64,000 nucleotides of DNA. Source: Piscicola geometra (Eukaryota; Annelida; Clitellata; Hirudinida; Piscicolidae). The DNA lies in assembly GCA_943735955.1 (NCBI GenBank), contig OX030961.1:770001-834000 (forward strand), read 5' to 3'. Made by a program: the position numbers and the translations under genes. Shown one piece after another: positions 1 through 64,000 of the stretch (position 1 is the first letter of the stretch; each line of letters opens with the position of its first letter). The notes beneath the pieces are model-generated. The model made no database searches, had not been told where the DNA came from, and worked only from the letters and a program-made list of their open reading frames with translations.

Positions 1-4639
<4,639 letters not shown>

Positions 4640-5570
4640 TGTATTTCTTGCGTCAAAAGGTTTCTTCGAGACTGAGCTTTGATCTTAGTTTGTCCCAATA
4701 TAATTTAAGAATATTGTTTCTTTTATAAAATCGTTTAATAAAATTCTGGTTTTATTTTAAAATTTTGATTTAGTTTTTGAGCTAATATTTTTTAATTTAT
4801 AAGAATATTTGGGACAATGTATAAGTATTTTTAAATGAACTAATCAAGGTAGTCCCAGGTGCGAAAAAACATACTTTAAATTTTTTTTTATTAGGTTCAA
4901 TCAATTTTTAATTTAATGATTTTTAAGGTTAAAACATTAATTTCTTGACTTAAAGTTAACTTCTGTTCAATAAAATGTTTCAAAATTCTCACTTTTCTTT
5001 GTTTCTTAAATGGCGATAGATGTCTTGCAGAATGTAGACTATTAAATTTAAATCTTTACAATATTTTAAAGAACAAATTAAACATTAAGTTTTAAATTAA
5101 ATTATCTATTTTTTTTATACTCAAATTCATGTTAAAAAGCTCAGTCAAGGATGTCTTCTCTATTATTCAGTTGTTCTACTTACATATTCAGCTGGTTGGC
5201 TTCTCTTATATTTTCAGGCCTAGCAGTAGAGGTTGTTGTGTATCTCATTATAGAAAGTTACACTAGGAGAGCGCTCAACAAAAGCGGGTCTGTTTTTCTT
5301 CTCAGATTATCACCATTACCATACCCTTCTAGACACTTTAAAAATTCTAGAAACGCGCTAGAAAAGAACGAAATTTGGTTCGAAGAGTGTGCAGTGATGG
5401 CAGTTGTGATGATGATGATCTACCTTCATCATCTTCCCTACTTCCTTTTCGCCATGTTTCTTTCCACCCTCCTTCTTGTTCCCCTGCGCAGACGAGTCAA
5501 CTTTGGGTAACAAAATTCACAACCTTTTGAGATCAAATTTCATTCGCTCAAGTTTTTGTGTTTTGCCAGG
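4640..5570. other. Intergenic region between filamin and USP genes
   Basis: Head-to-head spacer between filamin (minus) and the USP gene (plus). It should hold both promoters and 5' leaders. It is AT-rich with no recognisable promoter element. An open frame at 5151-5510 is listed separately. Confidence 0.5.
5151..5510 (+). CDS. Unrecognised 119-codon open frame, possible upstream exon
   Basis: The predicted peptide has two hydrophobic segments, near residues 12-35 and 80-108, the second followed by RRR, so it could cross a membrane. No family is recognised. The last codons end in a possible donor (TTTGG followed by GTAACA), so it could be an N-terminal exon of the downstream USP gene; some USPs, such as USP30, carry an N-terminal membrane segment, but no residue match supports this. 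A chance frame in AT-rich DNA is equally likely. Confidence 0.15.
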   Translation: MSSLLFSCSTYIFSWLASLIFSGLAVEVVVYLIIESYTRRALNKSGSVFLLRLSPLPYPSRHFKNSRNALEKNEIWFEECAVMAVVMMMIYLHHLPYFLFAMFLSTLLLVPLRRRVNFG

Positions 5571-5690
5571 AAGACACATACTGCTATAGTAACATACAAA
5601 ATGACTTCTTTAAAATAATGCCAAGCCACATACTGCTATAGTAACATACAAAATGACTTGTCTTTAAAATAATGCCAAGGCACACAACTA
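5571..5690. repeat. Direct duplication of about 57 bp
   Basis: Two copies of a segment containing CACATACTGCTATAGTAACA followed by TACAAAATGACTT and TTTAAAATAATGCCAAG, differing by a few bases. It lies just left of the old SINE copy. Confidence 0.85.
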
Positions 5691-5812
5691 AGGCGCCAAT
5701 CACGGTGAAAAACCGCATCATATACACAATGTATGGGATAGGTAACTTAAGTTGCAGGTCCAACGACTTACGATCTAAGCCAAACCGCTCGCCCCTTGCA
5801 GTATAAAACAGT
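5690..5812 (-). mobile_element. Old tRNA-derived SINE copy
   Basis: Diverged relative of the SINEs at 32300-32578 and 41722-41962. Shared blocks are AAGGCGCCA, the CATCATATACAC segment, AGTTGCAGGTCCAACGACTT and ATCTAAGCC. Read on the minus strand, the end resembles a tRNA 5' half with an A-box-like GGCTTAGATCG. The B box is degenerate. Confidence 0.6.
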
Positions 5813-5888
5813 TATATGCTGTCATATAGTGTTAGATAAGGTCATATACAGTCGTATATTGTTATACACTGTTATATTAGTCTGATAA

Positions 5889-8800
5889 ATGATTAGTATT
5901 GCATATGTGCCTGACAGGGAGGTGTTCAGGGCAGTGAAGACGCACTATGAGGACTCGAAGGAGCACTCCAAGACCTTCTCCCTCGGGCAATCTGACGATT
6001 TGCACCCCCCTCGCAACATTGCCCTCGTGCCCAATGCAGTTCCCAACCACTTTGTGCACGACCGCTCATCGCGCCAGCTTCCCCCCCTGCACCACCACCA
6101 CCAGCCTGGCAAGGCAACCTACAAACGGCCTCCTGCAGCCTTCCTGCACACATTCACACCACGCGGACTCCTCAATGACAACGAAAACGTCTGCTTCTTC
6201 AACTGTGTGCTGCAGGTGATGGCGCGCACAGATGGCTTGTTGCGCGAGTTGATGAAGGCTTCGAGGAAGGGAGGCGACGTGCTGCAGGAGATGCTGCGAG
6301 TGCTTGCCAGTCTCACGAATGCCGAACCATCGCTCTGCAAGCCGGTCTGCACCCGCCATCTGCGCTCCCTTCTCATCCACTCCTCCACCCGATGCTGCCC
6401 TCCCAAACTCAACAAGTGCCTAGATGCCGATGATGTGTGGAGTAGGGTGGGTCGGTGGTGGAGGGGGGGAGTGGGCAGTGGCTGCATGCTGGAGCAGCCA
6501 GGCTCGGGTCTGCAGAAGGAAGAGGACGTGGCTGAGCTCTTCATGTGGCTGCTGCAGACGCTCGAGGCTGAGATGCTGTGTGCCGACACGCGTGAGTAGT
6601 ATCATTATCAGCACCACCTCTCAAATAACTATCAGCAGCCGCTTTGAGAGCACCACCACCACCATGCTGACCACCACCACTACCATGCTGACCACCACCA
6701 CCATGCTGACCACCACCACCATGCTGACCACCACCACCATGCTGACCACCACCACCATGCTGACCACCACCACCACCATGCTGACCACCACCACCATGCT
6801 GACCACCACCACCACCATGCTGACCACCACCATGCTGACCACCACCACCACCATGCTGACCACCACCACCACCATGCTGACCACCACCACCATGCTGACC
6901 ACCATCACCACCATGCTGACCACCACCACCACCATGCTGACCACCACCACCATGCTGACCACCACCATGCTGACCACCACCACCATGCTGACTACCACCA
7001 TGCTGACCACCACCATGCTGACCACCACCACCATGCTGACCACCAACCCCCCCCCGCTGACCACCACCACCATGCTGACCACCACCACCACCATGCTGAC
7101 CACCACCACCACCATGCTGACCACCACCACCTGCAGGCTTGGACACTCAGAGTGAGTGGCACGAGCAGGTGCAGCAGTGGTGGCAACTTCACGCACGTCC
7201 TTCCTTCCACACTTTGCAGCAGATGATCGCCTTCCACCACAAGCAAGTAATCAGGACACTTATGCTCTTCCAATCATCAGCACTCATTATGTATCATCAT
7301 CAGCACGAACCATCATCATCATCATCATCATCACCACCTCCAGTTCGAGGACAGTGCAGGCAGAGAGGGGGACTTGGAGAGACTGGCGCAGCTGGACTGG
7401 TTGTCGCGCCTGCTGCCTCTGCTGCAAGGACGACAGCACAGCCTCTTCAACCTGCGCTGTCTCTTCACTGGCCAGATCAGAAACACCTCGCACTGCCCGC
7501 TCTGCAGCAGGACTCGCCTTCACTTCGACGTCTTCAAGGTCCTTCCTCTGCCTCTCCCCTCACCAGTCTCTCCCCTCCCTTCACTAGCCTCATTCTCTCT
7601 CCAAGAGCTTCTTTCCAGAGCGGCCACTCTCCAGAGCACCACTGCATGCCACTGCTCTTCCTTCCAACCACTGCACTCCTCCTCCCCCAAGCCTCACGTC
7701 CCGTCTGCCCACCTCGAATGCCACATGTCTCCCATCTCCATCACACCACCCTCCTTCACCACCCACTCCACCTCCATCACACCACCCTCCTTCACCACCC
7801 ACTCCACCTCCATCACACCACCTCCCTTCACCACCCACTCCACCTCCATCACCCTCCTGCCTCCCTTCTTGGTCATCCAACTCCTCAGATTCAAAGTGAG
7901 CAAGTCCTTTCCCACCATCAAGCTGCTCACACGAGTCCGTTTCAGTCTCTGTCCAATCGACTTCCACTCTCTCCTCCATGTCCCGTCTCCTCACCGCACC
8001 TCCTACCAGCTGTACGCGCTCATCCTCCACCACTCCCTCCCCTCCAACTCCACCAACAAAGGTTCCTCCCCCTTCGCATTTGCCATTGAATGCTTGCGCG
8101 CCTAGATTCTAGAAGACGCTTTCTCAAGTCGGCGAAATGTTTGTGTGCAATATATTTTGCACACTAATTTGATTTTTTTAAATTAATTTGTTGCTCAATG
8201 AATTGATGAAAAGGCTCAAAATTGAAAAGCAGCTCATTGGAAGTGCAGAAGTCATCGTGTTTGTCACTCAGCTTGGCGAGTGCAGAGATTTTGCAACAGA
8301 ACTTCTTGGGTGCGTTCGATCCGAAGCCAATAGTGACGTCATCATCATCATCATCATCGAGATAGGGGCACGACTGGTGCAAACATTCAGTTCACTGCTT
8401 ATGACGACATCATTGGGGACGGGATGTCGTGCCTGGAGTGCCTCAGCACCCGACAAGTGCTGAGACTCTGAGGTTTTCAATGGTTATTCCATTGCGAAGA
8501 TCATTGATTGGAACAAATTTGTTGGTGAATCACAGATGGGGCAGCAGCCGTGACGGGCAAACAATCTAAACCTACGGCCAGAATAAAAGTTTCAGCTCCA
8601 AAATCTAAGTCTCTTTATTGCTTTCTTCACCAATAAATGTTGGAAGCATAAAAATGAGCTCCACGATTCCATAAGATGTCTCAAAAGCAGCAAACTTCAT
8701 TCGAGGAAGTGCTCTGAATACGCGTTTATTTTCATCACTGTGAGGACATGGGTGCTGAAGAAAAACTTTGGTTTTGCACAAGTAAGCCAGAGGGCTTTCT

Positions 8801-10114
8801 CGTGGAAAAGTGCTTACTCTTCTTTTTGAGCATTCAAGCTAACGTAAAGGCACGAAAACCTGCTCTAGTGGATGATTTCAGCTCCTACAATATCTGTCTT
8901 GTCGCTTACCTTTCAGATATCTTCGGTATTCTTAAGGACTTGAATATCTCAGTGCAAGGCAAGTGTACCAGCTTGTTTCGTCCCATGGATAAAGTCTGTG
9001 CATTTCAGCAAGATTTGGCTGACCAACATGGAAAAAGATTTCATATGCTTTCAAAATTTTCAGAAGCAATTAAAAATGAAACCATCTGCGAGAATGGAGT
9101 GGCATTGCTAGCTCTTAGCGTGATGTTGTTATCATTCGACGGTTCTTCTGTTAAATATGTTTGAAGAATGGTTGCTGGTGAGAGAGACCCGTGCTGGATG
9201 GATGAGGAAGCATTTATGCTCCATGCAGATGATCTGCTTACCACAAACTTGATGATTAACTAATTGAGTTAAAAAATGAAAATGCTTTGAAAGCAGTGTT
9301 TGAAAAGTGCGGATTGTCTTGAACTGCAGATGGGAACTAGGCTTCACTGATAAAACAAAACATCTTCCAATGTCCTTACTTTCTTCAAAACATCTTTCAA
9401 TGTCCTTACTTTCTTCAAAACATCTTCCAATGACCTTCTTTCTTCAAAGCGCTTCGACTGGCATCTAAGCTCGAAATAATTTGATCGTTAGTTCTTAAAC
9501 AAAAACTCATACTTCTCTTAATTATGACTACATTAGTTTAGAACATTATAAAGATATTGCTTTTCAGTTTTCATGTCCGATGAAGACTATAAACAATTTC
9601 CAAGTGGTCCGTTGAAGACTATACACTATTTCCAAGTGGTCCGTTAAAGACTATACACCATTTCCAAGTGGTCCGTTGAAGACTATACACAATTTCCAAG
9701 TGGTACGTTGAAGACTATACACACTTTCCAAGTGGTCCGTTGAAGACTATACACAATTTCCAAGTGGTCCGTTGTTTCAAAAAGTTTGAGAACCATTGGT
9801 CTAGAAGAACTATAATAATGCCCACTATGGTCATTTTCGATTATTCCTTTCACCACCACAAGTGCAAAGTTCACCCACCCATCCACTCCATCCATCCACT
9901 CCATCCACCCATCCACTCCACCCACCCATCCACTCCACCCACCAACACCCTGCCAGGCCACTACAGTGCAGTGGCAAGGGTGTCGCAGGACGAGTGGTGT
10001 AGCTTCAACGACCAGCAAGTCACCGCCATCACCAACATCGCACAACATCTCCAGTCGTCAGACGTGCAACAGAACGCCTATCTGCTCTTCTTTCGCCGTA
10101 TTGACATCTCTTGA
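5889..10114 (+). CDS. USP-family ubiquitin carboxyl-terminal hydrolase (spliced)
   Basis: Deubiquitinase of peptidase family C19, which removes ubiquitin from substrates through a Cys-His-Asp/Asn triad. Exon A (start uncertain, to 6591) has the Cys box, RGLLNDNENVCFFNCVLQ, with the catalytic Cys codon at 6192-6194, and a QEEDA-like KEEDVAELF block. Exon B is 7137-7246. Exon C, open from 7344 to 8061, has CLFTGQIRNTSHCPLC (first zinc-knuckle pair), LHFDVFK and LPPFLVIQLLRF. Exon D, 9957-10114, has GHYSAVARV (catalytic His), EWCSFND (third triad residue), YLLFFRR and a TGA stop. Phases agree at each junction, including G-GC rebuilding GHY. Odd points: NENVCFF instead of the usual GNTCFFN, low-complexity insertions in exon C, and no clear second CxxC pair. 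Transcription probably starts upstream; the ATG at 5889 directly follows a stop and may be intronic. I cannot name the USP subtype. Confidence 0.85.
6655..7130. repeat. 15/18-bp minisatellite in a USP intron
   Basis: About 30 copies of an ACCACCACCATGCTG core with one or two extra ACC triplets. It fills the intron between USP exons A and B nearly to the acceptor at 7136. Because the period is a multiple of three it is open in several frames on both strands; those frames are not genes. Confidence 0.95.
7735..7850. repeat. 36-bp tandem repeat inside the USP reading frame
   Basis: About three copies of a 36-bp unit that, in the USP frame, encodes the 12-residue unit ITPPSFTTHSTS. There are no stops from 7344 to 8061 and no good acceptor between the repeat and LPPFLVIQ, so it is probably a translated low-complexity insertion. 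An unrecognised intron is the alternative. Confidence 0.8.
8748..9260 (+). pseudogene. hAT-type (ZBED5/Buster-like) transposase remnant
   Basis: This lies inside the last USP intron. An open frame at 8748-9164 contains VDDFSSYNICLVAYLSDIFG followed by ILKDLNISVQGKCTSLF and DKVCAFQQDLADQ. That is the pattern of the helical insertion region of ZBED5/SCAND3-like hAT transposases (ADIF-x-LN-LN-SLQGK). The catalytic core and dimerisation domain are not seen. Terminal repeats were not found. Confidence 0.6.
9355..9785. repeat. Two tandem arrays in the last USP intron
   Basis: First, three copies of a roughly 31-bp unit with CATCTTCCAATGTCCTTACT (9355-9445). Second, about six copies of a 32-bp unit, TTGAAGACTATACACAATTT plus CCAAGTGGTCCG (9590-9778). 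Both are imperfect. Confidence 0.9.
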
Positions 10115-10115
10115 C

Positions 10116-10117
10116 CC

Positions 10118-10170
<53 letters not shown>
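10116..10170. repeat. (GAT)n microsatellite after the USP stop
   Basis: About 17 GAT triplets beginning two bases after the USP stop codon, so probably in its 3' UTR. Confidence 0.95.
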
Positions 10171-10299
10171 CTTGTGGTGGCGTCAACCTGGCAGCTCGCA
10201 AAGCAATGTTGTGTTCTTCGAGGCTGTTGAAACGGGCTTGCTGTCATCTGAATTGGTGGCAGCTTCTACAGAATGTCTTTTAAACTTTCACAGGAGGTG

Positions 10300-11185
10300 A
10301 ACGAAGGTTTTGAGGACTTAGTTTATGCGATGTTTCACTTTATTTTACGCATTCAAATCTCAAATTTTATCTACTTTTTGTGTGTTATTATGATTATTGA
10401 ATACATTGCTTAGCCTTTGTTCTATCGGAAACTTTCAAATATTTTTTATTTCTAACTCAAGTAGTCAAAATATACAAAATGTTGAAATCAAAATGTTTTT
10501 GTAGAAATATGATTTGCTGCCCGGTGGTGGCGTTGGTAAGATTAGCTACATTGAAAAATAAATTTTAAAATACAGATTAACTAATCAAAAGTTTTACAAA
10601 TATATATTTTTTGATGAAAAAGTCACGAAAGAGTTTCTTATTAAATCAATTAAGTGCAATTTCACATGCAGAACAATCATGCATACACTGTGGTGGTCCA
10701 ATGAAACATGCTTCTTTAATAAAGAATCTTTATGCATTAAATTGGCAAATGTTATCTTTGGTTAGCAGCTGCCATTTTGGCAGCCGCTCAAATAAATTTG
10801 TAGAATAAACGGTTTTGGGTATAATATATTAAAATTTTAGAATCTTAAGTTTAAATGAAAATTACATTTAATTAATTAGAATGTTTTCTGTGCGAATGTT
10901 GGTTGTTTTGAATCTGTCGAAGAATGGCCGCAGCAGACCAAGATGGCCGCAGGGAATCAAGTGAGCTGCGACATAAAGAAGAAAACCTTCCATAGCAGCA
11001 GCAGTTCCAGTGCTGGCAAGGACTTCTCCTTCACCCTCTATCGCAGCCTCGGCATCAGTGGCAAGACAGAAAATTGACAAGAATGATGATTGTGTTTTAT
11101 GGATAGTTTTGAGGATGATGTGGTGATGATTGTGCTGTGGTATGAGTGTTGGTACTGTAGTGATGATTGAATTTTTTTTGGTGGT
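10300..11185. other. AT-rich spacer with one GC-richer island
   Basis: Mostly AT-rich non-coding sequence. A GC-richer island at about 10915-11077 contains a 44-codon plus-strand frame with ATG at 10943 in a good context (CAAGATGG), ending at TGA 11077. Its peptide contains a serine run and KDFSFTLYRSLGIS. I do not recognise it. It could be a short exon, but no convincing donor follows. Confidence 0.35.
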
Positions 11186-11189
11186 GATA

Positions 11190-11410
11190 GTGAGTTATTG
11201 GCGGTGATTATCATAGTGGTGTGGGTGAGGTTGGATTATTGAGGTTGATTGTTTGTTTTTTTATATTTAAATTGATATATATACATATATTGGTAGTGGT
11301 CTAAAAACCGTTTTATTTAACAAATTTATTTGAAGAGCGCTTTTGTTCACCTAGTAATGGGCGCTATACAAATCATTAGTGATTGATGATTAGTGATTGA
11401 TTGAATCGAT
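11190..11410 (+). mobile_element. LINE 3'-tail copy ending in TTGA-type repeats
   Basis: Shares with 24990-25335 the order GGTGAGGTTGGATTATT, TATATATACATATATTGG, GGTCTAAAA, TTTATTTAACAAATTTATTT, AGCGCTTTTG and GGCGCTATA, then ATTGATTGA. The AGCGCT/GGCGCT pair can form a short stem. It is a 3' end only, with no coding part. Confidence 0.7.
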
Positions 11411-12070
11411 TTTCAAACTCCTCCGACCGCTTGACTCAGAAATGAATGGAGAACACGATGGTCTGCAATTCCTTTTGAGCCCTTCAATATGCAAAATTAA
11501 GAATTAAAAGAACAAAAAACTTAAATTTAAAAGTTTTTAGAGATTGAAAAATAGTCTTTATATGTATTTTACATGATGGTTCTCGCTATTTTACACTTGT
11601 TTCAGTTTCACAAGGGGAAGATACTGCACATTGAAAGAATAAAAATAATTTTTATAACATTTTGTTCTCTATTCATTTCTGAGTTAAACAGTATAAAAGT
11701 TAAAAATCAATGTACATTTGCCAAAGTTATAAAAAAATATGCAGGGGCAATATGTTGGCTTACAGTATAGAATTGGAATCAGAAATGCTCTATCTCATTT
11801 CATTTCTGAAATATCTTCGTTTAATTATTATAATAGCAGTGACTTTGAACTATTATAATATTCATACTATGTTGTTTGATAGACATTCATGTTGATTGTC
11901 CAATTTGAATTTTTATCAGTTTATAATATAATTAAAGTTTATAAAGACAAAATCAGTTTCTAAAAGTAGGAGGAGGATGCTCATGATGAACCGGTTCTAA
12001 AGATGGAACGAGGTTATTTACAGCTATGCGCTCTAAAAACTAACAAATTTTTTATTTCATATCTATGCAT
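11411..12070. other. AT-rich spacer, nothing recognised
   Basis: Short open frames at 11573-11770 and 11710-11895 have no recognisable motif and are typical chance frames of AT-rich DNA. Confidence 0.5.
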
Positions 12071-12074
12071 CCGT

Positions 12075-12160
12075 CTTAGTAGTAGTAGTAGTAGTAATAG
12101 TAGTAGTAGTAGTATAGTAGTAGTAGTAGTAATAGTAGTAGTAGCAGTAGTAGTAGTCTT
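12075..12160. repeat. (AGT)n trinucleotide repeat
   Basis: Interrupted AGT triplets with occasional AAT, ATA and GCA changes. Confidence 0.9.
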
Positions 12161-12194
12161 TATAGTGCCTTTGTCTCGACACTTCATATCTTTT

Positions 12195-12590
12195 TCTTCA
12201 TCTCCCCCTTTCTCTCCCCTCTCTCTGTCTCCAAATCGTACTCACACTTCTCAGCACCACTTCTTCCATCCTCCGATCCTCCTCCTGGTATCCAAGGACC
12301 CCTTCCATCGGGTCCTGTTCTCCACGCTCCCTTCTCCAGACCGTCAGCCATTCTTCTCTCCACTCTTCATACAACCCACACTCCAGCAATACGTGCCTAT
12401 CATTCTCTTCCTCTCCACAAACACTTCCTCCTAACCTCCACACTCAATTTTTTCCTCAAGTTGGCTCTAACTTTCCACCATTCAGATTTATTACCTATCT
12501 CTTCTACACATTCTCTACCTACTCTTCCTACAATATCTTTCCCCTCTAATGTCCTGATTATTTTGCATTTTTTTCTCAACTTCCGAAGGT
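12195..12590 (-). pseudogene. LINE reverse-transcriptase C-terminal remnant
   Basis: The minus strand gives KCKIIRTLEGKDIVGR, then a frame change to GSVCGEEENDRHVLLEC, GLYEEWREEW and QREGRERGR. The CxxCGEE-(x)n-HxxxEC pattern is typical of the zinc knuckle after the RT domain in R1/I/Jockey-like LINEs; here the first cysteine pair is spoiled. At least one frameshift; no RT core. Confidence 0.6.
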
Positions 12591-12764
12591 AAATATTTTC
12601 AATTTTTTATCAGTAATAAGATGATGCAATACATTTTTATTGTGTGCAAGTTGTAAAATTAAAAATTGAGTGATTGGCCTGTTATGACCATGATTATGTG
12701 CATGGTCATAGTTCCCTAAAATGAAATTTAGAATGAGACTAGAAGTTGATAAGTCTATATACTA

Positions 12765-12910
12765 TATACTCTTTATAGTCTATATAGTATATAGACTATA
12801 TAGAGTATATATTTTATTCAGACTATATAGCATATATTTTATATAGACTATATAGAGTATATATTTTATTTAGACCATAGAGAGTATATATTTTATAAAA
12901 ACTATTGAAA
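12765..12910. repeat. AT-rich palindromic tandem repeat
   Basis: Alternating TATAGTCTATATAGTATATA and AGACTATATAGAGTATATAT segments, partly self-complementary, about 40-45 bp per unit and three to four units. Confidence 0.7.
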
Positions 12911-13604
12911 ATTAATATGAACCAATTATTCACTTTATAATGATTACAAAACCGTTAGTATTCATTAGCTTTTACAGCGGCTTTATAGCACCTCATAGTC
13001 GAAATGAAAACTAGAAAGCCTAAAGCAAAAAAAGTTTAATTTGCAAAAGTAACCTAAAAACTAAATTAAATTTAGTTAAGTAAATTTGATTAAATGGCAA
13101 TTAACTTAAAAATACAAACTGGTGTATTTCTTTAGATAACTAAACAAGTTTGACGATAAATAGAACGTTTAAGATACATTTTAAAATACCCTAACCCTAA
13201 TAAAAGTAAAATAGTATATCTGGGTAGCCTTTTCTATGGTTTGAAAAAAAACGATAGGTCTCAAACTTGGGCCAGACATTTAATCGTATGTAGTCTCTCT
13301 TCACATCTTGAATCGATGACTTCTATCCATTTCGAGTACAGGTGCTGTCGTTAGTAAAATTTTTTAACTATCGTTTGAAGCTTTAATTAGAACCCGTCTC
13401 ATCTGAACCCACATCAACTAGAATCTGCTTATAACTTTTTTCTATTCAAGAGTTCAAACAAAAATTATTGTTAAAAAATCAAAATTTGGAATATAAAGAA
13501 ACAAATAATGTTTTGAAATGTATAGATTATCAAACTAATCATTAGTCGCCAGGAGAAAAAAACGGTCAAAGAAGATGTGGTCAAAATGGTTTTAGGATAA
13601 AAAG
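12911..13604. other. AT-rich spacer, nothing recognised
   Basis: No coding motif. A single CCCTAACCCTAA at about 13189 is too short to be a telomeric tract. Confidence 0.5.
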
Positions 13605-14490
13605 TCTTAACGGTAAAAAGTCTTCATAATAAAAAGTCTTCAAAATAAAAAGTCTTCAAAATAAAAAGTCTTCAAAATAAAAAGTCTTCAAAATAAAAAG
13701 TCTTCAAAATAAAAAGTCTTCAAAATAAAACGTCTTCAAAATAAAAAGTCTTCAAAATAAAAAGTCTTCAAAATAAAAAGTCTTCAAAAAAAAAAGTCTT
13801 CAAAATAAAAAGTCTTCAAAATAAAAAGTCTTCAAAATAAAAAGTCTTCAAAATAAAATGTCTTCAAAATAAAAAGTCTTCAAAATAAAAATTCTTCAAA
13901 ATAAAAAGTCTTCAAAATAAAAAGTCTTCAAAATAAAAATACTTCAAAATAAAAAGTCTTCAAAATAAAAAGTCTTCAAAATAAAAAGTCTTCAAAATAA
14001 AAAGTCTTCAAAATAAAAAGTCTTCAAAATAAAAAGTCTTCAAAATAAAAAGTCTTCAAAATAAAAAGTCTTCAAAATAAAAAGTCTTCAAAATAAAAAG
14101 TCTTCCAAATAAAAAGTCTTCCAAATAAAAAGTCTTCCAAATAAAAAGTCTTCCAAATAAAAAGTTTTCAAAATAAAAAGTCTTCAAATAAAAAGTCTTC
14201 AAATAAAAAGTCTTCAAAATAAAAGTATTCAAAATAAAAAGTCATCAAAATAAAAAGTCTTCAAAATAAAAAGTCTTTAAAATAAAAAGTCTTCAAAATA
14301 AAAAGTCTTCAAAATAAAAAGTCTTCAAAATAAAAAGTCTTCAAAATAAAAAGTCTTCAAAATAAAAAGTCTTCAAAATAAAAAGTCTCCAAATAAAAAA
14401 ATGTCAAAATAAAAAGTTTTCAAAATAAAAAGTTTTCAAAATAAAAAGTCTTTAAAATATAAAGTCTTTAAAATATAAAGTCTTCAGGAT
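13605..14490. repeat. 16-bp satellite (AAAATAAAAAGTCTTC)n
   Basis: About 55 copies of a 16-bp unit with point variants (GTCTTCC, ATTCTTC, GTTTTC). It ends directly against the hAT transposase fragment at 14508. Related units with CGGATAAAAAGTCTTC occur in both orientations at 24491-24520 and 24858-24985. Confidence 0.97.
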
Positions 14491-14507
14491 AAAAAGTGCT
14501 GTTGCTA

Positions 14508-14562
14508 CATAAGCTGGGCCCTGTTCACAATACTTTTGTGGCGGTTTTCACACCCGAGGTAG
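14508..14562 (-). pseudogene. hAT-B transposase fragment, left of the hAT-A insertion
   Basis: Minus-strand match to the transposase segment coding VPRVRKPPQKYCGLGPAY that is seen in other copies (for example 35640-35690). It ends in CGAGGTAG, the target-site duplication of the hAT-A element, and continues at 22349. So hAT-B was the target of hAT-A. Confidence 0.85.
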
Positions 14563-15319
14563 CATGGGCGGCGATCCTGGGGGGGTCCTGGGGTCAGGAC
14601 CCCTCCACTTTTTTCAACAATTTTTTTTCTATTTCTCTTTTGATATGAGCATAATCGTCAACCATGGAATAAAATTGTTTAATGCAGTAATAAATTGTGA
14701 GTATGTATGGGCAGCGATGCTATTGGGGTCCTGGGGTCCATCTTGACTCTCAATTTTTCAAATGAAATAATTTCTCAACTCATATTTTAATACAAGCATG
14801 ATCGTCAACCATAGCATAAAACAGAATTTTCTTCAGTAATATATTTTGTGTAGGCGTAGTTATGATAGCTGCCTGAAGCTAAATTATGATTTGCTCACTC
14901 AAATACTCTTTCACCTAATTTTTTTTGTATTTATGGATATAAATTAAGATATTATATTTTATAAAAATAATTTTCTTATTTTTCAATTTTCGCAAGCAGA
15001 CATTCAACGACGCTTTTCAGAAAATATCGGTTCATTTTTTGCAAGCAGGCAGATTTACACTTTTATAATAAAATCATTCATATTATATTACTTATTTTGC
15101 ATGGGTGACGATCTTGGGGAATTCTGAGGTCCACCTTAATATCGGCCCTTTCAATTTTTTAGATGAATTTCAAAAGGCTTCAAACATTTAAAAAAATTTA
15201 TTAAGGAACAAAGCTCTTTGAGCTGTCTCAAATAAGCACAATAAAAAAAGAAAAAAATTAATTCGATAATTGCGAATCGCGAAGCAAAAAAAGACGCTAC
15301 CACAATATTCATCCAATAT

Positions 15320-17148
15320 CTCTGTGAACATTCTATATGGGCCTATATGGGTCCCATATGGGCTAAATGGGCTAAGGGTAATCAATATGGGTTCTATATG
15401 GGTCCTATATGGGCTTCGTGGGCTAGAGATTATCTATATGGGCCCTATATGGGCTAAATGGGCTTTAAAAAAGAATAAAACTTAACGTGTTTTTAAAGAA
15501 AAACCTATTTGGGAAGTATATGGGTCCTAAATGGGCTAAATGAGCTTTGAATAATAATAAAAGTTGAAGTGTTTTTATGGAAAACCTATATGGGTCCTAT
15601 ATGGGTCCTATATGGGCTAAATGGGCTTTAAAAAAAATAATAATTCTGAGTGTTTTAAGGAAAGCCTATGTGGGTCCTATATGGGTCCTATATGGGCTAA
15701 ATGGGCTTTGAATAATAAAAAAAGTTAAAGTGTTTTTATGGAAAGCCTATGTGGGTCCTATATGGGTCCTATATGGGCTAAATGGGTTTTGAATAATAAA
15801 AAAAGTTTAAGTGTTTTCAAGGAAAGCCTATGTGGGTCCTATATGGGCTAAATGGGCTTTGAATAATGAAAAAAGTTGTAGTGTTTTCATGGAAAGCCTA
15901 TGTGGGTCCTATATGGGTCCTATATGGGCTAAATGGTTTTTGAATAATAAAAAAAGTTTAAGTGTTTTCATGGAAAGCCTATGTGGGTCCTATATGGGTC
16001 CTATATGGGCTAAATGGGCTTTGAATAATGAAAAAAGTTGAAGTGTTTTCATGGAAAGCCTATGTGGGTCCTATATGGGCTAAATGGGCTTTAAAAAAAT
16101 AATAATGCTAAGTGTTTTCAAGGAAAGCCTATGTGGGTCCTATATGGGTCCTATATGGGCTCAATGGACTTTGAATTAGTGTAACATATGGCCATGGTTT
16201 TTGTAAAATATTTTTTATTTTTTTATTTTAGTCATTTGAATTTATTATCTCTTTTATTTTAGAAATGTTATCTTCTGTTGTAATTATTTAAAAAGTATTT
16301 GTCTATAAAAGTCATTTTGGTTTCTTATTAAAGTTGTTAAAGAAATTCTCATTATTAAATATTAATATTAAAAAATTTAAAGTTATGCAAATAATTATTC
16401 AATAGTTCAACAAACTTTTCGAAACCCCACAAGTTGTAATCAATGTATTCAATATCTATATAACAGCCATTTTTATTAATATATGTAATGACAAAAAAAG
16501 CCGGTTAGCCCTCCCCTTTACCAGAACAAATGAAACCATGGTATATAATTCATCAATAAATTATTCGCAACAGGTTCTGTCAAAACCAACTCAACTCAAA
16601 CATACAGAAGAGAAATCAAAGTACACGTGTCCAAATTAGAAAAGCAAGCCAAGCAAAATTCAAAAATAAATAATCTTGAAGAATCCGATTATTCACATTT
16701 TTTATATTTGGACTATTTTTCTTACATCTTTAAATTTATGTTTGGCAGAAATATTTTAATTGCTTTTTATAAAAATAAATAATTTATCAATCAATCATGT
16801 GTTGGCCATATAGCCCATATGGGACCCACTTAATTTGGTGTAGCATTTTGACGTGGGACCCATATGGGCTGCCCACATAGGGCCTATATGGGCTGCCCAT
16901 ATAGGGCCTATATGGGCTGCCCATAAAGGGCCTATATGGGCTGCCCATATAGGGCCCATATGGGCTGTCCATATAGGGCCCATATGGGCTGCCCATATAG
17001 GGCCCATATAGTTGCCCATATAGCCCATATGGGACCCACGTAAATCGGTGTAGCATTTTGACATGGGTCCCATATGGGCTGCCCATATGGGGCCCATATA
17101 GTTGCCCATATGGGACCCATATAGGTCCCATATAGAATGTTCACAGGG
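15320..17148. mobile_element. CATATGGG-repeat inverted-repeat element, 1.83 kb
   Basis: Termini are inverted copies of CTCTGTGAACATTCTATATG (15320) and the matching right end at 17148 (CCCTGTGAAC...), about 45 bp long with few mismatches. The left half (15330-16180) is a roughly 90-bp tandem array containing GGGTCCTATATGGGCTAAAT and AATAATAAAAAAAGTT. The right half (16797-17145) is a shorter array of GGGCCTATATGGGCTGCCCA in the opposite sense. The middle is AT-rich. No coding frame survives the repeats. Target-site duplication is unclear (AATAT versus ATAAT). Class not assigned. Confidence 0.75.
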
Positions 17149-17392
17149 ATAATACATGTATTATACATATATGATTCATCCTATCTTGGGACTTTCAAGC
17201 TAAGCTGATTGCTAAAAATAGTTTAAAGCATGAACTGCTTTCTAAATCTAAAAATAGAACAAACTACTTCCAAAGATTAAAACATTTTATTAAAGTAGGG
17301 ATGCTTTTCCGAATAGACCGGTTCACTTTTTGCAAGCAGACGGATTTAAATTGTTTCTAAAATTTCGTTTATACTGTTTCATCTGTTTTATC

Positions 17393-19570
17393 ATGGATAA
17401 ATATCTTACTAAAACTAAAAAAAGTGTTTATGCGCTGATTCCTTTGAACTCGAACACGAGGTTACACTTTCAGTTCATCAGTTTTCAAGCTTTGTAAGTA
17501 AGAAATAACTATGAAAAAACTTTTTTTTTAATTTTTTTTAATATTTACTAATGTTCGAATAAAGAGTAAATCAACAGAAACATCTAATTATCAAAGTAGC
17601 AGAAGTACTTCAGAAAAAGTTGAATGTCCAACTACAGCAGTCAACACACAGTCATCTACAAATATTCAAGAAAATACTGTCTTTGATGCTCCTAATCAGC
17701 CATTATCTGTAATGCATCTTTTAAAACAGAAAAATACTTGTTGGAAAAAGAAAGAAAATTCTCACATTCCAATCGGCATGGTTTAAGCGCTTTCATTGGC
17801 TCCATGTAACCGAGATAAACAAAATTTTATGCTTCCATTGTTCAAAAGCTAAAAGCCTGTCTTTATTATCATTAACCACACAAATGAAGACGCCTTCATA
17901 GACAATGGTTTTGTTAACTGGAAAAAAGCAATTGAAAAATTTGAAAAGCATGAAAAATCAGCATGCCACTCTCACGCTGTATTCCAACTTCAACAATTGA
18001 AGAAACCGTCTATTTGTGCACAGCTTTCCAAGCAAAAGCTCACTGAGCAAGCAGGTAATCGTAGTTGTCTTTTGCAGCTTTTTTCCGTTATACGCTTTCT
18101 TGCACACCAGGCTTTACCATTTCGAGGGCATATTGAAAAGAATGGCAATTATAATCAATTACTGGCTTTGCTAGCTGTAAGACATAATAAACTAAAGTTG
18201 TGGTTAAATCAAACTACAAGTTTCATATCGCATGACTGCCAAAATGAAATGCTGATGCTTTTAGCTCATTCTATCGTTAAAAACATAGTGTGCACTGTTA
18301 ATGCCGAATCATGCCAGTTTGGTGTTGTGGTTGACGGCACACAAGACTGCAATGGGTTAGAGCAGGAATCGATATGCATTCGTTTTGTTGATGAAGCTCT
18401 AAATGTTAATGAACAGTTTATTGGTTTATTCAGCCCACCAGACACGACCGGAAAAACATTATCTGTTATAGTAAAAGATGTTCTGATCAGAATTATGCTA
18501 TCTTTAGAAAACCTCAAAGCACAGACTTATGACAGCGCTGCTAACATGAGCGGCCGATATAAAGGTTGTCAGGCTTTTATCAGCAGTGAGCATCCGCGTG
18601 CATTGTTTTTCCACTGTTCTGCACACTGTGAAAATCTTGTTGCCCAGCATACAGCTGCCGCAAATCCCTTTGTGAGCAATTCACTTCAGTTTGTCCAAGA
18701 GTTAGGTGCCTTGTACAATCGTTCAGGGAGGTTCAAGAAGCAATTTAGTGATGCTTTAGTGTCTCTCATAATTGACTTGCCTGATGAGCCACTGAATAAG
18801 AAGTATAGTATAGAACCTCTTTGTCAGCAAGTTCCACGGTCAGTGGAATGGTTGCAGTAACTGATTCAGTTGTGCAAGAACTGCGTCGCCTACGAGCAGA
18901 TGAACAGTTTAACGCCATTTTCAGAGATGTCAACAGAATGGTTTTGGCATATGATCTCGAGCCGATTGCTGTACCTCGGGTGCGAAAGCCGCCCCAAAAG
19001 TATTGTGGGCTGGGCCCAGCTTATGTAGCAACAACACCCGAAGAGCATTATCGAGCAGCTTATTACGCTGTCATAGACATTGCAATCATGCAACTCACAG
19101 AAAGGTTCAATCGAGATTCTCCTGGTTTGCGTTCATACTTGCAGCTGGAGACAATGTTGCTAACTGGTGAAGTGAACCATGATATTTGCAAGCAGTATCG
19201 TGAGTTAAATGCAAATAGTCTTTGTTCACAGTTAGCTATGTTAAAAGACCAGAATGAATACAGAACTTTATCACAAGTGCAACAAATAATGCAAGCTATG
19301 ATCCCGGAAGTCAGACATCTCTTTCCTCAGGTTGAAAGATTGATCAGGTTGATGCTTGTTTGTCCAACAACGTTTTGTACTGCAGAAAGATCTTTTAGTG
19401 CTTTGCGGCGTCCTAAGACTTGGTTGCGTGCAACTATGACACAGCCTCGCTTGAATTTACTGGCCGTTTGTCATGCACATCAGGATATACATGACTTTTA
19501 AAAAAGCTAGCAGAAGAATTTGCTAGTCGGTCAGACATTCGAAGGGATCTTATTGGGAATTGGAGTTAGC
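17393..19570 (+). pseudogene. hAT-A transposase (ZMYM1-like: TTF finger, DUF4371, dimerisation)
   Basis: hAT transposases cut and paste DNA; this ZMYM1-like lineage has a TTF-type zinc finger, a DUF4371 catalytic region and a C-terminal dimerisation helix bundle. A probable first exon starts MDKYLTKTKKS (17393) with a strong donor, GTAAGTAAG, near 17494. A TTF finger follows (WLHVTEINKILCFHC at about 17800, with a frameshift near 17885, then NWKKAIEKFEKHEKSACHSH). The region 17997-18830 has VVVDGTQDCNG and QTYDSAANMSG, the expected two catalytic aspartates. At about 18830 an internal deletion removes the PTRW-containing segment still present at 22415-22816, shifting frame, with GTC microhomology at the junction. 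The part 18836-19500 carries HLFPQVERLIRLMLVCPTTF and SFSALRRPKTWLRA (dimerisation). A 2-bp insertion spoils the last 22 codons. Inactive. Confidence 0.88.
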
Positions 19571-20386
19571 GAGCTGTGGGGAGAAGATAGGAGAACAGAC
19601 AGAGAAGGTATTATTTGTTATCTGAATATACACAAGGGGCCAAAAAAATTCCCCAATGTATATTTGTTTATAAATTTGGCAAATTTAAATCTATTTGAAA
19701 ATTTTTAAACTATTTGACTCAGAAATGAATGAAAAATAAGATGTTATAACATTTATTTAGATTCTTTTAATGTGCATTCTTTTCACCTAGTGAAACTAAA
19801 ACAAGTGTGAAAATAGCGAAAACTGTATTATAAAACACAAACATATTTCGATATTTTCACATTTGTTTCAACTTCACAAGGTGAATGTATTACAGATTAA
19901 AAGGGTCAAAATAAATTTTTCTTAAATCTTGTTCTTTATTCATTTCTGAGTCAAACTGTGAAAAAATTGAAAATCGCTTTACATTTGCCAAGTTATATAC
20001 AAATATATAGCGGCATGTTTTTTTGACCCAGTGTGTATATTTATCTGTCTGTTCAACTGGCTAACCCAATAAAGTGTTTATTTATCGTTAGAGTTTCATC
20101 AACAAAAGAAATACAGATTTATGCCTGGTCTATCTAGTTAGTTATGCTATATATTTATGTTATATTGATATTCTAATTTTTAGTGACTTGACATTTATAT
20201 ATACTTCTATAATATGATGACTCTAAAAACAGATTGTCCGGACATTTAATTATTATTCATTTATTGTTACATTTGACACTATTGAAAGGAATTTCACTAT
20301 TTTAAAAATAGTTATTTTAATGTTATGCAAATTTATTTTTTTAGAAAAAGAACTGATAAATAGATTTTTAAAAATAATGAAAGGAT

Positions 20387-21839
20387 GGATGTTCTCGCTT
20401 GGAGACTCCCGCCTTCATACAAACATATACTCATATAGTTTGATTGGCCCAGCGTTGATTAGTATGCATGCATTTGATTGGCCACCAAACATAAAATGCA
20501 CATACACACAAGCACACATCCATAACAATTATTAAAGACAAGTTTCAAATGTTTAAATAGCTGTATGGTAATGCTAATAGGCAAAATAAAATAATTTAAA
20601 TTTTGCCTATGACATTTAGTGCTCTGACCAATATTATGCAACAACTTTTTTATTGAAAAATTTCACATAATATTTTTACATTTTTGTCTTTAACATTTTG
20701 AGTTTAATAAAGTGGTGAAAACTTAATTTTTGAAAGTTTAAACTTAATTGAAGGTAATAAAAACCTATTATTAAGTATTTCACGTAAAAGATAGTGCATC
20801 AATTGTTTTTATTCTCGAAAACCATCCCACTGAGAAAGTATGTTCCTTCCTTATTGAATAAGGCTTATTCATTCTCATTCATTCAACAACAACAAAATAA
20901 AAAGGGCTAGAAGAGATTTGAGCTAAAGAAAACCAAGCACATTCCATGTGCACCAGCAGAAGCAAGAGATCAGTCAAGAGAATGGAGCAGCCTATGACCT
21001 GTTGGGTTTTGAAGTGACTTGCCCACTAACAGTGAAATAGGTCTTTTTTTTCAACATTATGACACTGTTCTATAAAATTTTCAAACCCATTATCAACTTA
21101 ATTTAACCACCTATTTTGTATCGTGGTAGCTGACATTGATAAAAATAAGATTTAAAATAAAACATGTCAGGACTATCCAAGAAGAAATATTCTCACTGCT
21201 GACAGGCAAAAGAAAATAGTTTAAAATTATGAAACATTTACCCACTTATTATTAGTAAAACATGCTGATGACTTTTTGTCTTCTGACCAATATGATGCCA
21301 ACATTTTTTAGTGAACAATTTCACATAATATTTTTACATTTTTAACATATCGAGTTTAATAAAGTGGTAAAAACTTAATTTTAAACGACTGTGAACAGAT
21401 TTGAATTTGTTAAAGCTGCAAAGGATATGCTGCAAATTAGAGCAATAAATCATTTCGATGAAATTTTTTCGCCTTTGATTGTTTCTATCTTTTTCATTTA
21501 GGTCATAATAATATTCTAGAAGTAAATAAGCCATAATTCTTGTTCATTTTACGATATATCTCGTATCAAATAGTTGCCGAAAGATTAACAAAAATATGGC
21601 CGCCTTTATTTATCATTATTTTCATGTCTTACATACATCAGCTGATATTAGTAAATAAACAGTGCCGTTAGCTATAAAATGTTAATCTTAAAGCTGCGTA
21701 ATATATGTTTTAGTCATGTTTTTACACAAGTAGTGACCAATCAAAGTCATACACATATTAACGCTGGGCCAATCAAACTACTTATAAATGTATATGTATA
21801 TGTTTGTATGAAGGCGGGGGTCTCCAAGCGAGAACAACC
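20387..21839. mobile_element. Non-autonomous Merlin-type element, 1.45 kb
   Basis: Ends are GGATGTTCTCGCTTGGAGAC and the complement of GGTTGTTCTCGCTTGGAGAC, flanked by the 8-bp duplication GAAAGGAT (20379-20386, 21840-21847). Long stretches near both ends are nearly identical to the autonomous-looking element at 36287-39414, including the TTTGATTGGCCCAGCGTTGA block, but the transposase region is missing. It is an internal-deletion derivative inserted in hAT-A 3' sequence. Confidence 0.9.
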
Positions 21840-22348
21840 GAAAGGATTTGTGGAAACTTTTTTTAGTCGTTCATAAAATCATTGAAAAAAAAAGTAAAGG
21901 AATGAAAAAACATAATAATAACATTAATTGAATCTATAGCACGCAGTGCAAAACTTTTTTTTTCTTAAATCGTTAAAACCTTTAAAAGGAAGTTACATTT
22001 TTCTTCAAACTCGTGGACCGTGGTTATATTTTTAGAGTGGTGGTTTTGATATTAGTAGGGTTGATGGCTAGTTGTAATTGAATTTATATAGATGACCAAT
22101 AATAAAAGCTATTAAAATCGTTTTTTTCTTCAAATCGCTTAAAGTGGCAAAAGAAAAATATTTTTTATTAAGTATCGAATATTTTTTAATGGTTGGCCAA
22201 ACAAATATTAGTAGTTGATACAAAAAGAATTCGCAATACAGCAACCAATACTAAATAGTATCGCTGTCACTGAATTGGCCGATACCAGTTCTTTGATTCT
22301 AACCCTGGGGTGGACCCCCCCAAGATTTTCTACAGATCGCCGCCCCTG

Positions 22349-23037
22349 CGAGGTAGGGCAATCGGCTCGAAATCATATGCCAAAAGCATACTGTTGACAT
22401 CTCTGAAAATTGCGTTAAACTGTTCGTAGGCAACGCAGTTCTTGCACAACTGAATCAGTCGCTGCAATCATTCCACTGACCGTGGCACTTGCTGACTGTA
22501 ACGACTTCTTTAACTGTTCCATAAGTGAAAACACCAAAACAACTACCTTGAGGGCCAGTGCAGTAGTACCAATGGGAACAAATGATTCCAAGCTAACAAG
22601 TACCACTTCATAATGTTCAAGCACAGAAGACACTGCAGATATTCTGGTCAGCCATCTTGTAGGACAAAGAAGTTTTATACTATACCTTTTATTCAGTGGC
22701 TCATCAGGCAAGTCAATTATAAGAGACACTGAAACATCACTAAACTGCTTCTTGAACTTCCCTGAACGATTGTACAAAGCACCTAACTCTTGGACAAACT
22801 GAAGTGAATTGCTCACAAATGGATTTGCGTCAGCTGTGTGCTGGGCAACAAAATTTGCACAGTGTGCAGAACTGTGGAAAAAAAATGCAAGTGGATGCTC
22901 ACTGCTGATAATAGCCTGACAACCGTTTTATCGGCCGCTCATGTTTGCAGCGCCGTCATAAGTCTGAGCTCTGAGGTATTCTATGGGTAGCATAATTCTG
23001 ATCAGAACATCTTTTACTACAGCAGATAATGTTTGTC
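22349..23037 (-). pseudogene. hAT-B transposase, main remaining piece
   Basis: Minus-strand continuation of the target copy. Reading down from 23037: the catalytic region (QTYDGAANMSG near 22950-22925, with SEHPLAFFFHSSAHC nearby), then an open stretch 22816-22415 with SNSLQFVQELGALYNRSGKF, LLCPTRWLTRISAVSSVLEH and ATVSGMIAATDSVVQELR. It keeps the PTRW segment that is lost in hAT-A. Stops and small indels make it inactive; its N-terminal part stops at 23037. Confidence 0.85.
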
Positions 23038-23300
23038 TTGGTTCCAAAGTTGTCATAGCCAGGGGGTGGCAGTGGGGATAAGCTCCCACTGCCTATAAAG
23101 TGCTCCTTTACGGCGTGCGTCTCTGTACCGCCTCTGACAACCAAGTCCAACTCCTGGCCTGCTCGTGGCGGAACTGCTTCTACTGACAGGAGAAGGGGCG
23201 AAGGCGGGTCACTGGCGCCTTAAAACCAGTTGCTTCGGGCAGATGGGGCTCGTCAGCCCAGGAAGGCAACCCATCTAGGAACAGCACGTCTCTGCTCCAG
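23038..23300. other. GC-rich segment of unknown origin
   Basis: Abruptly GC-richer than its surroundings, with no coding frame I recognise. The block GGCGCCTTAAAACCAGTTGC plus GGGCTCGTCAGCCC and GGCAACCCA resembles, from memory, the 5' leader of RTE-type LINEs in invertebrates; I cannot verify that here. It joins two unrelated hAT remnants. Confidence 0.4.
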
Positions 23301-23891
23301 TGACACAGGTGACGGTGAACAGTTTCAGTTTGATGATATAAAAGCATTCCAGCGTTCTCATTATTACGAGGCTGTAGATTCGCTATATAACACGATCAAC
23401 TGGCGTCTTGTCGACCAATATTTAAAACCAGCATGCACGCTAGAACAGCTGCTTTGATCAGCTTCGGTGGGCCCGCAGATAGACGAAATCCTGCTGGAAG
23501 AAGTCGGTTGTTTTCACCCACATCTCAACCGAACCAATCTCAAATGTGAACTCGCTCTTCTGTCACATAACAACATTGCAGATAACATTCCGGCGATTAT
23601 TGCCTGGTTTAACGATGCCGATGTGAGACGTGACACTCACAAAACCATTTATTCAGCAGTGGCAACCTGGTCATGCTTCCTAGCACCACTTCGTCATGTA
23701 AACGTTCGTTCTCCGGGCTGCGACGACTAAAATCGTTTTTACGATCGACAATGGGACAAGAAAGACTGAATTCAAACATGATTTTAAATGTGCACCTTGA
23801 CTTGATGGACAGTATTAACATTGTGTCAGTGGCAAATGAGTTTGCCAGTCTAAATGACTTACGTAAAAAACTATATGGACATTTTTCGTGA
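23301..23891 (+). pseudogene. Second hAT-family transposase, C-terminal remnant
   Basis: Plus-strand frames give FDDIKAFQRSHYYEAVDSLY, YNTINWRLVDQYLKP, then after a stop and a frameshift KRSFSGLRRLKSFLRSTMGQ and ERLNSNMILNVHLDLM, followed by LRKKLYGHF and a stop. This is the C-terminal dimerisation region of another ZMYM1-like lineage, distinct from the hAT-A/B/C/E family. No ends found. Confidence 0.7.
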
Positions 23892-24480
23892 TTTCTGATT
23901 TTTTAATGTAATGTTTGAGAGTGACTCTTTCAAATTTTATGTAATATAAATCATAATATTTTCAATATTATAATTTTGACTTCTGAGTTTATAATTTTGA
24001 ATCAATTTTGAATGTTTTCAATTTTATAGAATATGAATCTATATACCACACGTCACACGCAATTTTGAGTATCATTTTTTACAAATTAATTAAAATTTAC
24101 TCACTAAACTGTCGCCCATTGAGTTGAACATTGGAAAACTGAAAGGGAAAGGGTATAGGGAGAAAACGAACACAGGGCTCTAGGCCACATTAAAGGCAAG
24201 GCTATTAATTAACCAAATTTGTATTAGCGACTTGCCATGTTGGCCCACCCAATATTTTGCTCGTAGCGCCCCCTATGCTCACAATGTATAAACACTGTAT
24301 AAACATTCACTTTTATGCCATCGTTGACGATTATGCTCATATCAAAATAGGAACTTTTGCATTAAAAATTGGAAAAAAGATCGCCGTTTATTGTACTGTG
24401 GTGATGATTATGCGGTAGTAAGAATGTTGGTACTGTGGTGATGATCATGCTGTAGTAGGAATGTTGGTATGCGATGATTA
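23892..24480. other. AT-rich spacer with a hAT subterminal repeat
   Basis: At 24280-24385 there is one minus-oriented unit of the hAT subterminal repeat (CATCGTTGACGATTATGCTC and CTCACAATGTATAAAC). The part 24395-24480 has repeats related to GTACTGTGGTGATGATTATG also seen near 11100-11160. Nothing else recognised. Confidence 0.5.
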
Positions 24481-24490
24481 AATTGTTTCT

Positions 24491-24885
<395 letters not shown>

Positions 24886-24989
24886 GAAGACTTTTTATCC
24901 GAAGACTTTTTATCCAAAGACTTTTTATCCGAAGACTTTTTATCCGAAGACTTTTTATCCGAAAGACCTTTTATCCGTTTACCGATTAA

Positions 24990-25640
24990 ATTTTGTAATG
25001 GTAAAAACAATGATGATCATGGTGAGGTTGGGATTATTAAGGTTGATTGTTTTTTTTAAATTGAGATATATATACATATATTGGAAGGGGTCTAAAACTG
25101 GTTTTATTTAACAAATTTATTTAACAAAAAACAATGATGATCATGGTGATGTGGGTGAGGTTGGATTATTAAGGTTTATTGTTTATTTATTTAAATTGAT
25201 ATATATATATATACATATATTGGAAGGGGTCTAAAAAGCTCTTTTATTTAACAAATTTATTTGCAAGCGCTTTTGAATTCGATAAAAAGCGCTATAGAAA
25301 TAGTTGTGATTGATTGATTGATTGATTGATTGGCTGGCTCCCTAATTTAGGATCATATTTAAAATCTCAGTCTATATTTTTATTAAAAAACTCCCCAGTA
25401 TTCTCAGTATACCTCAAGTCATTAATCTCTCACCCTTATCGGAGTAATTTAAGATCATTCACACTAACCAGCATTTCATCCCTTCCATTAATAAACGTTC
25501 TGTCCACTTATTTGGAATTCATTTTTCGTCTTATTTAACTACTTTTATACATTATTTACGTTTCGTAAGGATATGAAGACATGTCTGTTTAACAATGAAT
25601 TTGAAATAAAAAGCGCTATTAAAATTTAATTGATTGAAAT
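24990..25640 (+). mobile_element. Three LINE 3'-end pieces in tandem
   Basis: Two successive copies of the tail described at 11190 (24990-25125 and 25126-25335), the second ending in a GATTGATTGATTGATTG run. Then 25340-25640 is a LINE 3' segment with a decayed C-terminal frame (a KTCLFNNEFEIKSAI reading), an AAGCGCTATT motif and TTGATTG. Probably the same or a related clade as the filamin-intron LINE. Confidence 0.65.
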
Positions 25641-26273
25641 GAGTCGCCATGTGATTTGAATAAACTTTATTCAATAAAGGTATTAAAGTTTTTGTATGTA
25701 ACTTACATATATTGAAAGAATTTACAAAATAAACTGCGTTGCGGTATGAATCACTGCTACAATGAATCACTGCTACAATCAGGATAAAAATGAATTTTTA
25801 TGCACCCTATTAATGGCGCCTTCAATGAATAGGCCTCTAAAAATAGGTACTACCAACAGAATTTTGTTTATTTCGAAAAAGTGAATCACAATAAAGAAGC
25901 AACATAATTTATGATGATGAGGATTGATGTATTAAATTCTATTGATTCTATCAACATGTTCTTTATTCTAAACAGCTGCTTAGGTATAATTAAAATACGC
26001 GAAATTTTTTTATCAAATATCTTATCTTAAAGAAAAAACAAAAGAATTGTTTAAATAATGGTTGATTGTCTACTAGCTGATGTTATGATGTTAGAAAGTA
26101 GAAGGTTGGTTTCAAGCAAAATAAGCGTCATGATCGTCTTCACTGAACAAGGGAATGACAATTTAGTCAAAATCAAAAATTATTTCGCATTAAGATGTTA
26201 GTTAACACATATCTGTAGAACATCTGCTAGCCTCCTCTCTGCCTCACCTAGGCACCCGCCTGCACAGAGGAGC
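25641..26273. other. AT-rich sequence downstream of the nucleoredoxin-like gene
   Basis: Should contain the 3' UTR and poly(A) site of the minus-strand gene ending at 26274. No further gene or repeat recognised. Confidence 0.5.
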
Positions 26274-29200
26274 CTAGGCCCATGGGAAGGCAGAGGCAGA
26301 AGGATCAGTGCCCACTTTTTCTCTCCCTTCCAGACACAAAATGTCGCCAGTGGAGGCATCCAGGAAGACCAGCGTTGGAATGCCTCTCACACTGAATGCC
26401 TCAGACACCCTGTTCTGAAAGAGATGCATTATGTCATATTTTGGTGCATCTCCGAATAATAAAAGGGTTTATCTCTGAATGTTACAGAAATGAAAAAGCC
26501 CTCATCTAGGACAAGCAAACCCTCAAGGATATGAATAAAAACCTTCAGCTCCCTGTGTTGGAAGGGCAGAGCAAGCCACGGCATGGAGGAGTAGTACTCC
26601 TTGAACTGCTCCTCGCTCTGGTCTGAACTCACAAAGACGATCTCGAACTTCTTGCTGACGGCGTGCTGCTGGTAGAACTTCACCAGTTCCGGAGTGAAGC
26701 CTCTGCATGGAGGACACCAGTGAGCAGAGAAGTACAGGCCTGCGTCAAGGTGTCATATCACTGAATCACTTACAATCATTATCACTGAATATTATCACTT
26801 ACATACATTATCACTGAATATTATCACTTACATACATTATCACTGAATATTATCACTTACATACATTATCACTGAATATTATCACTTACTTAGACCTCAC
26901 ATTATTACTGACTTTTCAAAAAATGTATTACTGAGTATTGCCAAAGCAATATAACTGAGTATTGTCACAGTAATATAACTGAGTATTGTCACAGTAATAT
27001 TACTGAGTATTGTCACAGTAATATAACTGTGTATTGTCACAGTAATATTACTGAGTATTGTCACAGCAATATTAATGAGTATTGTCACTCTATGGTATTT
27101 TTAATGCCTTTAATTTAGCTAGTTGCATGGCCCTTTAATTTTTATTTCATCGCGCTGATAGGACGATGCTAGTCTTATGTGTTGATACTAGTAACGAAGG
27201 TTCGCTATTGATTTAATAGCTTAATATTTCGCCTAGTCACTTTCGCTTATCTAGTCATGGGTTACACCGATTTGTTCAGGATGGATAAGAGAACAATTTG
27301 GGTTGTCTATATGATTCTTATATATATATATTTTATAAATCTAGCTGGCACTTGAGAAGAGGAGCTTGCTTTGAAAGTGGGTGGTTTTTCTTTGTTTATG
27401 TTTTTTCAATTTAGCCTTTTGTGGTGAAGTTGCATATACTTTTTTTTCTTGAAATTGATATTCATCTTTGCACAATGTGATTTCAATAATTTCTTAAAGC
27501 TGAGATTTTCGCCTTCAAAGTTGATGACAAAATGGTCAAATTTGCATAAGTTCAGCAGATATTCTGCCTTTGGTGGTGAATTTGCAAATGTTATATTTTT
27601 GAATTACGACTGATAATTTGAAACATTAAAAACTATTTTTCTTGGCAGATTATCACAATTGAACGCTATTCATCTACAATGGAAAGTAAGAGCAGCGAGC
27701 GTGGTGATGATTATTTGGATGTTAATGCTTACGTATTAGAAAATGTTTCAAACCCATCAGATCCACTCCTGAATGGTTTTGTTTATTTTCTTTGTCCTCA
27801 TAGGCATTTGAAGCAGCCTAATTGGACATTAGCATTAAAGACTTTACAATCTATGAATATGGTCTTTTCTGTTAGTGATTGCAATTTGTTGAGGTATTTT
27901 AAGACCGTTTATGACAAAGTTCGTATATTTGAAAGGAAAGAGACAATTTAATTATTTGGTAGATTATCTTTCTGCAGCTTCTAGATATCAGCCAGTATCT
28001 GTTAGGCTAGAAGAGATGAATGAATGTGTAGCAGATTCACCAGATGGTATGAATGAATGTGCAGCAGATTCACCAGATGGTATGAATGAATGTGTAGCAG
28101 ATTTACCAGATGGTATGAATGAATGTGTAGCAGATGTATGAAGTAGATGTAAGAGTTGTGATTATAATAAAACTAGCTTGGAGCGCGCTAATACAAAAGT
28201 TTTTAAATTAGAACGTAGAATAGGAAAGCTCTCAGGTTTTGTAGCCCAGAAAGAGTCCTGAAGCAGCAGTCAGAAAGAAGAAGGGCGTCTTTGGACATGT
28301 GGAAGTCCAAGTACCAGCAGGAGAAACAAAAGAAGCTTAAGGTTAATGATAATAGTTCAACTATAATAGCGAATCTCAACCGCAGTAGAACTTTACTGAT
28401 AAGGCGTCATAGAGAAGCTAAAATAAGAAATGATTAGTTAGTAAAGGGCCTGATAAAAGATATAAGTTAACTAAAGAATTGAATGGCGCTGTATCAGATA
28501 ATAATATTGAACTAACTAGTAAATTAGATAATATAAGTGGACTGCTTTTGGGTCGTGCTGAGAAATGCAAAGAGGTTAGCACAAAGTTAGTTCATAGTTA
28601 TAAACCCGTTTTTGGGAAAAGTATATATACAGCAATTTTATTTAATATACCTGTAAAGAGCATCGCGCCTATTTTTAATTATTTTACTAGTACAATTTTT
28701 GGTATGCGTTTAAGAAACTTACCGCACTATAGCATAATATCTAGGATGGCCCATGAGCCAGGCGTGCTTGCTCTGCTACAGTTTGGTGAGCATATGTATC
28801 CTTGCAATTCAGCTACCTTAGCTCACGATGCCACCACTGTAGAAGGCAAGCACATAATGTATATTTACTTAGGTTTTAATACTAATAATGAAAATAAAAA
28901 TATTTCCTTATCTGTAGGCAGACTTGCTGGTGAGTCAGCCTCTGATAATGCTGACCAAATCAGTGCATCCCTAAAGGAAGCTACCGAGACTTATGCGCAT
29001 TATATCGAACCGGAAGAGGCCCAAGGGCGCTCTCACTGTATTTCAAAGTTGAGACCGTGCCTTGGTGATATTGGAATATTGGAAAGAAAGGGGCGAAAAA
29101 ATGACGTATTCAGCATCAGCTACTGGATACCAGATAAAGACAAAGCAGTGGATTTCAACCTCGCGGCAGCCAGCTCCCACACAGACATGATTTATAGGGA

Positions 29201-31500
29201 CATTTCTATCGATGTTTGAAAGAACGTATTTGTGTGCTAATACTCAACTTATTGTCAGGTCGGGTTCAGAACCTGCTACTAGTACCACGTATGCTAGTAC
29301 AATCTGTGTCGTGGTCGGGTCGTCGGCGACTAAAACGGCAAGCACACCATCTTGTCACTATTATTCCGACTTTTTGGTGTGGAGGCAATCCTAGCGTATT
29401 AGCACACAACTAAAAAACTTGTTTTTTTAATTGTCTTTTTTTTCATAATAAAAACAATAAAACCTTTTTTTCGAACTTATATTTTCAAATCAATAAATAA
29501 AACGTATATTCCAATATAAAATTAAATGAAGTTTGTATAATCCCGTTAACCCATTAATGCATGACTCAATGGAATTAATTAATTTTTTTACATTTTATTA
29601 AAGAAATTATTCTAAAAAATGAAATACAAAAATTAGTCTAAAATATTTTACACAAAAAAAGTTATAATGAAAATAAAAAATGTCCTTAAAAATTGACACC
29701 ATGCATTGCTACTGACGGCAATCATGATTCGTGGTAGATGCTGAAGCACTCCAAATGTAAAGCTACATTACATTTAAGGCATTTTTCTGCACTTTCTTTC
29801 CACATTGCTTGCATCTTTTTTGGCCATCTTTAATTTGACCAATCAAATTATCTTATTAGTTTGGATACCACCGATCCACCAAGGCCTAAATCGCTGTTGC
29901 ACTCTTCCGATACTCCTTCATATGGGTTTATCAAATAACCAAGTCAATTATTTAGACGCCAAACTGTATTCCCAAACCTTATGGCTTCCCTCTGATAAAC
30001 TCTTTTGATGAATGCCTCCCATAATATGGCACGATTGATTCATCAATCGCCAAATGAATTCTTTGGGCTAAAACTTGTGAAATCTTTCATTAAAAGCATC
30101 AAATAATGGACGCACTTTGGCCACTCTGTCTAATTTATTAATTTTCTCATTTTCATTGCAATAAAAATATCTTAATAATTATTCAAATCTGTTGACAGTC
30201 ATAGCCTTGCTTACAGCTAGATTGTGTCCATGGTCGCTTTGTTCGCAGTACATCCTGTATAGGCTATACTCATTCTTTCAGGTTTGTTCCTTTGGCAAAC
30301 CGCAGGATTTACTGTGAACAAAGCGACCATGGACACAATCAAGCTATACTGTATAGTTATCAACTTGATGGCTGTTACATCAGAAAATAAATTAAACAAA
30401 GTGAGGGAAGACATGTTTTCAAATTTTGATTTGTCGTTTGAACTATTAGAACTGTTTTTGCTGAGAAGAAATCATTGGCTTCTTCCAGAATACTAATTAC
30501 TTCATGAAGAGCGAAGCTGAAAATAATTTTTTTACCATCAGTCTTACTGCATAATGCCTTAAAAAAAACACTCAATAAACCAAAGTTTTTGAAATAATAT
30601 TAGATGTAAAATAAAATTTATTTTAAAATAAGATATAAGAATAAAGAATATTAAATATTATGAATGGTAAACATTTAATAAAATAATAACTAACTTTTTT
30701 CACGAGCTCTTACAAAAACACAAAAACTTGTTCTCGCGTTGAAAAATCAGAATATCGAAACACTCTATCAATTTGGAATCAAACAGATAAAATAGACAAA
30801 AACTTCAGTTTATACAGGATTGGATTAATTTCAAAAATAATAAAAATAATCAAGATAACTATTTTTAAATTTTGTTAAAATTTTTGTCCCTAAAAAAGGA
30901 CAGTATGTCTTAATAAGCCGCTCACTTGATATTAATCGACGTGTTGCAACGTGACTCACTTTCAGCCTAACTACATTGAGACCTCTAATGCTAATTTTCA
31001 CTTTTAAATAGCTATATCTTTGTTATTTGTAATCGCTTAGGATATTTTTATATATTTTAAACTCCTTTTTCCGAAAATAATAATTAAAACACTGAAAAGT
31101 GAAAATAAAAAATCCGTGCAACTAGCTACTCTAAATTTTTAGGCCTTTATTTTGGACATAATCGAACGTCTATATAAAAACTCAAATGTCTAAAAGTTCT
31201 TTTAAATAAAACCTCAATTTTTGAAAATCAAAAATTTATTTAAAAAAATGTCCAATGCTTTGAGTATTTTTTGTGTGATATTATGTTATTACCTTAATGT
31301 CCTAAATAAGGCTCAACATTTCTTTTAATGATGGTGTTGCAACAATAAGATTCTGGTATTTTATGGCTAATGGTTTTATTGGAGTAACTAACGGTTAGTC
31401 ACTAACCGATGACGCTTTTGTCTTTGAGAGCATCACTGGTTCGGACAGTCTCCAATGCCTTGTTAACCAGCTCTCCTCCGATCAGATCTGAGATCGACAT
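26274..31500 (-). CDS. Nucleoredoxin/tryparedoxin-like thiol oxidoreductase (3 exons)
   Basis: Small thioredoxin-fold enzyme of the nucleoredoxin/tryparedoxin class, which reduces disulfides through a WCPPC pair. Exon 1, 31500-31407, encodes MSISDLIGGELVNKALETV and ends DKSVI. Exon 2, 26739-26543, encodes GLYFSAHWCPPCRGFTPEL (active site), VFVSSDQSEEQFKEYY and MPWLALPF. Exon 3, 26414-26274, encodes SVRGIPTLVFLD and SAFPWA, then TAG. The exon 1/2 junction splits a Gly codon (G|GC) and the exon 2/3 junction is phase 0, giving 143 residues, the usual size for one-domain members. SSD, PW-A-PF, GIPTL and FPW are family hallmarks. Intron 1 (26740-31406) holds other transposons. No signal peptide, so probably cytosolic. 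All expected motifs are present, so it is likely functional. Confidence 0.92.
26763..27090. repeat. Two tandem arrays in intron 1 of the nucleoredoxin-like gene
   Basis: About five copies of a 27-30 bp unit with CACTGAATATTATCACTTAC (26763-26890), followed by about seven copies of a 23-24 bp unit GAGTATTGTCACAGTAATAT (26930-27085). The two units share partial sequence. Confidence 0.9.
27679..29219 (+). pseudogene. Uncharacterised transposase-like gene, decayed
   Basis: Plus-strand frames on the opposite strand to the host gene. The N-terminal part (27679-27950, MESKSSERGDDYLDVNAYV) runs into a stop; a second frame continues (FNYLVDYLSAASRYQP) into four 11-residue repeats MNECVADSPDG (28010-28140). 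A helical, charged region follows (KVFKLERRIGKLSGF), then 28479-29219 with SYKPVFGKSIYTAILFNIPV, LAHDATTVEGKHI and SVGRLAGESASDNADQISAS. The last two resemble DGTT and QLAGG-TA-(D/E) motifs in a group of uncharacterised transposase-like proteins in aquatic animals; the aspartate in HDATT may be catalytic. At least two frame breaks. No terminal repeats found, so superfamily assignment is open. Confidence 0.55.
28010..28140 (+). repeat. 33-bp in-frame repeat, four copies
   Basis: Four copies of a 33-bp unit starting ATGAATGAATGTGTAGCAGA, each coding 11 residues, inside the transposase-like gene. The period is kept in frame. Confidence 0.95.
29715..30220 (-). pseudogene. piggyBac transposase remnant
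   Basis: Minus-strand translation from 30215 down gives SKAMTVNRFE, RYFYCNENEKINKLDRVAKV followed by RPLFDAFNERFHKF, a decayed VDES-like segment, a GLGGSVV block, and then the C-terminal cysteine-rich finger RCKQCGKKVQK...KCLKCNVALHLECFSIYHE (29830-29715). The order matches DDE_Tnp_1_7/piggyBac transposases, with most of the catalytic core deleted between the GLGGS block and the finger, plus stops and frameshifts. Confidence 0.75.
30215..30350. repeat. Inverted repeat, about 40-bp arms
   Basis: GATTGTGTCCATGGTCGCTT on the left (from about 30220) pairs with AAGCGACCATGGACACAATC on the right (to about 30342), with about 45 bp between the arms. It sits at the 5' side of the piggyBac remnant, where an N-terminal coding part would be expected. 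Confidence 0.9.
30351..31404. other. AT-rich intron sequence
   Basis: Part of intron 1 of the nucleoredoxin-like gene. The minus-strand frame at 30575-30375 could be more of the piggyBac N-terminus but has no diagnostic motif. Otherwise nothing recognised. Confidence 0.45.
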
Positions 31501-31871
31501 TGCAGAAGATATATTTGTGTGTGTTTGAAATTTGAAGCTGAGATTTGCAATTTATACAAAATACCAAAAAGTAAAAATAGAGCTCATGAATAATTTATAT
31601 TCATGTCTTTGGTACTTGGTATTACATTTTACAAAGTAATATATATCATATAACATAAGCTTGGCACCTAAGCACTACTTGGAACCCAATCCTTGAAATC
31701 ATCATAAATTATTATTTTTAATTACTGTATATCTCTATACCATATTTTCAACTACTATTAGGTGCACGCCATATAAATATACTATTGTATATGGTGCACG
31801 CCAAATACATATATACCCCATGACATTTTTACATGTGCATTGCAAAAATACTAGTATGGAATGTTGTATAT

Positions 31872-32086
31872 TAACTGCATACGAAAAAAGCAGACTGCAT
31901 ATGTGTAAAATGCTGATTTTCTTTACTGGTTTCTTTTTAAAATTGCATTTTTTCTGAAAAGATATATATAAACCTAACCCTAACCTTAACCTAAATTGAC
32001 ATTATTTTTGTAAAAAAAAGTTAATCTGCATAGTAAATCAGCATTTACCACATTTTCAGTTTGCTTTCTTCGTATGAGTTTAGGTT
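31872..32086. mobile_element. Foldback element, short copy
   Basis: AACTGCATACGAAAAAAGCA...GTAAAATGCTGATTT on the left is inverted on the right as AAATCAGCATTTACCACATT...GCTTTCTTCGTATGAGTTT. About 45-bp arms around an AT-rich centre that contains AACCCTAACC. A related copy is at 40595-40925. Confidence 0.75.
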
Positions 32087-32299
32087 AGAAACGGTACTCA
32101 TCAGAGGGGGCGATCTGCGGAAAATCTTGGGGGGTTTTTCCCAGGGTTAGAATCAAAGAACCGGTATCGGCTCATACAGTACCAGGGATACTATTTAGTA
32201 TTGTTTTCTTTATTGCTAATTCTTTTTGAATAAACTATTAATATTTGTATCACAAAACATTAAAAAAAGTTCGATACCCAATAAAAATACTTCTCTATT

Positions 32300-32578
32300 T
32301 TATTATTCATTTTTGGTCTATATCGTTCACAGCCTGACAGACGCAGGCCATGTTACAATGGTTCTGAGAACCATGGTTCTGAGAACCATGGTTCTGAGAA
32401 CCATGGTTCTTATGCGCCAGAGGCGCCACTCCACACGACGTACACATCTCTCAATGCATACGTCGCTAACACCTTATCATATACACTAGGTATATGATAG
32501 TTCACGGTGTCTCGTCGAGGATTCGAACAGACAACCTTTGAGTTGCAAGTCCGACGTCTACCATCTAAGCCATCCCCG
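32300..32578 (-). mobile_element. tRNA-derived SINE with 7-bp target-site duplication
   Basis: Flanked by CTCTATT at 32293-32299 and 32579-32585. Minus-strand reading begins GCGGGGATGGCTTAGATGG (A-box-like), followed by a B-box-like GTTCGAATCC, then an unrelated body and a T-rich (poly-A) end at 32300. The body contains a 15-bp palindromic unit, ATGGTTCTGAGAACC, three to four times (32358-32410); the copy at 41722 has only one to two. Not a functional tRNA: the anticodon arm does not pair well. Confidence 0.85.
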
Positions 32579-32851
32579 CTCTATTGTCACTTTAAGCGAA
32601 ATGACGAAAAATAATAGCGATTTAATACCTTTTATTATTGGTCATCAATATAATTAAATTACAACTAGCCATCAACCCTACCAATATCAAAGCCAACACT
32701 CTAAAAATATAAATACGGTTCATGAGTTTAAGAAATATTTAACTTTCTTTTACAGTTTTTTGCGATTTGAGAAAAAAAAAGTTTTGCATTGCGTAATTAA
32801 CGATTCAATTAATGTTATTCTTATATTCTTCCATTCATTTACTTTATATAT

Positions 32852-34113
32852 GGGTTAATCCAGAATCGATTACAGACTTAAGATTTTTAGTGTCTTACTT
32901 GTTTTTATAAAGAATGGAAAATCGTATCCAAGACTGGATGCATTTTTTAAGGAAAAGGAATATAAAAATGTTATCCATGTAACATATTCATAATAAATAC
33001 TACGATATTATATTTCCTAGCTATTTAAAAATTGAAAATAGGCTTAAAACGCATGTCTTAAATTTCTTATAAAAATTTCAAATATTAAGTATTTAGATTT
33101 ATGTTTTGGTTAGTCCTATCCGGTTTGATTTATTCAGTCACGGGCATATTTAAAAACGTGTTTTTACTTTTCTAGATTTTAGAATACTCAATTTATATGA
33201 GTTTTTGGCTATTTTGTTCATTCCAACAATTTCTGTTCTGATTTTAGCGTCCCGCTGATCATCGCGATTTATTAAGCAACTAGTGAGTAATATAATTGTA
33301 TTTTTTCTCTGAATACATTTCATGTGTAAAGAAAGATACATTTTAAATATTGGGCTCTTATGTTTCTTTTTCTTAAAACTATATCGTTATTTTATATCAT
33401 GCACACCATGACGTTGACACAAATGTCCCGATTCTCATAAAACTAGTTTTACGTGTCACGAATTTACAGTAGTTTTTTTTGGTTTTTTTTTTAAATTTAA
33501 TGGAAAAATGCATTGAATGAAGAGTATTTTGACAAAAGCATCGTCTAATAAATTTTTTCATAAAGCTTTAAAACTAATAAATAGCACTATTTGTCTCGAC
33601 TCTCATAATGGTGATCGGGACATTAATAGACTATCATGATCTGCTTGTTAATAAAGATTTTTTCCACAATACTGGGTTCTTTTAAAATAATTAAAGTTTT
33701 AACGTTAAAAAGTAATTGAATATTAATTAAATTATTTTCAAAAACCATTTCATGAAATAAAAATAGTTATTTTTGTGGAAAATGGTAAGTTACGGAGATT
33801 TAAATGGCCGTCATTACAGGCGCCAATTTAAAAAATTGATTTTCAATTTCTAATTTGCGCAGCATATAGTAACAATTATGTGAAAAAAAGAAGGCAAAAA
33901 GAAAAATTCAGAAATTTTATATTTTTAGATGGGTTTTTATGGCTGTCAGTGTTCACTGATAATCTCAAAAACTTTTTGCTCAATTCAAAAAGAGTAATGC
34001 AATTATTGTGTTTGAAATGATTTTTAAACTCTATAATACATACATGAGTATATAAAAAGCAAGTTTTTTTGAAATTGAAAACCTAAATATAAAAGTCAAA
34101 TCTGGATTAACCC
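32852..34113. mobile_element. 1.26-kb inverted-repeat element with GGGTTAATCCAGA ends
   Basis: Ends GGGTTAATCCAGA and TCTGGATTAACCC, flanked by ATATAT on both sides (32846-32851, 34114-34119). Comparison with the uninterrupted hAT-E sequence near 43880 shows an insertion into an AT run. An inverted pair around GTCCCGATTCTCATAA (33425) and CTCATAATGGTGATCGGGAC (33602) lies inside. One weak minus frame (33341-33150, with DDQRDAKIRTEI) resembles a LINE RT tail. Superfamily unassigned; the true duplication could be as short as TA. Confidence 0.75.
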
Positions 34114-36631
34114 ATATATATTTTTTTCCATTTATTTTATGAACGACTAAAGAAAACGTTCCACAAATCTTTTTATTATTAAAAAAATCGATCTATCAGT
34201 TCTTTTTATATAAAAAATTAGTTTGCACAGATTTGCATCCATATGCCTATGTCCCAATTAAATATTGAAATTCCTTTCAATAGTGTCAAATGTAATAATA
34301 AATAAATAATAATTAAATGTTCGGACAATCTGCTTTTTACAGCCATCATATTCTAGAAGTATATATAAATGTCAAGTCACTAAAAATTAGAATATCAATA
34401 TAACATAAATATATAGGATAACTAACTAGGTAGACCAGGAATAAATCTTTATTCATTTTGTTGATGAAACTCAAACGATAAATTAACTATTTATTGGGTT
34501 AGCCAGTCCAACAGACAGATAAAACACACTCCGGGTAAAAAATAAACATACCGCTGTATATTTATATATAACTTTGGCAAATGTAAAGCGATTTTCAATT
34601 TTTTCACTATTTGACTCAGAAATGAATAAGGAACAAGATTAAAGAAACATTTAATTTGACCCTTTCAATATGTAATACATTTACCTTGTGAAACTGAAAC
34701 AAAAAGAAAATATCAAAAAATAATCATGTAAAAACATGGAAAAATAAAGAAATAACAAATTTCGAAATTTATTTTTACAAATTAAACTTTTTTTTAAAGT
34801 TATAACATTTTTATGTGTTTTCCATTTCAGTTTTCACTATTTTCCTACTTGTTTTAGTTTCACTAAGTGAAAATAATGCATATTGAAGGAATCTAAATAA
34901 ATTTTATATCATCTTGTTTTCCATTCATTTCTGAGTCAAATATTTTTGAAAAAATCGATTTAAATTTGCCAAATTTATAAACAAATACACAATGGCAAAT
35001 ATTTTTTGGCCCACAGTGTATATTCAGATAACATAAAATACCCTCTCTGCCTGTCCTCCTATCCTCTCCCCACAGCTCGCTAACTCCAATTTCCAAAAAG
35101 ACCACTTCGTATGTCTGACCGACTAGCAAATTTTTCTGCTAGTCTTTTTAAATCCAGACTGTCAAGTATATCCTGATGTGCATGACAAACGGTCAGTGAA
35201 TTCAAGCGAGGCTGTGTCATAGTTGCACGCAACTAAGTCTTAAGACGCCGCAAAGCACTAAAAGATTTTTCTGCAGTACATGACGTTGTTGGACCTACAA
35301 GCATCAACCTGATCAATCTTTCAACCTGAGGAAACAGATGTCTGACTTCCATGATCATAGCTTGCATTACTTTTTGCGCTTGTGCTAAAGTTCTGTATTC
35401 ATTCTGGTCTTTAAACATAGTTAACTGTGAACAAAGAAATGTTGCATTAAATTCACAATACTGCTTGCAAATATCATGGTTCACTTGACCAGTTAGCAAC
35501 ATTGTCTCTAGCTGCAAGTATGAACGCAAACCAGGAGAATCTCGATTGAACCTTTCTGTGAGTTGCATGATTGCAATGTCTATAACAGCGTAATATGCTG
35601 CTCGATAATGTTCCTCTGGTGTTGTTTCAACATAAGCTGGGCCCAGCCCACAATACTTTTGTGGCGGCTTTCGCACCCGAGGTACAGCAATCGGCTCGAG
35701 ATCATATGCTAAAACTATACTGTTGACATCTATGAAAATGACATTAAACTGTTCTTCTGATCGTAGGCGACGCAGTTCTTGCACAACTGAATCAGTCGCT
35801 GCAATTATTCCACTGACCTTGGCACTTGCTATTTGCAACGACTTGTTTAACTGTTCCAGAAATTAAAACACCAAAACAACTACCTTGAGGGCCAGTGCAG
35901 TAGTGCCCTGTTGAAAAAAGGCCTCAAGCCTTTACAGCTGTTTCATCAGCAGTACCAATGGAAGCAAATGATTCCAAGTTAACAGTGACTCATCAGGAAA
36001 GTCAATTATAAGAGACACTAAAGCATCACTAAACTGCTTCTTGACCTTCCCTGAACGATTGTAAAAGCACCTAACTCTTGGACAAACTGAAGTGAATTGC
36101 TCACAAAGGGATTTGCGGCAGCTGTGTGCTGGGCAAAAAGATTTGCACACTGTGCAAAACAGTGGAAAAACAATGCAAGCGGATGCTCACTGCTGATAAT
36201 AGCCTGACAACCATTATTTCGGCCGTTCATGTTAGCAGCGCCGTCATAAGTCTGAGCTCTGAGGTTTTCTATGGGTAGCATAATTCGGATCTTCGCGCTT
36301 GGAGACCCCCGCCTTCATACAAACATATACTCATATAGTTTGATTGGCCCAGCGTTGATTAGTATGCATGCATTTGATTGGTCCACCAAACATAAAATGC
36401 ACATACACACAAGCACACATCCATCTTGGCAGCCGCTTTAACCGTAATGATTTTGTTAAATAGTTTGTCTTCTTATCTAATAATTTAGTTTTTTTCAATT
36501 TCAAATAATTATAGTAATCATAATTTATATCTTTTCTTGTTTTCTGGTTTTAAATTTATCTTGCTCTCGGAATTAAAATCTTTAACCAATAACTGTCTAA
36601 CGGACTACAATAAAAACTTATTTTAAAAGGA

Positions 36632-36905
36632 AGAAGTGCCAAGGCCTCAAATTGAGCACTAATGCACAGTTTGCAAGAACCCACTGGCTACCTACTGCAC
36701 AAGGCAGATGAGCTCTGCAGATGAAGGACAGACTGTTAGAACGAATCTTCAATACATGACTGTGTTTATGTAGAAGTGCCAGGGCCTCAATTTGAACACC
36801 AGTGCACAGCTTGCAAGCACCCACTGGCTACTTACTTCACAAGGCAAATGAGCTCTGCAGATGAAGGACAGACTGTCAGAACGAATCTTCTACACATGAC
36901 TGTTT
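36632..36905. repeat. Tandem duplication of about 140 bp within Merlin
   Basis: Two copies beginning AGAAGTGCCAAGGCCTCAAA and AGAAGTGCCAGGGCCTCAAT, both with CCACTGGCTAC, GAGCTCTGCAGATGAAGGAC and AGAACGAATCTTC. About 90 percent identical. No function recognised; the nucleotide composition is unlike the AT-rich surroundings. Confidence 0.9.
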
Positions 36906-36984
36906 ATGTCTATTATCTATTGAAAACTGACGTATTAGACAATTATTACTTTACTTAGATGACCCTTCTTTAAAGATGTCCATA

Positions 36985-37145
36985 TATTTAAAACTCATCA
37001 CCTCCTTATTTAACTACTTCTATATCATTATTTACTTTTCGTACGGATCTGAAGACATATCTGTTTAACAAATTCATTTACCAGCGCTCTTGAATTTGAG
37101 GAAAGAGCGCTATAGAAATTGATTTGATTGATTGATTGATTGACA
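36985..37145 (+). mobile_element. LINE 3'-end fragment inside the Merlin element
   Basis: Plus-strand reading DLKTYLFNKFIYQRS followed by an AGAGCGCTATAGAAATTGAT motif and TTGATTGATTGATTGA. This is the C-terminus and tail of the same LINE type seen at 25340-25640. It is absent from the corresponding part of the shorter Merlin copy, so it may be cargo or a later insertion. Confidence 0.7.
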
Positions 37146-37415
37146 AGTTTCCCATGCTGTATGGTAATGCTAATAGGCAAAATAAAATAATTTAAATTTT
37201 GCCTAAGACATTTAGTGCTCTGACCAATATTATGCAGCAACTTTTTTATTGAAAATTTTCATATAATATTTTTTAATTTATTAAAAATGTTTTACTAGTA
37301 ATATGGTGAAAAATATATTATAAATTTGAAATATTCTATTTTGCCTGTTAGCATTACCGTTTTTTTACCAGACAGCTATTTCCAAACTTCTGCTGACTCA
37401 CGAGTTTGACTGAAA

Positions 37416-38282
37416 ATGAATCTTGCTATTATTGACTCTTACGACAAAGAGATGTCAGTTGCTTTTCTGCAAAATCAAGGAATTCTTCATCAAGAACGTT
37501 TGTGTGATAAAAGCCACCAGATGATCTTCTCAGTTTCAAAAGGTGTCTGGAGGTGTCGAAAAAAAGAATGCAATAAAGAGATAAGCATCCGAAAAGGAAC
37601 CTGGTTAGAAAAGACTAGGTTATAATTTGAAGTGAGAATAAAATTAATTTACTGCTGGTCTATAAACCAGCTCACAACGAATTTCAGCAAAGAAGAAATC
37701 GGCATAAACCACTGCACTGCTGCTGACTGGAGACGAAATCTTCGCGAAGTCTGTGCATGGCGACTACAGACTACACCAACGATTGTCGGCGGGCCCGGTC
37801 TTTATGTCGAGATCGATGAGACGCTCTTTGCTCGACGTAAGAATCACAAAGGGCGGGTTTTTCCTCAGCAATGGATATTCGGAGGGATCTGCAGGGAAAC
37901 GAAAGAGGCCTTCATGTATGCAGTGCCTGATCGAACGGCCACCACCTTGCTGGAGACGATCGAGGCCTGCATCGCTCCAGGCTCAAATATCCTCTCTGAT
38001 ATGTGGAAATCATATCAGGGAATTGAAGGGCTACTAGGAATGTCCTACACCCATCTCACTGTCAACCACAGCACCAACTTTGTTGACCCCGTCACAGCAG
38101 CTCATACCCAGACGGTTGAAAGTCTATGGGGGCAGCTGAAGCAGGAGAAAAAGCTGGAAAAGGGGGTTGCGAGAACCCATATCGACAATTATTTAATAGA
38201 GTTCTTGTGGAAGCACAAGAACAAAAACAATAACTTATTTTTCACTATTTTAAACGATATTAGCAAATTTGCCCTTGAATAA
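37416..38282 (+). pseudogene. Merlin transposase (IS1016/ISXO2-like DDE), one in-frame stop
   Basis: DDE transposase of the IS1595/ISXO2 group, which in animals is the Merlin superfamily. The N-terminal part has a zinc-ribbon-like CDKSHQM...WRCRKKECNKEISIRKGTW. A single TAA at 37623-37625 interrupts an otherwise continuous frame of 288 codons; no indel is needed. Catalytic signatures follow: YVEIDETLFARRK (first D, codon about 37815), ILSDMWKSYQG (second D) and HTQTVESLWGQLK (E), with WIFGGICRETKEAF between. The end at ISKFALE is natural. The stop suggests the copy is inactive unless suppressed; all three acidic residues are intact, so inactivation looks recent. Confidence 0.9.
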
Positions 38283-40594
38283 TATTCTAATTTTACGGTT
38301 CACATAATATTTTTACATTTTTGTATTTAACATTTTGAGTTTAATAAAGTGGTGAAAACTTAATTTTTAAAAGTTAAACTTAATTGAAGGTAATAAAAAC
38401 CTATTATTCAGTATTTCAAAGATAGTGCATCAATTGTTTTTATTCTCGAAAACCATCCCACTGAGAAAGTATGTTCCTTCCTTATTGAATAAGGCTTATT
38501 CATTCTCATTCATTCAACAACAACAAAATACAAAGGGCTAGAAGAGATTTGAGCAAAAGAAAACCAAGCACATTCCATGTGCACCAGCAGAAGCAAAAGA
38601 GATCAGTCAAGAGAATGGAGCAGCCTATGGCCTGTTGGGTTTTGAAGTGACTTGCCCACTAACAGTGAAATAGGTCTTTTTTTCAACATTATGACACTGT
38701 TCTATAATTTTTTCAAACCCATTATCAACTTAATTTAACCACCTATTTTGTATCATGGTAGCTGACATTGATAAAAAGAAGATTTAAAATAAAACATGCC
38801 AGGACTATCCAAGAAGAAATATTCTGACTGCTGACGGCAAAATAAAATACTTTAAAATTATGAAACATTTACCCACGTATTATTAGTAAAACATGCTGAT
38901 GACTTTTAGTACTCTGAGCAATATTATGCCAACATTTTTTAGTGAACAATTTCACATAATATTTTTACATTTTTAACATATCGAGTTTAATAAAGTGGTA
39001 AAAACTTAATTTTAAACGACTGTGAACAGATTTGAATTTGTTAAAGCTGCAAAGGATATGCTGCAAATTAGAGCAATAAATCATTTCGATGAAATTTTTT
39101 CGACTTTGATTGTTTCTATCTTTTTCATTTAGGTCATAATAATATTCTAGAAGTAAATAAGCCATAATTCTTGTTCATTTTACGATATATCTCGTATCAA
39201 ATAGTTGCCGAAAGATTAAAAAAATATGGCCGCCTTTATTTATCATTATTTTCATGTCTTACATACATCAGCTGATATTAGTAAATAAACATGTTTATAC
39301 ACAAGTAGTGACCAATCAAAGTCATGCATATATTAACGCTGGGCCAATCAAACTACTTATTAATGTATGGGTATATGTTTTTATGAAGGCGGGGGCCTCC
39401 AAGCGCGAAGAACCCATAATTCTGATCAGAACACCTTTCACTACAGCAGATAATGTTTTTCCGATCGTGTCTAGTGGGCTGAATAAACCAATAAACTGTT
39501 CATTAACATTCAGAGCTTCATCAAAAAAAACGAATGCATATCGATTCCTGCTCTAACCCATTTCAGTCTTGTGTGCCGTCAACCACAACACTAAACTGGC
39601 TTGATTCGGCATTAACAGTGCACACTATGTTTTTAACGATAGAATGAGCTAAAAGCATCAGCATTTCTTTTTGGCAGTTATGCGATTTGAATCTTGTAGT
39701 TTGATTTAACCACAACTTTAGTTAATGTTCGAAGCCTTTTGAAATTCATTAACTTTGGTTCATCTAAAAAATTGAAAGGGTCGATATTGAAGTGGACCGC
39801 AGAACCCCCTATGAACTTCGCCCATGAAAAATAAGTAGCACATTATGAATGAGTTTTTTTATAAAAATGTAAATCTGTCTGCTTGCATAAAGTGAACTGA
39901 ATAAAAATTCTCTTTCATGCTATGGTTGACGATTATGTTTGTATTAGGATAGGAGTTTAGAAATTATTGTATTTGAAAAACTTAGGGGTGTCCATGTTAA
40001 GATGGACCTCAGGACCCCCCTAGCATTGCTGCCCAACATACTCACAATGTATTACTGTATTTGCATTTTTTATCCCATGGTTGACGATTAGGCTCGTATC
40101 AACATTAGAGTTGAGAAATGTGTATTTTTAAAAGAGTGAGGGGGTCCTTGTAAAGATAGACCGCAGAACCCCCTCAGGATTCCCGCCTACGCCTTAGTGA
40201 TAAAAAAAAAGTAGGTGAAGGAGTATTTAAGTAAGCAAAGAATATTTTTGTTTTAGACAGCTATCACTATAACTACACATACTCACAATGTATTACTGTA
40301 TAAAAATTTACTTTTATGCCATGGTTGACGATTATGCTCATATCCAAATATAAAATTTTGAATACAAAATGGCAATACAAGTGGGGGGGTCTTTTTTGCT
40401 GGTTGCGCCCCTGTATATGATGGTTGTAGATATAATATTTGAAATAAAATCTAAAAGTTGTAAGTAACTAATAAGTCATACCCATAAATCATTAGAGAAA
40501 TTTGATTAATATATGTAAACATTATATTAAAAGATTAATTAAAGTTTACTTTTAGAATTTTCTATCATAATATATTTTAAATCTGTAGTATGTA

Positions 40595-40925
40595 AACTGC
40601 ATAAAGAAGAAAGCAGAAAAGTGCAAAATGTGAATGTGTAAAAGGCTGAATTACTTTATAGAATTTTAATTTTAATTTTTAGAAAAAAATTGTCACTTTA
40701 GGGTTAGAAGAAAGATTTTTGTATTTATATTTACAGAAAAAATTCAACTTTTTAAGGAAATATGGTCAACATTCTAATCCGAAAAATTCTTTTTAAAGAT
40801 TTTTAACATAATAAAATTATAAATTGACGTTTTTTCTGTAAAAAAAAAAACTAAATTCTGCAAAGTAATTCAGCATTTTACATATTTACATTCTGCACTT
40901 TTCTGCTTTCTTGTTTATGCATTTT
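40595..40925. mobile_element. Foldback element, long copy
   Basis: AACTGCATAAAGAAGAAAGC, then GTGCAAAATG...GTAAAAGGCTGAATTA on the left, inverted on the right as TAATTCAGCATTTTACATAT...GTGCACTT-like sequence and GCTTTCTTGTTTATGCA. Same family as 31872-32086 with a longer centre. It ends about 55 bp upstream of the ELAPOR start codon. Confidence 0.7.
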
Positions 40926-40979
40926 ACCTATTACCTTTCAATTTCGCTTTAAATTTCGTGAAAATAGATTCTATTTAAA

Positions 40980-43900
40980 ATGAAATTGATTATAGTTTAT
41001 TCTATGTTATTAATTGTATCAATTGTTAATAGTTTAAGTGACATCTGCCTTGAGGTTTTAATATTTAAAAAAAATTCACAATATGGTTTTTATTATAAAT
41101 TCAATTATAATTTATGTATCTAAAAAATGTGTTTATTATGGAAAAACAAATAATAATTGATAAACCTCTCATAAAATAGTTCTTGATGGCAAGTACTAAT
41201 TGCAAATGCTTGCAGGATGTCAAGTACCAGTACACCCAGTGTGACAGGAAGGGCAACCGCTGGAGAGTGGCGATTCCCTCGAAAGAAGTCTGTCTCCAAG
41301 AACTCAGTCCGTATGTCGTCAAAGGCAAGAAGTGCAGTGAGTATTAATTTTAATACTGATAATTGCTGGGTGAATAGGTAGATGAGTAAAATTGACAAAT
41401 ATTGTAATTGACAAATAATTATTTAACAAAGTGCGTTCATAATTTTGCTTTCAAAAAGTGATTTAACTAGATTATTTAGATGTTAATCAATTATAGTAGG
41501 AGGAGTTTAATGCTATGAATAAATTAAGGGCTTACAAAACAATTTAAACAGATGAGTCTGTAACGGGTGTAGATAACATAGGTGGCGATCCTGGGAGGGT
41601 TCTGGAGTAAAAACTCTCCCACTTTTTTTTAATGGGGGGATCTACAGTAAGGTGGACCCTCCCACTTTTATTCAATTTTTTTATTTAAAATTTTTGATAT
41701 GGGCATAATCATCAACCATTTTTTTTTTTGGTCTATACTGTTCACAGCCTGACAGACGCATGCCATGTTACAATGGTTCTAAGAACCATGGTTCTTATGC
41801 GCCAAGGCGCCACTCCACACGACGTGCACATCTCTCAACGCATACGTCGCAAACACCGCATCATATACACTAGGTATATGATAGTTCACGGTTGCTTCCA
41901 AGGATTCGAACAGGCAACCTTTAAGTTGCAAGTCCGACGTCTACCATCTAAGCCATCCCCGCTCCCCGAGCATAGCATGGATGTGTAGTTATATTGATGG
42001 CTGTCTAAAACAAAAATATTCTTTGCTTACTTAAATACTCCTTCACCTAGTTTTTTCATCACTATGGCGTAGGCGGGAATCCTGAGGGGGTCCTTGGTTC
42101 CACCTTTACAAGGACCCCCTCACTCTTTTAAAAATACACATTTCTCAACTCTGATTATGATACGAGCCTAATCGTCAACCATGGCATAAAAAAATGCTAA
42201 TACAGTAATACATTGTGAGTATGTATGGGCAGCGATGCTTAACATCTTAAAATGGACCCCCCTCAATTTTTAAAGTATAATAATTTCTTTAAATTTTTTT
42301 ATATAAAAAAACCATTGATATTGTGTTACTTATTTTGCATGGGCGATGTTCATAGGGGTTCTGAGGTCCACCTTAATATCGACTCTTTCAATTTTTCAGA
42401 TGAACCAAAGTTAATGACTTTCAAAAGGATTCAAACATTAACTAAAGTTGTGGTTAAATCAAACTAAAAGTTTCATATCACATGACTGCCAAAGCTTGGA
42501 ATCATTTGTTTCCATTCGTACTGCTGATGAAACAGTTGTAGAGGCTCGAGGCTTTTTTCAACAGGGCACTACTGCACTGGCCCTCAAGGTAGTTGTTTTG
42601 GTATTTTCACTTCTGGAACAGTTAAAAAAGTCGTTGCAGTCAGCAAGGGCCACGGTAAGTGGAATAATTGCAGCGACTGATTCAGTTGTGCAAGAACTGC
42701 GTCGCCTACGATCAGATGAACAGTTTAACGCCATTTTCAGAGATGTCACCAGTATGCTTTTGGCATATGATCTCGAGCCGATTGCTGTACCTCGGGTGCA
42801 AAAGCCGCCACAAAAGTATTGTGGGCTGGGCCCAGCTTATGTAGCAGCAACACCAGAGGAACATTATCGAGCAGCATTTTACGCTGCCATAGACATTGCA
42901 ATCATGCAACTCACAGAAAGTTTCAATCGAGATTCTCCTGGTTTGCGTTCAAACATGCAGCTGGAGACAATGTTGCTAACTGGTGAAGTGAACCATGATA
43001 TTTGCAAGCAGTATTGTGAGTTAAATGCAACAAATCTTTGTTCACAGTTAACTATGTTTAAAGACCAGAATGAATACAGAACTTTAGCACAAACTCAAAA
43101 AATAATGCCAGCTATGATCCCGGAAGTCAGACATCTGTTTCCTTAGGTTGAAAGATTGATCAGGTTGATGCTTGTGTGTCCAATAACGTCATGTACTGCA
43201 GAAAGATCTTTTAGTGCTTTGCGGCGTTTACCTAGTAAAACTAAAACAAGTGTGAAAATAGGGAAAACTGTAATTTAAAATATAAAAATGTTATAACTTT
43301 TTTTTACATGACATTTTTTGATATTTCACCTTGTTTCAGTATGACATATTGAAAGGGTCAAAATAAATGTTTCTTAAATCTTGTTCCTTAATAATCTCTG
43401 AGTCAAATAGTGAAAAATTGAAAATTGCTTTACAAATTTATATACAAATATATAGCGGCATGTTTTTTTTTGGACCCAGAGTGTATATTTATCTGTTTGT
43501 AAGACTGGCTAACGCAATAAATTGTTCATTTATTGTTAGAGTTTCATCAACAAAATGAATACAGATTTATTCCTGTTCTACCTAGTTAGTTATGCTATAT
43601 ATTTATGTTATATTGATATTCTAATTTTTAGTGACTTGACATTTATATATACTTCTATAATATGATGGCTGTAAAAACAGATTGTCCGGACATTTAATTA
43701 TTATTCATTTATTGTTACATTTGACACTATTGAAAGGAATTTCACTATTTTATTTGAACATAGGCATATGGATGCAAATCTGTGCAAATTAATTTTTATA
43801 TAAAAAGAACTGATAAATCGATTTAGTAAAATAATAAAAGGATTTGTGGAACGTTTTCTTTAGTCGTTCATAAAATAATTGAAAGAAATATATATAAAAA

Positions 43901-46900
43901 ATAAATTAATGGAATAATATAAGAATGACATTAATTGAATCTATAAGTACGCAATGCAAAACCTAATTATTTTTTCTCAAATCGCTAAAAATTTTAAAAG
44001 AAAGTTAAATTTTTCTTCAAACTCGTTAACCGTGGTTATATTTCTAGTGTTGGTTTTGATATTGGTAGGGTTGATGGCTAATTGTAATTGAATTTATATA
44101 GATGACCAATAATAAAAGGTATTAAAATCACTATTGTTTTTTTCAATTCGCTTAAAGTGGCAATAGAAAAGTATTTTTATTGAGTATCGACCTTTTTTTA
44201 ATGTTTAGTGATGCAAATACTAATAGTTGATACAAAATGAGTCAGCAATACAGCAAACAATACTAAATAGTATCGCTGGTACTGTGTGGGTCGATACCGA
44301 TTTATCGATTCCAACCCTGGGGAGGACCCTCCAAGATTTACCGCAGATCTCCGCCTCTGGTAGATAAAATGCGAAAGGCGAAATTTAACGTGGTTAAAAA
44401 GCGAAATTTTGGAAAATTATCCTATTTCAGCACTAACACTAACCCTCACTCTGCATAATGAAAGTTAAATGAATGGAAATTATTTCGCTTTTTAACGACG
44501 TTAAATTTCGCCGTTGGTCTTTGGCATTTTATCCACACCCGTCTGCAAGCCCTTCAGATGGAGCAATGCTTAAGGGCCATAGCTTCAAGTGCAACCAATG
44601 GCCTAGTAACCCATAGGCGCGAATTGAAAAATTTGTAGCATGAGTGGCCTAGAAGCCATTTGGGTCATAAGCAGGGGCGCAACCAGCAAAAAATGCTGGG
44701 GGGGGGCTCAACTTTAGTAAAAAAAATAATTGTTTAATCCATTTACCGCAGCTGTTGCGTTTTGCAACATCAATTTTTATATTTTTTTGCTGTTTTTATA
44801 CCGAGTTTTTTCACATATTTTGTACAATAAATTTTTCTTTTATAAGTTAAATTTCAACTTTTTAAATTTTATTATTTACAGTCTTTTATATCCTGTTCAC
44901 ATTTAACATTTATCAAAACAATCTTTCTTCGCTTAGATAATTGTTCAATTTTTTCGTTCGATTTTTAGTATGTTTATACAACTTTAGTTTTAATTTCGGT
45001 GCGAAAAGATAGTTAATACTTGAATTAATTTTTTTAATATTCAAAATAACTTGCAAAACGTTTTTCATGCTTTTAAAAATCAATGGTGCGTTTTCGCAAC
45101 TTCGACATAATATGATTTCATATGATTTTTAATAAGTCTAGTCATTATAATAATAATGAAATTATTATTTTAATGTTAATGTATTATGAAATTTGTAAAA
45201 TCAAAATTAAAAGTTGAATTTTGTAGATGAATGTTGATTTTTATATTTCGATAAAAAATTTCAAACCGCAAATGCTTCACACTTGAAGCTTTTATTGAAA
45301 AGAATATAGTTTTTTAACCTCTCATAGGTTGAATATAAAAATAAAATAAAGATAACATTCGACCACAGTGTCGTCTTTGAAACAGCACGACAGTTTATGA
45401 GGGCTGTTGTAATTCACGTTAAATAATTTGCTTTGTTGTAGTTAAAATAATTATTATTAATATTATAACAAAAAAAATAATTAGAAGTTTGAATTTTATC
45501 GAGCTATTCGCAATTGAAATTTATTTCTGTTTAATAAATGTGGTTTGAATCAATTTATTTGTGATTTCTTACTGTACATAAGTATGTCACACTTCCCGCT
45601 CACGTTGCGTTTTCGCAACATTTTGCCCCATCAAAACTTATGAAATAATTGTTTTTAATTTTGTTTGAGTTATTCTTATAACCATATAATGCAAGTCTAA
45701 ATGTAAAATTCATTTAAACTTTTTTTATCGAGTAGCGGCGGTCAATGGGCTAAATAAAAACTACCAATTATAATTGAAGAATTTAGATAGTTTATTAATG
45801 ATACAAAAGAAAAACTACAAACTAAGTTGCATAGTATTCTTAAAGTTACGTCATCATTTTTTAAACTAAGGTAAAAAGTAAAAAAATAAGTTTGATATGA
45901 GATCCTAAACAGTCTATAATTTTTTTTCAAATATTTAGTTTCAACTAAATTTTGATGTGTTCTCAGTTAAAAAATAATTTTTCGATCAGTTTGTGAAAAT
46001 CTTTTCATCATTTTATTTACTGGAAGAAGTGCAGTAGCGGTTTTGGTAGCAGATATTCTCAAACAAGCTTTGCAAACGACATCCAGATACAGTCGTCTTA
46101 AGATGAATTTTAATAAGCCGAAGTTTAGAAAATGTTCTTTCTGCATCTGATGAAGTAACTGGCAGAATCAGAGCAACATCGAGCATATAATGCAACTCGG
46201 GCTGAAGGCTTGTTGCTCAAAAGAATTCTTGCAGTTCGATACATGCAATGAGATCAGACTGATACGCACGTAAACTTGATGTGTTGATGTGATTTTGAGC
46301 TGTCTTTACCCAGTTTCAGCATCCTTTCCATGAAGGTTGGATAATGCTGAAAGCTCGAAAGTTATTTTGTCTACCTGATTTGTTTTTTATATACTGTGTC
46401 ATGGCTTGAAAAATTTACATATAAAAAGAGTAAAAATTTAAAAGTGTAGTTAAGGTCAAATGGTGCTCTATTTCTTCTCAGAATTTGTGACATTTTAGTG
46501 TTATTTTGGTGGGCTCTCTATGTTCTGTGTTTATATATGAAATGTTTCGTGAGATAAAGACCCGATAGCCATCCAGAGAAAATATCATTGTTCTATGGCA
46601 TATTGAAAAATTCATTACCCCCCCCCCCCCCACCAAAAAAACTCATCGATTTTCGAAAAATTGCGAGACCCTTTGAAAAGGTCTGGGGGAGGCTTGAGCC
46701 CCCCCCCCCCCAGCCCCCCCCTGGTTGCGCCACTGGTCATAGGCCACTATAATGAAGCTTGTCGTTATTATATCATGCAAAAGTACTCAAGTCCACTTTA
46801 AATTATATTTGTGAAATAATTTAAGAATCCTGATTTAGATTTTGAGTGTCCATCCGGTCATTACTTGGACATGAAGAATGAAACTTGTGAGGTGAGCAAA

Positions 46901-46982
46901 CAGAAGTATAGTTATTGAAATAGTATTTTCAAATGCAGATTTTTAGTTTCAATTTTCCAATTCACAAACACACACACACACA

Positions 46983-47071
<89 letters not shown>

Positions 47072-50000
47072 GCAGTTGTGTGCAGGGGGCACGTACTCGA
47101 TGGGAGGGGGCCTCAGACTGGATGACTGGAGCAGCATGCCAGCGGGCTTCAAGTCAAAGAGACAGGCACTCAAGGCGCTGAGAGACTTCGTGCCCAACGA
47201 AGAGAACTGTACAGGGTGTGTCTTTGTGGTGTACAGCCTGTGTGCATGTAGTGTGTGCATGTAGTGTGTGCATGTAGTGTGTGCATGTAGTGTGTGCATG
47301 TAGTGTGTGCATGTAGTGTGTGCATGTAGTGTGTGCATGTAGTGTGTGCATGTAGTGTGTGCATGTAGTGTGTGCATAAGTGTGTGCATGTAGTGTGTGC
47401 ATGTAGTGTGTGCATGTTGTGTGTGCATGTAGTGTGTGCATGTATTGTGTGCATGTAGTGTGTGCATGTAGTGTGTGCATGTAGTGTGTGCATAAGTGTG
47501 TGCATGTAGTGTGTGCATGTAGTGTGTGCATGTAGTGTGTACATGTAGTGTGTGCATGTAGTGTGTGCATGTAGTGTGTGCATGTAGTGTGTGCATGTAG
47601 TGTGTGCATAAGTGTGTGCATGTAGTGTGTGCATGTAGTGTGTGCATGTTGTGTGTGCATGTAGTGTGTGCATGTATTGTGTGCATGTAGTGTGTGCATG
47701 TAGTGTGTGCATGTAGTGTGTGTATGTAGTGTTTGCATGTAGTTTGTGCATGCAGTGTGTGCATGTAGTGTGTGCATGTAGTGTGTGTATGTAGTGTGTG
47801 CATGTAGTGTGTGCATGCAGTGTGTGCATGTAGTGTGTGCATGTAGTGTGTGCATGTAGTGTGTGCATGTAGTGTGTGCATGTAGTTTGTGCATGCAGTG
47901 TGTGCATGTAGTGTGTGCATGTAGTGTGTGCATGTAGTGTGTGCATGTTGTGTGTGCATGTAGTGTGTGCATGTAGTGTGTGCATGTAGTGTGTGCATGT
48001 AGTGTGTGCATGCAGTGCTATGCACACCACAACAACACCACACCACAACAACACCACACCATAACACCACCACACCACAACAACACCATAACACCACCAC
48101 AACAACACCACAACAACAACAACAACACAACAACAACACAACAACAACAACAACACCACACCATAACAACACCACACCACAACAACACCACACCATAACA
48201 CCACCACACCACAATAACACCACAACAACAACACACCAAAACAACACAACAACAACACCACAACACCACAACAACACAACAACACTACAACAACACAACA
48301 CCACAACAACACCACAACAACAACAACAACAACACTGAAACAACACAACACTGAAACACCACACCACAACAACACCACAACAACAACACCACAACAACAA
48401 CACCACAACAACAACAACAACAACACCACAACAACATCATCATCATCATCTCCTGGTTTATATTATTCAGACCAACTTTTCCTCTCCCGAGGGTGGGGCC
48501 TGTCTGAAAAGTCTCAACCTCTCTCTCCACTCCTTTCTATCATGGGCATCAGTGCTGCGTGCCCCCAGGTATTTGAGGTCTTTCTGCACTACCTCTTCCC
48601 ACGTCTTCTTTGGCCTGCCTGGTCGTTTCGTTCCAGAAACCTCAATTCTTCTAACCTTGTTGATCCATCCACCATCACGTTCCACGTGCCCAAACCACCT
48701 CATTCTTCTCGCTTACAGTACAGCACCAATATCCTGGATTCCCATCATTTTTTGTAGCTCATCTGAACTAATGAGATCTTTTGATTTGATGTTGCACATC
48801 CAACGGATCATGGCCCGGTCGTTGCGTTGAAGGCGGTTGATTGTTTCTGTGGTGACAGCCCAAGTCTCAGAGGCGTGTAACATTGTACTCCTCACGCATG
48901 AGGTGTACACACGACTTCTGGTTGGAAGTGGAAGGTGTCTGTTTGTCAGTAGAGGAAGAAGTTGACGAAATTTTCCCCACGCACACTTGCATCGGGTTAT
49001 GGCAGCATCCTCACAGCCTCCACCTGCAGACAGCATGTCACCTAAGTAGCAGAATTCAGGAACGACTTCAAGTTTGTCTTCATCAACAAGAACTTCCACA
49101 ATTGGTCTTCCGTCTATCGGTCGAGCTGTGCCTTGACAGCGGGTACACTTGTAATTTGGGTCTGAGCGGAGGGAGCCTTTAATGCCTGAGCATCTCTTGT
49201 GCACCCAGGATGAGCAACCGCTGCATAGAATGGAGTTTTTGCCCGTTCCTTTAAGGCAGACTGCACATGGGTACTTTCCCGATTTCTTGGTCAGCTCTAG
49301 ATTCGCACCAGAAACTAAAACTTTCGTTTTCCCCATATTAACTTTTAAGCCCTTTTTCTCCATTCCATTCTTCCATATCTTGACCTTAACAAGCAGCTCG
49401 TCCAGTGATTCAGCTATGGCTACAAAATCATCTGCGTACAACAGCTCCCATGGACATCCAGTGCGAAACTCTATGGATAACGCTTCTAGCACGATGATGA
49501 ATAATAGAGGGCCTAGGACCGAACCTTGATGCACCCCGACACCCACTTCGCGCTCGTCACTGAAAACTTCACCAACCCTTACCTTGCTTTTCACCTCCGA
49601 ATACATAGACTGCACCACTCTCACCAGCCACTCATCGATACCGAGTTTGCGTAATGCCCACCATATCACCTTCCTTGGGACACGGTCAAACGCCTTCTCA
49701 AGGTCGACGAAAGCTAAATAGAGTGGTTTGTTGGCAGCCCGGTACTTTTCATGGATCTGACGGATGATGAAGATGGCATCTGTTGTTCCACGCCCTGGCA
49801 TGAAGCCAAACTGCATCTCGTCAATCTTCGCACGGATCCTGATCAGGTCTTCTATCACGCGCTCCAGTACTTTGAGTACTTGCTCCATCAGCTTCAAGCC
49901 CCTGTAGTTGTTCCTGTCGAGAGCATCTCCTTTGCCCTTGTAGAGGTTCACAATGAAACTCTTTTTCCATTCAGTGGGGATCTTTCCTTCTGAGATGATG

Positions 50001-51627
50001 CACTCAGCAAGATCACGTACTAGGATGGCACCCTGTAGACCAGCAGACTTGAGCATCTCAGCAACAATGCCGGACGGACCAGCTGCCTTGCCATTACTCA
50101 TCTTTGCAATGGCTTTCATGATCATATCTGTGGTGATCGGCACACTTGGTCCTTCAACTGGGTCTTCCACCGACAGATTCTCAGGGCACCATGGGAACTC
50201 TAGGTTCAGCAGACGCTCATAGTGCTCCTTCCAGGCCTCTTTCTTTGAGTTCTCACTCAATGACATTTCGCCAGCATCATTTCTTACTGGCAGCTCTCCA
50301 ATTATGTCTTGATTTTCTCGTCGCATCTGTTGAGCGAGACGAAAGACTTCTGCTGTTTTCGGATTGATGGAACTGAGAACTTTTTTCTCCGCAGCACACC
50401 TAGCGATCTGGACAGCTTGTTTGCAAGCACGTTTTGCAGCGTTGTAATTTGAACGGCTGCCACCATCTTTCCATGCCTTGAAACATCTGCGTTTTTCAGC
50501 CACGGCACTTTCTACAGACTCATTCCACCACCACGTCTGCTTCTTCCACCGGTGCGTTGAGGTAACGCCACACACCTGCTTCGCTGTATCTAGCAGTTTG
50601 TCTTTCAGTGAAAGCCAGAGTTCATCCACTGAATTGGAGCATGTCTTGACTTGTGTGTTGGCCGCGAAAACTTCCCCGAAGTCTGCCTGGGTTGCTGCGT
50701 TACGGAGTTTCCACACTTTGATGCTAGGCGCAAACTTTCGCTTAGTTGTCGGTGGCTTGTGGTGCTTGAAGTCCGCAACAACCAGTTTATGCTGGGCAGC
50801 ACATTCCTCATTCTGAAAGACTTTCACATTTGAAACATGTTTTCTGAAAGCTCGTCGGAACAGAATGAAGTCAATCTGGCTTTGGACCGGTCCTGATCGG
50901 TAGGTCACCAGGTGGCGAGGCTTCTTCTTGAACCAAGAGTTTCCGACTAGTAGCTCGTTTGCCACCGCGAACTCCAAGACTCTTTCGCCTTCAGTGTTTC
51001 GCTCACCTATTGCGTGCCCGCCAAGGACCTCTCTGTAACCACTGGAATCACAGCCAATATGTCCGTTCCAGTCCCCGCATACAAATAGTTCTTCTGTGGT
51101 TGGTATGATGGCGATAGCCGACTGTAGCCTTTGGTAGAACTTGTCTTTTTCTGCCAAACTGAGTCCAGATTGAGGTGCGTATACGCACGCAAAAGCAAAT
51201 ATCGTCTTGCCTATTATCATTCGCATGGTGATGACTCGATCTGAGACCCGGTCTACTGTGATTATCTTCTCCCACCACAACAACAACAACACCACAACAA
51301 CACAACACCACAACAACACAACACCACAACACCACAACAACAACAACACAACACAACAACAACAACACCACAACAACAACAACACAACAACACCACAACA
51401 ACAACAACACTGAAACAACACCACAACAACAACAACACTGAAACAACACCACAACAACACCACACTGAAACAACAACAACAACAACAACACTGAAACAAC
51501 ACCACAACAACACCACACTGAAACACACAACAACAACAACAACAACACTGAAGCAACACCACAACAACACCACACTGAAACAACAACAACAACAACACTG
51601 AAACAACACCACAACAACACCACACTG

Positions 51628-51659
<32 letters not shown>

Positions 51660-52376
51660 CTGAAACAACACCACAACAACACCACACTGAAACAACAACA
51701 ACAACAACAACAACACTGAAACAACACCACAACAACACCACAACAACAACACCACAACAACACAACACCACAACACCACAACAACAACAACACAACACAA
51801 CAATAACAACACCACAACAACAACAACACAACACCACAACAACAACAACACAACAACACCACAACAACAACAACACTGAAACAACACCACAACAACAACA
51901 ACAACACTGAAACAACACCACAACAACACCACACTGAAACAACAACAACAACAACACTGAAACAACACCACAACAACACCACACTGAAACAACAACAACA
52001 ACAACAACACTGAAACAACACCACAACAACACCACACTGAAACAACAACAACAACAACAACACTGAAACAACACCACAACAACACCACACTGAAACAACA
52101 ACAACAACAACAACACTGAAACAACACCACAACAACACCACACTGAAACAACAACAACAACAACAACACTGAAACAACACCACAACAACACCACACTGAA
52201 ACAACAACAACAACAACACTGAAACAACACCACAACAACACCACATTGAAACAACAACAACAACAACAACACTGAAACAACACCACAACAACACCACACT
52301 GAAACAACAACAACACTGAAACAAAAACAACACTGAAACGACAACAACACTGAAACAACACCACAACACAACACTG

Positions 52377-52423
<47 letters not shown>

Positions 52424-52448
52424 CTGAAACAACACCACAACAACACTG

Positions 52449-52483
<35 letters not shown>

Positions 52484-53396
52484 CTGAAACAACAACAACA
52501 CTGAAACAACACCACAACACCACAACAACAACACTGAAACAACAACAACAACAACAACAACAACACTGAAACAACAACAACAACACTGAAACAACAACAA
52601 CACCACAACAACAACAACAACAACAACACCACCGCAGCGAGTGGAGGGCGGCGGGTAAATTCTTGGTGGTAAACGACTCATCCTGCATGACCTCCCTTGA
52701 GGTGATGATGATGATGATGAGGATGATGATGATGATGAGAAGGATGATGATGATTAGGATGATGAGGGTGTTGATAATGATGATGAAGATGATGAGAAGG
52801 ATGATGATGATTAGGATGATGAGGGTGTTGATGAGCGTGTTGATGAAGATGATGATGAAGATGATGATGGTGATGATGATGATGATGAAGGTAGTGATGA
52901 TGATGATGAAGGTGCTGATGATGATGATGAAGGTGGTGATGATGATGGTGATGATGATGATGATTACCTCTTGCAAGGTGGAATACGACTTTGTGAAGGA
53001 GGGCTGGGTGGCGTTCGAGTATGAGAACGTCGATGAAGACGTCATGTTCGCCTTTGAGGTGGTTCTGATGGTGGTGATGATGATAATGATGGTGGTGGTG
53101 GTGGTGGTGGTGGTGGTGATGACGATGATGGTGGTGGTAGTGGTGGTGATGATGATGGTGGTGGTAGTGGTGGTGGTGGTGGTAGTGGTGGTGATGATGG
53201 TTGTGGTGGTGATTATGGTTGTATTGGTAGTGATGATGGTGGTGATGATGATGGCAGTGAAGGTGGTGATGATGATGATGATGGTACTGCAGATAGAGAA
53301 CGAGCGGTGCGAGGTGGAGGGGAGTGGAGGACGCAACCTGAGGAGCACTGAAGGCTTCAGCAGGAGGCAGTTCAGAGTGCAAGCTGGAAGCAACAA
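40980..53396 (+). CDS. ELAPOR: ELAPOR (EIG121/KIAA1324 family), N-terminal seven exons
   Basis: ELAPOR proteins are type I membrane glycoproteins of the trans-Golgi and endolysosomal system with cysteine-rich ectodomains, linked to autophagy. Exons with agreeing phases: 40980-41054 (MKLIIVYSMLLIVSIVNS signal peptide, then DICLE), 41216-41336 (DVKYQYTQCDRKGNRWRVAI), 46839-46891 (FECPSGHYLDMKNETCE), 47076-47215 (LCAGGTYSMGGGLRLDDW and MPAGF), 52638-52701 (EWRAAGKFLVVNDSSCMTSL), 52978-53058 (YDFVKEGWVAFEYENVDED) and 53293-53396 (IENERCEVEG to FRVQAGSN). Family landmarks are Y-Y-T-CD-GxRWRVA, the CxF-C-SG-YL-MK-C block, GTYS-G and the G-V-FEY-Y-D segment. About 212 residues are in the window; the rest, including the mannose-6-phosphate-receptor-like and transmembrane regions, lies to the right. 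The exon 1 donor (GAG/GTTTTA) is weak, so exon 1 is less certain than the others. Introns carry hAT, LINE and large tandem arrays. Confidence 0.92.
41722..41962 (-). mobile_element. tRNA-derived SINE inside hAT-E
   Basis: Same family as 32300-32578, about 85-90 percent identical. T-rich left end, body with GACAGACGCATGCCATGTTA and GGTTCTTATGCGCCAAGGCG, and a tRNA-like right end (minus strand: GCGGGGATGGCTTAGATGG, then GTTCGAATCC). It breaks the hAT subterminal block at TCATCAACCAT. Confidence 0.85.
42445..43225 (+). pseudogene. hAT-E transposase, internally deleted
   Basis: It begins at the WLNQTKSFISHDCQ segment, then jumps directly to SLESFVSIRTADETVVEARG, so the first catalytic aspartate (VVVDGTQDC in hAT-A) and the QTYDSAANMSG region are lost. 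The rest is open: TALALKVVVLVFSLLEQLKK, SVVQELRRLRSDEQFNA, PPQKYCGLGPAYVAATPEEH, VRHLFP, then a stop at 43144, and a decayed dimerisation end to about 43225. It cannot encode an active enzyme. Confidence 0.88.
44672..46735 (-). mobile_element. hAT-F transposon of a second family, 2.06 kb
   Basis: Ends CAGGGGCGCAACCAG (44672) and CTGGTTGCGCCACTG (ending 46735), each followed inward by a long C or G run and GCTCAA/TTGAGC. The flanking duplication is GTCATAAG (44664-44671) and GTCATAGG (46736-46743), one mismatch. The minus-strand frame 46195-46013 encodes a hAT dimerisation motif, LPVTSSDAERTFSKLRLIK; the rest of the transposase is decayed. It lies in ELAPOR intron 2, 103 bp upstream of exon 3. 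Confidence 0.88.
46965..47073. repeat. (AC)n microsatellite up to an ELAPOR acceptor
   Basis: CACACA repeats with AAAC interruptions running into the acceptor CGCAG of ELAPOR exon 4 at 47076. It therefore takes the place of the polypyrimidine tract, with alternating CA instead. Confidence 0.93.
47235..48012. repeat. 13-bp minisatellite with TGCATG in ELAPOR intron 4
   Basis: About 60 copies of TGTGTGCATGTAG with variants (CATAAG, CATGTTG, CATGCAG). Blocks of variants repeat: the order CATAAG, CATGTTG, CATGTATTG appears at 47370-47450 and again at 47605-47690, showing internal duplication of about 240 bp. The core TGCATG is on the ELAPOR sense strand. Confidence 0.95.
48015..48430. repeat. 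CAACAACACCAC-type repeat left of the LINE
   Basis: Irregular mix of CAACAA, CACCACA and ACACTGAAACA units. The same units continue on the far side of the RTE LINE (51276-52636). Confidence 0.93.
48440..51275 (-). pseudogene. RTE-type LINE: truncated endonuclease, RT with PHD-like finger
   Basis: Non-LTR retrotransposon in ELAPOR intron 4, antisense to the gene. Minus-strand reading: endonuclease from mid-domain (VYAPQSGLSLAEKDKFYQRL, FVCGDWNGHIG, QSQIDFILFRR); RT with NGKAAGPSGIVAEMLK, GFMPGRGTTDAIFIIRQ, YLAFVDLEKAFDRVP, HQGSVLGPLLF and LLYADDFVAIA; then an inserted C4HC3-like finger (YPCAVCLKGTGKNSILCSGC to YKCTRC) and an RT tail (YTSCVRSTMLHASETWA). A TAA at 48715-48713 breaks the frame, which resumes MRWFGHVERDGGW and GRPKKTWEEV to a stop at 48467. 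The 5' part, including the first endonuclease motifs, is missing, as usual for truncated insertion. The 3' end is a short (GAT)n tail (48436-48450), typical of RTE elements. Nearly intact where present, so probably recent. Confidence 0.93.
51276..52636. repeat. CAACAACACTGAAACAACACC-type minisatellite right of the LINE
   Basis: About 1.36 kb of irregular units around AACAACAACAACACTGAAAC and AACACCACAACAACACCACA. It runs directly into the acceptor CGCAG of ELAPOR exon 5 (52638). Because only A, C and a few T and G occur, it is open on the minus strand and fuses artificially to the LINE frame. Confidence 0.95.
52702..52965. repeat. (GAT)n-rich ELAPOR intron 5
   Basis: The whole 276-bp intron between exons 5 and 6 is GATGATGAAGATGATGAGG-type sequence, with blocks such as GATGATGAGGGTGTTGATGA duplicated. 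Confidence 0.93.
53059..53285. repeat. (GGT/GAT)n-rich ELAPOR intron 6
   Basis: Intron between exons 6 and 7, made of GGTGGTGGT and GATGATGGT triplets with few interruptions, ending in the acceptor TACTGCAG. Confidence 0.93.
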
Positions 53397-53404
53397 GTGC
53401 TGTG

Positions 53405-56400
53405 GTGTGGTGGTGCATGGAGGTGCATGGTGGTGCATGGTGGTGCATGGGGGTGCATGGAGGTGCATGGTGGTGCATGGAGGTGCATGGTGGTGCATGG
53501 AGGTGCATGGAGGTGCATGGAGGTGCATGGTGGTGCATGGAGGTGCATGGTGGTGCATGGAGGTGCATGGAGGTGCATGGAGGTGCATGGTGGTGCATGG
53601 GGGGGAATGGTGGTGCATGGAGGTGCATGGTGGTGCATGGTGGTGTATGGAGGTGCATGGTGGTGCATGGAGGTGCATGGAGGTGCATGGTGGTGCATGG
53701 GGGGGCATGGAGGTGCATGGAGGTGCATGGAGATGCATGGTGGTGCATGGGGGTGCATGGAGATGCATGGGGGTGCATGGTGGTGCATGGAGGTGCATGG
53801 AGGTGCATGGAGATGCATGGAGGTGCATGGGGGTGCATGGAGGTGCATGGAGGTGCATGGAGGTGCATGGTGGTGCATGGAGGTGCATGGTGGTGCATGG
53901 GGGGGCATGGAGGTGCATGGGGGGGCATGGTGGTGCATGGGGGTGCATGGGGGTGTATGGAGGTGCATGGGGGTGCATGTGGTGCATGGGGGTGCATGGG
54001 GGTGCATGGTGGTGCATGGGGGTGCATGGAGGTGCATGGAGGTGCATGGTGGTGCATGGGGGTGCATGGTGGTGCATGGAGGTGCATGGAGGTGCATGGT
54101 GGTGCATGGGGGTGCATGGTGGTGCATGGGGGGGAATGGTGGTGCATGGAGGTGCATGGTGGTGCATGGTGGTGTATGGGGGTGCATGGAGGTGCATGGT
54201 GGTGCATGGTGGTGCATGGTGGTGCATGGGGGGGCATGGAGGTGCATGGTGGTGCATGGGGGTGCATGGAGGTGCATGGAGGTGCATGGGGGTGCATGTA
54301 GGTGCATGGAGGTGCATGGAGATGCATGGTGGTGCATGGGGGTGCATGGGGGTGCATGGAGATGCATGGGGGTGCATGGTGGTGCATGGAGGTGCATGGG
54401 GGGGAATGGAGGTGCATGGTGGTGCATGGGGGGGAATTGAGGTGCATGGGGGTGCATGGAGGTGCATGGAGGTGCATGGGGGTGCATGGAGGTGCATGGA
54501 GGTGCATGGTGGTGCATGGTGAGGCATGGGGGTGCATGGTGGTGCATGGGGGTGCATGGTGGTGCATGGGGGTGCATGGAGGTGCATGGTGGTGCATGGT
54601 GGTGCATGGGGGGGAATGGTGGTGCATGGAGGTGCATGGGGGTGCATGGTGGTGCATGGGGGTGCATGGGGGTGCATGGTGGTGCATGGGGGTGCATGGG
54701 GGTGCATGGAGGTGCATGGGGGTGCATGGAGGTGCATGGAGGTGCATGGAGATGCATGGTGGTGCATGGAGGGGCATGGAGGTGCATGGTGGTGCATGGG
54801 GGGGCATGGAGGTGCATGGGGGGGCATTGTGGTGCATGGGGGTGTATGGAGGTGCATGGTGGTGCATGGTGGTGCATGGGGGTGCATGGTGGTGCATGGA
54901 GGTGCATGGAGGTGCATGGTGGTGCATGGAGGGGCATGGAGGTGCATGGTGGTGCATGGGGGGGCATGGAGGTACATGGGGGGGCATGGTGGTGCATGGG
55001 GGTGTATGGAGGTGCATGATGGTGCATGGTGGTGCATGGGGGTGCATGGGGGTGCATGGTGGTGCATGGGGGTGCATGGAGGTGCATGGAGGTGCATGGA
55101 GGTGCATGGTGGTGCATGGGGGTGCATGGTGGTGCATGGTGGTGCATGGTGGTGCATGGGGGTGCATGGTGGTGCATGGGGGTGCATGGAGGTGCATGGA
55201 GGTGCATGGTGGTGCATGGAGGGGCATGGAGGTGCATGGGGGGGCATGGTGGTGCATGGGGGGGCATGGTGGTGCATGGGGGTGCATGGAGGTGCATGGG
55301 GTTGCTTGGTGGTGCATGGAGGTGCATGGTGGTGCTTGGTGGTGCATGGAGGTGTATGGAGGTGCATGGTGGTGCATGGTGGTGCATGGGGGTGCATGGT
55401 GGTGCATGGGGGTGCATGGAGGTGCATGGTGGTGCATGGGGGTGCATGGAGGTGCATGGTGGTGCATGGGGGTGCATGGGGGTGCATGGAGGTGCATGGG
55501 GGGGCATGGTGGTGCATGGGGGTGCATGGAGGTGCATGGGGGTGCTTGGTGGTGCATGGAGGTGCATGGTGGTGCATGGGGGTGCATGGTGGTGCATGGG
55601 GGTGCATGGAGGTGCATGGTGGTGCATGGGGGTGCATGGTGGGGCATGGGGATGCATGGAGGTGCATGGAGGTGCATGGAGGTGCATGGGGGTGCATTGT
55701 GGTGCATGGGGGGGAATGGTGGTGCATGGTGGTGCATGGGGGTGCATGGTGGTGCATGGGGGTGCATGGAGGTGCATGGTGGTGCATGGTGGTGCATGGG
55801 GGGGAATGGTGGTGCATGGAGGTGCATGGGGGTGCATGGTGGTGCATGGGGGTGCATGGGGGTGCATGGAGGTGCATGGAGGTGCATGGTGGTGCATGGG
55901 GGTGCATGGTGGTGCATGGTGGTGCATGGTGGTGCATGGGGGTGCATGGGGGTGCATGGTGGTGCATGGGGGTGCATGGAGGTGCATGGAGGTGCATGGT
56001 GGTGCATGGAGGGGCATGGAGGTGCATGGTGGTGCATGGGGGTGCATGGAGGTGCATGGTGGTGCATGGGGGTGCATGGGGGTGCATGGAGGTGCATGGG
56101 GGGGCATGGTGGTGCATGGGGGTGCATGGAGGTGCATGGGGGTGCTTGGTGGTGCATGGAGGCGCATGGTGGTGCATGGGGGTGCATGGTGGTGCATGGG
56201 GGTGCATGGAGGTGCATGGTGGTGCATGGGGGTGCATGGTGGGGCATGGGGATGCATGGAGGTGCATGGAGGTGCATGGAGGTGCATGGGGGTGCATTGT
56301 GGTGCATGGGGGTGCATGGTGGTGCATGGGGGTGCATGGTGGTGCATGGGGGTGCATGGAGGTGCATGGTGGTGCATGGTGGTGCATGGTGGTGCATGTA

Positions 56401-59400
56401 GGTGCATGGGGGTGCATGGTGGTGCATGGGGGTGCATGGAGGTGCATGGGGGTGCATGGGGGTGCATGGTGGTGCATGGGGGTGCATTGGGGTGCATGGT
56501 GGTGCATGGTGGTGCATGGTGGTGCATGGGGGTGCATGGGGGTGCATGGAGGTGCATGGGGGGGCATGGTGGTGCATGGTGGTGCATGGGGGTGCATGGA
56601 GGTGCATGGTGGTGCATGGTGGTGCATGGGGGGGAATGGTGGTGCATGGAGGTGCATGGGGGTGCATGGGGGTGCATGGGGGTGCATGTTGGTGCATGGA
56701 GGTGCATGGTGGTGCATGGGGGTGCATGGTGGTGCATGGGGGTGCATGGAGGTGCATGGTGGTGCATGGGGGTGCATGGTGGGGCATGGGGATGCATGGA
56801 GGTGCATGGAGGTGCATGGGGGTGCATTGTGGTGCATGGGGGGGAATGGTGGTGCATGGTGGTGCATGGGGGTGCATGGGGGGGCATGGTGGTGCATGGG
56901 GGTGCATGGAGGTGCATGGGGTTGCTTGGTGGTGCATGGAGGTGCATGGTGGTGCTTGGTGGTGCATGGAGGTGTATGGAGGTGCATTGTGGTGCATGGT
57001 GGTGCATGGGGGTGCATGGTGGTGCATGGGGGTGCATGGGGGTGCATGGTGGTGCATGGGGGTGCATGGAGGTGCATGGAGGTGCATGGTGGTGCATGGA
57101 GGGGCATGGAGGTGCATGGTGGTGCATGGGGGTGCATGGGGGTGCATGGTGGTGCATGGGGGTGCATGGAGGTGCATGGAGGTGCATGGTGGTGCATGGA
57201 GGGGCATGGAGGTGCATGGTGGTGCATGGGGGGGCATGGAGGTGCATGGGGGGGCATGGTGGTGCATGGGGGGCATGGTGGTGCATGGGGGTGCATGGGG
57301 GTGCATGGTGGTGCATGGGGGTGCATGGAGGTGCATGGTGGTGCATGGGGGTGCATGGAGGTGCATGGTGGTGCATGGGGGTGCATGGGGGTGCTTGGTG
57401 GTGCATGGAGGTGTATGGAGGTGCATGGTGGTGCATGGGGGTGCATGGGGGTGCATGGTGGTGCATGGGGGTGCATGGAGGTGCATGGAGGTGCATGGTG
57501 GTGCATGGAGGGGCATGGAGGTGCATGGTGGTGCATGGGGGGGCATGGAGGTGCATGGGGGGGCATGGTGGTGCATGGGGGTGCATGGTGGTGCATGGGG
57601 GGGAATGGTGGTGCATGGAGGTGCATGGTGGTGCATGGTGGTGTATGGGGGTGCATGGAGGTGCATGGTGGTGCATGGTGGTGCATGGTGGTGCATGGGG
57701 GGGCATGGAGGTGCATGGTGGTGCATGGGGGTGCATGGAGGTGCATGGAGGTGCATGGGGGTGCATGTAGGTGCATGGAGGTGCATGGAGATGCATGGTG
57801 GTGCATGGGGGTGCATGGGGGTGCATGGAGATGCATGGGGGTGCATGGTGGTGCATGGAGGTGCATGGGGGGGAATGGAGGTGCATGGTGGTGCATGGGG
57901 GGGAATTGAGGTGCATGGGGGTGCATGGAGGTGCATGGAGGTGCATGGGGGTGCATGGAGGTGCATGGAGGTGCATGGTGGTGCATGGTGAGGCATGGGG
58001 GTGCATGGTGGTGCATGGGGGTGCATGGTGGTGCATGGGGGTGCATGGAGGTGCATGGTGGTGCATGGTGGTGCATGGGGGGGAATGGTGGTGCATAGAG
58101 GTGCATGGGGGTGCATGGTGGTGCATGGGGGTGCATGGGGGTGCATGGTGGTGCATGGGGGTGCATGGGGGTGCATGGAGGTGCATGGGGGTGCATGGAG
58201 GTGCATGGAGGTGCATGGAGATGCATGGTGGTGCATGGAGGGGCATGGAGGTGCATGGTGGTGCATGGGGGGGCATGGAGGTGCATGGGGGGGCATTGTG
58301 GTGCATGGGGGTGTATGGAGGTGCATGGTGGTGCATGGTGGTGCATGGGGGTGCATGGTGGTGCATGGAGGTGCATGGAGGTGCATGGTGGTGCATGGAG
58401 GGGCATGGAGGTGCATGGTGGTGCATGGGGGGGCATGGAGGTACATGGGGGGGCATGGTGGTGCATGGGGGTGTATGGAGGTGCATGATGGTGCATGGTG
58501 GTGCATGGGGGTGCATGGGGGTGCATGGTGGTGCATGGGGGTGCATGGAGGTGCATGGAGGTGCATGGAGGTGCATGGTGGTGCATGGGGGTGCATGGTG
58601 GTGCATGGTGGTGCATGGTGGTGCATGGGGGTGCATGGTGGTGCATGGGGGTGCATGGAGGTGCATGGAGGTGCATGGTGGTGCATGGAGGGGCATGGAG
58701 GTGCATGGGGGGGCATGGTGGTGCATGGGGGGGCATGGTGGTGCATGGGGGTGCATGGAGGTGCATGGGGTTGCTTGGTGGTGCATGGAGGTGCATGGTG
58801 GTGCTTGGTGGTGCATGGAGGTGTATGGAGGTGCATGGTGGTGCATGGTGGTGCATGGGGGTGCATGGTGGTGCATGGGGGTGCATGGAGGTGCATGGTG
58901 GTGCATGGGGGTGCATGGAGGTGCATGGTGGTGCATGGGGGTGCATGGGGGTGCATGGAGGTGCATGGGGGGGCATGGTGGTGCATGGGGGTGCATGGAG
59001 GTGCATGGGGGTGCTTGGTGGTGCATGGAGGTGCATGGTGGTGCATGGGGGTGCATGGTGGTGCATGGGGGTGCATGGAGGTGCATGGTGGTGCATGGGG
59101 GTGCATGGTGGGGCATGGGGATGCATGGAGGTGCATGGAGGTGCATGGAGGTGCATGGGGGTGCATTGTGGTGCATGGGGGGGAATGGTGGTGCATGGTG
59201 GTGCATGGGGGTGCATGGTGGTGCATGGGGGTGCATGGAGGTGCATGGTGGTGCATGGTGGTGCATGGGGGGGAATGGTGGTGCATGGAGGTGCATGGGG
59301 GTGCATGGTGGTGCATGGGGGTGCATGGGGGTGCATGGAGGTGCATGGAGGTGCATGGTGGTGCATGGGGGTGCATGGTGGTGCATGGTGGTGCATGGTG

Positions 59401-62400
59401 GTGCATGGGGGTGCATGGGGGTGCATGGTGGTGCATGGGGGTGCATGGAGGTGCATGGAGGTGCATGGTGGTGCATGGAGGGGCATGGAGGTGCATGGTG
59501 GTGCATGGGGGTGCATGGAGGTGCATGGTGGTGCATGGGGGTGCATGGGGGTGCATGGAGGTGCATGGGGGGGCATGGTGGTGCATGGGGGTGCATGGAG
59601 GTGCATGGGGGTGCTTGGTGGTGCATGGAGGCGCATGGTGGTGCATGGGGGTGCATGGTGGTGCATGGGGGTGCATGGAGGTGCATGGTGGTGCATGGGG
59701 GTGCATGGTGGGGCATGGGGATGCATGGAGGTGCATGGAGGTGCATGGAGGTGCATGGGGGTGCATTGTGGTGCATGGGGGTGCATGGTGGTGCATGGGG
59801 GTGCATGGTGGTGCATGGGGGTGCATGGAGGTGCATGGTGGTGCATGGTGGTGCATGGTGGTGCATGTAGGTGCATGGGGGTGCATGGTGGTGCATGGGG
59901 GTGCATGGAGGTGCATGGGGGTGCATGGGGGTGCATGGTGGTGCATGGGGGTGCATTGGGGTGCATGGTGGTGCATGGGGGTGCATGGTGGTGCATGGTG
60001 GTGCATGGGGGTGCATGGGGGTGCATGGAGGTGCATGGGGGGGCATGGTGGTGCATGGTGGTGCATGGGGGTGCATGGAGGTGCATGGTGGTGCATGGTG
60101 GTGCATGGGGGGGAATGGTGGTGCATGGAGGTGCATGGGGGTGCATGGGGGTGCATGGGGGTGCATGGTGGTGCATGGAGGTGCATGGTGGTGCATGGGG
60201 GTGCATGGTGGTGCATGGGGGTGCATGGAGGTGCATGGTGGTGCATGGGGGTGCATGGTGGGGCATGGGGATGCATGGAGGTGCATGGAGGTGCATGGGG
60301 GTGCATTGTGGTGCATGGGGGGGAATGGTGGTGCATGGTGGTGCATGGGGGTGCATGGGGGGGCATGGTGGTGCATGGGGGTGCATGGAGGTGCATGGGG
60401 TTGCTTGGTGGTGCATGGAGGTGCATGGTGGTGCTTGGTGGTGCATGGAGGTGTATGGAGGTGCATGGTGGTGCATGGTGGTGCATGGGGGTGCATGGTG
60501 GTGCATGGGGGTGCATGGGGGTGCATGGTGGTGCATGGGGGTGCATGGAGGTGCATGGAGGTGCATGGTGGTGCATGGAGGGGCATGGAGGTGCATGGTG
60601 GTGCATGGGGGGGCATGGAGGTGCATGGGGGGGCATGGTGGTGCATGGGGGGGCATGGTGGTGCATGGGGGTGCATGGGGGTGCATGGTGGTGCATGGGG
60701 GTGCATGGAGGTGCATGGTGGTGCATGGGGGTGCATGGAGGTGCATGGTGGTGCATGGGGGTGCATGGTGGTGCATGGGGGTGCATGGAGGTGCATGGAG
60801 GTGCATGGTGGTGCATGGAGGGGCATGGAGGTGCATGGTGGTGCATGGGGGTGCATGGGGGTGCATGGTGGTGCATGGGGGTGCATGGAGGTGCATGGAG
60901 GTGCATGGTGGTGCATGGAGGGGCATGGAGGTGCATGGTGGTGCATGGGGGGGCATGGAGGTGCATGGGGGGGCATGGTGGTGCATGGGGGGGCATGGTG
61001 GTGCATGGGGGTGCATGGGGGTGCATGGTGGTGCATGGGGGTGCATGGAGGTGCATGGTGGTGCATGGGGGTGCATGGAGGTGCATGGGGGTGCTTGGTG
61101 GTGCATGGAGGTGTATGGAGGTGCATGGTGGTGCATGGGGGTGCATGGGGGTGCATGGTGGTGCATGGGGGTGCATGGAGGTGCATGGAGGTGCATGGTG
61201 GTGCATGGAGGGGCATGGAGGTGCATGGTGGTGCATGGGGGGGCATGGAGGTGCATGGGGGGGCATGGTGGTGCATGGGGGGGCATGGTGGTGCATGGGG
61301 GTGCATGGAGGTGCATGGGGTTGCTTGGTGGTGCATGGAGGTGCATGGGGGTGCATGGAGGTGCATGGAGGTGCATGGTGGTGCATGGAGGGGCATGAAG
61401 GTGCATGGTGGTGCATGGGGGGGCATGGAGGTGCATGGGGGGGCATGGTGGTGCATGGGGGGGCATGGTGGTGCATGGGGGTGCATGGGGGTGCATGGTG
61501 GTGCATGGGGGTGCATGGAGGTGCATGGTGGTGCATGGGGGTGCATGGAGGTGCATGGTGGTGCATGGGGGTGCATGGTGGTGCATGGGGGTGCATGGAG
61601 GTGCATGGAGGTGCATGGTGGTGCATGGAGGGGCATGGTGGTGCATGGGGGGGCATGGAGGTGCATGGGGGGGCATGGTGGTGCATGGGGGTGCATGGGG
61701 GTGCATGGTGGTGCATGGGGGTGCATGGAGGTGCATGGTGGTGCATGGGGGTGCATGGAGGTGCATGGTGGTGCATGGGGGTGCATGGGGGTGCTTGGTG
61801 GTGCATGGAGGTGTATGGAGGTGCATGGTGGTGCATGGGGGTGCATGGGGGTGCATGGTGGTGCATGGGGGTGCATGGAGGTGCATGGAGGTGCATGGTG
61901 GTGCATGGAGGGGCATGGAGGTGCATGGTGGTGCATGGGGGGGCATGGAGGTGCATGGGGGGGCATGGTGGTGCATGGGGGGGCATGGTGGTGCATGGGG
62001 GTGCATGGAGGTGCATGGGGTTGCTTGGTGGTGCATGGAGGTGCATGGTGGTGCTTGGTGGTGCATGGAGGTGTATGGAGGTGCATGGTGGTGCATGGTG
62101 GTGCATGGGGGTGCATGGTGGTGCATGGGGGTGCATGGAGGTGCATGGTGGTGCATGGGGGTGCATGGAGGTGCATGGTGGTGCATGGGGGTGCATGGGG
62201 GTGCATGGAGGTGCATGGGGGGGCATGGTGGTGCATGGGGGTGCATGGAGGTGCATGGGGGTGCTTGGTGGTGCATGGAGGTGCATGGTGGTGCATGGGG
62301 GTGCATGGTGGTGCATGGGGGTGCATGGAGGTGCATGGTGGTGCATGGGGGTGCATGGTGGGGCATGGGGATGCATGGAGGTGCATGGAGGTGCATGGGG

Positions 62401-64000
62401 GTGCATTGTGGTGCATGGGGGGGAATGGTGGTGCATGGTGGTGCATGGGGGTGCATGGGGGTGCATGGTGGTGCATGGGGGTGCATGGAGGTGCATGGTG
62501 GTGCATGGTGGTGCATGGGGGGGAATGGTGGTGCATGGAGGTGCATGGGGGTGCATGGGGGTGCATGGGGGTGCATGGTGGTGCATGGAGGTGCATGGGG
62601 GTGCATGGTGGTGCATGGGGGTGCATTGGGGTGCATGGTGGTGCATGGGGGTGCATGGGGGTGCATGGTGGTGCATGGTGGTGCATGGGGGGGCATGGAG
62701 GTGCATGGTGGTGCATGGGGGTGCATGGAGGTGCATGGGGGTGCTTGGTGGTGCATGGAGGTGTATGGAGGTGCATGGTGGTGCATGGGGGTGCATGGGG
62801 GTGCATGGTGGTGCATGGGGGTGCATGGAGGTGCATGGTGGTGCATGGGGGTGCATGGTGGTGCATGGGGGTGCATGGAGGTGCATGGTGGTGCATGGGG
62901 GTGCTTGGTGGTGCATGGAGGTGCATGAAGGTGCATGGGGGGGCATGGTGGTGCATGGGGGTGCATGGAGGTGCATGGGGGTGCTTGGTGGTGCATGGAG
63001 GTGCATGGTGGTGCTTGGTGGTGCATGGAGGTGCATGGAGGTGTATGGAGGTGCATGGTGGTGCATGGTGGTGCATGGGGGTGCATGGTGGTGCATGGGG
63101 GTGCATGGAGGTGCCTGGTGGTGCATGGGGGTGCATGGAGGTGCATGGTGGTGCATGGGGGTGCATGGTGGTGCATGGGGGTGCATGGTGGTGCATGGGG
63201 GTGCATGGAGGTGCATGGGGGTGCTTGGTGGTGCATGGAGGTGCATGGTGGTGCATGGGGGTGCATGGTGGTGCATGGGGGTGCATGGAGGTGCATGGTG
63301 GTGCATGGGGGTGCATGGTGGGGCATGGGGATGCATGGAGGTGCATGGAGGTGCATGGAGGTGCATGGGGGTGCATTGTGGTGCATGGGGGGGAATGGTG
63401 GTGCATGGTGGTGCATGGGGGTGCATGGTGGTGCATGGGGGTGCATGGTGGTGCATGGAGGGGCATGGAGGTGCATGGTGGTGCATGGGGGGGCATGGAG
63501 GTGCATGGGGGGGCATGGTGGTGCATGGGGGGGCATGGTGGTGCATGGGGGTGCATGGAGGTGCATGGGGTTGCTTGGTGGTGCATGGAGGTGCATGGTG
63601 GTGCTTGGTGGTGCATGGAGGTGTATGGAGGTGCATGGTGGTGCATGGTGGTGCATGGGGGTGCATGGTGGTGCATGGGGGTGCATGGAGGTGCATGGTG
63701 GTGCATGGGGGTGCATGGAGGTGCATGGTGGTGCATGGGGGTGCATGGGGGTGCATGGAGGTGCATGGGGGGGCATGGTGGTGCATGGGGGTGCATGGAG
63801 GTGCATGGGGGTGCTTGGTGGTGCATGGAGGTGCATGGTGGTGCATGGGGGTGCATGGTGGTGCATGGGGGTGCATGGAGGTGCATGGTGGTGCATGGGG
63901 GTGCATGGTGGGGCATGGGGATGCATGGAGGTGCATGGAGGTGCATGGGGGTGCATTGTGGTGCATGGGGGGGAATGGTGGTGCATGGTGGTGCATGGGG
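53405..64000. repeat. 10-bp satellite (GGTGCATGGN)n, more than 10.5 kb
   Basis: It begins within about ten bases of the ELAPOR exon 7 donor (53397) and continues past the right edge: roughly 1060 copies. The tenth base is A, T or G; rarer units are GGGGCATGG, GGGGAATGG, GGTGTATGG, GGTGCTTGG, GATGCATGG and GGTGCATTG. It makes open frames of thousands of codons on both strands because no frame of the unit contains a stop; 10 bp is not a multiple of three, so all frames read the same 10-residue cycle. Not protein-coding. Almost every unit has TGCATG on the ELAPOR sense strand. Confidence 0.98.
54096..59950. repeat. Higher-order duplication inside the 10-bp satellite
   Basis: The variant order from about 54096 to 56480 reappears from about 57565 to 59950 at an offset of 3469 bp, nearly base for base (one change noted: GCATGGAG versus GCATAGAG at about 58096). 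A shorter recurring block with GGTTGCTTGGTGGTGC and GGTGTATGGAGG appears near 55300, 56930, 58770, 60400, 61320, 62020 and 63565. Confidence 0.85.

Follow-up and report, generated by a model that had tools for sequence, protein, structure and literature searches.

A TGCATG-rich minisatellite fills a putative ELAPOR intron in Piscicola geometra, with Fox-1 sites that are probably incidental

It is well known that ordinary intronic minisatellites are built of short units, carry unit variants, and show local re-duplication and unit-length steps. The array described here, in an intron assigned to ELAPOR in Piscicola geometra, is alike in these respects, but differs in that tandem repeat makes up 99.5% of the 17,029-bp intron (and at least 92% of four introns among the eight others identified). 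The mammalian RbFox clusters of deep-intronic (T)GCATG, as described in the available portion of PMC12435732, resemble the array intron in being intronic and sense, with at least four motifs per 500 nt set among GU- and G-rich words. However, those clusters have at least four sites, with few genes reaching at least eight, whereas the ELAPOR array is uniform, has 1,415 sites in which no constraint was found, and is known from its sequence. PNCTR and other RNAs enriched in short tandem repeats (available text of PMC6224606) share the feature of repeating a single protein's motif hundreds of times, but PNCTR is a Pol I transcript of the perinucleolar compartment that binds PTBP1, whereas here the array is an intron of a protein gene, recognized from its sequence. 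The intronic CCTG expansion of CNBP in myotonic dystrophy type 2 is likewise a very long intronic repeat with rbFOX1/MBNL motif logic; in the part of PMC5964235 available, it has a four-base unit and is pathological, in contrast to the 10-base unit with canonical GCAUG core found in an ordinary assembly here. A literature search on RBFOX with intronic tandem repeats or sponges gave no GCAUG array among the matches listed, judged by title.

The window analyzed is a 64,000-nucleotide stretch of contig OX030961.1 (GCA_943735955.1, positions 770,001 to 834,000); coordinates past 64,000 are window-equivalent and derive from the genome sequence beyond it. TRF reports this stretch of the window as one array, 53408-63998. 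Unit parsing and word counts agree with TRF on a 10-bp minisatellite, GGTGCATGGN, on the + strand from 53408 through 64000 and on to window-equivalent 70359, and the unit is the one originally proposed. Although more than 10.5 kb had been claimed, the true extent is 16,952 bp, made up of 1,695 units that stay in register but for four 1-base deletions. The N of the unit is G in 626, T in 603, A in 465, and C in a single copy. The first TGCATG lies at 53414, and the original figure of about a thousand sense TGCATG sites in one intron proved to be an underestimate, with 889 on the + strand at 53405-64000 and 1,415 in the whole array (83.5 per kb), along with 1,533 GCATG and, on the antisense side, no copy at all (0 CATGCA). 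By comparison, 14 of 15 fully readable 10-kb loci (those that were not fetched for the GGTGCATGG array) have 0-8 TGCATG per strand. The outlier, L035, has 38 and 6 on its strands because it holds another TGCATG array. The number in the ELAPOR array is far above the chance expectation for scattered sites, with the caveat that a tandem array makes any word of its unit abundant.

The array is made of head-to-tail short units with variants and local re-duplication, that is, it is a minisatellite. There is one 3.47-kb shift with long unit-for-unit identical runs, and 128 of 140 repeated 60-unit words recur at a shift of 347 units. The possibility that the length or place of the array is an assembly artifact needs consideration, given the difficulty of assembling long arrays of low complexity and the 7,500 N that begin at window-equivalent 75001 (although N need not mean an assembly gap). 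We consider this extremely unlikely, because the 51 unit types occur in varied order, which is not what a collapsed perfect repeat would give, and both array edges join unique exons in phase.

The intron itself runs on the + strand from 53397 to window-equivalent 70425 and has GT..AG ends. At the donor, AGCAACAA is followed by GTGCTG, and at the acceptor, GAACAG is followed by A. The array begins 11 intron bases after the donor, as had been noted in placing it right after a splice site. The exon upstream (53293..53396, + strand, 104 nt; IENERC...QAGSN plus a split K codon) and the 89-nt exon downstream are translated in phase once joined, and the joined exons match PF23032 (GBD_ELAPOR1-like_3rd) at 56.8 bits against a cut-off of 27 (Pfam E 3e-15). 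A shorter exon join scored 24.8, under that cut-off, and an exon-by-exon PF23032 search of the genome gave no match. Likewise, a 218-aa exon join had no match at E 0.001 in the protein database, in a search whose length limits left out full-length relatives. On the basis of the in-phase join and the domain match, we assign the intron to ELAPOR, with the array wholly inside it in sense orientation, as originally proposed, and with flanks that encode a galactose-binding domain. Further + strand exons lie upstream at 52978..53058 (VEYDFVKEGWVAFEYENVDEDVMFAFE), 52638..52701 (EWRAAGKFLVVNDSSCMTSLE), 47076..47215 (LCAGGTYSMGGG...NEENCTG, edges from GT/AG and homology), and 41216..41336 (DVKYQYTQCDRKGNRWRVAIP...KKC, E 1.1e-5, with the donor GTGAGT directly after). 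A piece at 46823..46891 (CPSGHYLDMKNETC, left edge uncertain) is weak alone (E 0.24) but collinear.

A coding repeat was considered and rejected, as the array stands between in-phase exons and an open frame is trivial for a 10-bp unit. The + strand has 7-9 stops per frame and the - strand 0, 1, and 1 (frame 0 is open for 5,648 codons), the scarcity in the latter arising because the unit has no stop in any frame.

Other introns of this gene hold tandem repeats as well. Five of the nine ELAPOR introns found, the array intron included, consist of at least 92% tandem repeat. Of 18 splice sites (placed by GT/AG-defined exon edges), 12 have a tandem repeat no more than 20 bp away, whereas the figure for random positions taken from outside the gene core is 18.7%. 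All on the + strand, a TGA triplet array at 52703..52964 takes up 95% of intron 52702-52977, a GGT/GAT triplet array at 53059..53283 takes up 96% of intron 53059-53292, and an ACA-type array at 51277..52628 occupies the 3' end of intron 47216-52637. The same intron contains, 23 bases from its start, a 13-bp array (TGTGTGCATGTAG, 47239..48017, + strand, TRF) with 54 TGCATG, and in 54 of 54 the motif is followed by T or C, giving the UGCAUGY heptamer.

The most probable explanation, in which we have fairly good confidence, is that the 10-bp array is a minisatellite that fills its intron, in a repeat-rich genome, and that its Fox-1 sites are incidental. The local re-duplication, the array-filled introns nearby, and the lack of constraint on the motif (see below) all speak for it. 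The minisatellite would have expanded within the ELAPOR intron until it made up nearly all of it, presumably by replication slippage and unequal exchange, and the 1,415 TGCATG would be one founder-unit motif copied over and over rather than individually selected sites. If ELAPOR is transcribed, the array would be co-transcribed and then spliced out, and its RNA is predicted to form a long imperfect hairpin, with six-pair GUGCAU/GUGCAU stems and four-base G-rich loops. On balance, the array would most likely act as a long spacer, probably of variable length, to which Fox-1 and other RNA-binding proteins bind incidentally and with weak to moderate strength. Should this be correct, the locus shows the extent to which minisatellites can fill an intron of a conserved gene, nearly flush with the splice sites, and serves as a warning that motif counts in repeats do not prove regulation.

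Alternatively, the array could be a working Fox-1 platform on nascent ELAPOR pre-mRNA, with hnRNP M- and H-type partners, that steers splicing of the flanking exons or titrates Fox-1. The protein appears to be available. The search for a homologue, proposed as a check, found two Fox-1-type RRM genes in the genome, so the prediction does not fail for want of one. Of 80 RRM residues, 59 in one and 50 in the other are identical to RBFOX1, which is also the best solved-structure match of both (E 1.4e-36 and 1.4e-30), and among 15 RNA-contact positions (a set partly after the available text of PMC9114321, in our own numbering) gene A retains 15 and gene B 13 (F158Y, R194K). The sequence context also fits. 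GU-rich hnRNP M-type pentamers occur at 111 per kb in the array versus 13 in window positions 1-40000, G-rich hnRNP H-type pentamers at 126 versus 2, and hnRNP C-type pentamers are absent from the array, which is the context of mammalian clusters in the part of PMC12435732 available. As for the claim of an extreme cluster of Fox-1-type sites, it holds in numbers, with the published definition (at least four (T)GCATG in 500 nt, sense and intronic) exceeded many times over and GCATG in a single cluster (973 within the window and 560 beyond it).

The functional side of that claim fared less well. The TGCATG columns vary in 3.3% of units and the core GCATG in 2.1%, but the three flanking G columns in just 1.2%, so within the array there is no sign of selection keeping the motif. 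The UGCAUGY heptamer, given as the recognized word in PMC5964235 (in its available part), is present at 12 of 1,415 sites, the other 1,403 having no pyrimidine after the motif (G follows at 1,398); given that GCAUG is the core recognized, as stated in the accessible text of PMC9911399, the penalty may be mild. In addition, the motif is predicted to be paired (see below). Skipping of either flanking exon (104 or 89 nt) would shift the frame, and the two code for a single conserved domain, which gives no reason to expect regulated skipping. Moreover, the mammalian effect size did not rise with more sites per cluster, as far as the available portion of PMC12435732 reports. Overall, we regard a Fox-1 platform as unlikely. 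If it does exist, the cluster would be far denser than the mammalian ones of PMC12435732 (in its available part), and would make it possible to test whether, in a genome without disease, repeat RNA is able to buffer a splicing factor.

RNA structure had been raised as another possibility, and it turned out in part to be the better lead, although the predicted source is the self-complementary GUGCAU and not the regularly spaced GG pairs to which it was attributed. The sense array RNA folds with z -7.85 (0 of 200 dinucleotide shuffles equally stable) and the antisense with z -1.95. Within the predicted GUGCAU self-pairing, UGCAUG is paired and thus would be poorly accessible; the median probability that the whole UGCAUG is unpaired is 0.006 at 700 array sites versus 0.018 at 58 lone sites, part of this gap being composition, as the sequence around the lone sites is richer in AT. 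Fox-1 would therefore be expected to reach just a small open fraction of the sites, or to bind during transcription.

It should be noted that the RNA stability excess disappears in some shuffle controls, which sits uneasily with the hairpin of the passive explanation. Compared with mononucleotide shuffles, 200-nt array windows are not exceptional in stability, and in a column-permutation control 7 of 200 fold at least equally well. As DNA, the array unit folds better than all 30 letter permutations. Expansion driven by hairpins was rejected as a general rule, because array length and foldedness are not correlated among 102 sampled arrays (Spearman -0.036, p 0.72), which lends no support to the idea that hairpin-forming units grow longer.

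The hairpin prediction for the sense strand leads to a further reading, in which the transcript is a structured repeat RNA whose long GUGCAU hairpin draws RNA-binding proteins, among them muscleblind-like ones, into nuclear foci, much as expanded CCUG RNA does in myotonic dystrophy type 2. Provided that the intron is transcribed, it would indeed be a multivalent motif array in one RNA. The array has 1,502 YGC triplets, the MBNL word in the available part of PMC5964235, and the genome has a muscleblind-like zinc-finger match at E 4.5e-19. The CCUG expansion, also intronic, reaches ~11,000 repeats and binds rbFOX1, according to the accessible text of the same source. However, only 51 YGCY are present, some of the fold controls show no special stability, and if an ordinary assembled genome encoded a toxic repeat RNA, one would anticipate either tolerance of it or selection against it. 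We therefore think this reading quite improbable.

Finally, it may be the DNA that matters, and not the motif. About 17 kb with a G-rich non-template strand (54% G, 10% C, GC skew +0.70) may form R-loops or G-quadruplexes, slow the polymerase, or drive expansion, and the array includes 670 two-quartet G-quadruplex motifs. Against this, three-quartet motifs number only 2, and neighboring array-filled introns have GC skew of both signs (e.g., -0.90 and +0.91), so orientation follows no rule. This idea strikes us as very unlikely. The G-quadruplex was also rejected as the main RNA structure, as allowing it lowered the energy in just 2 of 7 windows despite the 670 motifs.

The genome-wide counts cut both ways. 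In the 171-Mb genome, triple matches number 11,274 forward and 11,415 reverse (22,689), of which the ELAPOR array contributes at most ~1,400 of the forward ones; that TGCATG clusters are so common, and on either strand, favors a passive minisatellite. Other observations do not sit easily with it. Two ELAPOR introns hold sense-strand TGCATG arrays built of unrelated units, and the clusters show a 7 to 12-fold excess over control words that plain slippage alone does not explain. The composition-matched hexamers GTCATG and TGTCAG (the two counted out of six randomly drawn control words) give 2,969 and 1,829, so TGCATG is 7 to 12 times commoner; the reversed word GTACGT gives 198 and 157, but is a poor control because it contains CpG. 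It is conceivable, though distinctly doubtful, that, in a genome with this excess, the two ELAPOR TGCATG arrays together form a natural, non-pathological Fox-1-binding repeat RNA, a hairpin platform that would store or titrate Fox-1 upon ELAPOR transcription.

Whether TGCATG is a specially favored word in the sampled arrays is equivocal. There, 181 of 2,080 hexamers are commoner, and TGCATG is found in 2 of 98 minisatellites (the sample after removal of parts of the ELAPOR 10-bp array). Among 120 CpG-free permutations it ranks second by triple matches, both with the ELAPOR 13-bp array included (84 matches) and without it (32, 30 of them in L035). Given that one gene has two TGCATG arrays, of which just one is built on the preferred heptamer, both the passive and the Fox-1 readings are testable at this locus.

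The genome assembly of P. geometra (GCA_943735955.1) comprises 171 Mb in 66 contigs, and the window corresponds to G000:C7:770001-834000. Within it, a single tandem array begins at 53408 and runs to the window end; once the following 10 kb of contig sequence is added (numbered on from the window), the array ends at window-equivalent 70359. Parsed in register, it divides into 1,695 units of ten bases, GGTGCATGGN, among which four single-base deletions occur, and the variable base N is G in 626 units, T in 603, A in 465, and C in 1. The forward strand of the array carries 1,415 TGCATG (the DNA form of the Fox-1 motif UGCAUG), 1,533 GCATG, and 6 CpG, and a word count on this strand found no CATGCA in the whole array. 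For comparison, we took 15 fully readable 10-kb loci, none chosen for a GGTGCATGG array: 14 have 0–8 TGCATG per strand, and the outlier (L035) has 38, from a different TGCATG array. Thus, the TGCATG-dense array that was originally noted in an ELAPOR intron is real and larger than first described. That it is an artefact seems extremely improbable. Incidentally, the minus strand has one frame without a stop from 53408 to window-equivalent 70357 (5,648 codons), a by-product of the 10-bp unit.

Between 41216 and window-equivalent 72480, ELAPOR-similar pieces are collinear on the forward strand, and weaker ones continue to ~89 kb; several of the matches are weak when taken singly. A joined peptide of 344 residues matches PF23032 (GBD_ELAPOR1-like_3rd) over residues 70–196, spanning both TGCATG-bearing introns (E 3e-15, 56.8 bits; cut-off 27). 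A shorter exon join scored 24.8, below the cut-off, and an exon-by-exon profile search of the genome gave no PF23032 match. The exon at 53293-53396 joins in phase to the exon starting at 70426 via a split lysine codon (QAGSN-K-LVWRV). The intervening intron (donor GTGCTG, acceptor GAACAG) is 17,029 bp, of which the array makes up 99.5%. It should be noted that window-equivalent 75001-82500, inside the gene, is 7,500 N and may be a gap or withheld letters.

Neighboring introns are also repeat-rich. In the nine ELAPOR introns found (by GT/AG edges), the tandem-repeat fraction is 0.041, 0.592, 0.475, 0.949, 0.962, 0.995, 0.922, 0.973, and 0.461. Besides the array-bearing intron, four more with GT/AG edges on the forward strand (52702-52977, 53059-53292, and window-equivalent 70515-70936 and 71087-71596) are 92–97% tandem repeat, with the repeats reaching almost to the splice sites. 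Repeats occur within 20 bp of 12 of the 18 splice sites, and within 10 bp of eight; for random positions outside the gene core, the values are 18.7% and 17%. The repeat types are unlike one another (TGA, GGT/GAT, TAC, GGAGGG, ACA, GT). In introns of the two Fox-1-type genes (see below), repeat fractions are far lower (0 to 0.39), although some repeats adjoin a splice site; ELAPOR thus looks like an extreme case within a repeat-rich genome. The ELAPOR intron that follows the array-bearing one (window-equivalent 70515-70936) is filled by a 389-bp TAC array, C-rich on the sense strand and opposite in skew to the 10-bp array.

Passive expansion of a minisatellite is probably the explanation. The locus is ordinary in kind, and extreme in degree (17 kb filling an entire intron, with 1,415 occurrences of a known protein-binding motif). 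Unit columns show no signs of motif maintenance within the array, a test weakened by array homogenization: mean variation is 3.3% of units in the six TGCATG columns, 2.1% in the GCATG core, and 1.2% in three flanking G columns; the columns differ little in the number of distinct substitution types they show (1 to 3); and the intact motif fraction along the array is 0.80–0.88. Genome-wide, triples of TGCATG at short gaps (overlapping matches, not arrays) number 11,274 forward and 11,415 reverse, compared with 818 and 1,011 for TGTCAG and 1,138 and 1,831 for GTCATG. Clustered TGCATG is 7–12 times commoner than these composition-matched words. The genome match list also shows a 20-bp TGCATGGAGGAATGAATGGA array of >1.6 kb (G000:C1:529140-530821), and other TGCATG minisatellites have units of 11 bp (L035:3669-4124), 17 bp (L025:4974-5512), and 10 and 26 bp (L026:4837-5205). 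Because TGCATG repeats are common, even over-represented, in this genome, finding one inside an intron is less surprising. Their over-representation is the sole result that plain slippage does not explain; effects at the DNA level are, in our judgment, highly unlikely.

A platform for Fox-1 proteins is an unlikely alternative reading, with points on each side. A Fox-1 homologue was looked for in the species, and RRM similarity revealed two Fox-1-type genes on contig C2, each in four exon pieces (G000:C2:13236127-13236234, minus strand; C2:7838625-7838726, plus strand). Among solved structures, both RRMs are closest to human RBFOX1 (E 1.4e-36 and 1.4e-30; 59/80 and 50/80 residues identical). 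Of 15 positions compared, several of which PMC9114321 names as RNA contacts, all 15 are retained in gene A and 13 in gene B; one gene has F158Y and R194K relative to RBFOX1 (our numbering). Given such RRMs, the proteins are likely to bind GCAUG. UGCAUGU is bound at nanomolar affinity with GCAUG as core (PMC9911399, in part), and the recognized word is given as UGCAUGY in the portion consulted of PMC5964235. Since the base after TGCATG in the large array is G in 1,398 of 1,415 (pyrimidine in 12), its sites are probably good, not best. The best are probably those of a 13-bp TGTGTGCATGTAG array (47239-48017, forward strand), starting 23 bases into the ELAPOR intron 47216-52637, in which all 54 TGCATG have the UGCAUGY form (T next in 50, C in 4); judged by its motifs, it is the better Fox-1 candidate.

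As excerpted, PMC12435732 speaks of an RbFox cluster where four or more (T)GCATG fall within 500 nt, and by sequence the large array is such a cluster. The array also shares the G-rich and GU-rich neighbor words described there (126 vs. 2 and 111 vs. 13 pentamers per kb, array vs. window 1-40000), and the pentamer count found no U-rich ones in it. In that excerpt, few genes have clusters of at least eight sites, and effect size is flat with site number.

That the sense RNA acts in its own right as a hairpin repeat RNA is, in our view, decidedly doubtful; the fold itself is a separate matter. Self-complementary UGCA lies within GUGCAU, copies of which in different units can pair with each other (two G-U and four Watson-Crick pairs). 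The predicted sense fold of 56001-56300 is −117.4 kcal/mol, whereas 200 dinucleotide shuffles average −89.86 (SD 3.51), giving z −7.85 with 0/200 as stable; the antisense z is −1.95. Counting against this, of 200 column permutations of the unit, seven fold at least as stably, and mononucleotide shuffles of 200-nt windows about equal the real array. We regard the hairpin as likely but not proven, and it would get in the way of an RRM that recognizes unpaired RNA. The predicted median probability that a whole UGCAUG is unpaired is 0.006 at 700 array sites; at 58 isolated sites with AT-richer surroundings it is 0.018.

Among known systems, as far as the sources extend, the closest sponge is PNCTR and, among Fox-bound intronic repeats, the DM2 CCUG expansion (PMC5964235) comes nearest; the present array is at most a candidate for either class. 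A muscleblind-like zinc-finger match also occurs in the genome (G000:C6:3131171-3131362, minus strand, E 4.5e-19).
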